From positions 1-44,675 of the forward strand of contig JAWXAU010000161.1 in assembly GCA_034439655.1 (NCBI GenBank): a stretch of 44,675 bases of DNA. Direction: 5' to 3'. The stretch is from Bacteroidota bacterium (GTDB taxonomy: Bacteria > Bacteroidota > Bacteroidia > UKL13-3). The position numbers were made by a program, and so were the translations under genes. The notes below the pieces were generated by a model that was given only the letters and a program-made list of their open reading frames with translations, had not been told where the DNA came from and did not search any database. Shown in pieces: positions 1 to 44,675 of this stretch; position 1 is the first letter of the stretch, and every line of letters starts with the position of its first letter.

Positions 1-3000
1 ATATACTTTGAATTGACTACCTATTTTAAGATTGCTAATTGGGGTTGCAGCAATAGCACCGTATAAGTTCAATGTGCCCGCTGTGCTGCTGCTATTATTA
101 AGTGCTCCCCCTGTAGTAATTAAACTACTTGAAGCGGTAGTTGTTGTTCCAATAGTTGCATTAAATCCATTCAAATCAAGCACTCCAGAATCCAACATAA
201 GTGCACCGTCGCAGGTTAAGTTTCCGCCTAGTCGAACACCTTTGAGCCTGTGAATGAATATAGTTCCCTTTGTTTGTACACGTAGGCCTACGACTTTGGC
301 TGCCCCAGTATCTCCCAACACGCTAAGCATTCCTACAGCAGTGGTATTCATCACGTTGCCAGTACCATATATTGCAATACTATCAGTACTGGTAAATGTA
401 CCTAAATTTAAATTAACCCCTTGATAAGTAAGTGATCCTGGGTTTAGACCTAAGTTGCCGGTAACGGTCATATTACTGACCGCACGAACAGTAAAAGCAG
501 AAACGAATTCTATGTTCTTATATATATTACTAGTTCCTGCAATACTTTGAGATGCAGTGCCAGCAAATACCATTTTACCTGTACCAGTATGGGTCCCATT
601 ATTCATAATGTCTTTAGCAATAGTTATTACATTACCACCATCGTTTAATATAGTACCCGTTCCAATAAACAGCTGGTTATTGATCTTGGAATTTCCTTGC
701 AGTGTATAAGTACCCACACCATTAATCGAAAGCACTACATGCGTATCTGCGGGAATTGATTGTGGAGTGTATAAAGTTAGTGATCCTCCTACGTGATCGA
801 GCATGCCATATCGATAATAATTGCGAACAACATATAGCGTTCCACCAGCTACAATGGTAACGGTTGCACCTGTATCAATAGTGATATCTTTACCGTAACT
901 AGCCCCAGTTACCCAAGGCATAAAGGTGGCAATAGCTGGTATTCTCACGTTATCTGCAGCAGTAGGCACACTATTAGATGCCCAGTTTGAAGGATTATAC
1001 CATAGTGTAGAGAAACCTCCTACCCAATCGCATGGGGCTTGCAGTGATACTTTATAATCTTCTGTTTCCCCGTTTGCAAATGAGGCACAAGCGTCGGCGG
1101 CTGTTATTACAGTGTTTGTATCTACTGTTCTAATACGCATTCCTGCAGTTCCTGCTGTTACTGAAGCAGGCATAGTAATATCATAGGTAATAGCGACACT
1201 TGAAGCAACATTTGAGCTAATTAATGTATATTCTGATATATCATAAATTCCATTGCGGTTATAATCTATCCACATAACCACCTTTTGAGGTTTTGCAGAG
1301 TTTGTAAAGGTGAGTGTGTAGTTATTATTTCCTCGCAAATTGGTGGTGCGTGAACTTAAGTTAGAGGTAAAATAATTGGACCATGAACTATCACTAGTGC
1401 TTGAACAACCCGAACCGGTATTATTAATAGTACCTAATTGCACACCGTCAATAAAGCCAAGCCCACAGCCAGTAACATGCACAGGGCTGCAATAGTAAAC
1501 CATCCTATCGCCCACAGCGGTTTTAGGAATAGGCATTTTTACGTTACTATTAACAGTTAAATAATCAATATATGCATCTATTTTATTGCCTATTGGAGCA
1601 GTTGGAGAAACTGTATAGCTCAACCAGAAATAGTTATTTCCGGTACCCAATGTAACTGGTGTGGTAAAGTTTACCACTACATATCCATTCGGGCTTGAAA
1701 CAGTAGAACCTACTTGTGTGGCAGTGTTATATATATTGTTGTTGCTTGTAAAGAATATTTTAGCGTTCACCAAGTCAGCCACATTGGTAGTTCCCGCAGT
1801 AACAAAACGTATATTATTAACTACTAGAGGTGTAATGTTGCCTGTTGTTACCACTTTCAAACGCAATACTTCAGCATCATTAGTGCCACGCAATACATTG
1901 CTCAGGTTATTTTGGGTCACATTGCTTGTAACATAACTCATTGCGGCTTGGTTGTATACATTGATATTATCAATATCTAGATAATAGTTGCTTGTAGTTG
2001 ACCCAGTTGTTTTACCTACCAATCTTAAGATTACATTCTGACCACTATACGATGAAATACTGGTCAATATTGTAGTAAATGAAGTTGTAGCAGTGTGATT
2101 AGACGCATTAATCGAAGAAACAGAATTATAAGTCACTCCGCAATCTGTTGATATTTGCAATAAAAGAGAATCTTCAGACGTTAATGTAGTAGCACCACCA
2201 CCCGAAACATCTGTTATTTTATAATCAAACTGTATAGCTGAAGTAGCACTTAAAGCTCCTACTTTGGGCAGTATTGCCAGACCATTTAATGTAGCACTGT
2301 TGTTGTTAATTCTAATCCCATTGGTGCCCATAGCCCCTGTTCCGCTACCAACGCTGAAACCTGTTGCGAGTGTCCAACCTGATGGGGTTGATGTGCTTGC
2401 ATTGAAGTCTTGCGTGTATGGCAAGGCCAATGGAGCTACCACTGCGATTGTTTGAATTAAAGTATCATCAGTATGTGTTACATCTAAAGCGTATATAGTG
2501 TACGATTTGAATATGTAATTACCAGTAGTACTCATATTAAACGTGTTTGTTGGAGTTGCATTAAGAGAGTCTCCAGGAAGCATTGTTCCGCTAGCTAAAG
2601 TTACATCGGGCAATGAGACAATTGAACCACCGGGTATTGTGACTTTAGTTCTAACAATCACATTATTAATAGCCATTTTAACTGTATCATAACCTAAATT
2701 TTTGAACCTGAACGAAACTGTTTGGTTGGGACCATAAATGCAACTTGTACCAGGCGAAAGCATTGCTGTTACTCCTAAATTATCGCCTAATTGGTTGATA
2801 ATAATAGATGAAGTTGAATCGTTTGAAGCAGTACCATCACATATCTGTGTCCATGCTTTCATGGTGTGAGTAGTGTAAGCACCCACGTTGGCGGTAGCTG
2901 TAAATGTGAATAGCTGTGAATCGCCCACGTTAATTGATGAAACAGTAGTTAAATTCTGTATACTAACAGTTACCCCATCAACAATAAATCCAGCTTTAAA

Positions 3001-6000
3001 GTTAGTTCCTGCAGGAACTGTTATTGTGGAGCTATAGTTTTTCACCCAAACCTTTACCAGTTCTGTACTAGTTCTATTCAAACCACTTGTAGGTGTTTTA
3101 ATCGATGATACGCCCAAGTCAAAGTTCATGTTGAATTCATCTGCTCCAATATCAGGAGTGCTACCACTTCTTGTTTCACCATCAATATCATTGGTAGTAC
3201 CTACTGCTGTTCCTTTATTGTTAACTTCACAATAATCGGAATTGATATTAAGGTTACCATTAACAGCATCCTTAAAGAAGTTAGAGGCTATCACATTTGT
3301 TGTTGTATTTGCACTTGTGTTGCCTGAACCATCTGAAACATTTATAGTCCATGAGCTAAAGCCATGAGTTGTTGTTGTTCCAGAAACGTAGAATGAATTA
3401 GAAGTATCTGCACTCGCAAAGAAGTTATACAAGCTTGTTGTAGATGACCAAGCAGTAGGTATGGTATATATATAATTTGTTCCTGCTGATGTGTGGCTGT
3501 TATATAATATATTGTTCCTAATATTTAAAGTAGATCCGCTGCCAGCCCTGCCAAATGCAGTTGATCCTGCAACGATTCCACTTTGTGACCCCGCAATATA
3601 TACTGTATTATAATGATAGTTCTGTGTGTTTGTTGAAGTATTGTCAGAAATACCTATCATACTATTTGTGCTTGAACCATTTTGAATTAATGAAATTTGG
3701 TTGTTTGCAACTGTAACGCCATTACCCAAACTATTGTATATACCCGATATATTTGTAAAGGTACCTGTATTAGAACTATTAGATAGTGCATATACTTTAT
3801 TTCTGCTCACTTGCGAACCTGTCCCACTATTGTTATAGAATATACCATACATTGAAGTGTTACCTTTAAATGATGACAAATTGCTAACTGTATTTCTCAA
3901 TATTTCAGGATTACTTTGTGTTGTGCCGCTACTTAAACCAATACCAATAACTGATGCTGATATTCCTGTCGACACATTAGAGTCGTTAGATGCCAGATAA
4001 GATACATTATTGGAATCTATCTTAAAGATTGCTGTACTGGCAGCACTACCAGCCACAATACCAAAAGTATTATTGACAGCACTTGATCCAGTATAACCAT
4101 TATATAAACTGTTAATTGAATTACTTCTTATGTAATGTATGTGAGACGAACCATTTGGGTTTGCTTGTATACCTCCCACTAAAGTTGCACCAAAGCTACC
4201 ATTTTCATTTTGTAAGCTATTAGAAATTTCATTGCTTCCTATAAAGTTACTATCTATATAACAAGTAGTGTTTGCACCATTACTTAATTGTTGAATAGCT
4301 ATTACTTCATTTACTGTAGTTGAAGAGCTATTTACATTTTTAAATGATAGGCCAGCAACCATGTTATTCTTGATTTTACAAGAGGTAATTCCACCCAATA
4401 TACGAATACCGTTAGTACGCTGTCCGCCTGCACTATTATATGCTATCACCTCAATATTGGCCGCCAAACTGCTATCGCCTACTATATTACCTGTAGCAGG
4501 GCCGTCTCCACCAATTTCCACATTACCTACTGAAACCAATATACCTAAGAATCCACTAGCAAGGCCGACTGAATAATTGGTATGTACTTTCATGTCTTTA
4601 AGAACATTTGAATATAACTTAAGCGTTGTTGTGCTACTTGTATTGCCAATACGAATTGGTAATACTTGGTTTAACTGACCTGAAACAACGGAGGCATCTC
4701 CAATTTGATATACAGACCCACTAATACCGGCTATATTTCCTCCAATGCGATTGCCCTGGATTAAATGGCCAACCTCAGTAGCTGAATTAACAAGTATTGA
4801 GGTAAGGTTAGAGGTTACTGCACCCACTGGTAAATTAATAGATGTTTGTGTAAATTTATTATCCAAGACATTCCAATAGCGGTTATTGCCCTGCATTGAT
4901 AATGCAGATACCGTTGTAGAACCCGGAAGGAATGCATTCAAGAATATATTATTGTTGATTGTAATATAATCATTCTCTTTGGCCGCTGTTCCCAAGGCAT
5001 ATATATGATTGGCAGTATTGCCTGTTGATTTATCAAACAGACAGTATTCTACAGTATTGCTATCGTTGCCAATAGTACCATTAGTTGTACCGATAGTAAC
5101 AGTACCTACACCAGCAGAAGTATTGCTATACATATTGCAATAACGAATAGTGTCTCTAACGGCATCATTGATAAAGTTGACTGCAGCGAATGCAGAACTC
5201 GTTTGAGTTAAGTTCATTATTCTGCTTGTTCCTGTTCCTCCAGCACGTCCATCAAATTTAACATACTTAACACCGTTTAAATTAACTAAGTGGCCAGTAA
5301 AAGAATTAATCCATACACCTGTATCGCCTGACGCAGGTCTAAACGTTACAGTTGAAGTTGGACTTGCCCCTGGAATTTGTCCACTGAAAACTATATTTTC
5401 AGTATACTGCCCATCAGAAATATCTACGATTATATTACCCGATATACCACAACTGTTCAAACGTGATGCGGCAGAACTAATGGTAGCAAAATTGGTACTG
5501 CTCACAGCAACTGCTGGGTTAACAGTGATAGTTCCAGTAAATGGCGTACAATAAATATTCTGCAAAGTGTCGTTTGAATTATCTTGGTCACTATTTCCAC
5601 TATTCATAGTAGTACTATATACTTTGAGTGTAGAAGAACCTGAAGGGAAAGTTAAACCTGTAGTAAAGGTATAGGTAGCAGTATCGCACGCTGCCAATGC
5701 GGTACTTGGTGTAAAGGTTTCCGACACTGCACTTGAGCCTGTAACCATATAATTCAATACCACACTAGAAATAGTAGTAGAACCATTGTTTTTAATTCTT
5801 ACTTTTATATTGTAGTTAGTCGATGCTGAAATTGAAGTTGAAACAGGTATCAATATGGTTTGTAAAGCAATATCATAAGAGAGCGGAGTAAATTCATCGG
5901 CCCCAAAATCGGGAGTGGTTGAGCGAGATTGTGCATCAATATCAACCGCCATAAGAGTGCTTAAATTAGTTCCGAAATTATTCATACATGCTTTATTGGT

Positions 6001-9000
6001 AACATGTAAATCGCTGGTCGATAGAAAATCAGGTCTTATATTTTTAGAGTTCGCATCTCTTGAGGAAGCTGTTCTCCATGTGCCGATGGTAGCATAACCT
6101 GTTGTTGAATAATATCCTAAGTTAGTACCTGTTGTAAACAAATCATTATAATCGCAAGTAGGGTAATAAGTATTATTGTCCATTCTAATAGCGGCTGCTC
6201 CATTGAGACCTGCAAAAATATTGTTTTGAATCGTATTAGTACCATAAACTGTTGCGGCAAAGTAGCCAGCAGCTGAAGTATTAGCATTTGATGATGTACC
6301 ATTGCTAACGGTATTATATATATAATCTACTCCATTTCCATACTGGTCATATAATCCATAAGTCGCATTGGAGCCAGTACCTATCTCAATAAAATTGTTA
6401 GCTACCAAATATCTACGAGCAGCAGTCACACTGGAGTTAACACCCATATAATAACAGTACATGCCATAACCGCCTTGTCCACCACTTATTTTATTACCAG
6501 TGATGTATGTTTTGCTCGCATCAGCAAGTACCATAATCCAGTAATTATACATACCATAATAAGTTGCCAAACTTGAGTTTGTGGTTATTCTATTATTGGT
6601 AATTTTAATACCATCTAGATATTGGTGATACATTCCATAAGCATACTGGTTGGTAAAATCGCAATTGTTAATACCCGTTCCTCTAGAGGATGCACCAAAA
6701 GAATTACTGCTAGAAGATTGGATATACGTACCATAAGCCCCATTGTTTATCCTGCAGGTGTCAAAATATACAAAGTTCGAAATACTTGAACTAGGTATTG
6801 TTATTACAGCCAAGTTTGTAGAATTGGTAGTGGTTGAAACACCGTTCAAGGTGACATTATAGAACGAGTCATACGATGCTCCAGAACTAAGCAATAACGC
6901 GGTACCATACGTTGAGTTGGTTGCCGTAATGGTCATATTTTTAAAGTATATGTATTTACTTGCTATTAAACCTACTGTATAGTTATTTGTTGAGGTTCCG
7001 CTGTAAGTAATTACTACATCGCTAGGAACAGAAGTGGCTGATTGAAATACAATTTGATTGGTGGCCGAAGCTCCTACAATTGTTGGGATAATAAGCTGTT
7101 CTGTGTAAACACCTGTTGACACATTGAAAGTAACGAGTCCGCCTAATCCACCACATTGAAGTGCCGCAGATGCGGCAGTAAAGCTAGTATAATTTGTTGT
7201 GCCGCTTCCAGATGGATTAATAGTATAAGTACCATTTAAAGCAGGGCATAGTGTAAATTGACTTGTGTCATTATTTGTAACCGCATCACCTGATTTCGCA
7301 GTATACACTTTTAAGTTATTAGAGCCAATAACAATAGTTGCTTGTGTTGTGAATGTAATAGAAGAAGTATCACATTGTTGTAAAGCTGGAGAGAAAGAGA
7401 ATGACTGTGAAACAACTGAATTACTGTTCAATTTATAGTAAACAGTCAAACTCGACAACGAATCTGAACCAAAGTTCTTGATTAGAGCAACAACATTTTG
7501 AGTACCTGCTGACAGGGGGAAGGACGGAGTGACAATTGCTGATACACCCACATCATTCGCTACACCTGTGTATTCGTCTGCACCTATATCTGGCATGCTG
7601 CTTCTGGTTTGTCCATCTATATCAGTAGTAACTCCTAAATTCACGCCATTGTTGCAAGAGTTAGTTATATGTAAATCAGTAGAAGAAGCAAAAGCAGGTA
7701 ATTGATATGAAGAACCGGTACCAGCTCCATTGGGGAATGCCGCCGATGCCAAATTGCCTGATTGGTAAGTATTTCCTCCAATACGAAGAATATCAACGCC
7801 TGTTCCGTACAAGATGTTGTTATTGAATATAGAAACCGCAGCGGTATTATTAATATCAGCAGCAAAATTAGAACCACCAGTTTGGGCATTGGCCATGATA
7901 TTGTTACGAACATCAATAGTATTTGTACCACCCCATACCGAGAAACATGCACTTGAGTTCGCTGTACCCGTCATATAGAATGAGTTGTTGTATATTTTCC
8001 AATTCTGCCCATACATATTGATACAACCTGCTGTACTAGTATTATTCCAAGAACCGCCAAAGAAGTTATTGGTAATTTCGCCAGAAACTCCTGCACTAGC
8101 ACCACCCTGAGATGTCAATATATATATATGGTATTGGCCTGTGCGTATGAAGGTATTACCTTTAATTTCATGATAGAACCCAGTGGCAGGCGTGCCGTTA
8201 ATTAAATAAATACATGATGAATTTGCATTGCCTGTAGCTAATTGAAATGTATTGTTCAGTATTTTGTTGGATGACATACTGCTACTATTTTGGTATACGC
8301 CATAGTAATATGAATTTTGGAAGTAGTTGTTTCTAATATAGTTTACAACAGAACCATTATTCCCAGCATGGTAAACACCATAATACCCCGATGAAATTCT
8401 ATTTGAATCTAAATAGTTATTATTACAGTTTGACGTAGTGCTAAAAGAACTAGAAGAACCGCTAAATACTGCACCTGCTGCACTACTACTGGTTGGGGCA
8501 TTGGTAATATCCACCACGCAGCTTCCTACTTTATTATTGTTTGCATTATTAAAGTAAACAGGAACCGCGTATGTTGCACCTGTTGCACGAATTCTCATAT
8601 TTCTAAAGGTTACATATTGGCATCCGTTAAACAATACTGTATGTGTGGTTGATGCTGATGAACCAGCAAAAGTTAAAATAGTATTGGTTGTATCTGTACC
8701 CACAAAAGTAACAGTGTTTGTTGCCGAAGTTCCGTTAATTGCTCCAATTGAAACTTGCTCGCTGTAAGTGTTGCCTGATACGTTAAATGTTATTGGACCA
8801 GCTACACCACCGCAGCCACTTAGTATATTAACCACTCTGTTAAAGCTCTTGAAATTTGTTGAACTATTTGCCTGTGTGGTATCAATTGTATAAGTACCGC
8901 TTAATCCTGCACAGATTGTAAAAGTGAGCGTATCATTACTTGCATTACCCTCTGACGCTGCAACTGCAAATACTTTAAGTGTATTTGTGCTGCCCGAAGA

Positions 9001-12000
9001 AATTGTTATTTGATTTCCACCTGTAAATGTCTTTGATGAAGTGTCAAGCGGCACGAGCGTACCAGAATAACTTGTAGTAACAGCCGAGCCTCCGTTAAAG
9101 ATATAACCAACTGTTCCTGAGGTAACATTGTTGGCCCCAAAGTTTTTGAATCTTACTGTTACATCAAAAGTGCCGGCCAATGTAGGTAATGAAGGCGATA
9201 CTAATATACTTGCTCCAAGGTCATTATTTACAGGCACTTCGTAAGCACCGATATATGGGGTTGTTGAACTGCGGCTACGTCCATCTATATCATCAGAAAT
9301 GCCAGTACCAGTAACTCCAGCTTTAAGTGTTGAAGTAGTATGTCTTAAATTAGTGCTACTTGTAAATGATGGATTAATGTTTTTAGAGTTTGCACCTACA
9401 GTAGTATAAGTTGAAGTAGTATATGTAGTACCATTATGATATATAAGGTTGGTAGATGCCGCACTAAAATAATCATTATAATTGAAAGTACTAAGACCTG
9501 TAATAGTGCCAAAATAAACTGGCAAACCTGAACCTGAACCTGCCGTATAGGCAAAAATATTGTTACGCATATTGGTAGGAGCATAAGAATAGCTAGGGTC
9601 TACATAGAAGGCACTGTATATAGCCGATGATGTAGCTACGTCTAAGTTCACCGTATTATAATCTACATCCCAATGCTGTCCGTATGCTAAGTAAATTCCT
9701 TGAGCAGATGTGCTACTAAATCCTCCCCCTATCATATTGTTAAACATCTTACCAGGGGTAGTGGATGCATTTTGGAAAGCGTATATATAATAGATTCCGT
9801 ATTGCCCTGCATTGGTTACCGTATTATATGAGATTTCGCAATTGCTTCCTCCATAACAATAGTTAATACTCAAACCTGAACTTGAAGCATATCCTGTACG
9901 CATGGTGATGGTATTGCGTGAAATTGTAAAGGATGAGTTGGCGTAAATATATAATCCATATTGGTAAGTGTTGGAAATGGTGTTGTTCCTTGCATACCAT
10001 TTTGTAGCATTATAATTTACATTACAATACAAATACATTGCAGTATTTCCACCAGATATGGTATTACTATCAAGTTCAAAACCTGTAGCAGTTGATTGAC
10101 CTCCTGTAACACCTGTGGTGCTGTTGTTTAATACAATACCGCAGAAATTAGTACTGGTCGAATTGGTTCCATTGCTTCCTCCATAATTAATAATACAGCT
10201 TTTAACTTTTGAGTTGTTTGCTGCATTACCTAGTATATGAACTGGCCATCCATAGGTAGTTCCCGTAGCTTGAATAGTAAGATTTCTAATTATAACACCG
10301 GGTGTATTGTTAATTCTTATTGTGTATGAACTTGCTTGAGCGGAGGCTGCAAAGTATATCGTTCTATTTGCTGCATTTCCAGCACCACCATCAAAAGTAA
10401 TGGTATTGGTTGTACTGGCACCCTGTATACTTAGCAGTTCTACTTGCTCATTATAAGCAGTAGCCCCCATTACGGTAAAGTTTACTGGGCAGCTTATGCC
10501 ACCTGAGTTCAAACTGTTTACTGCATTTAAGAAGCTGGTGAAATTTGTAGCAGATGCCGCTGCCCCTTGGTTGATGGTATAACTGCCGCATAACGCAACA
10601 CCTATTGGCGATGAAGTAAACGTATCATTTGCTGCAAACGCATCTGAAACTCCATTGGGTGAAGCAGTAAAGGCCTTAATTATATAACTTGTATTTGCTG
10701 CGAAATTAAATTGGTTACCACCTGTAAATGTATAAGTACCTGTACCACCATTAGCAGCTAAAGAAATCGAAGACAATGCTACCGAAACCGCACTACCTCC
10801 ATTCACACTATAGCTCACGTTTGCCGAAGTAACGGTATTTGCTCCATAATTTTTAAGAGTTACTGTGATATTATTATTGCCCGCAGTAACTGGGAAAACA
10901 GGAGCTGTAATAACAGAAATACCTATATCATTATTTTGTGCGGGGGTTTCATAAGCTCCCATATCTGTTGATGAGCCGCGAGAAGTTCCACTGTAGTCAG
11001 TTCCAACAGTAGTAATTTTAGGAGCATTATTGGCTGCATTGCCCACATGCAAATCTGTATTTGAAGTAAAATAGGGGTTCCCGATCACCGAATTGGAATT
11101 ATTACCTGCATCGCCAATAACAGTTGATGAGGTAAGATATGTTCCCGCATTATAACCATAATTTGTAGTAGATGTTGCACCCTTTACATATAATAAATTG
11201 TAATCAAAAGAAGAGGATCCGATTACTGCATATAGATATCCATTAGGCATATAGAAAGGCATGGCTGTTGAACCAGTGGCCGTTACTGCCAATAAGTTAT
11301 TTCTGACATCAAGCGTGGTGGAGCCTGTAGTACAACAATTTCCTAGATATAAACATGCTGAACTTGTTGAGGTTGCTGCAAAATCTAAATTGATTGTATT
11401 ATGGAATACATCCCAATTGTAGGCAGAATTTGAGAAATATATTCCATTTAAGCCCGTACTTCTAAATCCACCACCTATTAGGTTATTATACAGCTTACCT
11501 CTGCTTGAAGCATGGGCACCCGTCGATGCCAAGAATATTCCATATTGGCCAGCATTCGTTATTTTGTTCCTTTGTATAGACCACGAGTTTGTTGAGGCCA
11601 AAGCATTAGCACTACTTATATATAAACCCGTACTTGATGTCAAGTTCGTGTTCATATTAATAATGTTTCTATCAACTATGCCCCCATTGATTCCTTGTAG
11701 GTAGATTCCATATTGGTAAGCATTATTACAGCTATTACCAGTAAATTGATTGCCTCCGGTAGTTGAGTTATTTGCATCGTATGCTATAATATTTGCATAA
11801 CCGCCTTGTATCGTATTTGAATCAATAATGACATTATTAAATCCTCCGGTAGCACTATAACTTGTAGCACTACCATTTAAAACAATACCTTGATAGTTCG
11901 TACTATTAAAACTAGATATTGCTGTTGAGCCAAAATCAACAATACAATTTTTGATGGTATCATAACTTGATGAACCCATTATTTGAACTGGCCAAGCATT

Positions 12001-15000
12001 GGTACTTGTGCCGCGTATAGTCAAGTTTTTAACGATAATATAGCTCTGATCCTTTAAACGAAGTGTATAAGGCAAACTAGCGGTGCCCGCAGCTTGTAAT
12101 ATGCGGTTTGCTGCATTGCCCGTTCCACCATCAAATGTAACTGTATTGGAAGCCGACAAACCTGGAATGCCTGACAAATCAACCTGCTCAGTATATGGCG
12201 TTGTGCCCATTACTGTAAATGTTGTTGCACAACTAACACCCGTTGCCACTAGTGTTGACACAGCACTGTTAAAACTCACGAAATTACTTGACGATGCTGC
12301 AGCTCCTTGATTGATGGTAAAGTTTCCACAAATAGCTACTGCGGTGGTGGGTGAAATAAAGGTATCGTTTTGACTAAAAGCATCTGTTACACCATTGGGT
12401 GATCCAGTATAGGTTTTGAAAACATAGTTGGTGCCCGATGAGAAATTAAACTGATTTCCTCCGGTAAAGCTGTAACTCATAGTAGCACCCGAAGCTAAAC
12501 CCATTGATGTTAAAGCTACCGTTACCGGACTTCCTCCATTCACACTATAGCTCACATCGGCAGTATTAACCGTATTGGCACCATAGTTTTTAATAGTAAC
12601 AGTCACATTGTTATTACCTGCCGATATTGGAGCAGCTGGTGCTGTCATGGCTGTAATACCAAGGTCATTATTGAGTGCGGGAGTTTCATAAGCCCCCACG
12701 TCGGTACTCGATCCGCGGCTAGTTCCGCTATAGTCAGCTCCAACAGCGGTAATTTTAGGCACATTGAATGAAGTGATACCTATATGCAAATCGGTATTTG
12801 AATAAAGATATGGATTGCCTATAATTGAATTGGTGTTATAGCTGCTGTTGCCTAGCACGGTAGAGGCCGTCAGCAGTGTGCCGGCATTATAGCCATAGGT
12901 GGTTCCTGCATTTGCTCCTGCAACATATAGAAGGTTATAATCAAAAGATGATGTTCCAATCACTGCATAAATGTAGCCGTTCGGCATGTAAAATGGAACT
13001 GCCGAAGACGCAGAATTCGTGACTGCAAAAATATTGTTCCTCACATCAAGCAGAGTTGCACCCGTTGTGCAGCAATTGCCCATATATATACAAGCTGCAG
13101 AGGTGGAAGTGGCCGCATTATCAATATTTACTGTGTTATGCATCACGTCCCAGTTATAAGCCGAACTCGAAAAATAAAGTCCGCTCGGATTTGTATTTCT
13201 GAATCCACCACCTATCAAGTTATTATATATTTTACCGCGACTTGTGGCATTGGCTGCTGTAGAAGCGAGGAATATTCCATATTGGCCCGCATTGATAATA
13301 CTATTCCTTTGTATAGACCATGTATTAGTAGAAGCCAATGAATTTGCACTACTCAAATACAGACCAGAACTTGACGCCAAATTTGTATTCATGTTGATAC
13401 TATTTCTATCAAATGTACCTGCATTGATTCCCTGTAAATACACCCCGTACTGATAAGCATTGTTACAAGCGTTGCCTGTAAACTGGTTACCACCTGTGGA
13501 AGAGCTATTATTCGCATAAACCATAATATTGGCAAAGCCTCCTTGTATCGTATTTGAGTCAATTATGATATTACCAAAAGTGCCTGCGGTACTATATGAG
13601 GTGGCGTTGCCGTTCAGAACAATACCCATATAGTTTGTACTATTAAAACTTGCAACAGAAGTAGAGCCAAAGTCAATGATACAATTTTTAATAGTATCGG
13701 CAGTAACTGTGGAACTGGCTAATATATTAACTGGCCATGCATTACCACCGGTACCACGAATAGTCAGATTCTTAATACTTATATAGCTTAAATTATTAAT
13801 ACGAATAGTATAAGGTAAACTTGCTGTACCACTTGCTTGCAAAATACGTGTAGCAGCATTTCCTGCACCTCCATCGAATGCTAGGGTATTGGTAGATGAC
13901 AGGCCAGAAATACCTGTTAAGTTTATTTGCTCAGTATAAGTACCTGCTGCAACTGTAAATTTAACTGGTCCGCTTATACCACCACAAGCTGTGATAGCTG
14001 TAACCGCAGAAGTAAATGAAGTAAAATTACTTGCACTTGCAGCAACTGAAGGGTTAATAGTAAAGCTAGTTCCGCTTATACCACCTGTGCAAGTCGTAAA
14101 TCCAGTAGTATCATTGGTTTTATCATTATCAGTATTTCCATTAGGGCTTTGTGTGAAAGCTTTCAAATAGTGCAGTCCAGAAGCTACCGTCAAACGTTGG
14201 TCAGTTGAACCAGGTCCGCTCGTAGAATTGAAAGTAAGCTGCAAGGTATCGCAAGGATTCATAGTTGAAGGTAATGACAATGAAATTGCTGTATTATTAT
14301 CATATTGATACTTAATAGTACCTGATGTTACTGAGTTATTCCCGACATTTTTTATAGTTACAACTACATTAGTAAGTCCTGTACCTACAGTTGGTATGGG
14401 AGTCCTAATAGCCACAACCATTAAGTTGTCGCTCAAACTAGAAAATTCGTATGCACCCATATTGGGTGTTGATGAGGAACGCGTAACACTATTAATATCA
14501 GTTGTAATTCCTGTTCCACTTACCCCTGTTAAACAGCCGTCCGATATATTCAAATTAGAAGGTGCTGAAACAAAAAGTGGGGTCTTGTTGCTACTATTAG
14601 CATTCTGCGTTGTGCCCGCTGCTGTCGACATTGCAGAGGCAAAATTTGCGTAGGTTGTTCTTGCCGTTCCACTTGTTAATGCTATATTGGTACCTGTGGT
14701 TGTGTAGTTGTTATAATCCATCACATTAGCTGCAGAGAAAGTATTTCCTGCAGGAACTACTACTGAATAACCCGCAGCAGCATTGCTAAACAAATTATTT
14801 TTAATATTAAAGTTATTATTGCTTGCGAAATATAAACATCCACTCGTTGTAAGTGAAGTTCCAGATATGTTCACAGTATTATGATATAAATCAATATAAC
14901 TGCAGCTCTGCACATAAATACCATAGTAGCCATTTGTTCCTCCTCTTATTGCATTATTAGCAATAGTGATTCTATTGGTACTAGTTCCTGTAACACTAGT

Positions 15001-18000
15001 AAAGTAGATACCATAAGATGCTGCACCACTTAGGGTGATATTGTTGCCAAGTACTTTAATTGCATTGCCTGCATTCGCGATATACATACTGTAATAAGCA
15101 GTAGCTGAACTTGTGTTAAATGTATTGTTCAATATATTAATACTGTCGGAATAATTTAAATAAACTCCAGCGTAATATTGATTGTTAAAAGTATTTCCCG
15201 ATATCACCCATTTTTGATCTCGTGTACCGTTGGTTGCCATATACATGGCATATCCAACAGCATTAAAGGTATTATTACTAAAAGTATTAAAATTATCTAC
15301 AACACTCTGCTCATACACATGATAGTTGGAAGTATTTTGGGTACTATTAAATACACAACCATTAAATGTATTGCTATTTGATCCTCCTGTAAATTCTACA
15401 TTTCTAGCATTTCCTGAGGTGCTGGTTAAGAAACCTATATTGTTGAAGGTAACATAATCTGCACCCGCCATTTGAACTGAGTAAGTGGCAGTGCTTAATC
15501 CTTGGATTATACATAAAGCAGGGTTACCCGATGCTGATGTAAAAGTGATTGTATTGCTGCTAGAGGTATTACCTGGAATGGAAGAAAGCGAAAAGCTTTC
15601 ATTATAAGTACCGTTTGACACAGTAAAAGTGACGGTACTGCTCATACCGCCGCAGGTTAAAGCACTAACTGCACTTGTAAATGATGTAAAGTTTGTTGAC
15701 GATGCCGCCGCTCCTGGGTTAATTGTATAGCTACCGGTTAAAGTAGTACAAATTGTAGCTTGAGCTGTATCGTTTGACAAATTACCATCACCACTTAAAG
15801 CTGTGTACACTTTTAGGGGACTACTACCGCCAGCTAGAGTAATGGTTGTTGAAAATGTAACCGTTGCTGTATCGCAAACGGCTAAGGCCGTTCCAAAATT
15901 AAAAGTCTCTGAAACTGCTGACCCTCCATTGTACTTATAATAAACCGTTAAACTTGAAACCGATGCAGTACCGAAATTTTTAACGATTGCCTTTACAGTT
16001 TGAGAAGAACCTGAAGTTAATGTTCCTGATGGGCTGGTAATAAAAAAGACTCCAACATCATTAGACGAGGTGGCACTGGCAATTTCATCTGCCCCAATAT
16101 TAGGTGTGCTGGCACGGCTTTGTCCATCAAAGTCAGTGGTAATAAGTCCTAAACCACCAACACCTCTTAAACAATAAACTCCCATGTGCAAATCTGTACT
16201 AGAGGTGTATAAAGGATTAAGGTTTTGGGAGTTTGCATCCTTACTTGTTGCTGTTTTCCAGGCTCCCAAAGTTGTATAAGCTGAGCCACTCAAGTAGCAA
16301 AGATTGGTTCCAGTTGTATAATAGTTATTATAATTAACTGTGGTGTAATAAGTGAAATTGTCGAACCTAATTGCTGGTGCCCCGTTATAGGCAGCAAAAA
16401 TATTATTTTGAAAAGTACTAGTACCTGTAGAACCACCAGCAAACCAACCTGCCGCCGAACCATTTGTTGTTTGCGAAGTTCCTATATTTACAGAATTATG
16501 TACATAATCTGTTCCATAGGTACCCTGTTCAAATATCCCATAGGTGCTATTTGCAGCGGAACCAATTTGTATAAAATTATTTGCCACCAAAGGCTTTCGG
16601 GCACTATTCACGCTTGAATTTACAGCTAAATAAGAATTATACATCCCATATCCACCTACGGCTCCAGTTATCTTGTTACCAGTAATTAATATTTTATTCG
16701 TGTCTGCCAGCACCATAACCCAATAGGTGTACATTCCAATATACGAAGTAAAAGCAGAGTTCGTCGAAATCCTGTTTTTGGTCAATTTAACACCATCCAA
16801 ATACTGATTATATATTCCATAAGCATACTGATTGGTAAAATTACAATTATTAAACATCGTTCCTTGAGAAGTCGCATTGATTGTACTGTTGCTATTTGAA
16901 GCAATATAAGACCCATAGGCTCCATTATTAATGCTACAGGTATCGAACCTCATATTGTTTGAAATATTGGCAGTATTATATCCATTTATAACCGCATGGT
17001 TTGGGGTATTACTGGAAGTAGTAACGCCATTAAATATCACATTGTAAAATGAATCATATCCAGCACTGCTTCCAAAGGCAAGAGCAGTTCCATAAGTAGT
17101 ATTACTTGCCGTAATAGTCATATTAAAAAATCTAATGTATTTAGCTCCCGAAAGATTAACTGTATAATTCGCCGTAGAAACAGTAGACGGAAAAGTTAAA
17201 ATACGGGTACTAGCATTTCCACTACCTCCATTAAAGGTAATTGTATTGGTGGCGGATGCTCCTGTGATAGCTGGTATTGTAACTTGTTCAGTATAAGTAC
17301 CTGCAGAAACATCAAAAACAACTGGGCCTGATATCCCGCAATTAATTAGTGCACTATCTGCTTGGCCAAATCTTAAAAAATTACTTGATCCACTTCCAGA
17401 GGGGTTAATCGTATAAGTACCGCTAAGACCTGTGCAATAAGTAAAAGTTCTGCAAATAGTATCGTTTGCGGCTGTTTGAGTTCCATTTCCGTTTACATTA
17501 TTTAACCACATTTTTAAGGTATAGGTTCCTACACTTGAAATGTTTAATTGCGTTGAAAAAGTAGCAGTATAGATTCCGCCAGAGGCAACTGAAAGGCTAC
17601 TTAAAGATTGTGTAACAGCAGAATTATTATCTAATTTATAACCGATATCAACTGATGTCATATTCGCGTTCGTTAAATTAACCATCGAAAATGCAATTGT
17701 ATTATTTCCCGACACAAAACTTGCGGGCGATGTAAAAGTATTAGCAGAAGCATCGCCGGTAGAAGCAGGCACCAATAAATTGTAATCTTCGCATTCCGAT
17801 GAATATGCCAAAACGCCACAAGGTCCAGGAACATTGTTAGAATAATCAGCTATTACACGTAATCTGTACACACCATTGCCTTGACCCGAAGGAACTGTGA
17901 AGCTGTCCGTAGTAACACTACTAGCATTAACGAGGGAATAAGTATTTATCAATTCACTTCCGGAGGTATTAAATGTTCCATCAAGATTATAATCCACAAA

Positions 18001-18363
18001 TACCTTTATGGTTGCTTGATAGTTGGAAGCATTTGTAATTGATAACCCCACTTTCACACCAGCAGCTGCTTTCACAGTTTGTGTTGAATAGTAATTGTAA
18101 ATACCAGCAGCACCCACAGTATTTGCAGAGGTGGTATTGTTAATTTGGTTGGTGACAGCAGCAGTACCAAACTTGACATTAGTCATTCCCATACCATACC
18201 CCGCGTTATTTGAAGCAGTGGGTGAACAATAACTGGGGGCTGTGTAACACTGCGAAAATGCACCTTGGTAAGTTGAGAGCAGCAATAAGATTGCAACTAA
18301 GCTCCGAATGCTTGATGATTTTTGCCAAAAGATGTTTTGGGCTTGTGTGTAGATGTGTTTCAT
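1..18363 (-). CDS. Giant secreted multi-module beta-helix surface protein (C-terminus outside window)
   Basis: A single open frame runs from an ATG at 18363 to the left edge, at least 6,121 codons with no stop; I checked the frame at seven landmarks across the gene. Residues 1-38 form a signal peptide ending GAFSQ. A GEVED domain follows (about 60-200, ending SECEDYNLLV). Eight modules of mostly 550-600 residues come next, each with a CARDB-like Ig spacer, a GTYTINPS-type opener, an Asn-rich right-handed beta-helix with RNNIF/HNTVN turns, and a closing (D)IDGxxRS...PDIGADE or GAYE motif; closers lie near residues 759, 1303, 1892, 2471, 3041, 3597, 4156 and 5075. The tail has two Ig-like domains, a jelly-roll-like domain, a BNR_assoc_N-like domain (about 5470-5620), a second GEVED (about 5635-5770, NGETEDYKV) and the start of another repeat region. 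Composition is rich in Ser, Thr, Asn and Gly. By family this is probably a T9SS-exported adhesin or surface-layer protein; the sorting domain, if any, lies beyond the window. Ligand unknown. Confidence 0.93.
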   Translation of the reverse strand, partial: MKHIYTQAQNIFWQKSSSIRSLVAILLLLSTYQGAFSQCYTAPSYCSPTASNNAGYGMGMTNVKFGTAAVTNQINNTTSANTVGAAGIYNYYSTQTVKAAAGVKVGLSITNASNYQATIKVFVDYNLDGTFNTSGSELINTYSLVNASSVTTDSFTVPSGQGNGVYRLRVIADYSNNVPGPCGVLAYSSECEDYNLLVPASTGDASANTFTSPASFVSGNNTIAFSMVNLTNANMTSVDIGYKLDNNSAVTQSLSSLSVASGGIYTATFSTQLNISSVGTYTLKMWLNNVNGNGTQTAANDTICRTFTYCTGLSGTYTINPSGSGSSNFLRFGQADSALINCGISGPVVFDVSAGTYTEQVTIPAITGASATNTITFNGGSGNASTRILTFPSTVSTANYTVNLSGAKYIRFFNMTITASNTTYGTALAFGSSAGYDSFYNVIFNGVTTSSNTPNHAVINGYNTANISNNMRFDTCSINNGAYGSYIASNSNSTINATSQGTMFNNCNFTNQYAYGIYNQYLDGVKLTKNRISTNSAFTSYIGMYTYWVMVLADTNKILITGNKITGAVGGYGMYNSYLAVNSSVNSARKPLVANNFIQIGSAANSTYGIFEQGTYGTDYVHNSVNIGTSQTTNGSAAGWFAGGSTGTSTFQNNIFAAYNGAPAIRFDNFTYYTTVNYNNYYTTGTNLCYLSGSAYTTLGAWKTATSKDANSQNLNPLYTSSTDLHMGVYCLRGVGGLGLITTDFDGQSRASTPNIGADEIASATSSNDVGVFFITSPSGTLTSGSSQTVKAIVKNFGTASVSSLTVYYKYNGGSAVSETFNFGTALAVCDTATVTFSTTITLAGGSSPLKVYTALSGDGNLSNDTAQATICTTLTGSYTINPGAAASSTNFTSFTSAVSALTCGGMSSTVTFTVSNGTYNESFSLSSIPGNTSSSNTITFTSASGNPALCIIQGLSTATYSVQMAGADYVTFNNIGFLTSTSGNARNVEFTGGSNSNTFNGCVFNSTQNTSNYHVYEQSVVDNFNTFSNNTFNAVGYAMYMATNGTRDQKWVISGNTFNNQYYAGVYLNYSDSINILNNTFNTSSATAYYSMYIANAGNAIKVLGNNITLSGAASYGIYFTSVTGTSTNRITIANNAIRGGTNGYYGIYVQSCSYIDLYHNTVNISGTSLTTSGCLYFASNNNFNIKNNLFSNAAAGYSVVVPAGNTFSAANVMDYNNYTTTGTNIALTSGTARTTYANFASAMSTAAGTTQNANSSNKTPLFVSAPSNLNISDGCLTGVSGTGITTDINSVTRSSSTPNMGAYEFSSLSDNLMVVAIRTPIPTVGTGLTNVVVTIKNVGNNSVTSGTIKYQYDNNTAISLSLPSTMNPCDTLQLTFNSTSGPGSTDQRLTVASGLHYLKAFTQSPNGNTDNDKTNDTTGFTTCTGGISGTSFTINPSVAASASNFTSFTSAVTAITACGGISGPVKFTVAAGTYTEQINLTGISGLSSTNTLAFDGGAGNAATRILQASGTASLPYTIRINNLSYISIKNLTIRGTGGNAWPVNILASSTVTADTIKNCIIDFGSTSVASFNSTNYMGIVLNGNATSYSTAGTFGNIIIDSNTIQGGFANIMVYANNSSSTGGNQFTGNACNNAYQYGVYLQGINAGTFDRNSINMNTNLASSSGLYLSSANSLASTNTWSIQRNSIINAGQYGIFLASTAANATSRGKIYNNLIGGGFRNTNPSGLYFSSSAYNWDVMHNTVNIDNAATSTSAACIYMGNCCTTGATLLDVRNNIFAVTNSASSAVPFYMPNGYIYAVIGTSSFDYNLLYVAGANAGTTYGYNAGTLLTASTVLGNSSYNTNSIIGNPYLYSNTDLHIGITSFNVPKITAVGADYSGTSRGSSTDVGAYETPALNNDLGITAMTAPAAPISAGNNNVTVTIKNYGANTVNTADVSYSVNGGSPVTVALTSMGLASGATMSYSFTGGNQFNFSSGTNYVFKTYTGSPNGVTDAFSQNDTFISPTTAVAICGNFTINQGAAASSSNFVSFNSAVSTLVATGVSCATTFTVMGTTPYTEQVDLSGIPGLSASNTVTFDGGTGNAANRILQAAGTASLPYTLRLKDQSYIIVKNLTIRGTSTNAWPVQIMGSSSYDTIKNCIVDFGSTAISSFNSTNYQGIVLNGSATSYSATGGFNNVIIDSNTIQGGYANIIAYDANNSTTGGNQFTGNSCNNAYQYGIYLQGINGGIVDRNIINMNTNLTSSTGLYISSANALASTNSWSIQRNKITNAGQYGIFLASTGAHASSRGKLYNNLIGGGFRSTGLNGIYFSNSAYNWDVFHNTINLDFAATSTSSACLYLGNCCTTGSTTLDVRNNLLAVTATGSTAMPFYMPNGYLYAVIGSSSFDYNLLYVKGATSTTNYGYNAGTYLTSSTVIGDAGNNSNSVIGNPYFTSNTDLHVGNAANNAPKITTVGTDYSGTSRGSSTDMGAYETPAQNNDIGISVITAPVFPVTAGNNNITVTLKNYGANTVTSANVSYSVNGGSAVSVALSSISLAANGGTGTYTFTGGNQFNFAANTSYIIKAFTASPNGVSDAFAANDTFTSSPIGVALCGSYTINQGAAASATNFTSFLNAVNSLNSGGISCPVNFTVMGATAYNEQVELLSIQGASTTNTITFDGGAGNAANRTIYFAASAQASSYTIRINNTPGVIIRNLTIQATGTTYGWPVHILGNAANNSKVKSCIINYGGSNGTNSTSTNFCGIVLNNSTTGVTGGQSTATGFELDSNTISGGNTAMYLYCNVNYNATKWYARNNTISNTYQYGLYIYANSSFTISRNTITMRTGYASSSGLSINYCYGGSNCEISYNTVTNAGQYGIYYIYAFQNASTTPGKMFNNMIGGGFSSTSAQGIYLAYGQHWDVDYNTVNLDVATSSAIYSAFYVDPSYSYAPTNMRNNIFAYTAGSGSGLPVYFGTITGLSTFNYNDYFSAASTNLIYHNGTTYTTSTYTTVGANSKNINPSFTSSTNLRHTTSTLKAGVTGTGISDDIDGRSRSSTTPYIGAYEVPVNNDLGASILVSPSLPTLAGTFDVTVRFKNFGANNVTSGTVGYIFNGGSAVTTSYSGTLVPLDTSSKTFTGGNQITISSGSTNTLKVFAVAASEGNASNDTLTFTICAGLSGTYTIDTTQANSSTNFKSFNRVVNILSGCGGVAGPITFNVSGNTYSEQVSIGAINGTSATNTVTFVGTDTTNTILTFAGSSASTTHTVLFNGCQYVTFRNMRIRATGATYAVPVYFNNANNNKVGSCVVDITNAPTSSSAAGAVFSGSSSSFSTTSNCNNNYLDSNRISSGYYGVYHAGNNGSVVNYIRNNYFQNSYYYGVYQNSSSMSSNKILNNTFQLATGNANSSCIYLINGTPATGFYHEIKGNTFIRTGQYHIYILTSQGGASAGVSGEITNNFFGGSWNNTSTAGCINMYGQNWKIYNNSFYMTGTANSSACFSVWGGTNTIDVRNNIMANAQTGGSNFAADINNTAAVSIFNNNILYGTGVDILRIGGNTYQSGNLASAAFPNGAGTGSSYQLPAFASSTDLHITNSCNNGVNLGVTTDIDGQTRSSMPDIGADEYTGVANDVGVSAIVTPSFPLSAGTQNVVALIKNFGSDSLSSLTVYYKLNSNSVVSQSFSFSPALQQCDTSSITFTTQATIVIGSNNLKVYTAKSGDAVTNNDTSQFTLCPALNGTYTINPSGSGTTNYTSFTAASAALQCGGLGGLVTFNVSTGVYTEQLIIPTIVGASATNQIVFQSATSVPSDVVITYSGTSTNNYTVGLIASKYIYFKNMTITATNSTYGTALLLSSGASYDSFYNVTLNGVSTTTNSTNLAVITIPSSSISNFVYFDTCRINNGAYGTYIQSSSSNSFGASSRGTGINNCDFTNQYAYGMYHQYLDGIKITNNRITTNSSLATYYGMYNYWIMVLADASKTYITGNKISGGQGGYGMYCYYMGVNSSVTAARRYLVANNFIEIGTGSNATYGLYDQYGNGVDYIYNTVSNGTSSNANTSAAGYFAATVYGTNTIQNNIFAGLNGAAAIRMDNNTYYPTCDYNDLFTTGTNLGYYSTTGYATIGTWRTASSRDANSKNIRPDFLSTSDLHVTNKACMNNFGTNLSTLMAVDIDAQSRSTTPDFGADEFTPLSYDIALQTILIPVSTSISASTNYNIKVRIKNNGSTTISSVVLNYMVTGSSAVSETFTPSTALAACDTATYTFTTGLTFPSGSSTLKVYSTTMNSGNSDQDNSNDTLQNIYCTPFTGTITVNPAVAVSSTNFATISSAASRLNSCGISGNIIVDISDGQYTENIVFSGQIPGASPTSTVTFRPASGDTGVWINSFTGHLVNLNGVKYVKFDGRAGGTGTSRIMNLTQTSSAFAAVNFINDAVRDTIRYCNMYSNTSAGVGTVTIGTTNGTIGNDSNTVEYCLFDKSTGNTANHIYALGTAAKENDYITINNNIFLNAFLPGSTTVSALSMQGNNRYWNVLDNKFTQTSINLPVGAVTSNLTSILVNSATEVGHLIQGNRIGGNIAGISGSVYQIGDASVVSGQLNQVLPIRIGNTSSTTTLKLYSNVLKDMKVHTNYSVGLASGFLGILVSVGNVEIGGDGPATGNIVGDSSLAANIEVIAYNSAGGQRTNGIRILGGITSCKIKNNMVAGLSFKNVNSSSTTVNEVIAIQQLSNGANTTCYIDSNFIGSNEISNSLQNENGSFGATLVGGIQANPNGSSHIHYIRSNSINSLYNGYTGSSAVNNTFGIVAGSAASTAIFKIDSNNVSYLASNDSNVSTGISASVIGIGLSSGTTQSNPEILRNTVSNLSSFKGNTSMYGIFYNNSGTGSQVSRNKVYALSNSSNTGTFTNISGIYNSLGNGVTVANNQISLIQNGSSTNSMIGISDNTSTNTQNYHYNTVYIAGSQSGIVAGSTAFGRAGSGSTLNIRNNILYNSHTSAGTNYIYTIPTAWSSTTSLYNFFASADTSNSFYVSGTTTTHGFSSWTINVSDGSGNTSANTTTNVIASNFFKDAVNGNLNINSDYCEVNNKGTAVGTTNDIDGETRSGSTPDIGADEFNMNFDLGVSSIKTPTSGLNRTSTELVKVWVKNYSSTITVPAGTNFKAGFIVDGVTVSIQNLTTVSSINVGDSQLFTFTATANVGAYTTHTMKAWTQICDGTASNDSTSSIIINQLGDNLGVTAMLSPGTSCIYGPNQTVSFRFKNLGYDTVKMAINNVIVRTKVTIPGGSIVSLPDVTLASGTMLPGDSLNATPTNTFNMSTTGNYIFKSYTIYALDVTHTDDTLIQTIAVVAPLALPYTQDFNASTSTPSGWTLATGFSVGSGTGAMGTNGIRINNNSATLNGLAILPKVGALSATSAIQFDYKITDVSGGGATTLTSEDSLLLQISTDCGVTYNSVSSINASNHTATTSFTTILTSISSYSGQNVILRLVGKTTGSTTSNYYLDIDNINVYNQAAMSYVTSNVTQNNLSNVLRGTNDAEVLRLKVVTTGNITPLVVNNIRFVTAGTTNVADLVNAKIFFTSNNNIYNTATQVGSTVSSPNGYVVVNFTTPVTLGTGNNYFWLSYTVSPTAPIGNKIDAYIDYLTVNSNVKMPIPKTAVGDRMVYYCSPVHVTGCGLGFIDGVQLGTINNTGSGCSSTSDSSWSNYFTSNLSSRTTNLRGNNNYTLTFTNSAKPQKVVMWIDYNRNGIYDISEYTLISSNVASSVAITYDITMPASVTAGTAGMRIRTVDTNTVITAADACASFANGETEDYKVSLQAPCDWVGGFSTLWYNPSNWASNSVPTAADNVRIPAIATFMPWVTGASYGKDITIDTGATVTIVAGGTLYVVRNYYRYGMLDHVGGSLTLYTPQSIPADTHVVLSINGVGTYTLQGNSKINNQLFIGTGTILNDGGNVITIAKDIMNNGTHTGTGKMVFAGTASQSIAGTSNIYKNIEFVSAFTVRAVSNMTVTGNLGLNPGSLTYQGVNLNLGTFTSTDSIAIYGTGNVMNTTAVGMLSVLGDTGAAKVVGLRVQTKGTIFIHRLKGVRLGGNLTCDGALMLDSGVLDLNGFNATIGTTTTASSSLITTGGALNNSSSTAGTLNLYGAIAATPISNLKIGSQFKVY
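5895..7245 (-). repeat. Beta-helix module 7 of the giant gene, close homologue of module 1
   Basis: This encodes residues of about 3710-4156, closing with PDFGADEF. Shared blocks with module 1 include MTITA.NSTYGTAL, DSFYNV, FDTC.INNGAYG and NFTNQYAYG-type segments. Module 8, which follows, is distinct and longer (about 920 residues). Confidence 0.8.
10948..12687 (-). repeat. Module 4 of the giant gene, tandem near-copy of module 3
   Basis: Same layout as module 3, closing with STDMGAYETP. The similarity is visible in the DNA as well as the protein, for example around 11460-11720 and 13200-13440. Module 5 (9240-10947) is a more distant relative of this pair. Confidence 0.85.
12688..14455 (-). 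repeat. Module 3 of the giant gene, tandem near-copy of module 4
   Basis: This encodes a CARDB-like spacer and a beta-helix closing with STDVGAYETP. It shares long runs with the adjacent module 4 (10948-12687), including LTIRGT, DSNTIQGG, GNQFTGN.CNNAYQYG, NNLIGGGFR, GNCCTTG and FYMPNGY. The two are the most similar neighbouring pair and fit a recent tandem intragenic duplication. Confidence 0.85.
16087..17430 (-). repeat. Beta-helix module 1 of the giant gene, close homologue of module 7
   Basis: This stretch encodes residues of about 310-760. Its protein matches module 7 (5895-7245) almost turn for turn: both carry MTITA.N.TYGTAL, DSFYNV, NNGAYG.YI, FTNQYAYG, QYLDG, MVLAD and QNNIFA in the same order and at similar spacing. 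The intervening modules are less similar, so 1 and 7 look like copies of each other separated by five other modules. Confidence 0.8.
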
Positions 18364-18960
18364 TTTATTTATTGGATTAGATTAATATTTTTTAATAATG
18401 GATATATAAAAGAGACATGTATTATGCATGCACAAAATCAGCAATTCCGTCAAGGGTTGCGTACTCTTCACTTTTAAATATTAATTTAAAAGTTAGTAAA
18501 AAAAAATTGAATATGAGCCGGCCCTAAATACAGATTGCTTAAAATGGCTCGCTACAAGAAAATACTTCGGAATTGCGTGTAGAAAATTTGTGACATTTAA
18601 TTAGATTGGATTAGATTGATTGACTTTAGATTTTTTTTCTATGTTTTTGCAAAAACACAGATTTTTTTTACTGCTGAAAGGAATGGACAAATTTAATTCG
18701 AAGAGTTGCTTACTAGTTGCTTGTTTATACAAATTAATAATAAACAGCTTATCAACATTAACCGACCTGGAATTAAGACTCCGTATTTTACAACCTTCTA
18801 TTTTTTAAACATTTACGACTTTTTCAGCTAAATCCTATCCAAAAAAGCAGTTTCACCAATTAGATAAATAGCATGATTTACTAGCTTATTGTGAGGAATC
18901 TCGTGCCCAATGATTCCTAAAATTTGTAACAAAATGTAAAACCTAGTTATTAAATAGCCT
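18364..18960. other. 597-bp intergenic region upstream of the giant gene
   Basis: This AT-rich stretch lies between the stop of the BtuF-like gene and the ATG of the giant gene, both on the minus strand, so it must hold any dedicated promoter of the giant gene. I find no full TAnnTTTG box on the minus strand; the closest is TGATTTTG about 70-80 bases upstream of the ATG, with one mismatch. A 62-codon plus-strand frame at 18620-18808 begins with TTG and has no recognisable features, so I do not call it a gene. Confidence 0.5.
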
Positions 18961-19770
18961 TTAGCCTTTCCTAAAAGTTGTATTTTTGAAGAAATCGATT
19001 GAATCTACCAATCTGCTACCATACCAACTAAACATCTCACCATTAACTAGTACAATTTTAGAATTGGGGCAAATTGATTCCAACTCCTTTATGTGCTTAT
19101 CGGCGAACGGATAAGGTTCGCTACTTAACAAGATATATTGCGGCGATAGTTTCCTTATATCATCATGTGTTAGAATTGGGTATCTGCCATCAAAAGTGTT
19201 TGCCAAGTTTGCGAGACCAATTCTATTTAACATATCTGCAATAAAAGTATCATGCCCTGCAACCATCCAAGGTTTCCTCCAAATAAAGTAAAGGCAAGAT
19301 GCGGGATGTATTTTCGGAAGTGATTCAAAACCAAATACTATTTTACTTTTCAATTCTATGGCTTCTTTATTCTTTCCTACTACACTTCCCACTGCCACAA
19401 TCATCTCACAAGCATCTTCCAAGGTTTTAATATCGCTCATCCACACAGGGTAATGTTTCATGAGCTCTTCTATTTGCCCTTGCTCATTCTCTTCTTTATT
19501 GCCTATTATTAAGTCTGGTTTCAAAGCTGCTATCTTTTCAAAACTGAGTTTCTTGGTGCCACCAATTCTGGGCTTTACCCCATGTTGCTCAAGCGGATGA
19601 ATACAAAATATAGTTTGCCCAACCACCTCATCTGTCAACCCCAACTCATATAATAGTTCTGTTTGTGAAGGCACCAATGATACAATTCTTTTGGGATATC
19701 GTGGTACTATAATATCTCTCCCCATTTGGTCGATAGTATTATAATATTCTTGAGTGTTATTTTTTGTCAT
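18961..19770 (-). CDS. BtuF-like helical-backbone substrate-binding protein
   Basis: This 269-residue protein resembles ABC-transporter substrate-binding proteins of the cobalamin/siderophore type (periplasmic-binding domain PF01497). Visible family landmarks are RIVSLVPSQTELLYELGL near residue 30, the IGGTKKLSFEKIAALKPDLIIG segment split around residues 73-95, and the C-terminal SSEPYPF motif. No signal peptide or lipobox is present: the chain starts with polar MTKNNTQEYYN, and the ATG is well placed. This is common for a Bacteroidota subgroup of this family that may act in the cytoplasm or not in transport. No permease or ATPase gene is adjacent. The substrate could be cobalamin or another chelate; the sequence does not decide. 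It ends about 600 bp upstream of the giant gene on the same strand. Confidence 0.85.
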   Translation of the reverse strand: MTKNNTQEYYNTIDQMGRDIIVPRYPKRIVSLVPSQTELLYELGLTDEVVGQTIFCIHPLEQHGVKPRIGGTKKLSFEKIAALKPDLIIGNKEENEQGQIEELMKHYPVWMSDIKTLEDACEMIVAVGSVVGKNKEAIELKSKIVFGFESLPKIHPASCLYFIWRKPWMVAGHDTFIADMLNRIGLANLANTFDGRYPILTHDDIRKLSPQYILLSSEPYPFADKHIKELESICPNSKIVLVNGEMFSWYGSRLVDSIDFFKNTTFRKG

Positions 19771-19898
19771 AAAGTCTTATGTTCAGCCAATTAGACATTA
19801 AAATTTAAAAAATATTGACATAACGTCTGAAAATAAATTATTATTTGCATTGGCATCACATTGGTAAAAAAGCCTTCAAATTTAAAACAATAATCGAA

Positions 19899-20339
19899 AT
19901 GAATTACAAAACATATTACCCCAAAAGAAACCATCTGTTGGATCGTTATATCCCATTTGGTTTTAATGCTGCCTTTAATAACCCTTGGTTTGATAGGGCA
20001 GAAACAGAAAAAGGTTTTACGCCTCGTGTTGACGTAGCTGAAACCGAAACCGCTTTTGAATTGCATGTGGCATTGCCCGGCATGGAAAAAGAACAAATTA
20101 AAGTAGAAGTGAAAGACGGATTACTAACGATTAGTGGCGAACGCAAGCAAATTACTGAAGAGAAAACTAAATTTCGCAGCATTGAAACTCGCTATGGAAG
20201 CTTTAGTCGCTCGTTCCGCTTAGGTGAAACGGCAAATGCTGCAAGCATAAGTGCTGAATTTAAGAATGGGATTTTATTGGCAACTATTCCTAAAAAAGAG
20301 ATAGAAACCAAAACAAAAAATGTGGTAGAAGTTAGGTAA
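19899..20339 (+). CDS. Small heat shock protein, Hsp20/alpha-crystallin family
   Basis: A 146-residue ATP-independent holdase chaperone of the cytoplasm. The alpha-crystallin domain spans roughly residues 40-130, with PRVDVAETETAFELHVALPG, the GLLTISGER strand, SFSRSFRL and the conserved FKNGILLATIPK near its end. I start at the ATG at 19899 (MNYKTYYPKRN) rather than an in-frame upstream ATG at 19845, because family members begin with a short polar arm before the NPWF segment. It diverges from the BtuF-like gene. A TTGACA at 19815 and an imperfect TATTATTTG at 19839 lie upstream but have non-standard spacing. A hairpin with a T tract follows the stop. Confidence 0.92.
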   Translation: MNYKTYYPKRNHLLDRYIPFGFNAAFNNPWFDRAETEKGFTPRVDVAETETAFELHVALPGMEKEQIKVEVKDGLLTISGERKQITEEKTKFRSIETRYGSFSRSFRLGETANAASISAEFKNGILLATIPKKEIETKTKNVVEVR

Positions 20340-20361
20340 ACAGGATATTAGGATTACAAGT

Positions 20362-20398
20362 TGCAGGTTTCTTCGCAAAAAGATCTGCACCTTTTTTT
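20362..20398 (+). terminator. Intrinsic terminator after hsp20
   Basis: TGCAG at 20362-20366 pairs with CTGCA at 20385-20389. The stem extends inward through GTTTCTT/AAAAAGAT with wobble pairs and one mismatch. A T7 tract follows at 20392-20398. It lies 23 bases after the hsp20 stop and before the tatA promoter. Confidence 0.65.
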
Positions 20399-20452
20399 GT
20401 TATACATATTTCTATTTCCTAAAATTTTAAACCATTTACAATATAAATCGTC

Positions 20453-20460
20453 TATTTTTG
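20453..20460 (+). promoter_or_regulatory. Bacteroidota-type -7 box (TATTTTTG) for tatA
   Basis: The sequence TATTTTTG fits TAnnTTTG exactly. It lies 21 bases before the ATG of tatA, leaving a short leader. The final TTG of the box is itself an in-frame start-like codon, which should not be used as the tatA start. No clear -33 TTG is seen. Confidence 0.65.
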
Positions 20461-20481
20461 CTGCATAAAATAGAAACAATT

Positions 20482-20709
20482 ATGTTTACTTTAAATACCT
20501 TACTCAACGTGCCTCTAATACTTGGCGGACTAGGCACTGGCGAAATTGTCCTTATTGTATTTGTGGTGCTACTTCTTTTTGGTGGCAAAAAAATACCAGA
20601 ACTTATGCGTGGCATTGGTAATGGCGTTCGCGAGTTTAACGATGCTAAAAGCAATGTGAAACGCGAAATTGAAACAGAAATGAAGGACAAAGAAAAAGAA
20701 AAAAAATAG
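20482..20709 (+). CDS. tatA: Sec-independent protein translocase subunit TatA/E
   Basis: This 75-residue protein is the pore-forming TatA/E component of the twin-arginine pathway, which exports folded proteins across the inner membrane. It shows a short N-terminal segment, the glycine-rich lead LGTGEIVLI, one membrane helix (about residues 17-31), the hinge FGGKKIPEL, an amphipathic helix ([11 protein letters not shown]) and a charged tail rich in Lys and Glu. I use ATG 20482 because the in-frame TTG at 20458 sits inside the -7 box. The gene is single here, without tatB or tatC, as is usual in Bacteroidota where TatA and TatC are unlinked. It is followed by a strong terminator. Confidence 0.93.
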
Positions 20710-20742
20710 CAAGCTCTTATACAGCTATAATTACATCCAAAC

Positions 20743-20775
20743 CACCGGTTACTTAATAGTGGCCGGTGATTTTTT
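20743..20775 (+). terminator. Intrinsic terminator after tatA
   Basis: CACCGGTTACT (20743-20753) pairs with AGTGGCCGGTG (20758-20768) over 11 positions, two of them G-T wobbles, around a TAAT loop. A T6 run follows immediately at 20770-20775. It separates tatA from gatA. Confidence 0.85.
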
Positions 20776-20820
20776 GTTTATAATAGCTTCATTAATTAAC
20801 TATCAAACCTATACAAAACT

Positions 20821-22242
20821 GTGGCTGATTATAAACAATATAAAGAGAACTTAATAAAAGGTGAAACTACGGTAGTGCAAACTGTTCAGAGTTTTCTGAA
20901 TAATGCGAATGAGCACAAACATCTCAATGCTTTTATAGAATTGTGGGGCGAAGAAGCCCTGCAAAGAGCTGTTGAAATTGATATAGAAATTTCCAAAGGT
21001 AATTGTGGCAAATTAGCTGGAATGGTGATTGCCCTCAAAGATAATATTTGTTATAAGGGCCATAGTGTTACCGCATCTTCAAAAATATTGTTCGGATTTG
21101 AATCATTATATAGTGCGACCGCAGTAGAACGTCTTTTAGCAGCGGGAGCCATCATAATAGGCCGCTGCAATTCCGATGAATTTGCTATGGGGGCAAGCAA
21201 TGAAACGAGCACTTACGGGCCTGTGCTCAATGCCCAAGACAATACCCGCGTTCCTGGTGGAAGCAGCGGTGGATGTGCTGTTGCTGTTCAAGCAGGTTTA
21301 TGCCATGCTGCATTGGGCAGCGATACAGGTGGTTCTATCAGACAGCCCGCAGCATTTTGCGGACAAGTTGGATTTAAGCCTAGTTATGGCAGAGTGAGCC
21401 GCTGGGGTTTACTAGCTTATGGTTCTTCGTTCGATCAAATTGGACCCATCACGACTAATGTATATGACTGTGCTCTATTGATGGAGGTAATATCAGGTGC
21501 TGACAGCAAAGATGCAACGGCTTCCAATAAAAATGTAGACGAATATAGCAAGTTGGAAAAAGCCGGCAACCCTTTAAAAATTGCTTATCTTGATACTTGT
21601 TTTAATAACCCAGGATTAGATGATGAATTGCGTACACAATCATTTTCAATATTTGAACAACTGAGAGCAAAAGGACATACTGTTGAAGCTGTTGAATTCC
21701 CATATTTAGATTATTTGGTTCCCGCATATTATGTACTGACCACTGCAGAGGCTTCGAGTAATTTGAGCCGTTATCAGGGGCTTGCCTATGGCCACCGCAC
21801 CAGTGAAAAAGGCGATTTGGATGCACTATTTAAAAGGTCGCGAAGTGAAGGTTTCGGGCGTGAGGTGCAACGCCGTATTATGCTAGGCACCTTTGTGCTT
21901 ACCTCCGATTTTTATGATGCCTATTATACAAAAGCACAGCGTGTAAGAAGACTAATACAGGAAAGCACGGATAAAATATTAGCGGATTATGATTTTATTA
22001 TCACACCCACCACACCCAGCACAGCCTTCAAATTTGGCGAAAAAACCAAAGACCCCGTTGCCATGTATTTGGCCGATATATTTACAGTGCAGGCCAACTT
22101 GAGTGGCCATCCTGCCATTTCTTTACCTGCGGGTGTCCATTCTAATGGAATGCCATGGGGTATTCAGTTAATGGGTACACAATTCGGGGAGAAAAAACTA
22201 CTGAGCTTCTCTCAAGAATTGTCTAAAATCGTGTCCCTATAA
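20821..22242 (+). CDS. gatA: Aspartyl/glutamyl-tRNA(Asn/Gln) amidotransferase subunit A
   Basis: GatA is the amidase subunit that frees ammonia from glutamine to convert Glu-tRNA(Gln) or Asp-tRNA(Asn) within the GatCAB complex in the cytoplasm. The 473-residue length is normal. The amidase-signature triad is intact: Lys73 (ALKDNICYKG), cis-Ser148 (PGGSSGG) and nucleophile Ser172 (GSDTGGSIRQPAAFCG), with the 24-residue spacing between the serines expected for the family. The GTG at 20821 is the start; no nearby ATG fits and the terminator ends 45 bases upstream. Neither gatB nor gatC is adjacent. The next gene, 79 bases on, is a LysM protein, so the two may be co-transcribed. Confidence 0.95.
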   Translation: MADYKQYKENLIKGETTVVQTVQSFLNNANEHKHLNAFIELWGEEALQRAVEIDIEISKGNCGKLAGMVIALKDNICYKGHSVTASSKILFGFESLYSATAVERLLAAGAIIIGRCNSDEFAMGASNETSTYGPVLNAQDNTRVPGGSSGGCAVAVQAGLCHAALGSDTGGSIRQPAAFCGQVGFKPSYGRVSRWGLLAYGSSFDQIGPITTNVYDCALLMEVISGADSKDATASNKNVDEYSKLEKAGNPLKIAYLDTCFNNPGLDDELRTQSFSIFEQLRAKGHTVEAVEFPYLDYLVPAYYVLTTAEASSNLSRYQGLAYGHRTSEKGDLDALFKRSRSEGFGREVQRRIMLGTFVLTSDFYDAYYTKAQRVRRLIQESTDKILADYDFIITPTTPSTAFKFGEKTKDPVAMYLADIFTVQANLSGHPAISLPAGVHSNGMPWGIQLMGTQFGEKKLLSFSQELSKIVSL

Positions 22243-22321
22243 TGTGGGTTATAATATAGTAGGTGATTTATAGCAAAACATATAGGTATTATACCCTTAC
22301 GAATAAATAAACAATATAGTA

Positions 22322-23503
22322 TTGAAAAAAGTGAAAAAGCATATCAGTGTTCTCGTTTTGTGTTTAGCATCGTTGTTTGTAAAGGGCGACAATGAATATC
22401 AGCAAAGGTTATCTAGCCTGCATTATTCTATCCCATTACCCTATAATGATTATATAAAGAATTATATTGATTACTATTTGAATAGTCCACAGCAAACTAA
22501 AAAAATATTAGGCCTTTGGAAACACTTTGAAACTATTATAGAAAAGCAGGTGAAAATTAGTCAAATGCCTGAAGAACTTAAATTCCTTCCCATTGCCCTG
22601 AGCAGTATGAATCCAAGCAGTATAAATGGAGCAGGAGCAAGTGGCCCTTGGATGATTATGTTCAACGATGGTAAAATGCAGAAACTAAAACAAACCTCCT
22701 TCATTGATGAACGGAGAGATTGGGAAAAATCGAGCAAGGCTGCTTGCAATTATTTTAAAGATTTATTAAATATATATAATAACGATTGGATGCTTGCTAT
22801 GGCTGCATATGCAAATACACCTGCTGCTGTAAACAAAGCTATAATAACCAGCGGTATCAGCATGAACTACTGGAGTATCTATCTTAGCCTGCCTGCTGAA
22901 ACACGAGATATTGTTCCCAAATTTGTAGCGGCGGTATATATAGCTAATTTTTATAAATTACATGATTTGTCGCCCGAAGCACTAGACCTACCTATGGAAA
23001 TAGATAGTATTGCTGTAGACCGAAAACTAACTTTTGATCAAATTTCATCAGTAATTAATGTCCCTATTCGTACTTTGGAATTATTAAACCCTATATATAA
23101 AAAGCGAGAAATCCCTTTCGCCGAAATTCGTTATATATTAAGGTTACCTAAAGGTAAAGGGCAATTATTTGAAGACAAAAAGTATGATATATATAGTCAT
23201 ATCCCTGTAAAACCAACCGATAATAAACCTAATGTAAAACGTGATACCGCCACCACTCAAAAGCCACAACCGGCAATAGTAAAGGTAGCCTATACGGTGA
23301 AAAGAGGTGAAACTTTGGCAGGAGTATGCGATTATTTTGATTGTACCCTATACCTAGCCCGATACTGGAATAGACTTAAAAATAATTATGTTGTACCCGG
23401 AAAAGTATTATACTTTTGGGTGACTACAGAAAAGAAAAATTATTATGAGAGTATCAATACGCTTACTCCAGCACAAAAGAAAACTTTAAGCGTGAAAGAC
23501 TAA
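22322..23503 (+). CDS. MltD-like SLT/LysM protein, catalytic glutamate replaced
   Basis: A 393-residue exported protein. A basic N-terminus and hydrophobic stretch (residues 3-21) form a signal peptide. An SLT (goose-lysozyme-like) lytic transglycosylase domain spans about residues 55-210, with GAGASGPWMIMF, SFIDERRDWEKSSKAACNYF, WMLAMAAYANTPAAVNKAI and ETRDIVPKFVAA all recognisable. A degenerate LysM lies around 230-285 and a clear C-terminal LysM at 325-375 (YTVKRGETLAGVCDYF). In active relatives the segment reads LPVIESALNP; here it is LPIALSSMNP, putting Leu93 where the catalytic Glu should be. The residue is known to be essential in the family, so I infer a non-hydrolytic peptidoglycan-binding role. 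The start is TTG 22322, with GTG 22331 as an alternative. It lies between gatA and ruvC. Confidence 0.85.
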   Translation: MKKVKKHISVLVLCLASLFVKGDNEYQQRLSSLHYSIPLPYNDYIKNYIDYYLNSPQQTKKILGLWKHFETIIEKQVKISQMPEELKFLPIALSSMNPSSINGAGASGPWMIMFNDGKMQKLKQTSFIDERRDWEKSSKAACNYFKDLLNIYNNDWMLAMAAYANTPAAVNKAIITSGISMNYWSIYLSLPAETRDIVPKFVAAVYIANFYKLHDLSPEALDLPMEIDSIAVDRKLTFDQISSVINVPIRTLELLNPIYKKREIPFAEIRYILRLPKGKGQLFEDKKYDIYSHIPVKPTDNKPNVKRDTATTQKPQPAIVKVAYTVKRGETLAGVCDYFDCTLYLARYWNRLKNNYVVPGKVLYFWVTTEKKNYYESINTLTPAQKKTLSVKD

Positions 23504-23532
23504 TATATTCAGCAAATTAATATTCATTTATT

Positions 23533-24096
23533 TTGCAGAAAACTTATGATAAAATAATAATAGGAATCGACCCAGGTACAAATATCATGGGATATGGTGT
23601 TGTGGGATGCGTTGGCAAGAATTCAGAACTTATAAGTTTAGGGGTTGTAAAGTTGGATAAGTATGATAATCATTCGCTCAAGTTGAAACATATTTTTGAA
23701 AGAACCTTATCGCTTATCGATCAATATCATCCCGATGAAATGGCCCTCGAAGCACCCTTCTTCGGTGTGAATGTGCAATCGATGCTTAAGCTTGGCAGGG
23801 CTCAAGGAGTTGCTATGGCGGCAGCACTATATAGAGATATTCCAATTACAGAATATGCACCGAAGAAAATAAAAATGGCTATTACCGGCAGTGGGTCAGC
23901 GTCGAAAGAACAAGTAGCTGCTATGCTGAAGGCTATATTAAAGTTTGAAGAAACGCCAAGCTTTCTCGATGCTACCGATGGTTTGGCAGTGGCTTATTGC
24001 CACTTTTTGCAAAACAATTCTGGAGCCAATCATACTGATAAAAAAGTAAGTGGTTGGGCTTCTTATGTGAAAAATAATCCCAGTAAATTAAAATAG
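23533..24096 (+). CDS. ruvC: Crossover junction endodeoxyribonuclease RuvC
   Basis: RuvC resolves Holliday junctions during recombination, working with RuvAB. The 187-residue protein carries the expected acidic residues: Asp13 in IGIDPGTNIMGYG, Glu73 in ALEAPFFG, and Asp146 and Asp149 in FLDATDGLAVAYCH. The lysine-rich loop YAPKKIKMAITGSGSASKEQV is also typical. The start is taken as TTG 23533, since no in-frame ATG precedes the first catalytic Asp; nine residues before IGIDPG match relatives. That TTG sits in a 7-base TATTTTG resembling a shortened -7 box, so expression probably comes from upstream through the LysM gene, 29 bases away. A C-terminal tail of about 25 residues after the core is polar. 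Confidence 0.94.
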   Translation: MQKTYDKIIIGIDPGTNIMGYGVVGCVGKNSELISLGVVKLDKYDNHSLKLKHIFERTLSLIDQYHPDEMALEAPFFGVNVQSMLKLGRAQGVAMAAALYRDIPITEYAPKKIKMAITGSGSASKEQVAAMLKAILKFEETPSFLDATDGLAVAYCHFLQNNSGANHTDKKVSGWASYVKNNPSKLK

Positions 24097-24102
24097 ATTA
24101 GT

Positions 24103-24122
24103 GGTTGGTGAGGACACCAACC
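24103..24122. terminator. Perfect hairpin between convergent genes
   Basis: GGTTGGTG (24103-24110) and CACCAACC (24115-24122) form a perfect 8-bp stem with an AGGA loop in the 43-bp gap between the ends of ruvC and the Calx-beta gene. There is no strong T tract on either side, so bidirectional termination or mRNA 3' protection is likely but not proven. Confidence 0.6.
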
Positions 24123-24139
24123 ATGTACAGATTATATAC

Positions 24140-26365
24140 TTATTCTACTATCAACTTTTCGATAGCGGTTTGTCCATTTATATTTATTTGTACTATATAT
24201 ATACCTGCACACAGTTGTTGCAAACCTAATTGAGCTGTGTTATTTTGAATTTTAATCAAATCAGTAATTACACGCCCATTAATATCCATAATTTTAATTT
24301 GCTCGATAGCTTGGCTTGCATTTATATATAATATATCTTTTGCTGGATTGGGCATCATTTGTATATGATACAATTTGCTTACTTCGCTAATAGCAACCAT
24401 TCCGTTGTCCTTAATATTTAATGTAAATATATCTAGCGAACCAATTGTTGCATTTGTAGAGGCATTTTGCAGTTTCAAAATCAAGGTATGGTCTCCGCTT
24501 ATCAACTTGTCGCTAATGGTGCTTACCGAAACATTTTGGGCAGTAGTAGTGCCTTTAGCAAAGGTTAACTTAGTAGTAGTATAAGTGTAATGCGTTCCGC
24601 TAATTGCAGTACCTCCGTTAGATACCACATCTATAGTTACATCATTTGCTGTATCAGCACTACTAATAGAAACAGCGATACTTGCGTTATTACCCTCTGT
24701 TACTGAATCGGAAACGAATTTGAATGAGATTTTAGGTATTACTGCTGCAATAGTTGTATCGTTATCTATAATAGTAATGGTATTTGTACCATTAGTAATT
24801 TGTGCACTGTTCGTAGCATTTTGTAATGAGAAAATTAAAGTCTCGTCGCTTTCGTCTACTATATCATCATTTACTTTAAACCATATAGTTTGTGCAGTGG
24901 TGCTGCCTGCTGCAAAAGTTACGGTTTGTGCAGTATAGCTGTTTATATCAGTACCATTTGTTGCGGTTCCACCAGTAAGTGCCACATCCACTTTGGTGGC
25001 ATTATTAGGATCTGGATTTGCCAAATTAACGTCTACCCAAACGGTGTCAATATTTTCTTTTACCGATGAGGTTGTTGAGGCAAATGATACATTGGGAACA
25101 TCATTATCTTTAATGGTAATTGTCATAATCGAATCTGCTCCGATATCAATTCCATTTGAAGCATTGCGAAGAGCCAAAACGATATCTTCTCCGCCTTCTG
25201 CTAATGCATCATCAGTTAGGTTTATGGTAATACTTTGTGAAGTGGTGCTACTCGCTGCAAACGATGCAGAAGAGGATGCCAGTGAGTAATCGGTACCATT
25301 AGTCGCCGTTCCTCCTTTTACTATAATAGAAATACTTTCACCTTTGGTAGGAGCAGCAGATATATCAATAGTAACGCTGGTAGTCCCTGCACCTTCGCCA
25401 ATGCTAGCTGTAATATTATTAAATTTTACTACGGGATTTTTGGGAGCTACGGGAATTAATGGAGCATCAGTTCCACTAATTTGTATAGCAGTAGTTCCCC
25501 CTTTTGGATTAACAGTATTAATACTACCTGTAGCCCAAACACCATCTGCATCAGTGTCGGCATGGTATAATGACCCATCTGATAAATTATGGTTTTCAAC
25601 TCTACGAACACCATTTGCTAAACTATTAGGAATAATAGTACCCCAAGCACCTGAAATAGAATCTACATTGTTCTTATAAAATGTTGCTGCAGTGGCCGAA
25701 TTTCTATAATCATATCCATCCTGTTCAATTAATGTAATGCTTAAGGGTCTACCTGATCCATTTACATTATCATATAAAAAAGCAAAATTCTTATCAGCGG
25801 CCTTGCTATGAGAAAAAACACCGGTACAACCTGAACCTGAAGTGGTTGAAAAATCTAAACACTTAACACTATCAGCAGTCGTCAGATGAAAAGAATCATT
25901 TGAACTATTGGCTACTCCATCGTTTAATATAATACGCGGTTTAATATAATTGCCATCCGTAAAACGCACGTTACCTGTTAGCTCCAATCCAAACCAACCT
26001 GCATACTCACCGTTATTATCAGTAGTAAGCGAATCATATTGACCAACGGTTTTCAGTCCATATGAAGATGAAAAAGTATTATTGCCGCTTTGGTGCACAA
26101 ATATTTGGTTACCACCACCCTTTGAGGTAGGACCATCGGTTGATTCTTGTATGGCACGAACACCATAACGATAAGTGGTGTTAGCAGTAAATCCGGTTAA
26201 TTTGGCCCATATAAAAAATGGCACACGAGCGGTATTAGTTGCTGCACCTGCATTGCCTTTGGCATATTGCGGAACAATGGCTGAACTTATAGATTGAGCT
26301 TCTAAGTTGCTATTACTAAATAATAAACCTATAACAAAGAGTAGAGAAAGAGATATTTTTTTCAT
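24140..26365 (-). CDS. Calx-beta domain T9SS cargo protein
   Basis: A 741-residue secreted protein. ATG 26365 gives a clean signal peptide (MKKISLSLLFVIGLLF...EAQS); an ORF extension of 14 codons upstream crosses the promoter and is rejected. The first 300 residues are beta-rich with no domain I recognise. Three Calx-beta domains follow at about 308-422, 422-532 and 535-652, each with GGTAtnGTDY-type and D..hE..E strands and ending (I)DND or KDNG. Residues of about 665-741 form a type A T9SS sorting domain: MMPNPAKDILYI, IKIMDINGRV and AGIYIVQI...EKLIVE. It should therefore cross the outer membrane by T9SS and be attached to the surface or released. Calx-beta domains usually bind calcium and mediate adhesion. 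It has its own promoter downstream of the M48 gene. Confidence 0.9.
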   Translation of the reverse strand: MKKISLSLLFVIGLLFSNSNLEAQSISSAIVPQYAKGNAGAATNTARVPFFIWAKLTGFTANTTYRYGVRAIQESTDGPTSKGGGNQIFVHQSGNNTFSSSYGLKTVGQYDSLTTDNNGEYAGWFGLELTGNVRFTDGNYIKPRIILNDGVANSSNDSFHLTTADSVKCLDFSTTSGSGCTGVFSHSKAADKNFAFLYDNVNGSGRPLSITLIEQDGYDYRNSATAATFYKNNVDSISGAWGTIIPNSLANGVRRVENHNLSDGSLYHADTDADGVWATGSINTVNPKGGTTAIQISGTDAPLIPVAPKNPVVKFNNITASIGEGAGTTSVTIDISAAPTKGESISIIVKGGTATNGTDYSLASSSASFAASSTTSQSITINLTDDALAEGGEDIVLALRNASNGIDIGADSIMTITIKDNDVPNVSFASTTSSVKENIDTVWVDVNLANPDPNNATKVDVALTGGTATNGTDINSYTAQTVTFAAGSTTAQTIWFKVNDDIVDESDETLIFSLQNATNSAQITNGTNTITIIDNDTTIAAVIPKISFKFVSDSVTEGNNASIAVSISSADTANDVTIDVVSNGGTAISGTHYTYTTTKLTFAKGTTTAQNVSVSTISDKLISGDHTLILKLQNASTNATIGSLDIFTLNIKDNGMVAISEVSKLYHIQMMPNPAKDILYINASQAIEQIKIMDINGRVITDLIKIQNNTAQLGLQQLCAGIYIVQININGQTAIEKLIVE

Positions 26366-26384
26366 TTTTTTTAAATTTCGAGTG

Positions 26385-26392
26385 CAAAAATA
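26385..26392 (-). promoter_or_regulatory. -7 box (TATTTTTG) for the Calx-beta gene
   Basis: On the minus strand TATTTTTG matches TAnnTTTG and stands 19 bases before ATG 26365. It lies in the 56-bp gap after the M48 stop codon, showing that the Calx-beta gene can be transcribed separately from the genes upstream. No convincing -33 element was found. Confidence 0.6.
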
Positions 26393-26421
26393 ACAAAACA
26401 AGCCCATCTTTTTAAATGAAA

Positions 26422-27492
26422 TTATTGTGAACTTCTTATTTGTTCAAAAAGCGTTTGTAAGATGGCTACATTTACCCCTGTTCCTGAGGTTTGAAAATGG
26501 GATGCAACTATTTTTTCTTTGATATGTTGAATTCTGTTATCAGTGGCTGGATGTGTAGACAGAAACTCGGAGGGTCCTCCTTGCTCAGCTTTTTTTAACC
26601 GCTCAAAAAGCTTGAGTATCCCGTCTGGATTTATATTATTTTTCTGCATCAGTTCTAGTCCTTTTTCGTCGGCTTCTGTTTCCAAATCGCGTGAAAATTG
26701 TAGTGACCGAAGAGCGTCCCCATTCTCGGCAATCGCCGCGGCTATCCCTGTTAAATCACCTATTACTGCACTAATTAATATATATGCTCCAGCCGTTCGC
26801 ACCAATGAACGCGTAACGTGCTTGCCGTTAATATGTGATATTTCATGACCTATCAACGCTGCCAATTCTTCATAGCTTTTCATCTCCTTTATGATACCAC
26901 TCATTACCACTAAATGTCCGCCGGGAAGTGCAAATGCATTTATCATATTGCTATCAATATAAGTAAGCTGAATATGATAATCGCTGGGATAATTTAATTG
27001 TTTAAAAAAATCATTCAGTAGTTTTGTTTTTTTTATATTAATAGTACTTGAAGGTACTGCACTTTCATATAATGTTTGCCCAATACTCTCTTCCGTAGAA
27101 ACCGGCAAGGCAGAAGCCACTCCACGTGCAATCCAATCTAAGCCAATGGTGTAAAATCCCACAAAAAACAATATGATGAAAACTATAATAAGGATAAAAA
27201 CAGATGCTCCCTTAAATATGGTAGATTTTTTAGGAATATGAAATCCCGATTTCGGGTGTTGCTTGTGCAAATTAATCATAATACTTTTATCCGCAGTTTC
27301 AAATTTTTCAATAGGTTCATCTCCATATTGTATTATATAGTTCCCATCTTGAAATAGAATACTTTTATGGATTTTCGATTTATCCCATTGTACTTTTATC
27401 CCATTAGATAGCGTGATTAGTAAGCCCAAATCATTGACTTCGGCCCCAGCTTTATTAGGAGGTGTATTGGGTTTAAAGTAGAAATCCATCAT
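26422..27492 (-). CDS. M48 family membrane metallopeptidase
   Basis: A 356-residue zinc protease with an N-terminal soluble region of about 90 residues, one membrane helix (about 94-116), and an M48 domain. The zinc motif HEISH is at residues 216-220 (AALIGHEISHINGKHVTRS), and the downstream ExxxD motif is ETEAD at 271-275, supplying the third ligand. NAFALPGGHLVVMSG and STHPATDNRIQHI are further hallmarks. The topology suggests a catalytic domain in the periplasm; M48 proteins often act in envelope quality control. It lies 16 bases after the glycosyltransferase gene and is probably the last gene of that operon. The N-terminal region (residues 1-85) is not one I recognise and could be a small beta domain. 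Confidence 0.92.
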   Translation of the reverse strand: MMDFYFKPNTPPNKAGAEVNDLGLLITLSNGIKVQWDKSKIHKSILFQDGNYIIQYGDEPIEKFETADKSIMINLHKQHPKSGFHIPKKSTIFKGASVFILIIVFIILFFVGFYTIGLDWIARGVASALPVSTEESIGQTLYESAVPSSTINIKKTKLLNDFFKQLNYPSDYHIQLTYIDSNMINAFALPGGHLVVMSGIIKEMKSYEELAALIGHEISHINGKHVTRSLVRTAGAYILISAVIGDLTGIAAAIAENGDALRSLQFSRDLETEADEKGLELMQKNNINPDGILKLFERLKKAEQGGPSEFLSTHPATDNRIQHIKEKIVASHFQTSGTGVNVAILQTLFEQIRSSQ

Positions 27493-27508
27493 ATATTGAT
27501 TCCAATTT

Positions 27509-28549
27509 CTACAATATTTTTTCGGAATCTAAATCTGTATAATATTTTTTACCTCTAGCAAAATAGTCCCAAATAATAGAACCCCTATAAGTACCTACTA
27601 GTTTTTTATTACTTGCCACAAAGGGTTTATCTATTATACCTTTATGACTAAAATTCCATTTATAAAAATGCATGTGTGCTTTGAACACCGCCTTAAAATT
27701 ACCTCCCTCGCCCGATACTAAAAATTTGATTGCGGCAATTCCATCCAAAATTAAACGCATCAACATGATAAAAAATAAAAACGACCCTTTCAAATTTCTA
27801 TATAATAAAATTAAATTATTGCGAAAATTATAGTATGTTTTGCGGGGATTTGATTTGTGCAAAGTTCCTCCACCCACATGGTATACCTCACTCTGCGGAC
27901 ATACCATTACTTTATACCCTGCTCTTTTCATTCGCCAACACAAATCAATTTCTTCCATGTGTGCGAACAATGGCTCATATAATCCGTTCAACTGCCAATA
28001 TATATTTGCACGCACAAATAAACAGGCTCCTGTTGCCCAAAAAACTTCTTGTACATTATCATATTGTCCTTCATCTTTTTCATAGGTTTCTAGTATACGG
28101 CCTCTGCAAAATGGATAACCATATCTATCCATATAACCTCCACTCGCACCTGCATACTCAAAATAATTTTTATCACTATAATACTTTATTTTGGGTTGGC
28201 AGGCAGCGATATTTTTGTCACTTTCCATTAGCTCAATAACAGGTTCTATCCAATGCTCAGGAGTTTCAATATCACTATTCAATAATATATAATAATCGGC
28301 TTCTACTTGCTTGAGGCAGTCATTATAACCTTTTGTATAACCTCCATTCTCTTCATTGATTATTAGTCTAATTTCAGGGTAATGCTCTTTCATATAAGAC
28401 ACAGAATCATCGGTCGAGGCATTGTCGCCCACTATAATATCCAAATTGGGGTAGGTAGATTTTTTTACAAAGGGCAAGAATTTTTCCAACCATTTTTGTC
28501 CATTATAATTGAGAATGACGGCAGCTACTTTGGGGTGGTTTGTTGCCAT
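27509..28549 (-). CDS. GT2 family glycosyltransferase
   Basis: A 346-residue transferase of the GT-A fold, resembling rhamnosyltransferase-like proteins that use nucleotide sugars. Landmarks are VAAVILNYNGQKWL at the N-terminus, GDNASTDDS at 41-49, NSD at 91-93 (the DXD-like metal site), GACLFVRA at 174-181 and the acceptor/base motif MEEIDLCWR around 198-206. A hydrophobic segment (about 255-278) suggests membrane association. The start is an ATG three bases past the DUF5723 stop, so it is translationally linked to it. The acceptor is not predictable; lipopolysaccharide, exopolysaccharide or protein glycans are all possible. Confidence 0.93.
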   Translation of the reverse strand: MATNHPKVAAVILNYNGQKWLEKFLPFVKKSTYPNLDIIVGDNASTDDSVSYMKEHYPEIRLIINEENGGYTKGYNDCLKQVEADYYILLNSDIETPEHWIEPVIELMESDKNIAACQPKIKYYSDKNYFEYAGASGGYMDRYGYPFCRGRILETYEKDEGQYDNVQEVFWATGACLFVRANIYWQLNGLYEPLFAHMEEIDLCWRMKRAGYKVMVCPQSEVYHVGGGTLHKSNPRKTYYNFRNNLILLYRNLKGSFLFFIMLMRLILDGIAAIKFLVSGEGGNFKAVFKAHMHFYKWNFSHKGIIDKPFVASNKKLVGTYRGSIIWDYFARGKKYYTDLDSEKIL

Positions 28550-28552
28550 TTT

Positions 28553-29854
28553 TTATAAAGTATATTTAGATTGTATCATTAATCCCAAACCAGACTGATA
28601 CTTAGGTGCAACCAAGGCCTCGAGGCTATTTAATTTAATACCCATTTGGAATTTATTTTTCCTGCTTTTATATTGATAGGATAAGTCAATATTATAATCG
28701 CCATAACCACCAAAGCGTATTTGCGGAATCAATGCATACCTACTTTTGTGTACCTCCACTCCCATAGCTAGCTGTGGTTTATAGGAAGCATATATCATAT
28801 AATCTATTTGAGTATATATATTATAGTATGCACTGCTTATCCCCTTCAAATTACTACCCATTTCATATTTTTTCGAAATTTTAACTAAAAAAATTGCTGG
28901 AAGTACCGAGCTGTTTTTTAAATAATTATAATGTGAATTTAATAAGTTTTTTAAACTGTCGCTTAAATTATCAGTATAGTTTTTACTGGTTACTTGAGCG
29001 ATATTCCCTACATCCAAACCACTGAATCTAATAGCACTATCCCAACTTAAATTCTTATTGTTTTTATTCCAAGTAATAAAACCTAAATCCGTAATTTGTG
29101 CTTGAATATAAATTGGATATATTTTGTTTTTTTTATTGAAATATTTCTGATAAGCGAAATCAATAGATGCTCCGTTTCCTACAAAACCAAAAAGTTTATT
29201 TATAACGGAAGACCTGTAATCTACGTTCCACCTAGCATCTATATAATCACCATTTTGTTGGGTATATATTTGTGTATTACTCAAGTGTATATATGTATAC
29301 TTATTCCCTGAAACATAATTTAACGAAAGTGCTAAGGTAGGTTCGGATTGCTTATTATTATAATAACCAAACGAAACACCCACCTTATGCCAACTCGCAG
29401 AGCGAAATAGTAAATTCATATTGTCTAAATTCCTTCCTGCATAAGGTGCATTGCCTCTACTGGCAAGGCCTGCTAAGTCTTTACCAATACTTCCATCAAA
29501 ATGCGAACGAAAACCGTAATGTATATTATTTAAAAAATGATTCTTCCTTTTATATACAATATCTACAATAAAATCTTGCCCGAGAACTGAAGTGTTTTTT
29601 AAATTTCTATTTAATAAATTTATATCGTCCGTGGTAAAATGCTTTCCCATAAAATAATCGTATATCGATTTGGTAGTAATTCCTCTTGAATCCAGAGTGT
29701 ACGATAGGTTAATATAAAGTTCGGTAGGATATTGATGCAATTTGACTTTATTTCCGGAATCAATTATTAAATTAGGCTTCTCATTCCCATACACAAAATA
29801 GAAGCGACAAAAAAAAGCAGCAACAAAAAGTATAGCTTTATAACTTTGTCTCAT
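28553..29854 (-). CDS. DUF5723-like outer-membrane beta-barrel protein
   Basis: A 433-residue exported protein. The start is ATG 29854 (MRQSYKAILFVAAFF), giving a signal peptide; an ATG three codons upstream at 29863 is the alternative. The mature chain alternates hydrophobic and polar residues with many Tyr, Asn and Gly, and ends in an aromatic/aliphatic strand (SGLGLMIQSKYTL), as outer-membrane barrels do. The layout, with SRGNAPYAGR near residue 130 and the GGYGDYNIDLSYQY strand late, resembles the DUF5723 family of Bacteroidota; I give that assignment moderate weight. The start overlaps the end of the upstream lipoprotein gene by 17 bases, so the two are probably co-translated and may form an outer-membrane pair. 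No function is known. Confidence 0.7.
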   Translation of the reverse strand: MRQSYKAILFVAAFFCRFYFVYGNEKPNLIIDSGNKVKLHQYPTELYINLSYTLDSRGITTKSIYDYFMGKHFTTDDINLLNRNLKNTSVLGQDFIVDIVYKRKNHFLNNIHYGFRSHFDGSIGKDLAGLASRGNAPYAGRNLDNMNLLFRSASWHKVGVSFGYYNNKQSEPTLALSLNYVSGNKYTYIHLSNTQIYTQQNGDYIDARWNVDYRSSVINKLFGFVGNGASIDFAYQKYFNKKNKIYPIYIQAQITDLGFITWNKNNKNLSWDSAIRFSGLDVGNIAQVTSKNYTDNLSDSLKNLLNSHYNYLKNSSVLPAIFLVKISKKYEMGSNLKGISSAYYNIYTQIDYMIYASYKPQLAMGVEVHKSRYALIPQIRFGGYGDYNIDLSYQYKSRKNKFQMGIKLNSLEALVAPKYQSGLGLMIQSKYTL

Positions 29855-31937
29855 ACAATACATCTGCTGCTATTTTCACATCCAAAAAATAAGTATCATA
29901 AAATGTACCATTGCCCTTTTTGGTATTTATCCAAGCATTGATCACTATATAATATCCCTGTTTCAATCGTACCAGTTCATCCACATTGGCAAATTGTTCT
30001 AATATAGATTTGGTGGGATTACAATAAGCTGGGTTGCTAGTATTATAAGCACCTGCGGCAATATAGGTAGTTGTGGTAAAAAATGAATCAATAGGTTTTT
30101 TGTCAGAACCCAAAACATATATATTTACTTTAGCCTCTACTGGAAATGCATTTTCAGCCGTGATGCGTAATAGCACCTCCTTTACTTTTCTTCCTTGGTC
30201 AAGATGCGGAAAATCATATTTGATAGTGTCTGCCAATTGTAGTCCTTGAGCAATTAATTGAACGGGCATTTGTACGTTCAAATCAGCTTTTATATAACTA
30301 TTGCCATAGAAGAAATCTCCAAAATTATATACATTGCCATTCGGATTAGTAGTAGCTGTAGCTTTTACATGGTAGCCTGTAGGCATACTTTGTATAATAG
30401 AAGTAATATTGGAATTGGCCTCGGTAATATCAAAAACACTACGCACAGGTGCATTGGGAAAATATATGCCCCGACCAATACTAAAGGGTTTACTAAAAAT
30501 ACTTCCTGTTAGCTTTTGTGTATCGTTTTTATAAAACTCCAATTTGTCAAATGTAATCTGTGCCGAAGCACCTATACTGTTTTCTACCATTAAAGAAGTT
30601 TTAAGACTTCCTAAATAAAATTTACCAGCGGTGATTCTTTTGAATAAATTAAATTGTGGTTCTTTTTTTTCTATCACAAATTTTTGCTGGCCAAAATAGC
30701 CATCACCTTTTTTAATACTGAGCTGCTTAAATTTGAGCGTAAATTTTATATAATCATTACTGGTAATAGTAACGGGAATACCTGTAGAATCGGCACTTGC
30801 AGAAACATGTATAGTGAGGTAATTGGTTTGCATTTTATCAGGACCCGTTAGGTCGAGTTTATAGCCACTCCAGTCAATATTAGCCGTTGATTTTGTCTCG
30901 AATGGATAGTTTCCTTTGCTAACAGTAAATGGTAAATTATACAATGATGCGTTTTTGCTGGTTTGCGGGAATACCAAATCCAATTTCAAATTTTCAGGAA
31001 AAGTACTATATGCTGAAAAATCAATAAATGCAGTATCAAATTCTATATTTTTTAATTGGGCGTCATTAAGTTTAAAATTGAAACCATAATTAAAATCTAT
31101 TAGTTTTCTATTTGGAAAAATAGCTGTAATACTAGATACTTTAAGATTACGAATACTTATTTTAAACACACTGGCTTTAGCAGTATCAATCAATACCTGT
31201 GTACTACCGCTGCCTGGAGAATATAAATTTAATACGGTTCCCACCATCAGCCCTTCCACTTTTTTGCCTGCCAATGATATACTATGAACTACTTTGCCTC
31301 CGTTTGATTTTATGAGTTTAAAAGTATCTTGGGCCACCAAGCTATTATCCGATTTATTGTTCAATTGGAAAACAAAATCCTGCAAATCAACTGGGAAATT
31401 ATTAGTTAAATCTATTTCCATTTCCCCCTCAAGTATCTGTGCCGATTTAAACAGGGAACCCAAATCAACTGTTGTCGAATTTGCATTGGTAGTGGAGATA
31501 GCAGGTATGGCCAGCATACTGCCATGGTTTGCAATTACTGTTGCCCCAGCCACGCCGCCCTGCTCGCATATTTGGCCCAATGACAAAGTATGCACAATGG
31601 TATTATCGCTCAAAGTCATGTCCTTTAATGCCATAGTGGATGATATACCTGTATCGGGCAATTTGAGCAGTTCGTTCACCGTTTTATGATATAGATTTTG
31701 GTGATATCTGATATCGATAGTATGGTCGGGGTTCACAAATGATATTGAATCGGGAAGCAAGTTGTTTACGGTAAGATTGGCATAGGCCAGAGGAGCCAAC
31801 CACTCACTATCATAACTTGGGCTTTTGCTTCGCCTGCATGCTGAAATGCTGAGGCATATTACAAGCACTAAAGATAGCTGTAAAATAAAGCTAGTCCTAG
31901 AGTTTAGTTTGCTGTATGTATGACCGAGTTGTGCCAA
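29838..31937 (-). CDS. Large lipoprotein of unknown function
   Basis: A protein of about 699 residues with a signal peptide and lipobox ISAC followed by CRRSKS, so the mature N-terminal Cys is lipidated. The frame is open up to 31958, but that TTG is part of a -7 box; I therefore start at the next in-frame TTG (31937), which puts the Cys at position 34. The start is uncertain. The mature protein is almost all beta with repeated sandwich-like segments (several strands of type FKLxxxxLKNIEFDTAFIDF) and ends DTYFLDVKIAADVLYETKL. I do not recognise a domain. It heads a run of lipoprotein, DUF5723-like barrel, GT2 and M48 genes with gaps of -17, 3 and 16 bases, and is likely surface- or periplasm-facing on the outer membrane. 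Confidence 0.82.
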   Translation of the reverse strand: MAQLGHTYSKLNSRTSFILQLSLVLVICLSISACRRSKSPSYDSEWLAPLAYANLTVNNLLPDSISFVNPDHTIDIRYHQNLYHKTVNELLKLPDTGISSTMALKDMTLSDNTIVHTLSLGQICEQGGVAGATVIANHGSMLAIPAISTTNANSTTVDLGSLFKSAQILEGEMEIDLTNNFPVDLQDFVFQLNNKSDNSLVAQDTFKLIKSNGGKVVHSISLAGKKVEGLMVGTVLNLYSPGSGSTQVLIDTAKASVFKISIRNLKVSSITAIFPNRKLIDFNYGFNFKLNDAQLKNIEFDTAFIDFSAYSTFPENLKLDLVFPQTSKNASLYNLPFTVSKGNYPFETKSTANIDWSGYKLDLTGPDKMQTNYLTIHVSASADSTGIPVTITSNDYIKFTLKFKQLSIKKGDGYFGQQKFVIEKKEPQFNLFKRITAGKFYLGSLKTSLMVENSIGASAQITFDKLEFYKNDTQKLTGSIFSKPFSIGRGIYFPNAPVRSVFDITEANSNITSIIQSMPTGYHVKATATTNPNGNVYNFGDFFYGNSYIKADLNVQMPVQLIAQGLQLADTIKYDFPHLDQGRKVKEVLLRITAENAFPVEAKVNIYVLGSDKKPIDSFFTTTTYIAAGAYNTSNPAYCNPTKSILEQFANVDELVRLKQGYYIVINAWINTKKGNGTFYDTYFLDVKIAADVLYETKL

Positions 31938-31955
31938 GTTTAGTGCGATAACGTG

Positions 31956-31963
31956 CAAAGATA
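31956..31963 (-). promoter_or_regulatory. -7 box (TATCTTTG) for the lipoprotein operon
   Basis: TATCTTTG on the minus strand matches TAnnTTTG. It lies just upstream of the lipoprotein TTG at 31937, giving a very short leader. Its last three bases are the in-frame TTG at 31958, which is why that codon should not be used as a start. Confidence 0.55.
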
Positions 31964-32016
31964 CAGAAGGGATTTTAAAAGTTGGGTAAAAATGTGTGGG
32001 TAAAGATCCCTTTATA

Positions 32017-32050
32017 CGCCGCGGCGAATCCCTGAGGGGAGACTGACTCC
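32017..32050. repeat. GC-rich inverted-repeat patch in AT-rich spacer
   Basis: The 12-mer CGCCGCGGCGAA at 32017-32028 is followed by CCCTGAGGGG and GGAG-ACTGA-CTCC, each able to fold. The surrounding DNA is AT-rich. The same 12-mer occurs in the 38-bp palindrome at 34248-34285. Position between divergent genes and the shared core suggest a REP-like or small dispersed element; that is inference from two copies only. Confidence 0.45.
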
Positions 32051-32127
32051 TGCTAAAAACGGGGATAATTACTAATATAAAAAGTGTGAGTTAAATTTGA
32101 GCAATAATTTTATAGTTTTTTCGTTAC

Positions 32128-32135
32128 TATATTTG
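32128..32135 (+). promoter_or_regulatory. -7 box (TATATTTG) for the GldM-like gene
   Basis: TATATTTG matches TAnnTTTG and sits 19 bases before GTG 32155. This placement supports the GTG as the original start, ahead of the T7 run that breaks the frame. No -33 TTG is at standard spacing. Confidence 0.55.
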
Positions 32136-32154
32136 TCCTTATAAAAGTATTGCA

Positions 32155-33150
32155 GTGAATAAAATATCATTACGCAACAAACCTACAATTTTTGCTATTA
32201 TATTTTTTATAATAACTTGTGTTTTTTTATTATAAATTATATATAAATGGGGAGAGTGTATATAGTGGTCGGATGGAGAAGAGGTTTATGGTTTTGGAAC
32301 AATCACTAATTGTTTCAAACAGAGAATTAGATGAGAAAAATATGCAAGTAATTGGTCAAGTATATAAATTAATAGAAACTGAATCGTCCGAAGTTATACC
32401 TTATGTTTTAACGGTAAAAGAAATAGATAGTTCACTTAAAATATTTACCAAATATATTCGTAAACTCAATTCCACTTTAGATGGTAATATATATAAGAGT
32501 TTCCAAAAAAATCCTGAATTTATTAGTAACGACAATAAAGAAAATATAACTAATTTAATAACTGAATTACATAGTAATACATTTAAAGATGCGTTAAACA
32601 AGATGGGCCAGTTTCTGAATTTAAAATGCAGCAAAATTGGAATTGACACACTATGCTTATTGAATTTAACCAGACTTAAAATCACTTATGATATTAAAAG
32701 TGATTGGACAAGTGAATTTTTCCATAATTTCCCACTTGAAGGCATTAGTATAATGCTTGCTAAAATTGAAAATGATTTTAAGTGTGCTTCTTCTGAAGTT
32801 ATTTCAGAAATAGCAACACGACAAATCAATAGTCACGGCTGTGGATTTGATCCAAAGATAGCGACAGTCTTACCTAAAGCTATTATGATTCCAGTAGGTG
32901 ACAAATATGAGGCGGATATTTTCTTGTCTAAAAATAAAAATTTCTATTATAAGAATATTGATGGTATAACCGTCGATGGTAAACCAATAAAGATAGAGAG
33001 TGGGATTGGGAAATTTGAACAAATAGTAACCGATGGCAATCACAAAATTCAAGGTAGCATAATGAAAAAAACCCTGACGGTGCAACTGAACTACACCTGT
33101 TCGATATAGAATACACAGGCTTCAAACTCCCACCAAACACAAAGAAATAA
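32155..33150 (+). pseudogene. Shortened GldM-like protein gene with two compensating frameshifts
   Basis: The intact middle frame (to 33109) encodes a protein resembling the first two periplasmic domains of GldM/PorM, the inner-membrane motor partner of GldL in T9SS and gliding. The best match is LPKAIMIPVGDKYEADIFLS, then VDGKPIKIESGIGKF, as in the second domain. Upstream, GTG 32155 starts MNKISLRNKPTIFAIIFF plus more hydrophobic residues, a type II membrane anchor like that of GldM, but in another frame; removing one T from the T7 run (32222-32228) joins them. At the other end, adding one A to the A7 run (33065-33071) restores MKKNPDGATELHLFDIEYTG and a stop at 33150. The restored chain is about 331 residues and lacks GldM domains 3 and 4 (full GldM is about 510). 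If it is not a pseudogene, the usable start is ATG 32273. It is alone, without gldKLN. Confidence 0.68.
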
Positions 33151-33151
33151 A

Positions 33152-34123
33152 TTACCTATCCCTCTTAATCACCAACTCAACCAATATATTTATATGCCCA
33201 TAGCTTGCATGGTTTTTATACGGCTCCATTAATTGCATGGCCTCATCTATCAATTGTTCCATTTTTGTAGAGGCATATTCAATACCCTTATAATGCTTCA
33301 CATAATCAAATACTTTTCTCACATGTCTAGCACTTGTATTATGTTTCTTTACGGTATTGATGATTTCTTGTTTTTCACTTGAGGTGCAATTGTTCAAAGT
33401 ATATATAAGTGGCAAAGTCATTTTGCGTTCTTTAATATCAATACCTCTTGGTTTGCCAATATCATCATCGCTAAAATCTAATATATCATCTTTTATTTGA
33501 AAGGCGATCCCTATTTTTTCTCCGAACGAAAGCATGCGTTGTATATCTTCATCACTTGCCCCTGCCGAGGCTGCACCCACTGCACAACAGGAAGCTATCA
33601 ATGAAGCGGTTTTTTTTCGAATGATATCATAATATATCGCTTCGGTAATATCCATTCTGCGGGCTTTTTCTATTTGCAAAAGTTCACCCTCGCTCATTTC
33701 TCGCACGGCATTGCTCACTATTTTAAGCAAGCCAAAATCATTATTATCTACCGAGAGCAACAATCCCTTGGCCAATAAATAATCGCCCACCAGCACCGCA
33801 ATTTTATTTTTCCAAATGGCATTGATACTAAACATGCCTCTGCGTTCATCCGAATCATCCACCACATCATCGTGAACAAGAGTTGCTGTGTGTAATAATT
33901 CGACCAAGGACGCACCACGATAAGTTGCCTCAGTAATACCGCCATGTAAACTTGCGGTAGCAAATACAAATAAAGGACGCAACTGTTTGCCTTTCCGTTT
34001 CACAATATAACTCATCACCGTGTCGAGCAGCGGTACACTGCTTTTCATGGCTAATCGAAACTTTTGCTCAAATTGTTTGAGCTCGGTTTCAAAGTCTTTT
34101 TTTATGAGGTCGAATGAAGACAA
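33152..34123 (-). CDS. Long-chain polyprenyl diphosphate synthase
   Basis: A 323-residue trans-isoprenyl diphosphate synthase that extends allylic diphosphates with IPP, here probably making the menaquinone side chain. The first Asp-rich motif is DDVVD at 85-89, the second DDILD at 212-216, with KGKQLRP (IPP-binding Lys/Arg) at 44-50 and GEKIGIAFQIKDD preceding the second. Small residues (Ala80 and Thr81) just before the first motif fit a long-chain product, in the manner of octaprenyl or heptaprenyl synthases. The start is TTG 34123; no ATG fits before the conserved MKSSVPLLD segment. Its 3' end meets the restored GldM-like gene end with one base between, so they are convergent. Confidence 0.92.
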   Translation of the reverse strand: MSSFDLIKKDFETELKQFEQKFRLAMKSSVPLLDTVMSYIVKRKGKQLRPLFVFATASLHGGITEATYRGASLVELLHTATLVHDDVVDDSDERRGMFSINAIWKNKIAVLVGDYLLAKGLLLSVDNNDFGLLKIVSNAVREMSEGELLQIEKARRMDITEAIYYDIIRKKTASLIASCCAVGAASAGASDEDIQRMLSFGEKIGIAFQIKDDILDFSDDDIGKPRGIDIKERKMTLPLIYTLNNCTSSEKQEIINTVKKHNTSARHVRKVFDYVKHYKGIEYASTKMEQLIDEAMQLMEPYKNHASYGHINILVELVIKRDR

Positions 34124-34440
34124 ATGTTGGTGTTTTATATAAGTTTCTTTGTAAAAAGAGTGCTTATAATAATACTACAAATTAAAGGGTGAAAGGGTTT
34201 TGAAAAAAAGATATTTTGTGATTGCTCCGTTCATTCTGAACATCGACGACGTCATGCTGTTCGCCGCGGCGAACAGCATGACGTCCCATGCCTAATGGCG
34301 TAAATGACGTTATACCGAAACTCACTATATAATAGTCCAAAAGAAAGGGACTAAATGTATTGTAGTTCGGCATTACCATTCTAAAAACCAAATCCGCCAC
34401 AGGCGAAGAACTATTTTAGTTTAAGAATTGGTATCACTTA
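34124..34440. other. 317-bp spacer holding the palindrome and a minor hairpin
   Basis: Apart from the 38-bp palindrome, the spacer has a short CGCC-ACA-GGCG hairpin around 34395-34405; on the minus strand it is followed by GATTTGGTTTTTAG and could act as a weak terminator for the six-gene operon. A 72-codon minus-strand frame (34182-34400) reads straight through the palindrome and shows no protein features, so it is not called. Confidence 0.45.
34248..34285. repeat. Perfect 38-bp palindrome
   Basis: The left half is GACGTCATGCTGTTCGCCG and the right half is its exact reverse complement, with no spacer (centre between 34266 and 34267). Transcribed, it would fold into a near loopless 17-18 bp hairpin; as DNA it could form a cruciform. 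It contains the 12-mer CGCCGCGGCGAA also found at 32017. It lies between the polyprenyl synthase start and the end of the VTC operon. It may be a REP-type element, a terminator or a protein-binding site; no T tract follows. Confidence 0.85.
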
Positions 34441-34632
34441 TCACCTCCTAATCGTATCCTGCTTTATAATACTATCCCTACCCACAGACTTTAACATTTC
34501 GTAGCGGTTACTATCAGCTTTTAATACTTCTGTATCAGTAAGGTCCTGAGGTTTCATAAACACAGACAAAACGCCCAATAAGATAAAAACTACAATGATT
34601 AAAGCAAAATATTGCCATTTAAGTTTTTCCAT
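34441..34632 (-). CDS. 63-residue single-pass membrane protein, last gene of VTC operon
   Basis: MEKLKWQYFALIIVVFILLG starts the chain: a short basic N-terminus, one membrane helix (about 8-27), then a polar tail of 36 residues rich in Asp, Lys and Arg, probably in the periplasm. I recognise no family. The ATG lies two bases after the TolC-like gene's stop, so it is almost certainly translated with it. It may be an accessory subunit of the envelope complex encoded upstream. A small protein of this size is easily missed by annotation. Confidence 0.72.
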   Translation of the reverse strand: MEKLKWQYFALIIVVFILLGVLSVFMKPQDLTDTEVLKADSNRYEMLKSVGRDSIIKQDTIRR

Positions 34633-34634
34633 TA

Positions 34635-35915
34635 CTATTCAAATTTGGTATGATAACTTTCCAATAATTTTGTATATAATATCATATCGTACTGGTAAGT
34701 CAATAAACTAGCTTCTGCTTGTGCCAGTCTTTCTTCCGCCGATTCAAGTTCATAATAAGTGGTATTTCCCAAGTCGAATGCCTTTCGTTCTAGATTTGTT
34801 TCTGACCTTAAATATTCAATTTGTGTATTGATTATTATATAAGCTTCCTGTGTGAGCCTTAGCTGTTCTTTTAGTTGGACAATTTTTGACCTGAGCTCAA
34901 AATCGAGCTGCGATATTTTGTTATCATATCTTTTCTGCTCTATGAGCGATTGTGAAATTAAAGACTTGGGTTGCATTTTATTGAACAAGGGAATATTAAC
35001 ATAAAAAGCAACATACTTTGAAAGGTTTGTATTAAACTGTGTGTTGAGTTCCATTTGCACCAAACTTGAGCTGCGGGTTACCCAGCCTGCCATAATACCC
35101 GCCGTGGGATACCGGGTTGATTTATAAATATTGATTCTTTGATTTTCGAGCGACGACAAACTTTGGTAAGTATGATATATAGGAAAATTACTTACTGAAA
35201 AACTATAATCTTGTACAGTAGTTATATTCAATTTATCAGGCGATTTTATATTGATAGAATCAGCGGTATAGCAAATTCCCTGAATTTGTTTATATAATAT
35301 ATTTTTCTGGTTTTTTAGTTTTGCTATCGTCAGTTTATTTAAGGTAACATAGGCATCAATATGGGGAATTTCCTTGGCGGGTAATACGCCAGCAGCCACC
35401 ATACTCTGCACTTTCTTTTGCTTGAGCAACCATTGGTCGCTTACTTTTTGGGCTTGCAATATTTGTGCATCAGTTTGCCAATATTTATAATATAATACGG
35501 TTATCTGGTTTTTTAATTCAAACAAATTTTGTCGATATTGTTGGTGCGATACTTGTTTGCCAATATCATACATTTGCCCTGTATAATAGTTTTTACCTCC
35601 ATCGAAAAGCATCCAATCGGATTGTATGTTGAAAGAATACACTTGGCTGCTAAAATTGCTCAGCACATTGGTAGCGGGGTCAATAAACAAACCCCAGTTA
35701 TAGGTATTCCGTATGCTTGCCGACAACTGTGGCAAGTAATTATAGTTATTATATTTCGATGCTTGTTCATATTTCAAACTATCAATAACTGCATCTTTAA
35801 TACTCATATTGTTATTGTAGGAAAGCAATACCAAATCGTTCAAGCTACTTGCTTGCTGGGCTTTTGCTTGTGAAATAAATAGCAGAATATATATAGCTAC
35901 AATACTACTCCTCAT
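34635..35915 (-). CDS. TolC-family outer-membrane channel protein
   Basis: A 426-residue protein with signal peptide (MRSSIVAIYILLFISQAKAQ). The mature part is long alpha-helical hairpins with Gln, Glu and Leu heptads, interrupted by two beta-strand zones (NYLPQLSASIRNTYNWG near 60 and YPTAGIMAGWVTRSSS near 270), the arrangement of TolC-like trimers. The C-terminal helix has YYELESAEERLAQAEASLLTYQYD, typical of the family. TolC proteins form the outer-membrane duct for type I secretion or efflux, and normally pair with an HlyD-like adaptor and an inner-membrane pump. Here the adaptor is three genes upstream, but no pump is present. ATG 35915 overlaps the DUF4956 stop by 11 bases. Confidence 0.9.
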   Translation of the reverse strand: MRSSIVAIYILLFISQAKAQQASSLNDLVLLSYNNNMSIKDAVIDSLKYEQASKYNNYNYLPQLSASIRNTYNWGLFIDPATNVLSNFSSQVYSFNIQSDWMLFDGGKNYYTGQMYDIGKQVSHQQYRQNLFELKNQITVLYYKYWQTDAQILQAQKVSDQWLLKQKKVQSMVAAGVLPAKEIPHIDAYVTLNKLTIAKLKNQKNILYKQIQGICYTADSINIKSPDKLNITTVQDYSFSVSNFPIYHTYQSLSSLENQRINIYKSTRYPTAGIMAGWVTRSSSLVQMELNTQFNTNLSKYVAFYVNIPLFNKMQPKSLISQSLIEQKRYDNKISQLDFELRSKIVQLKEQLRLTQEAYIIINTQIEYLRSETNLERKAFDLGNTTYYELESAEERLAQAEASLLTYQYDMILYTKLLESYHTKFE

Positions 35916-36579
35916 CAAAGAATAAATTTACATGTTGTACTTTATCCATCAATTTTAGTTCTTTCACCAATACTTGGCTATTCTCTTCTTTTTTCAATTT
36001 TATATAATAAGACAATTCTAGGTATTGGTTATTCTCCTCGCCTAAGGCTTTTACATTTACCAAAGAATATTTGCGGCAAAATTTACTGATTACGGTGCTG
36101 GCATCAAAGCCATCGTCCGTTTTGGCACTCACCACCATTTGCAATAAGAAATCACGCTTACGCGGTGCCGACATGTTTACCTTAACCACCACATAGAACA
36201 CCAAACCCACTATAATAGTTCCCATTATGGCTACTTCATATATTCCTACGCCACTGGCAAGACCTATTGCTAAAGCAAAAAATACAAACATCATATCCTG
36301 CGTATCTTTCAATGCCGTTCGGAAACGTATGATAGACATTGCCCCCACCAATCCAAAAGCCGTCGCCAGGTTATTCCCGATAACCATTATAACCACAGAG
36401 GTAATCATGGTAAGCATGATCAATGAATTTACAAATGTGGTGGAATAACTAAGACCTTTATAAGTTTGTCGGTATACTATCGAAATCATTATTCCGCATG
36501 CAAGTGCTACAATTAAATGCAGCAGTACCTCGCGGAAAGTAAGTTGGTATAAATAAATGTCTTGTAATTGCTCATTCAT
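35905..36579 (-). CDS. DUF4956 membrane protein
   Basis: A 224-residue integral membrane protein. It has about four membrane helices (near residues 17-36, 48-68, 94-108 and 111-133) and a soluble C-terminal domain of about 90 residues. The family signature is the GLVGAMSIIRFRTALKDTQD block at about 76-95, followed by the hydrophobic AIGLASG. DUF4956 proteins are commonly found beside VTC-domain polyphosphate polymerases, as here, but their role is not established. I infer a membrane partner for the polymerase, comparable to the membrane domain in yeast VTC. I use ATG 36579, overlapping the VTC stop by 8 bases; a TTG at 36591 would add four residues. It is tightly coupled to the TolC-like gene. 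Confidence 0.9.
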   Translation of the reverse strand: MNEQLQDIYLYQLTFREVLLHLIVALACGIMISIVYRQTYKGLSYSTTFVNSLIMLTMITSVVIMVIGNNLATAFGLVGAMSIIRFRTALKDTQDMMFVFFALAIGLASGVGIYEVAIMGTIIVGLVFYVVVKVNMSAPRKRDFLLQMVVSAKTDDGFDASTVISKFCRKYSLVNVKALGEENNQYLELSYYIKLKKEENSQVLVKELKLMDKVQHVNLFFDEE

Positions 36580-37387
36580 GGTTTTCGGCAAATGTTAAAG
36601 GTTTATAAATTGCCATACGGCTGTAACTAACAGGTGAAAAGCGGTGTGAGGAATTCTGGATATGGTTGTCAAGTCCATCAGCATACTTTGAGATAGCCTT
36701 TAGGTTTAGTTTAAATTCTTCAATAATACTCAAAGCCCAGCGAGGTATTTCATCGTGGTATTTTATCTCCAATACAAAATATTCGGGCGATAAGTATTTG
36801 GCCCCCTCTTCTCCATATATTTTATCTAGTTGTGGATATATAGTGGTGCGTACGTTTTTATCGAACGTGATGCGTACCCCTTTATCAAATTTACCCATAT
36901 AAGCTTCGCGTTCGTAGGTCACTAAATTGAGCGGTTGCAAAGAGTTTTTATAGAAATGATATAAGAATTTTTGCCCATCGTACAAATGCGTTTTATTATA
37001 TAGGAATTTTTCCAAATTCCCCGCTTGTAATATTTCATTTAATGATGAATATGGGACTTTTGCACGATGTTTCCCGATGCGGCTGCCTATTTTTTTCTTG
37101 ATTTCTAAAAATGCAACACTATCTGGTTTTTCATTATCATACACCCTTATCCTAAATTTATTCCTCAGTTCCACACCTTCCTTTTTTTCATCATAATATT
37201 TCATAAAAGGAGTATCATAATATATACTTCTCACGGTATATTCACTAATACCAAATTCGTTCAGCCCCGCATAGGTATCCGGCTCTACAAAAGGTCTTAA
37301 TCTAATACGTAATTCCTCCAACCTATTATTGACCAAATAATATTTGCGTTCGTATCTGTATTTTTCTATTTTGGTAGCTTCTAACAT
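36572..37387 (-). CDS. VTC-domain polyphosphate polymerase-like protein
   Basis: A 271-residue soluble protein covering the whole VTC catalytic tunnel domain; in yeast Vtc4 this domain makes polyphosphate from ATP. The basic and acidic residues lining the tunnel are recognisable: ERKYYL at 13-18, Arg53 in VRSIYYDTP, KFRIRVY at 77-83, FLEIKKKIG at 93-101, VTYEREAY at 156-163, RITFDKNVRT at 172-181, VLEIKY at 205-210 and ISKYADGLD at 232-240. No signal peptide or membrane helix is present, so it faces the cytoplasm, presumably docked on DUF4956. It follows the HlyD-like gene by 17 bases and overlaps DUF4956. Some VTC relatives of bacteria may act on other polymers, so the product is inferred. 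Confidence 0.92.
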   Translation of the reverse strand: MLEATKIEKYRYERKYYLVNNRLEELRIRLRPFVEPDTYAGLNEFGISEYTVRSIYYDTPFMKYYDEKKEGVELRNKFRIRVYDNEKPDSVAFLEIKKKIGSRIGKHRAKVPYSSLNEILQAGNLEKFLYNKTHLYDGQKFLYHFYKNSLQPLNLVTYEREAYMGKFDKGVRITFDKNVRTTIYPQLDKIYGEEGAKYLSPEYFVLEIKYHDEIPRWALSIIEEFKLNLKAISKYADGLDNHIQNSSHRFSPVSYSRMAIYKPLTFAENHE

Positions 37388-37404
37388 TTTATAATTATCT
37401 AAAA

Positions 37405-38478
37405 TTATTTATAAAATATATCCCCCAATACCCTGTTCATATAATCCCATAAACTTATCTCCTCGCACAAAATAGTTGCTTTTGCAAACATTCCTGATTG
37501 TGGATGGGCAGATATTCTTATAATTCTGAAAGTCGTATATATAGCTTGCTTGCCTCCTACCAACTGTATTACATTATCAATTCTACTTACTTTGGCCTGC
37601 AAGGTCTCGTCGCTATTAAATAGTTTAAGTAATACTGTAGCTCCCGATTTAAGATAGGCAACTTCACGCAATGGGATAGGAGCAATAGCAATATATTCGG
37701 ATGTGTCAAGTAAATCCATTAATATATCTTCGGTTGTAATCGTTCCCTTTTTTTGTTGAACCAATCCACTAAAAGCAGCTTTGATACTGAAATTGTCCAT
37801 TCGTTTTTTTAATTCCCTGATCTGGTTCTCTATTGAATATATTTTTTGACGGTTCAGTTCCAATTCCTCTTCTTTATTGCCCGTGATTAGTTTTTGCAGT
37901 TCTGCTTCTGCAATTTGCACCCCAATACGTGCAAGCTCTAGTGCATCTTTTGATACTTCGAGTTGTTGGGTTGGTAATAAAGAATCACGATTGAGTTTGA
38001 TGTTACGTTCTACTATTTTTTTCTGTGTAATATACTTTTCTTTGGTCAACTGCAAATTGGTTTTCGACTCTGTTATGATCTCAGGTTTTTGACCTGTGGA
38101 TATTACATTCAACGAAGCCTTTTCTATGTCTAAAAGTCCCTGCAGTTTTACCATTTCTATTTGAAGTGTTTTAGAATACATGTGTCCTAAAACTTCATCC
38201 TTTTTGATATAATTTTTTTGCATCACCGATGGCTCCATATAAAAGTCAAAAGCATCGCCCGCCTGAAACTCGTGCCCTGAATAGTTAGTGATTACATCCA
38301 ATTCATTGTTTTTGTTTGCACTGGTTATTCGTCCATCAACCGAGCGGGTCAATACCCATTCATTTACAGGAAAAACTTTGCCTGTAGCATATATTTTATA
38401 AGTGATTTTTATGGGGAGGATAAACAAGCCGCAAACTGCTGCGATGAGTATGATATAGATAATATATTTTTTGCTCAT
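37405..38478 (-). CDS. HlyD-family membrane fusion (periplasmic adaptor) protein
   Basis: A 357-residue adaptor with one N-terminal membrane helix (about 5-24), a split barrel-sandwich (lipoyl-like) hybrid domain, an alpha-helical coiled-coil hairpin (about 108-245, rich in Glu, Lys and Leu), and a beta-barrel domain (about 255-345) containing FSGLVQQKKGTI and LREVAYLKSGATVLLKL. HlyD proteins bridge an inner-membrane transporter with TolC. The insert after the first sandwich strand (GHEFQAGDAFDFYMEPSV) is longer than usual. It starts two bases after the propeller lipoprotein stop. With no pump gene in the operon, its inner-membrane partner is probably DUF4956 or the VTC protein. ATG start is clear. 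Confidence 0.9.
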   Translation of the reverse strand: MSKKYIIYIILIAAVCGLFILPIKITYKIYATGKVFPVNEWVLTRSVDGRITSANKNNELDVITNYSGHEFQAGDAFDFYMEPSVMQKNYIKKDEVLGHMYSKTLQIEMVKLQGLLDIEKASLNVISTGQKPEIITESKTNLQLTKEKYITQKKIVERNIKLNRDSLLPTQQLEVSKDALELARIGVQIAEAELQKLITGNKEEELELNRQKIYSIENQIRELKKRMDNFSIKAAFSGLVQQKKGTITTEDILMDLLDTSEYIAIAPIPLREVAYLKSGATVLLKLFNSDETLQAKVSRIDNVIQLVGGKQAIYTTFRIIRISAHPQSGMFAKATILCEEISLWDYMNRVLGDIFYK

Positions 38479-38480
38479 TA

Positions 38481-39446
38481 TTATTTTATTGCCGATATGT
38501 TTAAACCATATAATGACGGCGGTACACTTTTATATTGTTCGTTAGAAACTAAAATTGAATCATTGTTCACAAAGGCAATACCTTCTATTTGGCCAATGGC
38601 AGACCTTAGCCCAAGGTCTACAAGTATTTTTTTATTATCCAATAAGCTTGGCGATTTCAAATCGCGTAATACCCATAAAAATGCTTTATCGCTAGTGGGG
38701 TTGAAACCTGTAAGTACTAAAGATTTTTTATCGGGCGAAATATCAGCACCGGTTATTAGCCCTTTGCTGTCGAATGAACCCAATAAAGTTGCTTTATAGG
38801 TGCCTTCCTGAGCAGGTATCCGATACAAACTGGTATGAAGGTCGCCATGCCGTTTGGTAAATATATATAAATAATTATCTAAATATACTATTGCTTCCGC
38901 ATCATAATTGTTGTTTACTGACTTACGAAAATCTGTTTGATCAGGATAGGTATAATGTATGAGGTATGAGGGTACGCTGTTGTTCTTTTTCAAGACCGAT
39001 GAGTCAATAACTGAAGCAATATATACACTCAAATCACTTCGGTCTCCATTATTGTTTCCCATGTCGGCAATATAATAATTCTTACCGTCAGTAGCTATAT
39101 CTTCCCAATCTATATTGGATGCCCCGTTGATCGCTATATTTTCATTGTCGTCGCCTTTGGCAGTATCAATGCAGTATAATGCCGGTTCGCCACCTCCATC
39201 AGAAAAGCTCCATACACGTCCTTGCACCCAAGCCAATCCAGAATTTTCCTTGAACAAAGATTTCAGTACGACAATCAATTTTAAATTTGCCGCGGTATTT
39301 GCATATTCACACGAACTGTCATCTACCTTTGCCTTCTGTTTGTAGTTGATGGCATTGGGGTCGGTACAGCCTTTTTTGGAGCTGCACGACATGGTGCTTA
39401 ATGCGACTAATAGAGAAAGAATATATACTACCTTACGGCTTTTCAT
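38481..39446 (-). CDS. Beta-propeller-like lipoprotein, first gene of VTC operon
   Basis: A 321-residue lipoprotein: signal peptide with lipobox STMSC (Cys21). Residues 26-48 contain the GCTDPNAINYKQKAKVDDSS-type motif, a short Asp/Cys-rich unit common on Bacteroidota surface proteins and possibly calcium-binding. The rest looks like a propeller, with NSGLAWVQGRVWSFSDGGGE, NIDWEDIATDGKNYYIADMG, DAEAIVYLDNYLYIFTKR and IEGIAFVNNDSILVSNE as repeated blade-like units, similar to esterase-like or phytase-like propellers. A phytase-like fold would be notable next to a polyphosphate polymerase, but the catalytic residues cannot be judged by eye. It is divergent from the small barrel gene, with only 29 bases between, and begins the six-gene run. 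Confidence 0.85.
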   Translation of the reverse strand: MKSRKVVYILSLLVALSTMSCSSKKGCTDPNAINYKQKAKVDDSSCEYANTAANLKLIVVLKSLFKENSGLAWVQGRVWSFSDGGGEPALYCIDTAKGDDNENIAINGASNIDWEDIATDGKNYYIADMGNNNGDRSDLSVYIASVIDSSVLKKNNSVPSYLIHYTYPDQTDFRKSVNNNYDAEAIVYLDNYLYIFTKRHGDLHTSLYRIPAQEGTYKATLLGSFDSKGLITGADISPDKKSLVLTGFNPTSDKAFLWVLRDLKSPSLLDNKKILVDLGLRSAIGQIEGIAFVNNDSILVSNEQYKSVPPSLYGLNISAIK

Positions 39447-39475
39447 TAATAATTAATTAATATTGCAGTCTGCGA

Positions 39476-40006
39476 ATGTACAATAAAAAATTAAAAATCT
39501 TGAGACCAATATATTTAGCTTTAGTTTTCAGCATGTTATGGACGACCAAAATCGCCGCTTTTTCAATTAAAGACAGTTTAAATGTTTTCATTCACCATCC
39601 ATTGCAATTAAATTATGTGGGAATTAACACTGGTGTATCAAAAAAAATATATAAAAATTTAGAGCTAGGGTTAGGGGTTTATACTTTTTTTTACTATCGA
39701 GACGATTTTCGCAAATCATCAAACACAACCGGCCTAATTGTATGGGCCAGATATTATTATAACAATTTTTTTGTGGGTGCTTCATTTTACAATGGCCGTT
39801 CCCCTTATTTAAGGCAGCTCAATCAAGAAAAGATATACATTATGCAGTACGACCTGATTGCAAATGCGGGCTACCGCCAAAAGTTTTCGAAGAAATATTA
39901 TTTAGATTTCTGGGCTGGTTATAATGTGGTACAAAAACCACACTCTTTCAACCCCACTGCCTTTTCACTTTGGGCAGGTGTGGGCAAACATATTGGGCGT
40001 CGTTAG
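39476..40006 (+). CDS. Small outer-membrane beta-barrel-like protein
   Basis: A 176-residue exported protein with signal peptide (about residues 1-28, ending KIAAFS). The remainder is alternating, aromatic-rich strands such as GVYTFFYYRDDF, IVWARYYYNNFFVGASFY and FWAGYNVVQ, consistent with an eight-stranded barrel. It ends FSLWAGVGKHIGRR. No family is recognised. It is divergent from the VTC operon and 24 bases upstream of rnhB, so it may be co-transcribed with rnhB by position alone. Its role is unknown. Confidence 0.75.
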   Translation: MYNKKLKILRPIYLALVFSMLWTTKIAAFSIKDSLNVFIHHPLQLNYVGINTGVSKKIYKNLELGLGVYTFFYYRDDFRKSSNTTGLIVWARYYYNNFFVGASFYNGRSPYLRQLNQEKIYIMQYDLIANAGYRQKFSKKYYLDFWAGYNVVQKPHSFNPTAFSLWAGVGKHIGRR

Positions 40007-40030
40007 GTTTTACCTTATTTCTTAAGGACG

Positions 40031-40639
40031 ATGCCGCTAAAACACCATTACAATAAAAGCATGATTGAGGCTGGTTGCGATGAAGCAGGCCGTGGATGTC
40101 TTGCTGGACCCGTATTTGCCGCTGCAGTTATACTACCACCCAAATTTAAAAACAAGACACTCAATGATTCAAAAAAATTAAGTCATAAAGAACGGCTTGC
40201 CTTAAAAAGTATTATAGAAAATGAAACACAGTGGGCCGTAGCTACTTGCAGCCCTACAGAGATTGATAAGATTAATATCCTACATGCATCTATACTTGCC
40301 ATGCACCGAGCATTGGATTTGCTAAATGAAAAATATAATATACAGCCCGAACATATAATAGTGGACGGAAATCGTTTCAAACAATATCAGCAAATACAGC
40401 ATACCACCATCATTAAAGGCGATGGTTTATATATGTCGATTGCGGCTTCGTCGGTATTGGCTAAGACACATCGAGATGCATATATGACAGATTTACATGC
40501 CCGATTCCCCCATTATGCTTGGAATAAAAATATGGGCTACCCAACCCTAAAACATCGTGAAGGCATTGCCAGCGTTGGGCCTTGCGAACATCATCGCAAA
40601 AGTTTCACCCTGCTTCCGCCTCAATTGGTTTTGTTTTAA
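40031..40639 (+). CDS. rnhB: Ribonuclease HII
   Basis: RNase HII cuts RNA in RNA-DNA hybrids, including single ribonucleotides, in the cytoplasm. The 202-residue protein shows the DEAGRGCLAGPV motif with Asp17 and Glu18, VDGN with Asp112, and the AASSVLAKTHRDAYM segment with Asp149. The NMGYPTLKHREGI block and SFTLLPPQL end are typical. The ATG at 40031 gives the same short N-terminal arm as in relatives. The chain is slightly short but complete. A promoter-like box for the next gene lies after its stop. Confidence 0.96.
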   Translation: MPLKHHYNKSMIEAGCDEAGRGCLAGPVFAAAVILPPKFKNKTLNDSKKLSHKERLALKSIIENETQWAVATCSPTEIDKINILHASILAMHRALDLLNEKYNIQPEHIIVDGNRFKQYQQIQHTTIIKGDGLYMSIAASSVLAKTHRDAYMTDLHARFPHYAWNKNMGYPTLKHREGIASVGPCEHHRKSFTLLPPQLVLF

Positions 40640-40659
40640 AATTATACCTCAGTCGGCTT

Positions 40660-40667
40660 TATTTTTG
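40660..40667 (+). promoter_or_regulatory. -7 box (TATTTTTG) for the first rhomboid gene
   Basis: TATTTTTG matches TAnnTTTG, 17 bases before ATG 40685. It lies in the 45-bp gap after rnhB. The nearest upstream TTG is 26 bases away, too far for standard spacing. Confidence 0.55.
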
Positions 40668-40684
40668 CAAGCCCAAAAAACACG

Positions 40685-41491
40685 ATGCCTGTTCTCAAAC
40701 TCACCCCCGCCATCAAAATATTATTGCTCCTCAATGTGGCAATATTCGCTTTAAAATTCCTTCTATCTTCTATCGCTCCTGGGGTTAACCTAGAACATAT
40801 ATTAGGCCTCCACAATCCTGGTAGTTCCTATTTCCGTTTTTGGCAACCTATCACCCATATATTTATGCATGCCGATTTTATGCATATATTTCTCAATATG
40901 TTAGGGCTGGTAATGTTTGGGGTAGCTTTAGAGGAACGTTGGGGTTATCGTAAATTTTTTATTTACTTCATCATGTCTGCCATTGGAGGGGCTGCATTAT
41001 TTTTAACTATCAATCATTATGAATTAGACCACTTACAAAAATTGGTGAATGCATACATAGCACAGCCTGATATGGATAACTTAAATCACCTTGTAAAAAA
41101 AGTACCGCAACTTACAGTAATCATGGACCAAGCGAACGAAATATGGTTAGAGTCTCCTCGAAATTTTGAAATTCAAACAGTAAAAGTTGTAAAAGATTAT
41201 TATACAAGAATTTTAGATGTGCCCTGTATCGGTGCATCTGGGGGAGTTTACGGCGTAATCCTTGCTTTTGGTTTAATGTTCCCAAACGTTACCATTCTAT
41301 TTGGCTTCTTCTTCCCTATCCCCGCTCGCATAGCCGTATTAATACTTGCAGGAATATCTATATATAATGGTTTCAAAAATGACCCAACCGACCATGTAGC
41401 ACACTTTGCCCACTTAGGCGGTATGTTATTCGGATATATCCTGCTTAAAATATGGAAAGAGAATCTTTTTGACAAGTTCAGAATAAAATGA
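40685..41491 (+). CDS. Rhomboid family intramembrane serine protease
   Basis: A 268-residue polytopic protease. The catalytic dyad is visible: Ser185 in CIGASGGVYGV and His243 in HVAHFAHLGG. HADFMHIFLNMLGL (residues 62-75) is the conserved second-helix motif. An insert of about 70 residues (110-180) sits before the catalytic helix. Rhomboids cleave single-span membrane proteins inside the bilayer; substrates here are unknown. It follows rnhB with its own -7 box and precedes a second, different rhomboid on the same strand. Confidence 0.93.
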   Translation: MPVLKLTPAIKILLLLNVAIFALKFLLSSIAPGVNLEHILGLHNPGSSYFRFWQPITHIFMHADFMHIFLNMLGLVMFGVALEERWGYRKFFIYFIMSAIGGAALFLTINHYELDHLQKLVNAYIAQPDMDNLNHLVKKVPQLTVIMDQANEIWLESPRNFEIQTVKVVKDYYTRILDVPCIGASGGVYGVILAFGLMFPNVTILFGFFFPIPARIAVLILAGISIYNGFKNDPTDHVAHFAHLGGMLFGYILLKIWKENLFDKFRIK

Positions 41492-41522
41492 TTGCATTTT
41501 AAAAAATGATGGTTTATATTTG
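41492..41522 (+). promoter_or_regulatory. Complete -33/-7 promoter for the second rhomboid gene
   Basis: TTG at 41492-41494 and TATATTTG at 41515-41522 are separated by 20 bases, the spacing expected for the main Bacteroidota sigma factor. It lies right after the first rhomboid's stop and 78 bases before ATG 41601. This is the best-formed promoter in the window. Confidence 0.7.
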
Positions 41523-41600
41523 TAACAAAAAAATAAAATCTACGCTTCTATAATATCCGTTCATTTATAAACTATTGAACCCTGTGCAAAGAAAGAGAAT

Positions 41601-42482
41601 ATGAGTGCCTTTAAAACCAAACTGCTGCAAAATAACAACATGCTGAATAGGCTGATAGCCATTTCCGTTATTGCTTTTCTATTGGTGGAAATAGTTCACG
41701 TATTTACATTTTTATCGGGTGGTGATGGCAAAGAAGCGGTTGAAGCCATAAAAGTACAGACTTCTATTCCCTCAGGTTTTTGGGATGTATTAGCCAAACC
41801 CTGGACACTTATTACCTATCAGTTTATGCATAATGGCTTTTGGCATTTGCTCTGGAATATGTTGTTTTTGTATTATTTGGGTAAAATATTTAAGGAGTAC
41901 CTGGGTGAACGCCGCTTATTATATGCATATATTGGTGGCGGTATTGCCGGCGGCATGCTCTATCTGCTATGTTACAATTTATTACCTGCATTTGCAGGAA
42001 GCAATAGTATATTATTGGGAGCTTCTGCATCGGTGCTTGGCGTAGTGTGCGGAGCAGCTACTTTGCTGCCTAACTATGAAATCTTTTTATATGGTGTGTT
42101 TCGGGTGCCGCTCAAATATATAGCTATATTCTATTTGCTCACAAGTTTCTTTAGTATTACGAGCAGTAATCCAGGCGGGAATATTGCCCATTTGGGTGGC
42201 GGTATTTTCGGTTTCATCTATATCAAATCCCTATATGCCCATTTTGCCTGGTACCAAAATATTAAATTTAAATTGGCTCAATGGTTCAAAAACAAACCTT
42301 CAAAACCCAAAGGGCCAAAGCCTGTGCAGAGAAGCAGTACTTATATAAATCCAAACATGCAACACCGGCCCTCTCAAGAAGAAATTGACTTGATACTCGA
42401 TAAAATAAATGCATCGGGATACGAAAGCCTTAATACTTACGAAAAAGATCTTCTCTTTAAAGCCAGTCACGAAGACGATTGA
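41601..42482 (+). CDS. Rhomboid family protease with C-terminal cytoplasmic tail domain
   Basis: A 293-residue rhomboid. Ser142 lies in LLGASASVLGVV and His197 in NIAHLGGGIFGF; HNGFWHLLWNMLFLYYLG (77-94) is the helix-2 motif. After the last membrane helix comes a linker rich in Lys, Pro and Ser, then a 35-residue helical C-terminal block (SQEEIDLILDKINASGYESL to DLLFKAS), as in the DUF6576-type tail often attached to Bacteroidota rhomboids. It differs clearly from the neighbour rhomboid, so the pair is old or unrelated. It ends 13 bases before the EEP gene. Confidence 0.93.
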   Translation: MSAFKTKLLQNNNMLNRLIAISVIAFLLVEIVHVFTFLSGGDGKEAVEAIKVQTSIPSGFWDVLAKPWTLITYQFMHNGFWHLLWNMLFLYYLGKIFKEYLGERRLLYAYIGGGIAGGMLYLLCYNLLPAFAGSNSILLGASASVLGVVCGAATLLPNYEIFLYGVFRVPLKYIAIFYLLTSFFSITSSNPGGNIAHLGGGIFGFIYIKSLYAHFAWYQNIKFKLAQWFKNKPSKPKGPKPVQRSSTYINPNMQHRPSQEEIDLILDKINASGYESLNTYEKDLLFKASHEDD

Positions 42483-42495
42483 TAATATATAGTTT

Positions 42496-43578
42496 ATGTT
42501 CATCGTTCACCGTATCGTATTCCCTATAAATATAATTTTCGTCTTACTACTGCTAGGCAGTTATTTAGCCCCTTGGGTTAATCCTGAAAATTACTGGATG
42601 GTTGCATTTTTGGGCTTAATGCACCCTTTCTTGTTACTCATTAATTTCTTATTTGTGGTGTATTGGGCTATCTTTTTAAAATTAAAAGTATTATATTCAT
42701 TTACTGCTATTCTTTGTGGCTTCACCCATTTTAATTCTACACTCAAAATAACCTCGAGTACCAAGGAAAATGGTAATTTGCTGAAAGTAATGTCGTATAA
42801 CTGCAACTTCTTCGGCTATGGATTGAAACGCACTACCGATACTAGTCCTTTTTTTGACCTGGTGAAGAAGGAACAGCCGGGTATTATATGTTTTCAAGAA
42901 TTTATGTGGGAAGACAACAAACGCAAAAACTATATCAATAAGTGTCGCCAAGCTATGGATTGCAAAAACGACTATTTCTATTTGGGCTATAAGGCTATGG
43001 ACACTATCAGAAGGGAATATGGACAATACATTATCAGTAAATATACAATTATTAATAGAGGTGTCATTGAATTTGGAACTAATAAATTAAATCGTTGTAT
43101 TTGGGCTGATGTTCTATATAACAATGATACCCTCCGTATATATAATGCCCACCTCGAAAGTATCAAATTGGGCGATGAAGAATATAAAATAATGAAAGAT
43201 GGCGAAAAGAATGCAGGGCAAATAGAACGTACCAAAAGTATTGTAAGCAAAATGAAAGGTGCTTATATGAACAGAGCCATACAAGCACGTTTGGTATCCG
43301 ATCATATACAATCGTGTCCATACAAAACTGTATTATGTGGCGACTTCAACGACACCCCTGTATCGTATGCTTATTCAACAATTACCAAAAATATGAAAGA
43401 CGCATTTGTAGAAAGTGGCTCAGGATTTAGCCGCACATATGCAGGAGTGATGCCTTCATTTCGTATAGATTATATAATGGCCGATAAAAAATCGAATATC
43501 TATAATTATACTTTGGGCGAACCATACTTTAGCGACCACCACCTTATAGAAGCATCTGTAACCTGGGATAAAAAATAA
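42496..43578 (+). CDS. Membrane-anchored endonuclease/exonuclease/phosphatase family protein
   Basis: A 360-residue protein. About two to three membrane helices occupy residues 5-80. The EEP domain follows from about residue 97: VMSYNCNFFG, ICFQEFMW (metal-binding Glu), IYNAHLES, the GDFNDTP motif, the RIDYIM motif and the closing SDHHLIEASV with the catalytic His. All key acidic and histidine residues appear present. Family members cut nucleic acids, phosphoinositides or other phosphoesters; this membrane-anchored form is common in Bacteroidota next to rhomboids. It is 13 bases downstream of the second rhomboid, so they are probably an operon. The ATG at 42496 is used. Confidence 0.9.
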   Translation: MFIVHRIVFPINIIFVLLLLGSYLAPWVNPENYWMVAFLGLMHPFLLLINFLFVVYWAIFLKLKVLYSFTAILCGFTHFNSTLKITSSTKENGNLLKVMSYNCNFFGYGLKRTTDTSPFFDLVKKEQPGIICFQEFMWEDNKRKNYINKCRQAMDCKNDYFYLGYKAMDTIRREYGQYIISKYTIINRGVIEFGTNKLNRCIWADVLYNNDTLRIYNAHLESIKLGDEEYKIMKDGEKNAGQIERTKSIVSKMKGAYMNRAIQARLVSDHIQSCPYKTVLCGDFNDTPVSYAYSTITKNMKDAFVESGSGFSRTYAGVMPSFRIDYIMADKKSNIYNYTLGEPYFSDHHLIEASVTWDKK

Positions 43579-43580
43579 TA

Positions 43581-44462
43581 TTACTTTTTATAAGAAATCC
43601 CCAAGCCAAATATTTGACTGGTTTGCCAACTTCTGTGTTGAAAATGATCATATAATAATACTGAATTAAAAGTCACGTTTATATACTTACTGATTTTTGC
43701 AGTAAGTATAATGTCTACCCGTTGGGACCAACGGTCGGGTTTGATTAGCTTATCGTAATCAAAAAAACCAACATAGCGTACTTTTAAATTCACAATGTCC
43801 TTATATATATTTTTATCAAAATTAGCCAATAATTGAAAACCGAATTCATTAATCACTTTTTTGCCAACCGGCACTCCATACTTTATCGTATCGGTGGCAT
43901 TATATAAACTCTGGTCTAACACAAATGTTTGCTTGGTAGACCCAAGACCCAGTCGGGCGTCAAAATAAGGCTTGGGTTTGTATTCAATACCAAATGATTC
44001 TATAAGGTAAGCTGGCGACATAAAAGCAGAAATCTTAGTGCGTATGGTGGCATCGTGATAGTCTTTGGTGAATTTGTATCCATTGTCGAACTGCGATAAA
44101 AAATTTATCGCTGCAAATGCATTCCACTTGCTTGATAGCTGGTGACCATATTTAGTATCGAGGAATAAGATATCATTACTTTTACGCATTTCTTCTCCTT
44201 TATTTTTGAGTATGCCATATTGCATATTTGCTTTATTGCCCCAACTAGTTTTACCCTTTTTATAGGATGCAGTCATGTTAGCAGTTGCCAGCAGAGCAAT
44301 ATTATTGGTGCCACCCCCCTGCCAGTTATTACTGAACGAAGCTTGTGAAAAATTCATCGACATTTCTGCAGTTTTTTTCCATAGCTTTTCTTTCTTTGGC
44401 TTTACTTGTGCCGATAGCGACAATGTGGTAAAAGTGAACAATGCAAATATAATTTTTTTCAT
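43581..44462 (-). CDS. DUF3078 outer-membrane protein
   Basis: A 293-residue exported protein with signal peptide (MKKIIFALFTFTTLSLSAQ). FSQASFSNNWQGGGTNNIAL near residues 38-57 is the DUF3078 signature, and the chain continues as a barrel with strands such as FDARLGLGSTKQTFVL and VRYVGFFDYDKL, ending in QTSQIFGLGISYKK. DUF3078 proteins are conserved in Bacteroidota with unknown function. It converges on the EEP gene with only two bases between the two stop codons. Its promoter must lie in the terminal 213 bases; I find no full TAnnTTTG there. Confidence 0.9.
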   Translation of the reverse strand: MKKIIFALFTFTTLSLSAQVKPKKEKLWKKTAEMSMNFSQASFSNNWQGGGTNNIALLATANMTASYKKGKTSWGNKANMQYGILKNKGEEMRKSNDILFLDTKYGHQLSSKWNAFAAINFLSQFDNGYKFTKDYHDATIRTKISAFMSPAYLIESFGIEYKPKPYFDARLGLGSTKQTFVLDQSLYNATDTIKYGVPVGKKVINEFGFQLLANFDKNIYKDIVNLKVRYVGFFDYDKLIKPDRWSQRVDIILTAKISKYINVTFNSVLLYDHFQHRSWQTSQIFGLGISYKK

Positions 44463-44675
44463 ACTTTTTTCTATAATAAAATACTTCCTAAATAGCGACT
44501 GAACGGAAACTCGTGTTTGAATTAAAAGTTTCTCTTTTGACTCCGCCAGCGGGCGGAGGAAATTAAAAAAGATGGGAGTTTATGCTTATAAATGACCTCT
44601 CTTTTATTGACCGTAACGAAAAAAGAGGAGTTTTCGCACAAGCACTTAATATACTTTGGATAGAATAACTATATA
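44463..44675. other. Upstream region of DUF3078 gene with GC-rich hairpin
   Basis: An AT-rich stretch up to the window edge. It has one GC-rich hairpin: CTCCGCC (44541-44547) and GGCGGAG (44552-44558) around an AGCG loop. This resembles in style, though not in sequence, the GC-rich patches at 32017 and 34248. No gene is visible. Confidence 0.5.

Follow-up and report, generated by a model that had tools for sequence, protein, structure and literature searches.

The locus raises the question of whether a single minus-strand reading frame of more than 6,100 codons, which runs off the left edge of the 44,675-nt stretch of Bacteroidota DNA analysed here (hereinafter the window), is a real gene, and, if so, what its product, predicted from the bare sequence to be a modular beta-helix surface protein, might do for the cell.

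A giant gene cut by the end of its contig

A listing of open reading frames in which open ends were allowed recovered a frame that begins with an ATG at position 18363 of the minus strand and continues without a stop through 6,121 codons to base 1, with a computed mass of 639 kDa for the visible part of the protein. The window corresponds to the entire contig C161 of a 3.5-Mb genome assembled in 205 contigs (G000, hereinafter the window genome); hence, the left edge at which the frame ends is the end of the contig itself. Given the base composition, a stop-free run of 6,121 codons has a chance probability of about 10^-183, and the remaining five frames contain 272-599 stops each, the longest open run among them being 129 codons. 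Because of these statistics, we conclude that the frame is a real gene truncated by the contig end. The sequence-only reading was thus accurate as to the single open frame of more than 6,100 codons, its extension to the window edge, and a mass above 600 kDa; its further contention that standard ORF callers needing a stop codon inside the window miss the gene entirely holds for such callers only, as the gene is listed once open ends are allowed.

A complete version of the gene was found in a second genome of the same genus (MAG RH-26jul17-255, contig CANJUD010000009.1; hereinafter G002), where it is a closed, stop-terminated ORF of 6,420 aa, whose product is 68% identical to the window protein over 6,085 aligned residues. 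Across these 6,085 codons, dN is 0.25 and synonymous change is saturated (dS ~2.4), indicating strong purifying selection. Together with the stop statistics, the existence of this complete orthologue and the purifying selection rule out a chance or artefactual frame.

The last 68 residues of the G002 orthologue constitute a type A sorting domain of the type IX secretion system (T9SS), scoring 42.8 bits with TIGR04183 (cut-off 23) and 40.4 bits with PF18962 (cut-off 27); at thresholds up to E = 1, an NCBIfam search of its last 400 aa gave no match to TIGR04131, the type B sorting domain. The window frame ends ~283 residues before the end of the orthologue (window 4-351 corresponds to residues 1-116 of those last 400), and the full-length window protein would have roughly 6,400 residues. 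The earlier expectation of a stop and a T9SS sorting domain beyond the left edge is accordingly borne out in the complete orthologue, whereas the corresponding end is absent from the window assembly: other matches to the missing ~283 residues in the rest of that assembly are tails of different proteins, and we rejected them as sources of the missing C-terminus. Since this part is found nowhere else in the assembly, we infer from the orthologue, rather than see, that the window gene keeps a type A tail.

The host genome codes for SprA (2462 bits), PorU (1217 bits) and PorV (476 bits), each over its curated cut-off, along with at least 150 type A tails. Thus, the T9SS export that had been proposed for the giant protein is supported both by the sorting domain of its orthologue and by the presence of the export machinery.

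In G002, the giant gene and guaB are convergently oriented, with a gldJ-like gene, porU and porV coming after guaB (G002:C9:51116-81115). In the window genome, the guaB/gldJ-like/porU/porV cluster lies on contig C111, away from the giant gene and with cinA after guaB; therefore, rearrangement has affected the 3' flank, and proximity to T9SS genes is not a conserved trait of the locus. For the same reason, guaB was rejected as a bridge to the missing end. Upstream of the giant gene lies a gene for a periplasmic binding protein (PF01497), and the window neighbourhood revealed no obvious partner gene. A non-coding gap of ~600 nt ahead of the giant gene (window 18364-18960) is partly alignable to G002 and contains a conserved patch, AATCAATCTAATCCAA, of which a near-repeat lies beside the start codon in both species. 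Further along the window, the minus strand codes for a second T9SS type A cargo protein with three Calx-beta domains and a Por_Secre_tail (24143-26407) and for a cluster comprising an outer membrane efflux protein, two further ORFs and an HlyD-like protein (34635-38478), possibly an envelope export system. Searches of the window for RNA families and tRNAs recovered none.

Domain anatomy, predicted fold and conservation of the modules

The domain architecture of the window protein is given in Table 1. By eye, its N-terminus displays the typical features of a signal peptide, namely a stretch of basic residues, a hydrophobic core and the residues AFSQ-C, and that of G002 is similar. Both GEVED domains exceed the Pfam cut-off (24.4 bits for PF20009), as do Beta_helix (PF13229, 35.6 bits), CARDB (PF07705) and BNR_assoc_N in the same chain, and choice-of-anchor Q is over its NCBIfam cut-off once. 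Counting by motif and by an iterated profile of the beta-helix start both gave exactly eight beta-helix modules, of which seven are 553-583 aa long and the eighth is a divergent version of 810 aa; identity between modules is 26-43%, except for modules 3 and 4 (70%) and modules 1 and 7 (55%). The putative signal peptide, the two GEVED domains and the eight modules were all anticipated by the sequence-only reading.

Table 1. Features of the giant gene and its product, in window coordinates.
Feature	Position	Strand	Evidence and remarks
Giant ORF	1..18363	-	6,121 codons visible; 3' end (~283 residues) beyond contig edge
Putative signal peptide, residues 1-37 (MKHIYTQ...YQGAFSQ)	18253..18363	-	By eye; G002 similar
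GEVED domain 1, residues 119-196	17776..18009	-	PF20009, 58.8 bits; 50.6 bits in second scan
CARDB-like linker ahead of module 1, residues ~203-309	17437..17757	-	Inspection; pattern as in other CARDB-like domains
Module 1: beta-helix, choice-of-anchor-Q-like segment, CARDB-like domain	15751..17436	-	Profile and alignment
Module 2	14092..15750	-	Profile and alignment
Module 3: right-handed beta-helix and CARDB-like domain	12343..14091	-	Profile, alignment and model (pLDDT 79)
Module 4, 70% identical to module 3	10603..12342	-	Profile and alignment; DNA repeats of period 1,737
Module 5	8914..10602	-	Profile and alignment
Module 6, non-orthologous to G002 module 6	7249..8913	-	Profile; tree, AU test and identity drop
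Module 7, 55% identical to module 1	5551..7248	-	Profile and alignment
Module 8, divergent and longer (810 aa)	3121..5550	-	Profile and tree; orthologous to last modules of G002 and G013
Two CARDB-like domains 3' of module 8, residues ~5082-5315	2419..3120	-	Inspection; well conserved in G002
Possible jelly-roll domain	1978..2253	-	PF21471, 17.7 bits (weak, below cut-off of 27)
BNR_assoc_N, residues 5489-5606	1546..1899	-	PF14873, 42.7 bits (cut-off 25)
GEVED domain 2	1048..1281	-	PF20009, 69.5 bits
C-terminal beta-rich region, running into missing end	1..1047	-	65% identity to G002 over last 116 visible residues

An AlphaFold2 model of module 3, built from an alignment of 14 modules (pLDDT 79), shows a right-handed beta-helix followed by a CARDB-like domain. 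Structural comparisons of this model recovered alginate epimerases, polysaccharide lyases and phage tailspikes (Z 23-29 over ~300 residues), including the A-module of AlgE6 (5lw3; Z 29.4, rmsd 2.8, 325 residues aligned), with the lacto-N-biosidase LnbX also among the best matches; the CARDB-like part matches 3idu (TM 0.59 by target). A search of PDB sequences with the module alignment returned nothing significant. The proposed modular beta-helix architecture is therefore upheld by profile searches, the module tree and structure prediction, the last for the one module modelled. A model of the C-terminal 1,040 residues, based on two sequences, reached a pLDDT of 36 and was set aside.

We then compared 82 modules drawn from the giant proteins of nine genomes, whose length is 566 +/- 14 aa. 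The ladder asparagines at positions 230, 263, 290/291, 319, 352/353 and 386 are conserved in 99-100% of these, and the invariant residues of the helix body are these asparagines and glycines, with a lone aspartate (178) at 87%. No catalytic-type set (acid, base, histidine, lysine) is conserved in the helix body across the 82 modules, and charged residues account for only 7.9% of it. The combination of invariant ladder asparagines, a scarcely charged body and the lack of a conserved catalytic-type set points to modules that are probably structural or binding elements, rather than ones sharing a single enzymatic role.

Distribution of the giant genes and exchange of modules

Homologous frames of more than 5,000 aa, extending up to 6,985 aa, were found in at least nine of the 35 genomes of the family that were searched, and the giants read in the family have 7-10 modules each, some copies being cut by contig or fetch ends. 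Consequently, the earlier description of the length as striking is somewhat overstated: at least eight other genomes of the family have frames of 5,000-7,000 aa, and SprB, at 669 kDa, is just as large (PMC9143113). By eye, the complete ORFs that were read end in type-A-like tails, the profile test having been applied to G002 only. Of 247 genomes across the phylum, 41 yielded the module type at E <= 1e-20; among the matches listed, the frames are shorter, mostly 400-3,000 aa, and the longest outside the window genome has 4,019 aa. The window genome also has a second giant frame of 4,262 aa (G000:C3:1-13000) with at least eight GEVED and 13 BNR_assoc_N domains, which likewise runs off the end of its contig; the stretch where it does so shares 38% identity with the C-terminal part of the window protein. 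Contig ends tend to truncate giant genes of this kind, these two being examples.

In a tree of the modules, a subgroup of four genomes (G010, G021, G018 and G016) displays one-to-one conservation of module positions. Modules 1, 2, 3, 5, 7 and 8 of the window protein pair by position with those of G002, and module 4 has no settled place in the tree. The module 6 copies behave differently: their placement as a sister pair is rejected (p-AU 1.7e-7, a value to be read in light of the pair having been picked after the tree was seen), and the G002 copy clusters with modules that come first in other giant genes, from another genus. Identity between the two proteins, computed in blocks of 250 aa, also drops locally, to 39-47% in the blocks that end at residues 3500 and 3750. 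On account of the rejected pairing and the affinity of the G002 copy to first modules from another genus, we conclude that a non-orthologous module has taken the place of module 6 in one of these two species. Such a replacement between close relatives offers a natural experiment in how giant surface proteins shuffle their domains. It further suggests a more speculative scenario, to which we assign a small probability, wherein the 7-10 beta-helices of a chain would present different glycan-binding (or processing) sites in series on one rod, and species would adjust their specificity through the swapping of single modules among giant genes, making the protein a recombining polysaccharide-recognition fibre.

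Alternative functions and comparison with known systems

With moderate confidence, we favour a giant surface fibre exported by the T9SS, probably a long-reach adhesin or a cell-cell/biofilm fibre, on a par in size with the largest such proteins known. Following the known route of type A cargo (PMC9143113, PMC12618676, PMC10994853), the ~6,400-residue protein would enter the periplasm via Sec, cross the outer membrane through SprA, be collected by PorV by means of its type A tail, and then be anchored to the surface, or released, by PorU. Outside the cell, the eight beta-helix modules, with CARDB-like domains connecting them, would form a long stiff rod with the N-terminal GEVED region at its far (distal) tip. 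If each helix has ~13 rungs spaced 0.48 nm apart and each CARDB domain adds ~4 nm, arithmetic from the module model and general knowledge predicts a rod of ~80 nm for the eight modules. Length, a repeated stalk and a surface anchor are the key features of fibrillar adhesins (PMC9210967), and a very long chain with repeated stalk domains is what we observe here (6,121+ codons, eight modules). An adhesive role is favoured because CshA-type fibrillar adhesins carry GEVED alongside ligand-binding domains, GEVED itself not having been shown to bind (PMC10952558). Against the fibre or adhesin count the missing tail of the window gene, the lack of an adhesive domain of known specificity in the chain by Pfam (near the N-terminus there is only GEVED), and the pLDDT of 36 at the C-terminus, as do the potential for release of type A cargo and the prevalence of the fold in polysaccharide-active enzymes.

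The last two of these points each correspond to an alternative. Some type A cargo is indeed freed (AmyB and, in part, RemA; PMC12618676), and the giant protein could likewise pass into the medium as an unanchored matrix or soluble fibre. Release and anchoring cannot be told apart from a type A tail in the sequence here; however, the genome encodes PorU, the protein responsible for attachment of type A cargo in Porphyromonas (PMC9143113), and we consider release fairly unlikely. The structural matches of module 3 to alginate epimerases, polysaccharide lyases, LnbX and phage tailspikes, in turn, are what would be expected if the modules were polysaccharide-active enzymes (lyases, epimerases, hydrolases) strung into a secreted or surface-held degradation array. 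Yet the shared beta-helix fold alone does not decide function, no enzyme family of Pfam or NCBIfam matches the modules, and joint comparison of the 82 modules uncovered no conserved catalytic-type set in the helix body, all of which render such an array unlikely.

A further alternative, which we regard as distinctly improbable, is a SprB-like motility adhesin carried along the surface by the gliding machinery. It would be in keeping with the size class of SprB (669 kDa, PMC9143113), with the proximity of the G002 giant gene to guaB, the gldJ-like gene, porU and porV, and with the GldJ-like protein of the host genome; however, the latter reaches 413 bits, short of the curated cut-off (458), and that neighbourhood is lost in the window genome, where cinA follows guaB. 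Moreover, the type B tail of SprB is what brings it to the gliding machinery, and SprB fitted with a type A tail, the kind borne by the G002 orthologue, was immobile or released (PMC12618676), although gliding can still involve an adhesin with a type A tail, as RemA illustrates (PMC12618676).

The window protein exemplifies a family-wide class of probable T9SS cargo that combines the length of SprB with whole beta-helix domains and, in the one copy tested, a type A tail; it thereby offers a test case for the handling of cargo this large by SprA, PorV and PorU. We found no paper on this stalk architecture in a literature search that mostly lay outside subscription journals. The same module type is seen in the right-handed beta-helix proteins of Bacteroidota with choice-of-anchor Q segments (NF041518), but among the matches listed these are mostly of 400-3,000 aa with few modules, as opposed to eight in one chain. 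Giant1-5 of Apilactobacillus kunkeei (PMC12863079), which span 3,000-8,000 aa, are likewise surface proteins that contain beta-solenoid parts and whose sequences have been exchanged across genera; unlike the window protein, they belong to a Gram-positive bacterium, are differently anchored, and have the beta-solenoid at the N-terminal end only. SprB of Flavobacterium johnsoniae, the T9SS gliding adhesin, is similarly a giant repetitive T9SS cargo from Bacteroidota of about the same mass; compared by description, it differs in having a type B tail and the cognate SprF (PMC9143113), in contrast to the type A tail of the window gene's orthologue. With the CshA-type GEVED fibrillar adhesins (PMC10952558, PMC9210967), the window protein shares a putative signal peptide, GEVED, a long repeated stalk and, in its orthologue, a C-terminal surface-targeting signal; its stalk differs in being made of whole 566-aa beta-helix/CARDB modules, and no known ligand-binding partner of GEVED is detected by Pfam. 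As far as its anatomy tells, the window protein resembles a fibrillar adhesin, with a predicted sorting signal that is not of the SprB type.

Follow-up and report, generated by a model that had tools for sequence, protein, structure and literature searches.

A conserved Bacteroidota cassette joining a VTC-domain polymerase and DUF4956 to HlyD- and TolC-type proteins: a candidate route for pump-less polymer export

The six-gene operon and its products

The window analysed here, the whole stretch of 44,675 nucleotides of a Bacteroidota contig, contains six tightly packed minus-strand genes between positions 34441 and 39446, which run from a β-propeller lipoprotein through an HlyD-type adaptor, a VTC-domain protein, a DUF4956 protein and a TolC-type channel to a 63-residue membrane protein (Table 1). 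The layout given in a preliminary description of this DNA was reproduced exactly by the ORF calls, with coordinates that hold for all six reading frames and successive gaps or overlaps of 2, 17, -8, -11 and 2 bases, figures that assume ATG starts at 36579 for DUF4956 and at 35915 for the TolC-type gene. No ABC, RND or MFS gene lies inside or adjoining the operon in the ORF list of the window, and the ORFs and a Pfam search revealed neither CotH nor pel genes beside it.

Table 1. Genes of the operon, with positions in the window and the basis of their assignment
Feature	Position	Strand	Basis
β-propeller lipoprotein, 321 aa	38481..39446	-	ORF; AF2 fold; Foldseek
HlyD-type periplasmic adaptor, 357 aa	37405..38478	-	HlyD_3 PF13437 7.8e-7
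VTC-domain (triphosphate-tunnel) protein, predicted polyphosphate polymerase, 271 aa	36572..37387	-	PF09359 1.5e-39
DUF4956 inner-membrane protein, 224 aa from ATG	35905..36579	-	PF16316 5.2e-16
TolC-type outer-membrane channel	34635..35915	-	OEP/TolC PF02321 2.5e-16
63-aa single-helix membrane protein, final operon gene	34441..34632	-	ORF; hydropathy

The adaptor possesses one N-terminal transmembrane helix and carries the hairpin-tip sequence R158-x3-L162-x6-P, which corresponds to the RLS-type TolC-docking motif (PMC3391258) with proline at the third position. The relaxed form of this motif (R-x3-[LMFIV]-x6-[STAP]) is found in 39 of 40 type A adaptors and the strict RLS/RLT form in 28 of 40. 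Its putative docking partner, the TolC-type protein, has a signal peptide and OEP repeats, with PF02321 matched in two stretches. In the propeller lipoprotein, a lipobox near residue 21 is followed by a GCTDP..DDSSC motif and then by the propeller itself, which was modelled by AF2 as an all-beta fold (pLDDT 89.9, pTM 0.86). Pfam returned only sub-threshold matches for this protein (phytase-like, 0.006), and Foldseek retrieved β-propellers at low TM-score, including the Bacteroides surface lipoproteins BtuG1, BT1954 and XusB; conserved counterparts occur in L032-L036, L087, L088, L091 and L093. The 63-residue protein consists of one hydrophobic helix (hydropathy peak 2.9) and has counterparts only within the genus (66 aa in L033).

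DUF4956 combines five hydrophobic helices with a C-terminal ACT-like domain. Its AF2 model, which is of moderate confidence (pLDDT 77.9), places the helices at residues 15-134, followed by an alpha/beta domain of the ACT/ferredoxin-like type, and resembles MgtC. The MgtC C-terminal domain was among the Foldseek matches, which covered the C-terminal domain alone and thus do not inform on the membrane part, and the MgtC domain PF02308 scored 16.4 bits, below its cut-off of 31.4. We know of no role of MgtC as a polymer channel, which, like the moderate quality of the monomer model, weighs against an export function. An R-x-R motif is present in essentially all members, with R85-F86-R87 invariant in A6. 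No useful relative emerged when profiles of DUF4956, HlyD and the propeller were searched against PDB sequences. DUF4956 may be considered a candidate inner-membrane polymer channel.

Conservation of the polymerase and of the cassette

The VTC protein matches PF09359 over its full length (positions 2-231 of 235; 136 bits, cut-off 23). It contains only the VTC domain, lacks an SPX domain as well as any transmembrane or hydrophobic helix, and is a soluble protein; its top match in the PDB is yeast Vtc4 (6.4e-10). Eleven residues are invariant in 39 type A sequences, namely K15, R79, R81, E95, K97, K106, R160, R172, E207, K209 and K234, which correspond, in this order, to K200, R264, R266, E279, K281, K294, R361, R373, E426, K428 and K458 of Vtc4. 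The equivalent of Vtc4 S457 is kept in at least 90% of the type A sequences. Among them, R264, R266 and E426 are the positions mutated to inactivate VTC in yeast, where synthesis and translocation are coupled (PMC9911596). A loss of the tunnel residues would have refuted the preliminary reading, but the mapped positions are invariant; with the catalytic residues intact, the protein is not a decayed VTC enzyme. Polyphosphate would be its likely product. PPK1 is present in 36 of the 37 genomes searched, so that the VTC protein neither stands in for a missing PPK1 nor represents the housekeeping polyphosphate enzyme.

The core triad HlyD-VTC-DUF4956 was found in fixed order, with mostly overlapping or touching genes, at 40 loci in 37 Bacteroidota genomes from at least 14 families. 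Including the propeller and TolC-type genes, the order seen in the window is repeated in L032, L033 and L034, with a contig-truncated copy in L035. Given this recurrence and the 40 loci with the core triad, the gene order lies far beyond chance. A second layout, VTC-DUF4956-HlyD, which involves a distant HlyD protein, accounts for 10 further loci, and a third, CotH-DUF4956-HlyD-TolC-VTC, for a single one (L160). The cassette is thus conserved well beyond this genome and is not the isolated oddity of one metagenome-assembled genome, and the proposed union of HlyD with VTC-DUF4956, recovered in three layouts, is strongly supported. In the VTC tree, the layouts form separate clades (A, B, C and D), and the HlyD-linked clades group together with moderate support (93/87).

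The proposed absence of a pump also held for linked genes: no pump gene recurs among 81 same-strand operon neighbours, which instead include CotH proteins, proteins with type IX secretion (T9SS) tails and SdiA-regulated propellers, and a linked ABC, RND or MFS gene that normally completes the cassette can be ruled out. Inspection by eye recognised only isolated MFS or RND-like neighbours (L036, L034).

Association with CotH kinases

CotH kinases and propeller lipoproteins surround these cassettes and, together with the co-occurrence of CotH and VTC, are the strongest functional lead, one that the preliminary description did not draw on. Across the phylum, CotH is encoded in 55 of 57 genomes with VTC, whereas only 80 of 338 genomes without VTC contain it; counted by genus, the figures are 38/39 and 55/132, respectively. 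Where a CotH gene neighbours an HlyD-type cassette, its product has a type IX secretion tail or a lipoprotein signal. In the HlyD-less class D (VTC-DUF4956), by contrast, CotH appears to be anchored in the inner membrane. A rule that HlyD occurs in exactly those loci whose CotH crosses the outer membrane separates classes A, C and E from D, but class B breaks it: its operons encode a T9SS-secreted CotH, VTC-DUF4956 and a DUF2490 protein and lack HlyD. HlyD is therefore not the sole answer to the outer membrane, a further point against the export model set out below. In the clade of the window, CotH is not adjacent to the cassette, although it is adjacent in other loci, and we count this against an export function. 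The genome from which the window derives has six CotH matches, all unlinked, and both of those examined have signal peptides and T9SS-like tails.

A candidate export route, its alternatives and its relatives

We favour the view that polymerization itself drives a pump-less export of polyphosphate through DUF4956, the HlyD-type adaptor and the TolC-type channel, in the service of a surface chemistry that probably involves CotH, and assign this reading a probability of roughly 0.5. The soluble VTC protein would extend a polyphosphate chain in the cytosol, using the terminal phosphate of ATP, while sitting over a DUF4956 oligomer, through which the chain would pass the inner membrane. In the periplasm, the adaptor would assemble on DUF4956 and dock with its hairpin tip to the TolC-type channel, which may then let the polymer exit across the outer membrane. 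Without an ABC, RND or MFS motor, transport would be powered by chain growth together with the membrane potential. Once exported, the polymer could be bound or handled by the propeller lipoprotein and serve surface phosphate chemistry, in which secreted kinases of the CotH family, its presumed consumers, would most likely use it as a source of phosphate or as a substrate. It is tempting to go further and to see here a new double-membrane exporter that has a polyphosphate polymerase instead of a pump and whose polymer surface CotH kinases use as an ATP-free phosphate source, a proposal that we make tentatively and with the odds somewhat against it.

A TolC-type gene accompanies the cassette in the operons of the window clade and of L070, L089 and L160, and orthologues occupy the same operon position in L032, L033, L034 and L070; a fixed partnership with TolC is only partly supported, however, since fewer than half of the loci have the gene next to the cassette. 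TolC-type channels are often common to several systems, one genome (G245) keeps HlyD-DUF4956-TolC without a VTC match, which counts against the export model, and the class D loci make do with VTC-DUF4956 and an apparently inner-membrane CotH. These points would suit a system in which VTC-DUF4956 moves polyphosphate only into the periplasm, with HlyD/TolC acting as an envelope scaffold or serving some other export energised by an unlinked pump. The tie of HlyD to VTC-DUF4956 in several layouts and the lack of a recurrent pump gene nearby argue against this explanation, which we consider unlikely.

The strong co-occurrence with CotH is also compatible with VTC placing phosphate chains on a carrier (a protein, glycan or lipid) rather than making free polyphosphate, with HlyD, TolC and CotH handling the product so modified at the cell surface. 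In L130 and L138, neighbouring genes for carbohydrate-binding Cthe_2159 proteins point in this direction, as do the Gram-positive homologues in Pel loci, where deletion of the genes for DUF4956 and CotH alters Pel level and aggregation (PMC7112168; PMC12345266). Against this stand the conserved equivalents of the mapped ATP/polyphosphate-binding residues of Vtc4 and the lack of a recurrent carrier-specific enzyme among the neighbours, and we consider a carrier quite improbable. A sensing or phosphate-homeostasis module, in which the MgtC-like DUF4956 with its ACT-like domain regulates VTC while HlyD/TolC expel a small metabolite or metal-polyphosphate complex, could draw on the nearby SdiA-regulated propeller lipoproteins and on a DUF4956-DUF2490 pair among the iron-responsive genes of B. 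thetaiotaomicron (PMC10434189), but it leaves CotH unexplained, genes for metal or metabolite transporters do not recur among the neighbours, and its chances are slim.

Polymerization-driven export would have parallels in several known systems. Like the eukaryotic VTC complex (Vtc4 polymerase; Vtc1/3/4 membrane channel), the bacterial set pairs a tunnel polymerase with all mapped catalytic residues with a small membrane protein, and synthesis-coupled translocation is proposed for it; unlike that complex, it lacks SPX and fused transmembrane domains, uses DUF4956 as membrane partner and has a periplasmic adaptor and an outer-membrane channel attached. An HlyD-type adaptor with an RLS-type tip and a TolC-type channel are shared with tripartite efflux and type I secretion systems (AcrAB-TolC, MacAB-TolC, HlyBD-TolC), in which a linked ABC, RND or MFS transporter stands where VTC-DUF4956 is found here. 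Synthase-dependent exopolysaccharide secretion (Pel, Alg, Bcs) likewise couples polymer synthesis to export through dedicated periplasmic and outer-membrane parts, but here the polymerase is a phosphate-transferring tunnel enzyme rather than a glycosyltransferase, and the adaptor is of the HlyD type. The class B operons (CotH-VTC-DUF4956-DUF2490) share the VTC-DUF4956 pair and a T9SS-secreted CotH, whereas a DUF2490 protein takes the place of HlyD/TolC and their VTC proteins form a separate clade. In Gram-positive Pel clusters, CotH, a polyphosphate polymerase and DUF4956 (and DUF4832) form a group (PMC7112168), exemplified by SIR_1592-1594 in S. intermedius (PMC12345266). There, too, VTC adjoins DUF4956 and CotH occurs in the same loci or genomes; here, HlyD (and TolC) is added, pel genes are absent and CotH is unlinked in the window clade. 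The association of VTC, DUF4956 and CotH was thus already known from these Gram-positive clusters, whereas literature searches that paired VTC with HlyD or TolC gave no relevant result, and we found no account of the coupling to HlyD/TolC.

Extracellular polyphosphate has been reported for bacteria (work cited in PMC12345266). The present findings suggest that bacteria with the pump-less set push phosphate chains through both membranes, perhaps feeding surface kinases. We know of neither a described export route for extracellular bacterial polyphosphate nor a settled supply of phosphate donor outside the cell for secreted kinases such as CotH, and the cassette would offer one testable answer to both questions. 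If this is true, a polymerase-membrane module would join ABC, RND and MFS transporters as a partner of the HlyD/TolC conduit, and DUF4956 and bacterial VTC proteins would gain a concrete role to test.

The operon and its encoded proteins

An ORF check of the window recovered the six minus-strand ORFs of the preliminary description at their positions, with the intergenic spacing that it had claimed (2, 17, -8, -11 and 2 bases). Pfam matches assign the products to VTC (1.5e-39), DUF4956 (5.2e-16), OEP/TolC (2.5e-16) and, for the adaptor, HlyD_3 (7.8e-7); against the NCBIfam curated pump families, every score of this HlyD protein lies far under the cut-off. The product of the first gene, a lipoprotein, is modeled by AlphaFold2 as an all-beta propeller (pLDDT 89.9, pTM 0.86), and Foldseek returned beta-propellers at low TM-scores, including the Bacteroides surface lipoproteins BtuG1, BT1954 and XusB. 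Within the 3.5-Mb genome assembly, which includes the window as one contig, the operon lies between a polyprenyl synthase gene on one side and, identified by eye, an RNase HII gene and a rhomboid-like pair on the other, flanking genes that look unrelated to the cassette.

Among PDB entries, the VTC profile matches yeast Vtc4 best (6.4e-10). With the chain numbering shifted by 3, the Vtc4 residues K200, R264, R266, E279, K281 and K294 correspond to residues 15, 79, 81, 95, 97 and 106 of the window protein, and R361, R373, E426, K428 and K458 to residues 160, 172, 207, 209 and 234. All 11 positions are invariant across 39 VTC sequences of class A, the HlyD-VTC-DUF4956 layout to which the window cassette belongs, and alteration of R264, R266 and E426 inactivates yeast VTC (PMC9911596). 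The window protein has the mapped residues in common with eukaryotic VTC but contains neither an SPX domain, as judged by Pfam, nor a transmembrane helix.

The DUF4956 model comprises hydrophobic helices (residues 15-134) followed by an ACT/ferredoxin-like domain, and its structural matches include MgtC C-terminal domains. Its third helix ends in two arginines, R85 and R87, and this R-x-R is kept in essentially all of the 67 DUF4956 proteins examined. The yeast polyphosphate (polyP) channel is lined by basic residues (PMC9911596), a parallel that is suggestive only. Adaptors bind TolC through an R-x3-L-x6-S/T tip motif (PMC3391258), which class A HlyD proteins carry in strict form in 28 and in relaxed form in 39 of 40 cases; the window protein has R-x3-L, with P at the third place.

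Cassette layouts and the search for a linked pump

A VTC domain search in 97 relatives detected the five-gene order of the window in two other genera and in another species of its own genus. For a second survey, covering order, class and phylum samples, an HlyD profile built from seven cassettes served as the discriminating query, and the DNA around its matches was checked with profiles for every cassette part. HlyD-VTC-DUF4956 occurs in fixed order at 40 loci, spread over 37 genomes and at least 14 families, its genes mostly touching or overlapping. The linked extras differ between loci: propeller and TolC in the window clade, TolC and then the propeller in L070, a propeller 3' of DUF4956 in L036, L087 and L088, and one upstream or divergent in L091 and L093. 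High-scoring VTC genes without class A HlyD revealed a distinct HlyD downstream, defining the VTC-DUF4956-HlyD layout (class C) at 10 loci (L152-L159, L163, L164), where the tip motif is strict in 5 of 10. A single locus, L160 (genome G490), reads CotH-DUF4956-HlyD-TolC-VTC, with HlyD, OEP and CotH confirmed by Pfam. VTC is present in 57 of the 395 genomes of the phylum sample, 26 of them with the class A and 10 with the class C layout.

The layouts are set apart in a tree of 83 VTC proteins inferred with IQ-TREE. Class A is weakly supported as one group, class C receives 100/99, and classes A and C group with L160 at 93/87, the tree tool flagging as long the branch of L160 and those that separate class D from class B. 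Class D (100/99) combines DUF4956 and VTC, has no HlyD and in most cases includes CotH. In class B (100/99), the order is CotH, lipoprotein, MORN-like, VTC, DUF4956 and DUF2490, and this operon, with a T9SS CotH and a small lipoprotein, is conserved in L037, L039, L043, L047, L060 and others. DUF2490 proteins form an outer-membrane beta-barrel family; class B may therefore own a separate outer-membrane part.

The preliminary description had proposed a conduit without a pump. A Pfam scan of the operon neighbors of HlyD-linked cassettes (81 same-strand genes, successive gaps of at most 300 bases) yielded no recurring transporter family among the 25 listed. Recurrent were T9SS sorting tails (13), CotH (9), HlyD_3 (9, the adaptors of class C), the Lamin Tail Domain (6), SdiA-regulated propellers (3) and Cthe_2159 (2); lone MFS and RND-like neighbors were seen by eye in L036 and L034.

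Features of the window and of loci in other genomes
Feature	Location	Strand	Observation
Six-gene operon	window 34441-39446	minus	propeller lipoprotein, HlyD, VTC, DUF4956, TolC-type channel, 63-aa membrane protein
Giant ORF	window 1-18363	minus	single ORF of at least 6121 aa, signal-like N-terminal segment, runs past contig start; search for tandem repeats detected none; product probably a very large secreted or adhesin-like protein
GldM-type protein	window 32219-33109	plus	N-terminal and second domains (PF12081, PF21601), away from any gld operon
Perfect palindrome	window about 34245-34285		GACGTCATGCTGTTCGCCGCGGCGAACAGCATGACGTC, between operon and polyprenyl synthase gene; candidate strong terminator or mobile/REP-like element
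Divergent 176-aa protein	window 39476-40006	plus	signal peptide, beta-barrel-like sequence, no Pfam match; kept beside cassette in L032-L035; may be part of the system
HlyD-DUF4956-TolC operon	L089 4932-8200		genome G245, without VTC match
Cthe_2159-type carbohydrate-binding protein	L130 9246-10931		adjoins class A triad; hints at a polysaccharide link
Cthe_2159-type carbohydrate-binding protein	L138 5576-7375		as for L130

CotH and the proposed export of polyphosphate

PPK1 was found in 36 of the 37 genomes searched, including that of the window; VTC is therefore not their general polyP enzyme. CotH, a secreted kinase family present in 135 of the 395 genomes, occurs in 55 of the 57 VTC genomes, compared with 80 of the 338 that lack VTC (Fisher p about 3e-27), and, by genus, in 38 of 39 versus 55 of 132 (p about 3e-11), p values that are inflated by relatedness of the genomes, while the pattern spans many families. 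The window genome has six CotH matches, and the two examined possess signal peptides and T9SS-like tails. Close to HlyD-linked cassettes, CotH proteins carry T9SS tails (e.g. L127, L129, L147, L149, L154) or, in L130 and L160, are lipoproteins. Those of class D have neither a T9SS tail nor a lipoprotein signal and, judging from hydropathy, look anchored in the inner membrane by their N-terminus.

The association of VTC, DUF4956 and CotH is already on record. Export from Gram-positive bacteria needs no passage across an outer membrane. Their Pel loci group CotH, a polymerase and DUF4956, with no mention of HlyD (PMC7112168), whereas the Bacteroidota classes A and C and L160 add HlyD. When the DUF4956 and CotH genes of S. 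intermedius were deleted, both the level of Pel and aggregation changed (PMC12345266). For HlyD or TolC together with VTC, a search of open-access journal articles found no description.

On the simplest interpretation, VTC-DUF4956 would make and translocate polyP, which HlyD and the TolC channel would take onward through the outer membrane wherever a class requires polyP outside, for phosphate chemistry at the cell surface that involves CotH. We put the probability of polyP export through such a conduit at about one half; the full version, with CotH as the consumer, is less likely than not. The main weak points of the mechanism are that few TolC genes are linked to cassettes, that class B secretes CotH without HlyD, and that G245 has HlyD-DUF4956-TolC without VTC, having either lost the polymerase or a trio with a VTC-independent role. 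If the proposed mechanism holds true, these cassettes would represent a tripartite conduit whose pump is replaced by a polymerase.
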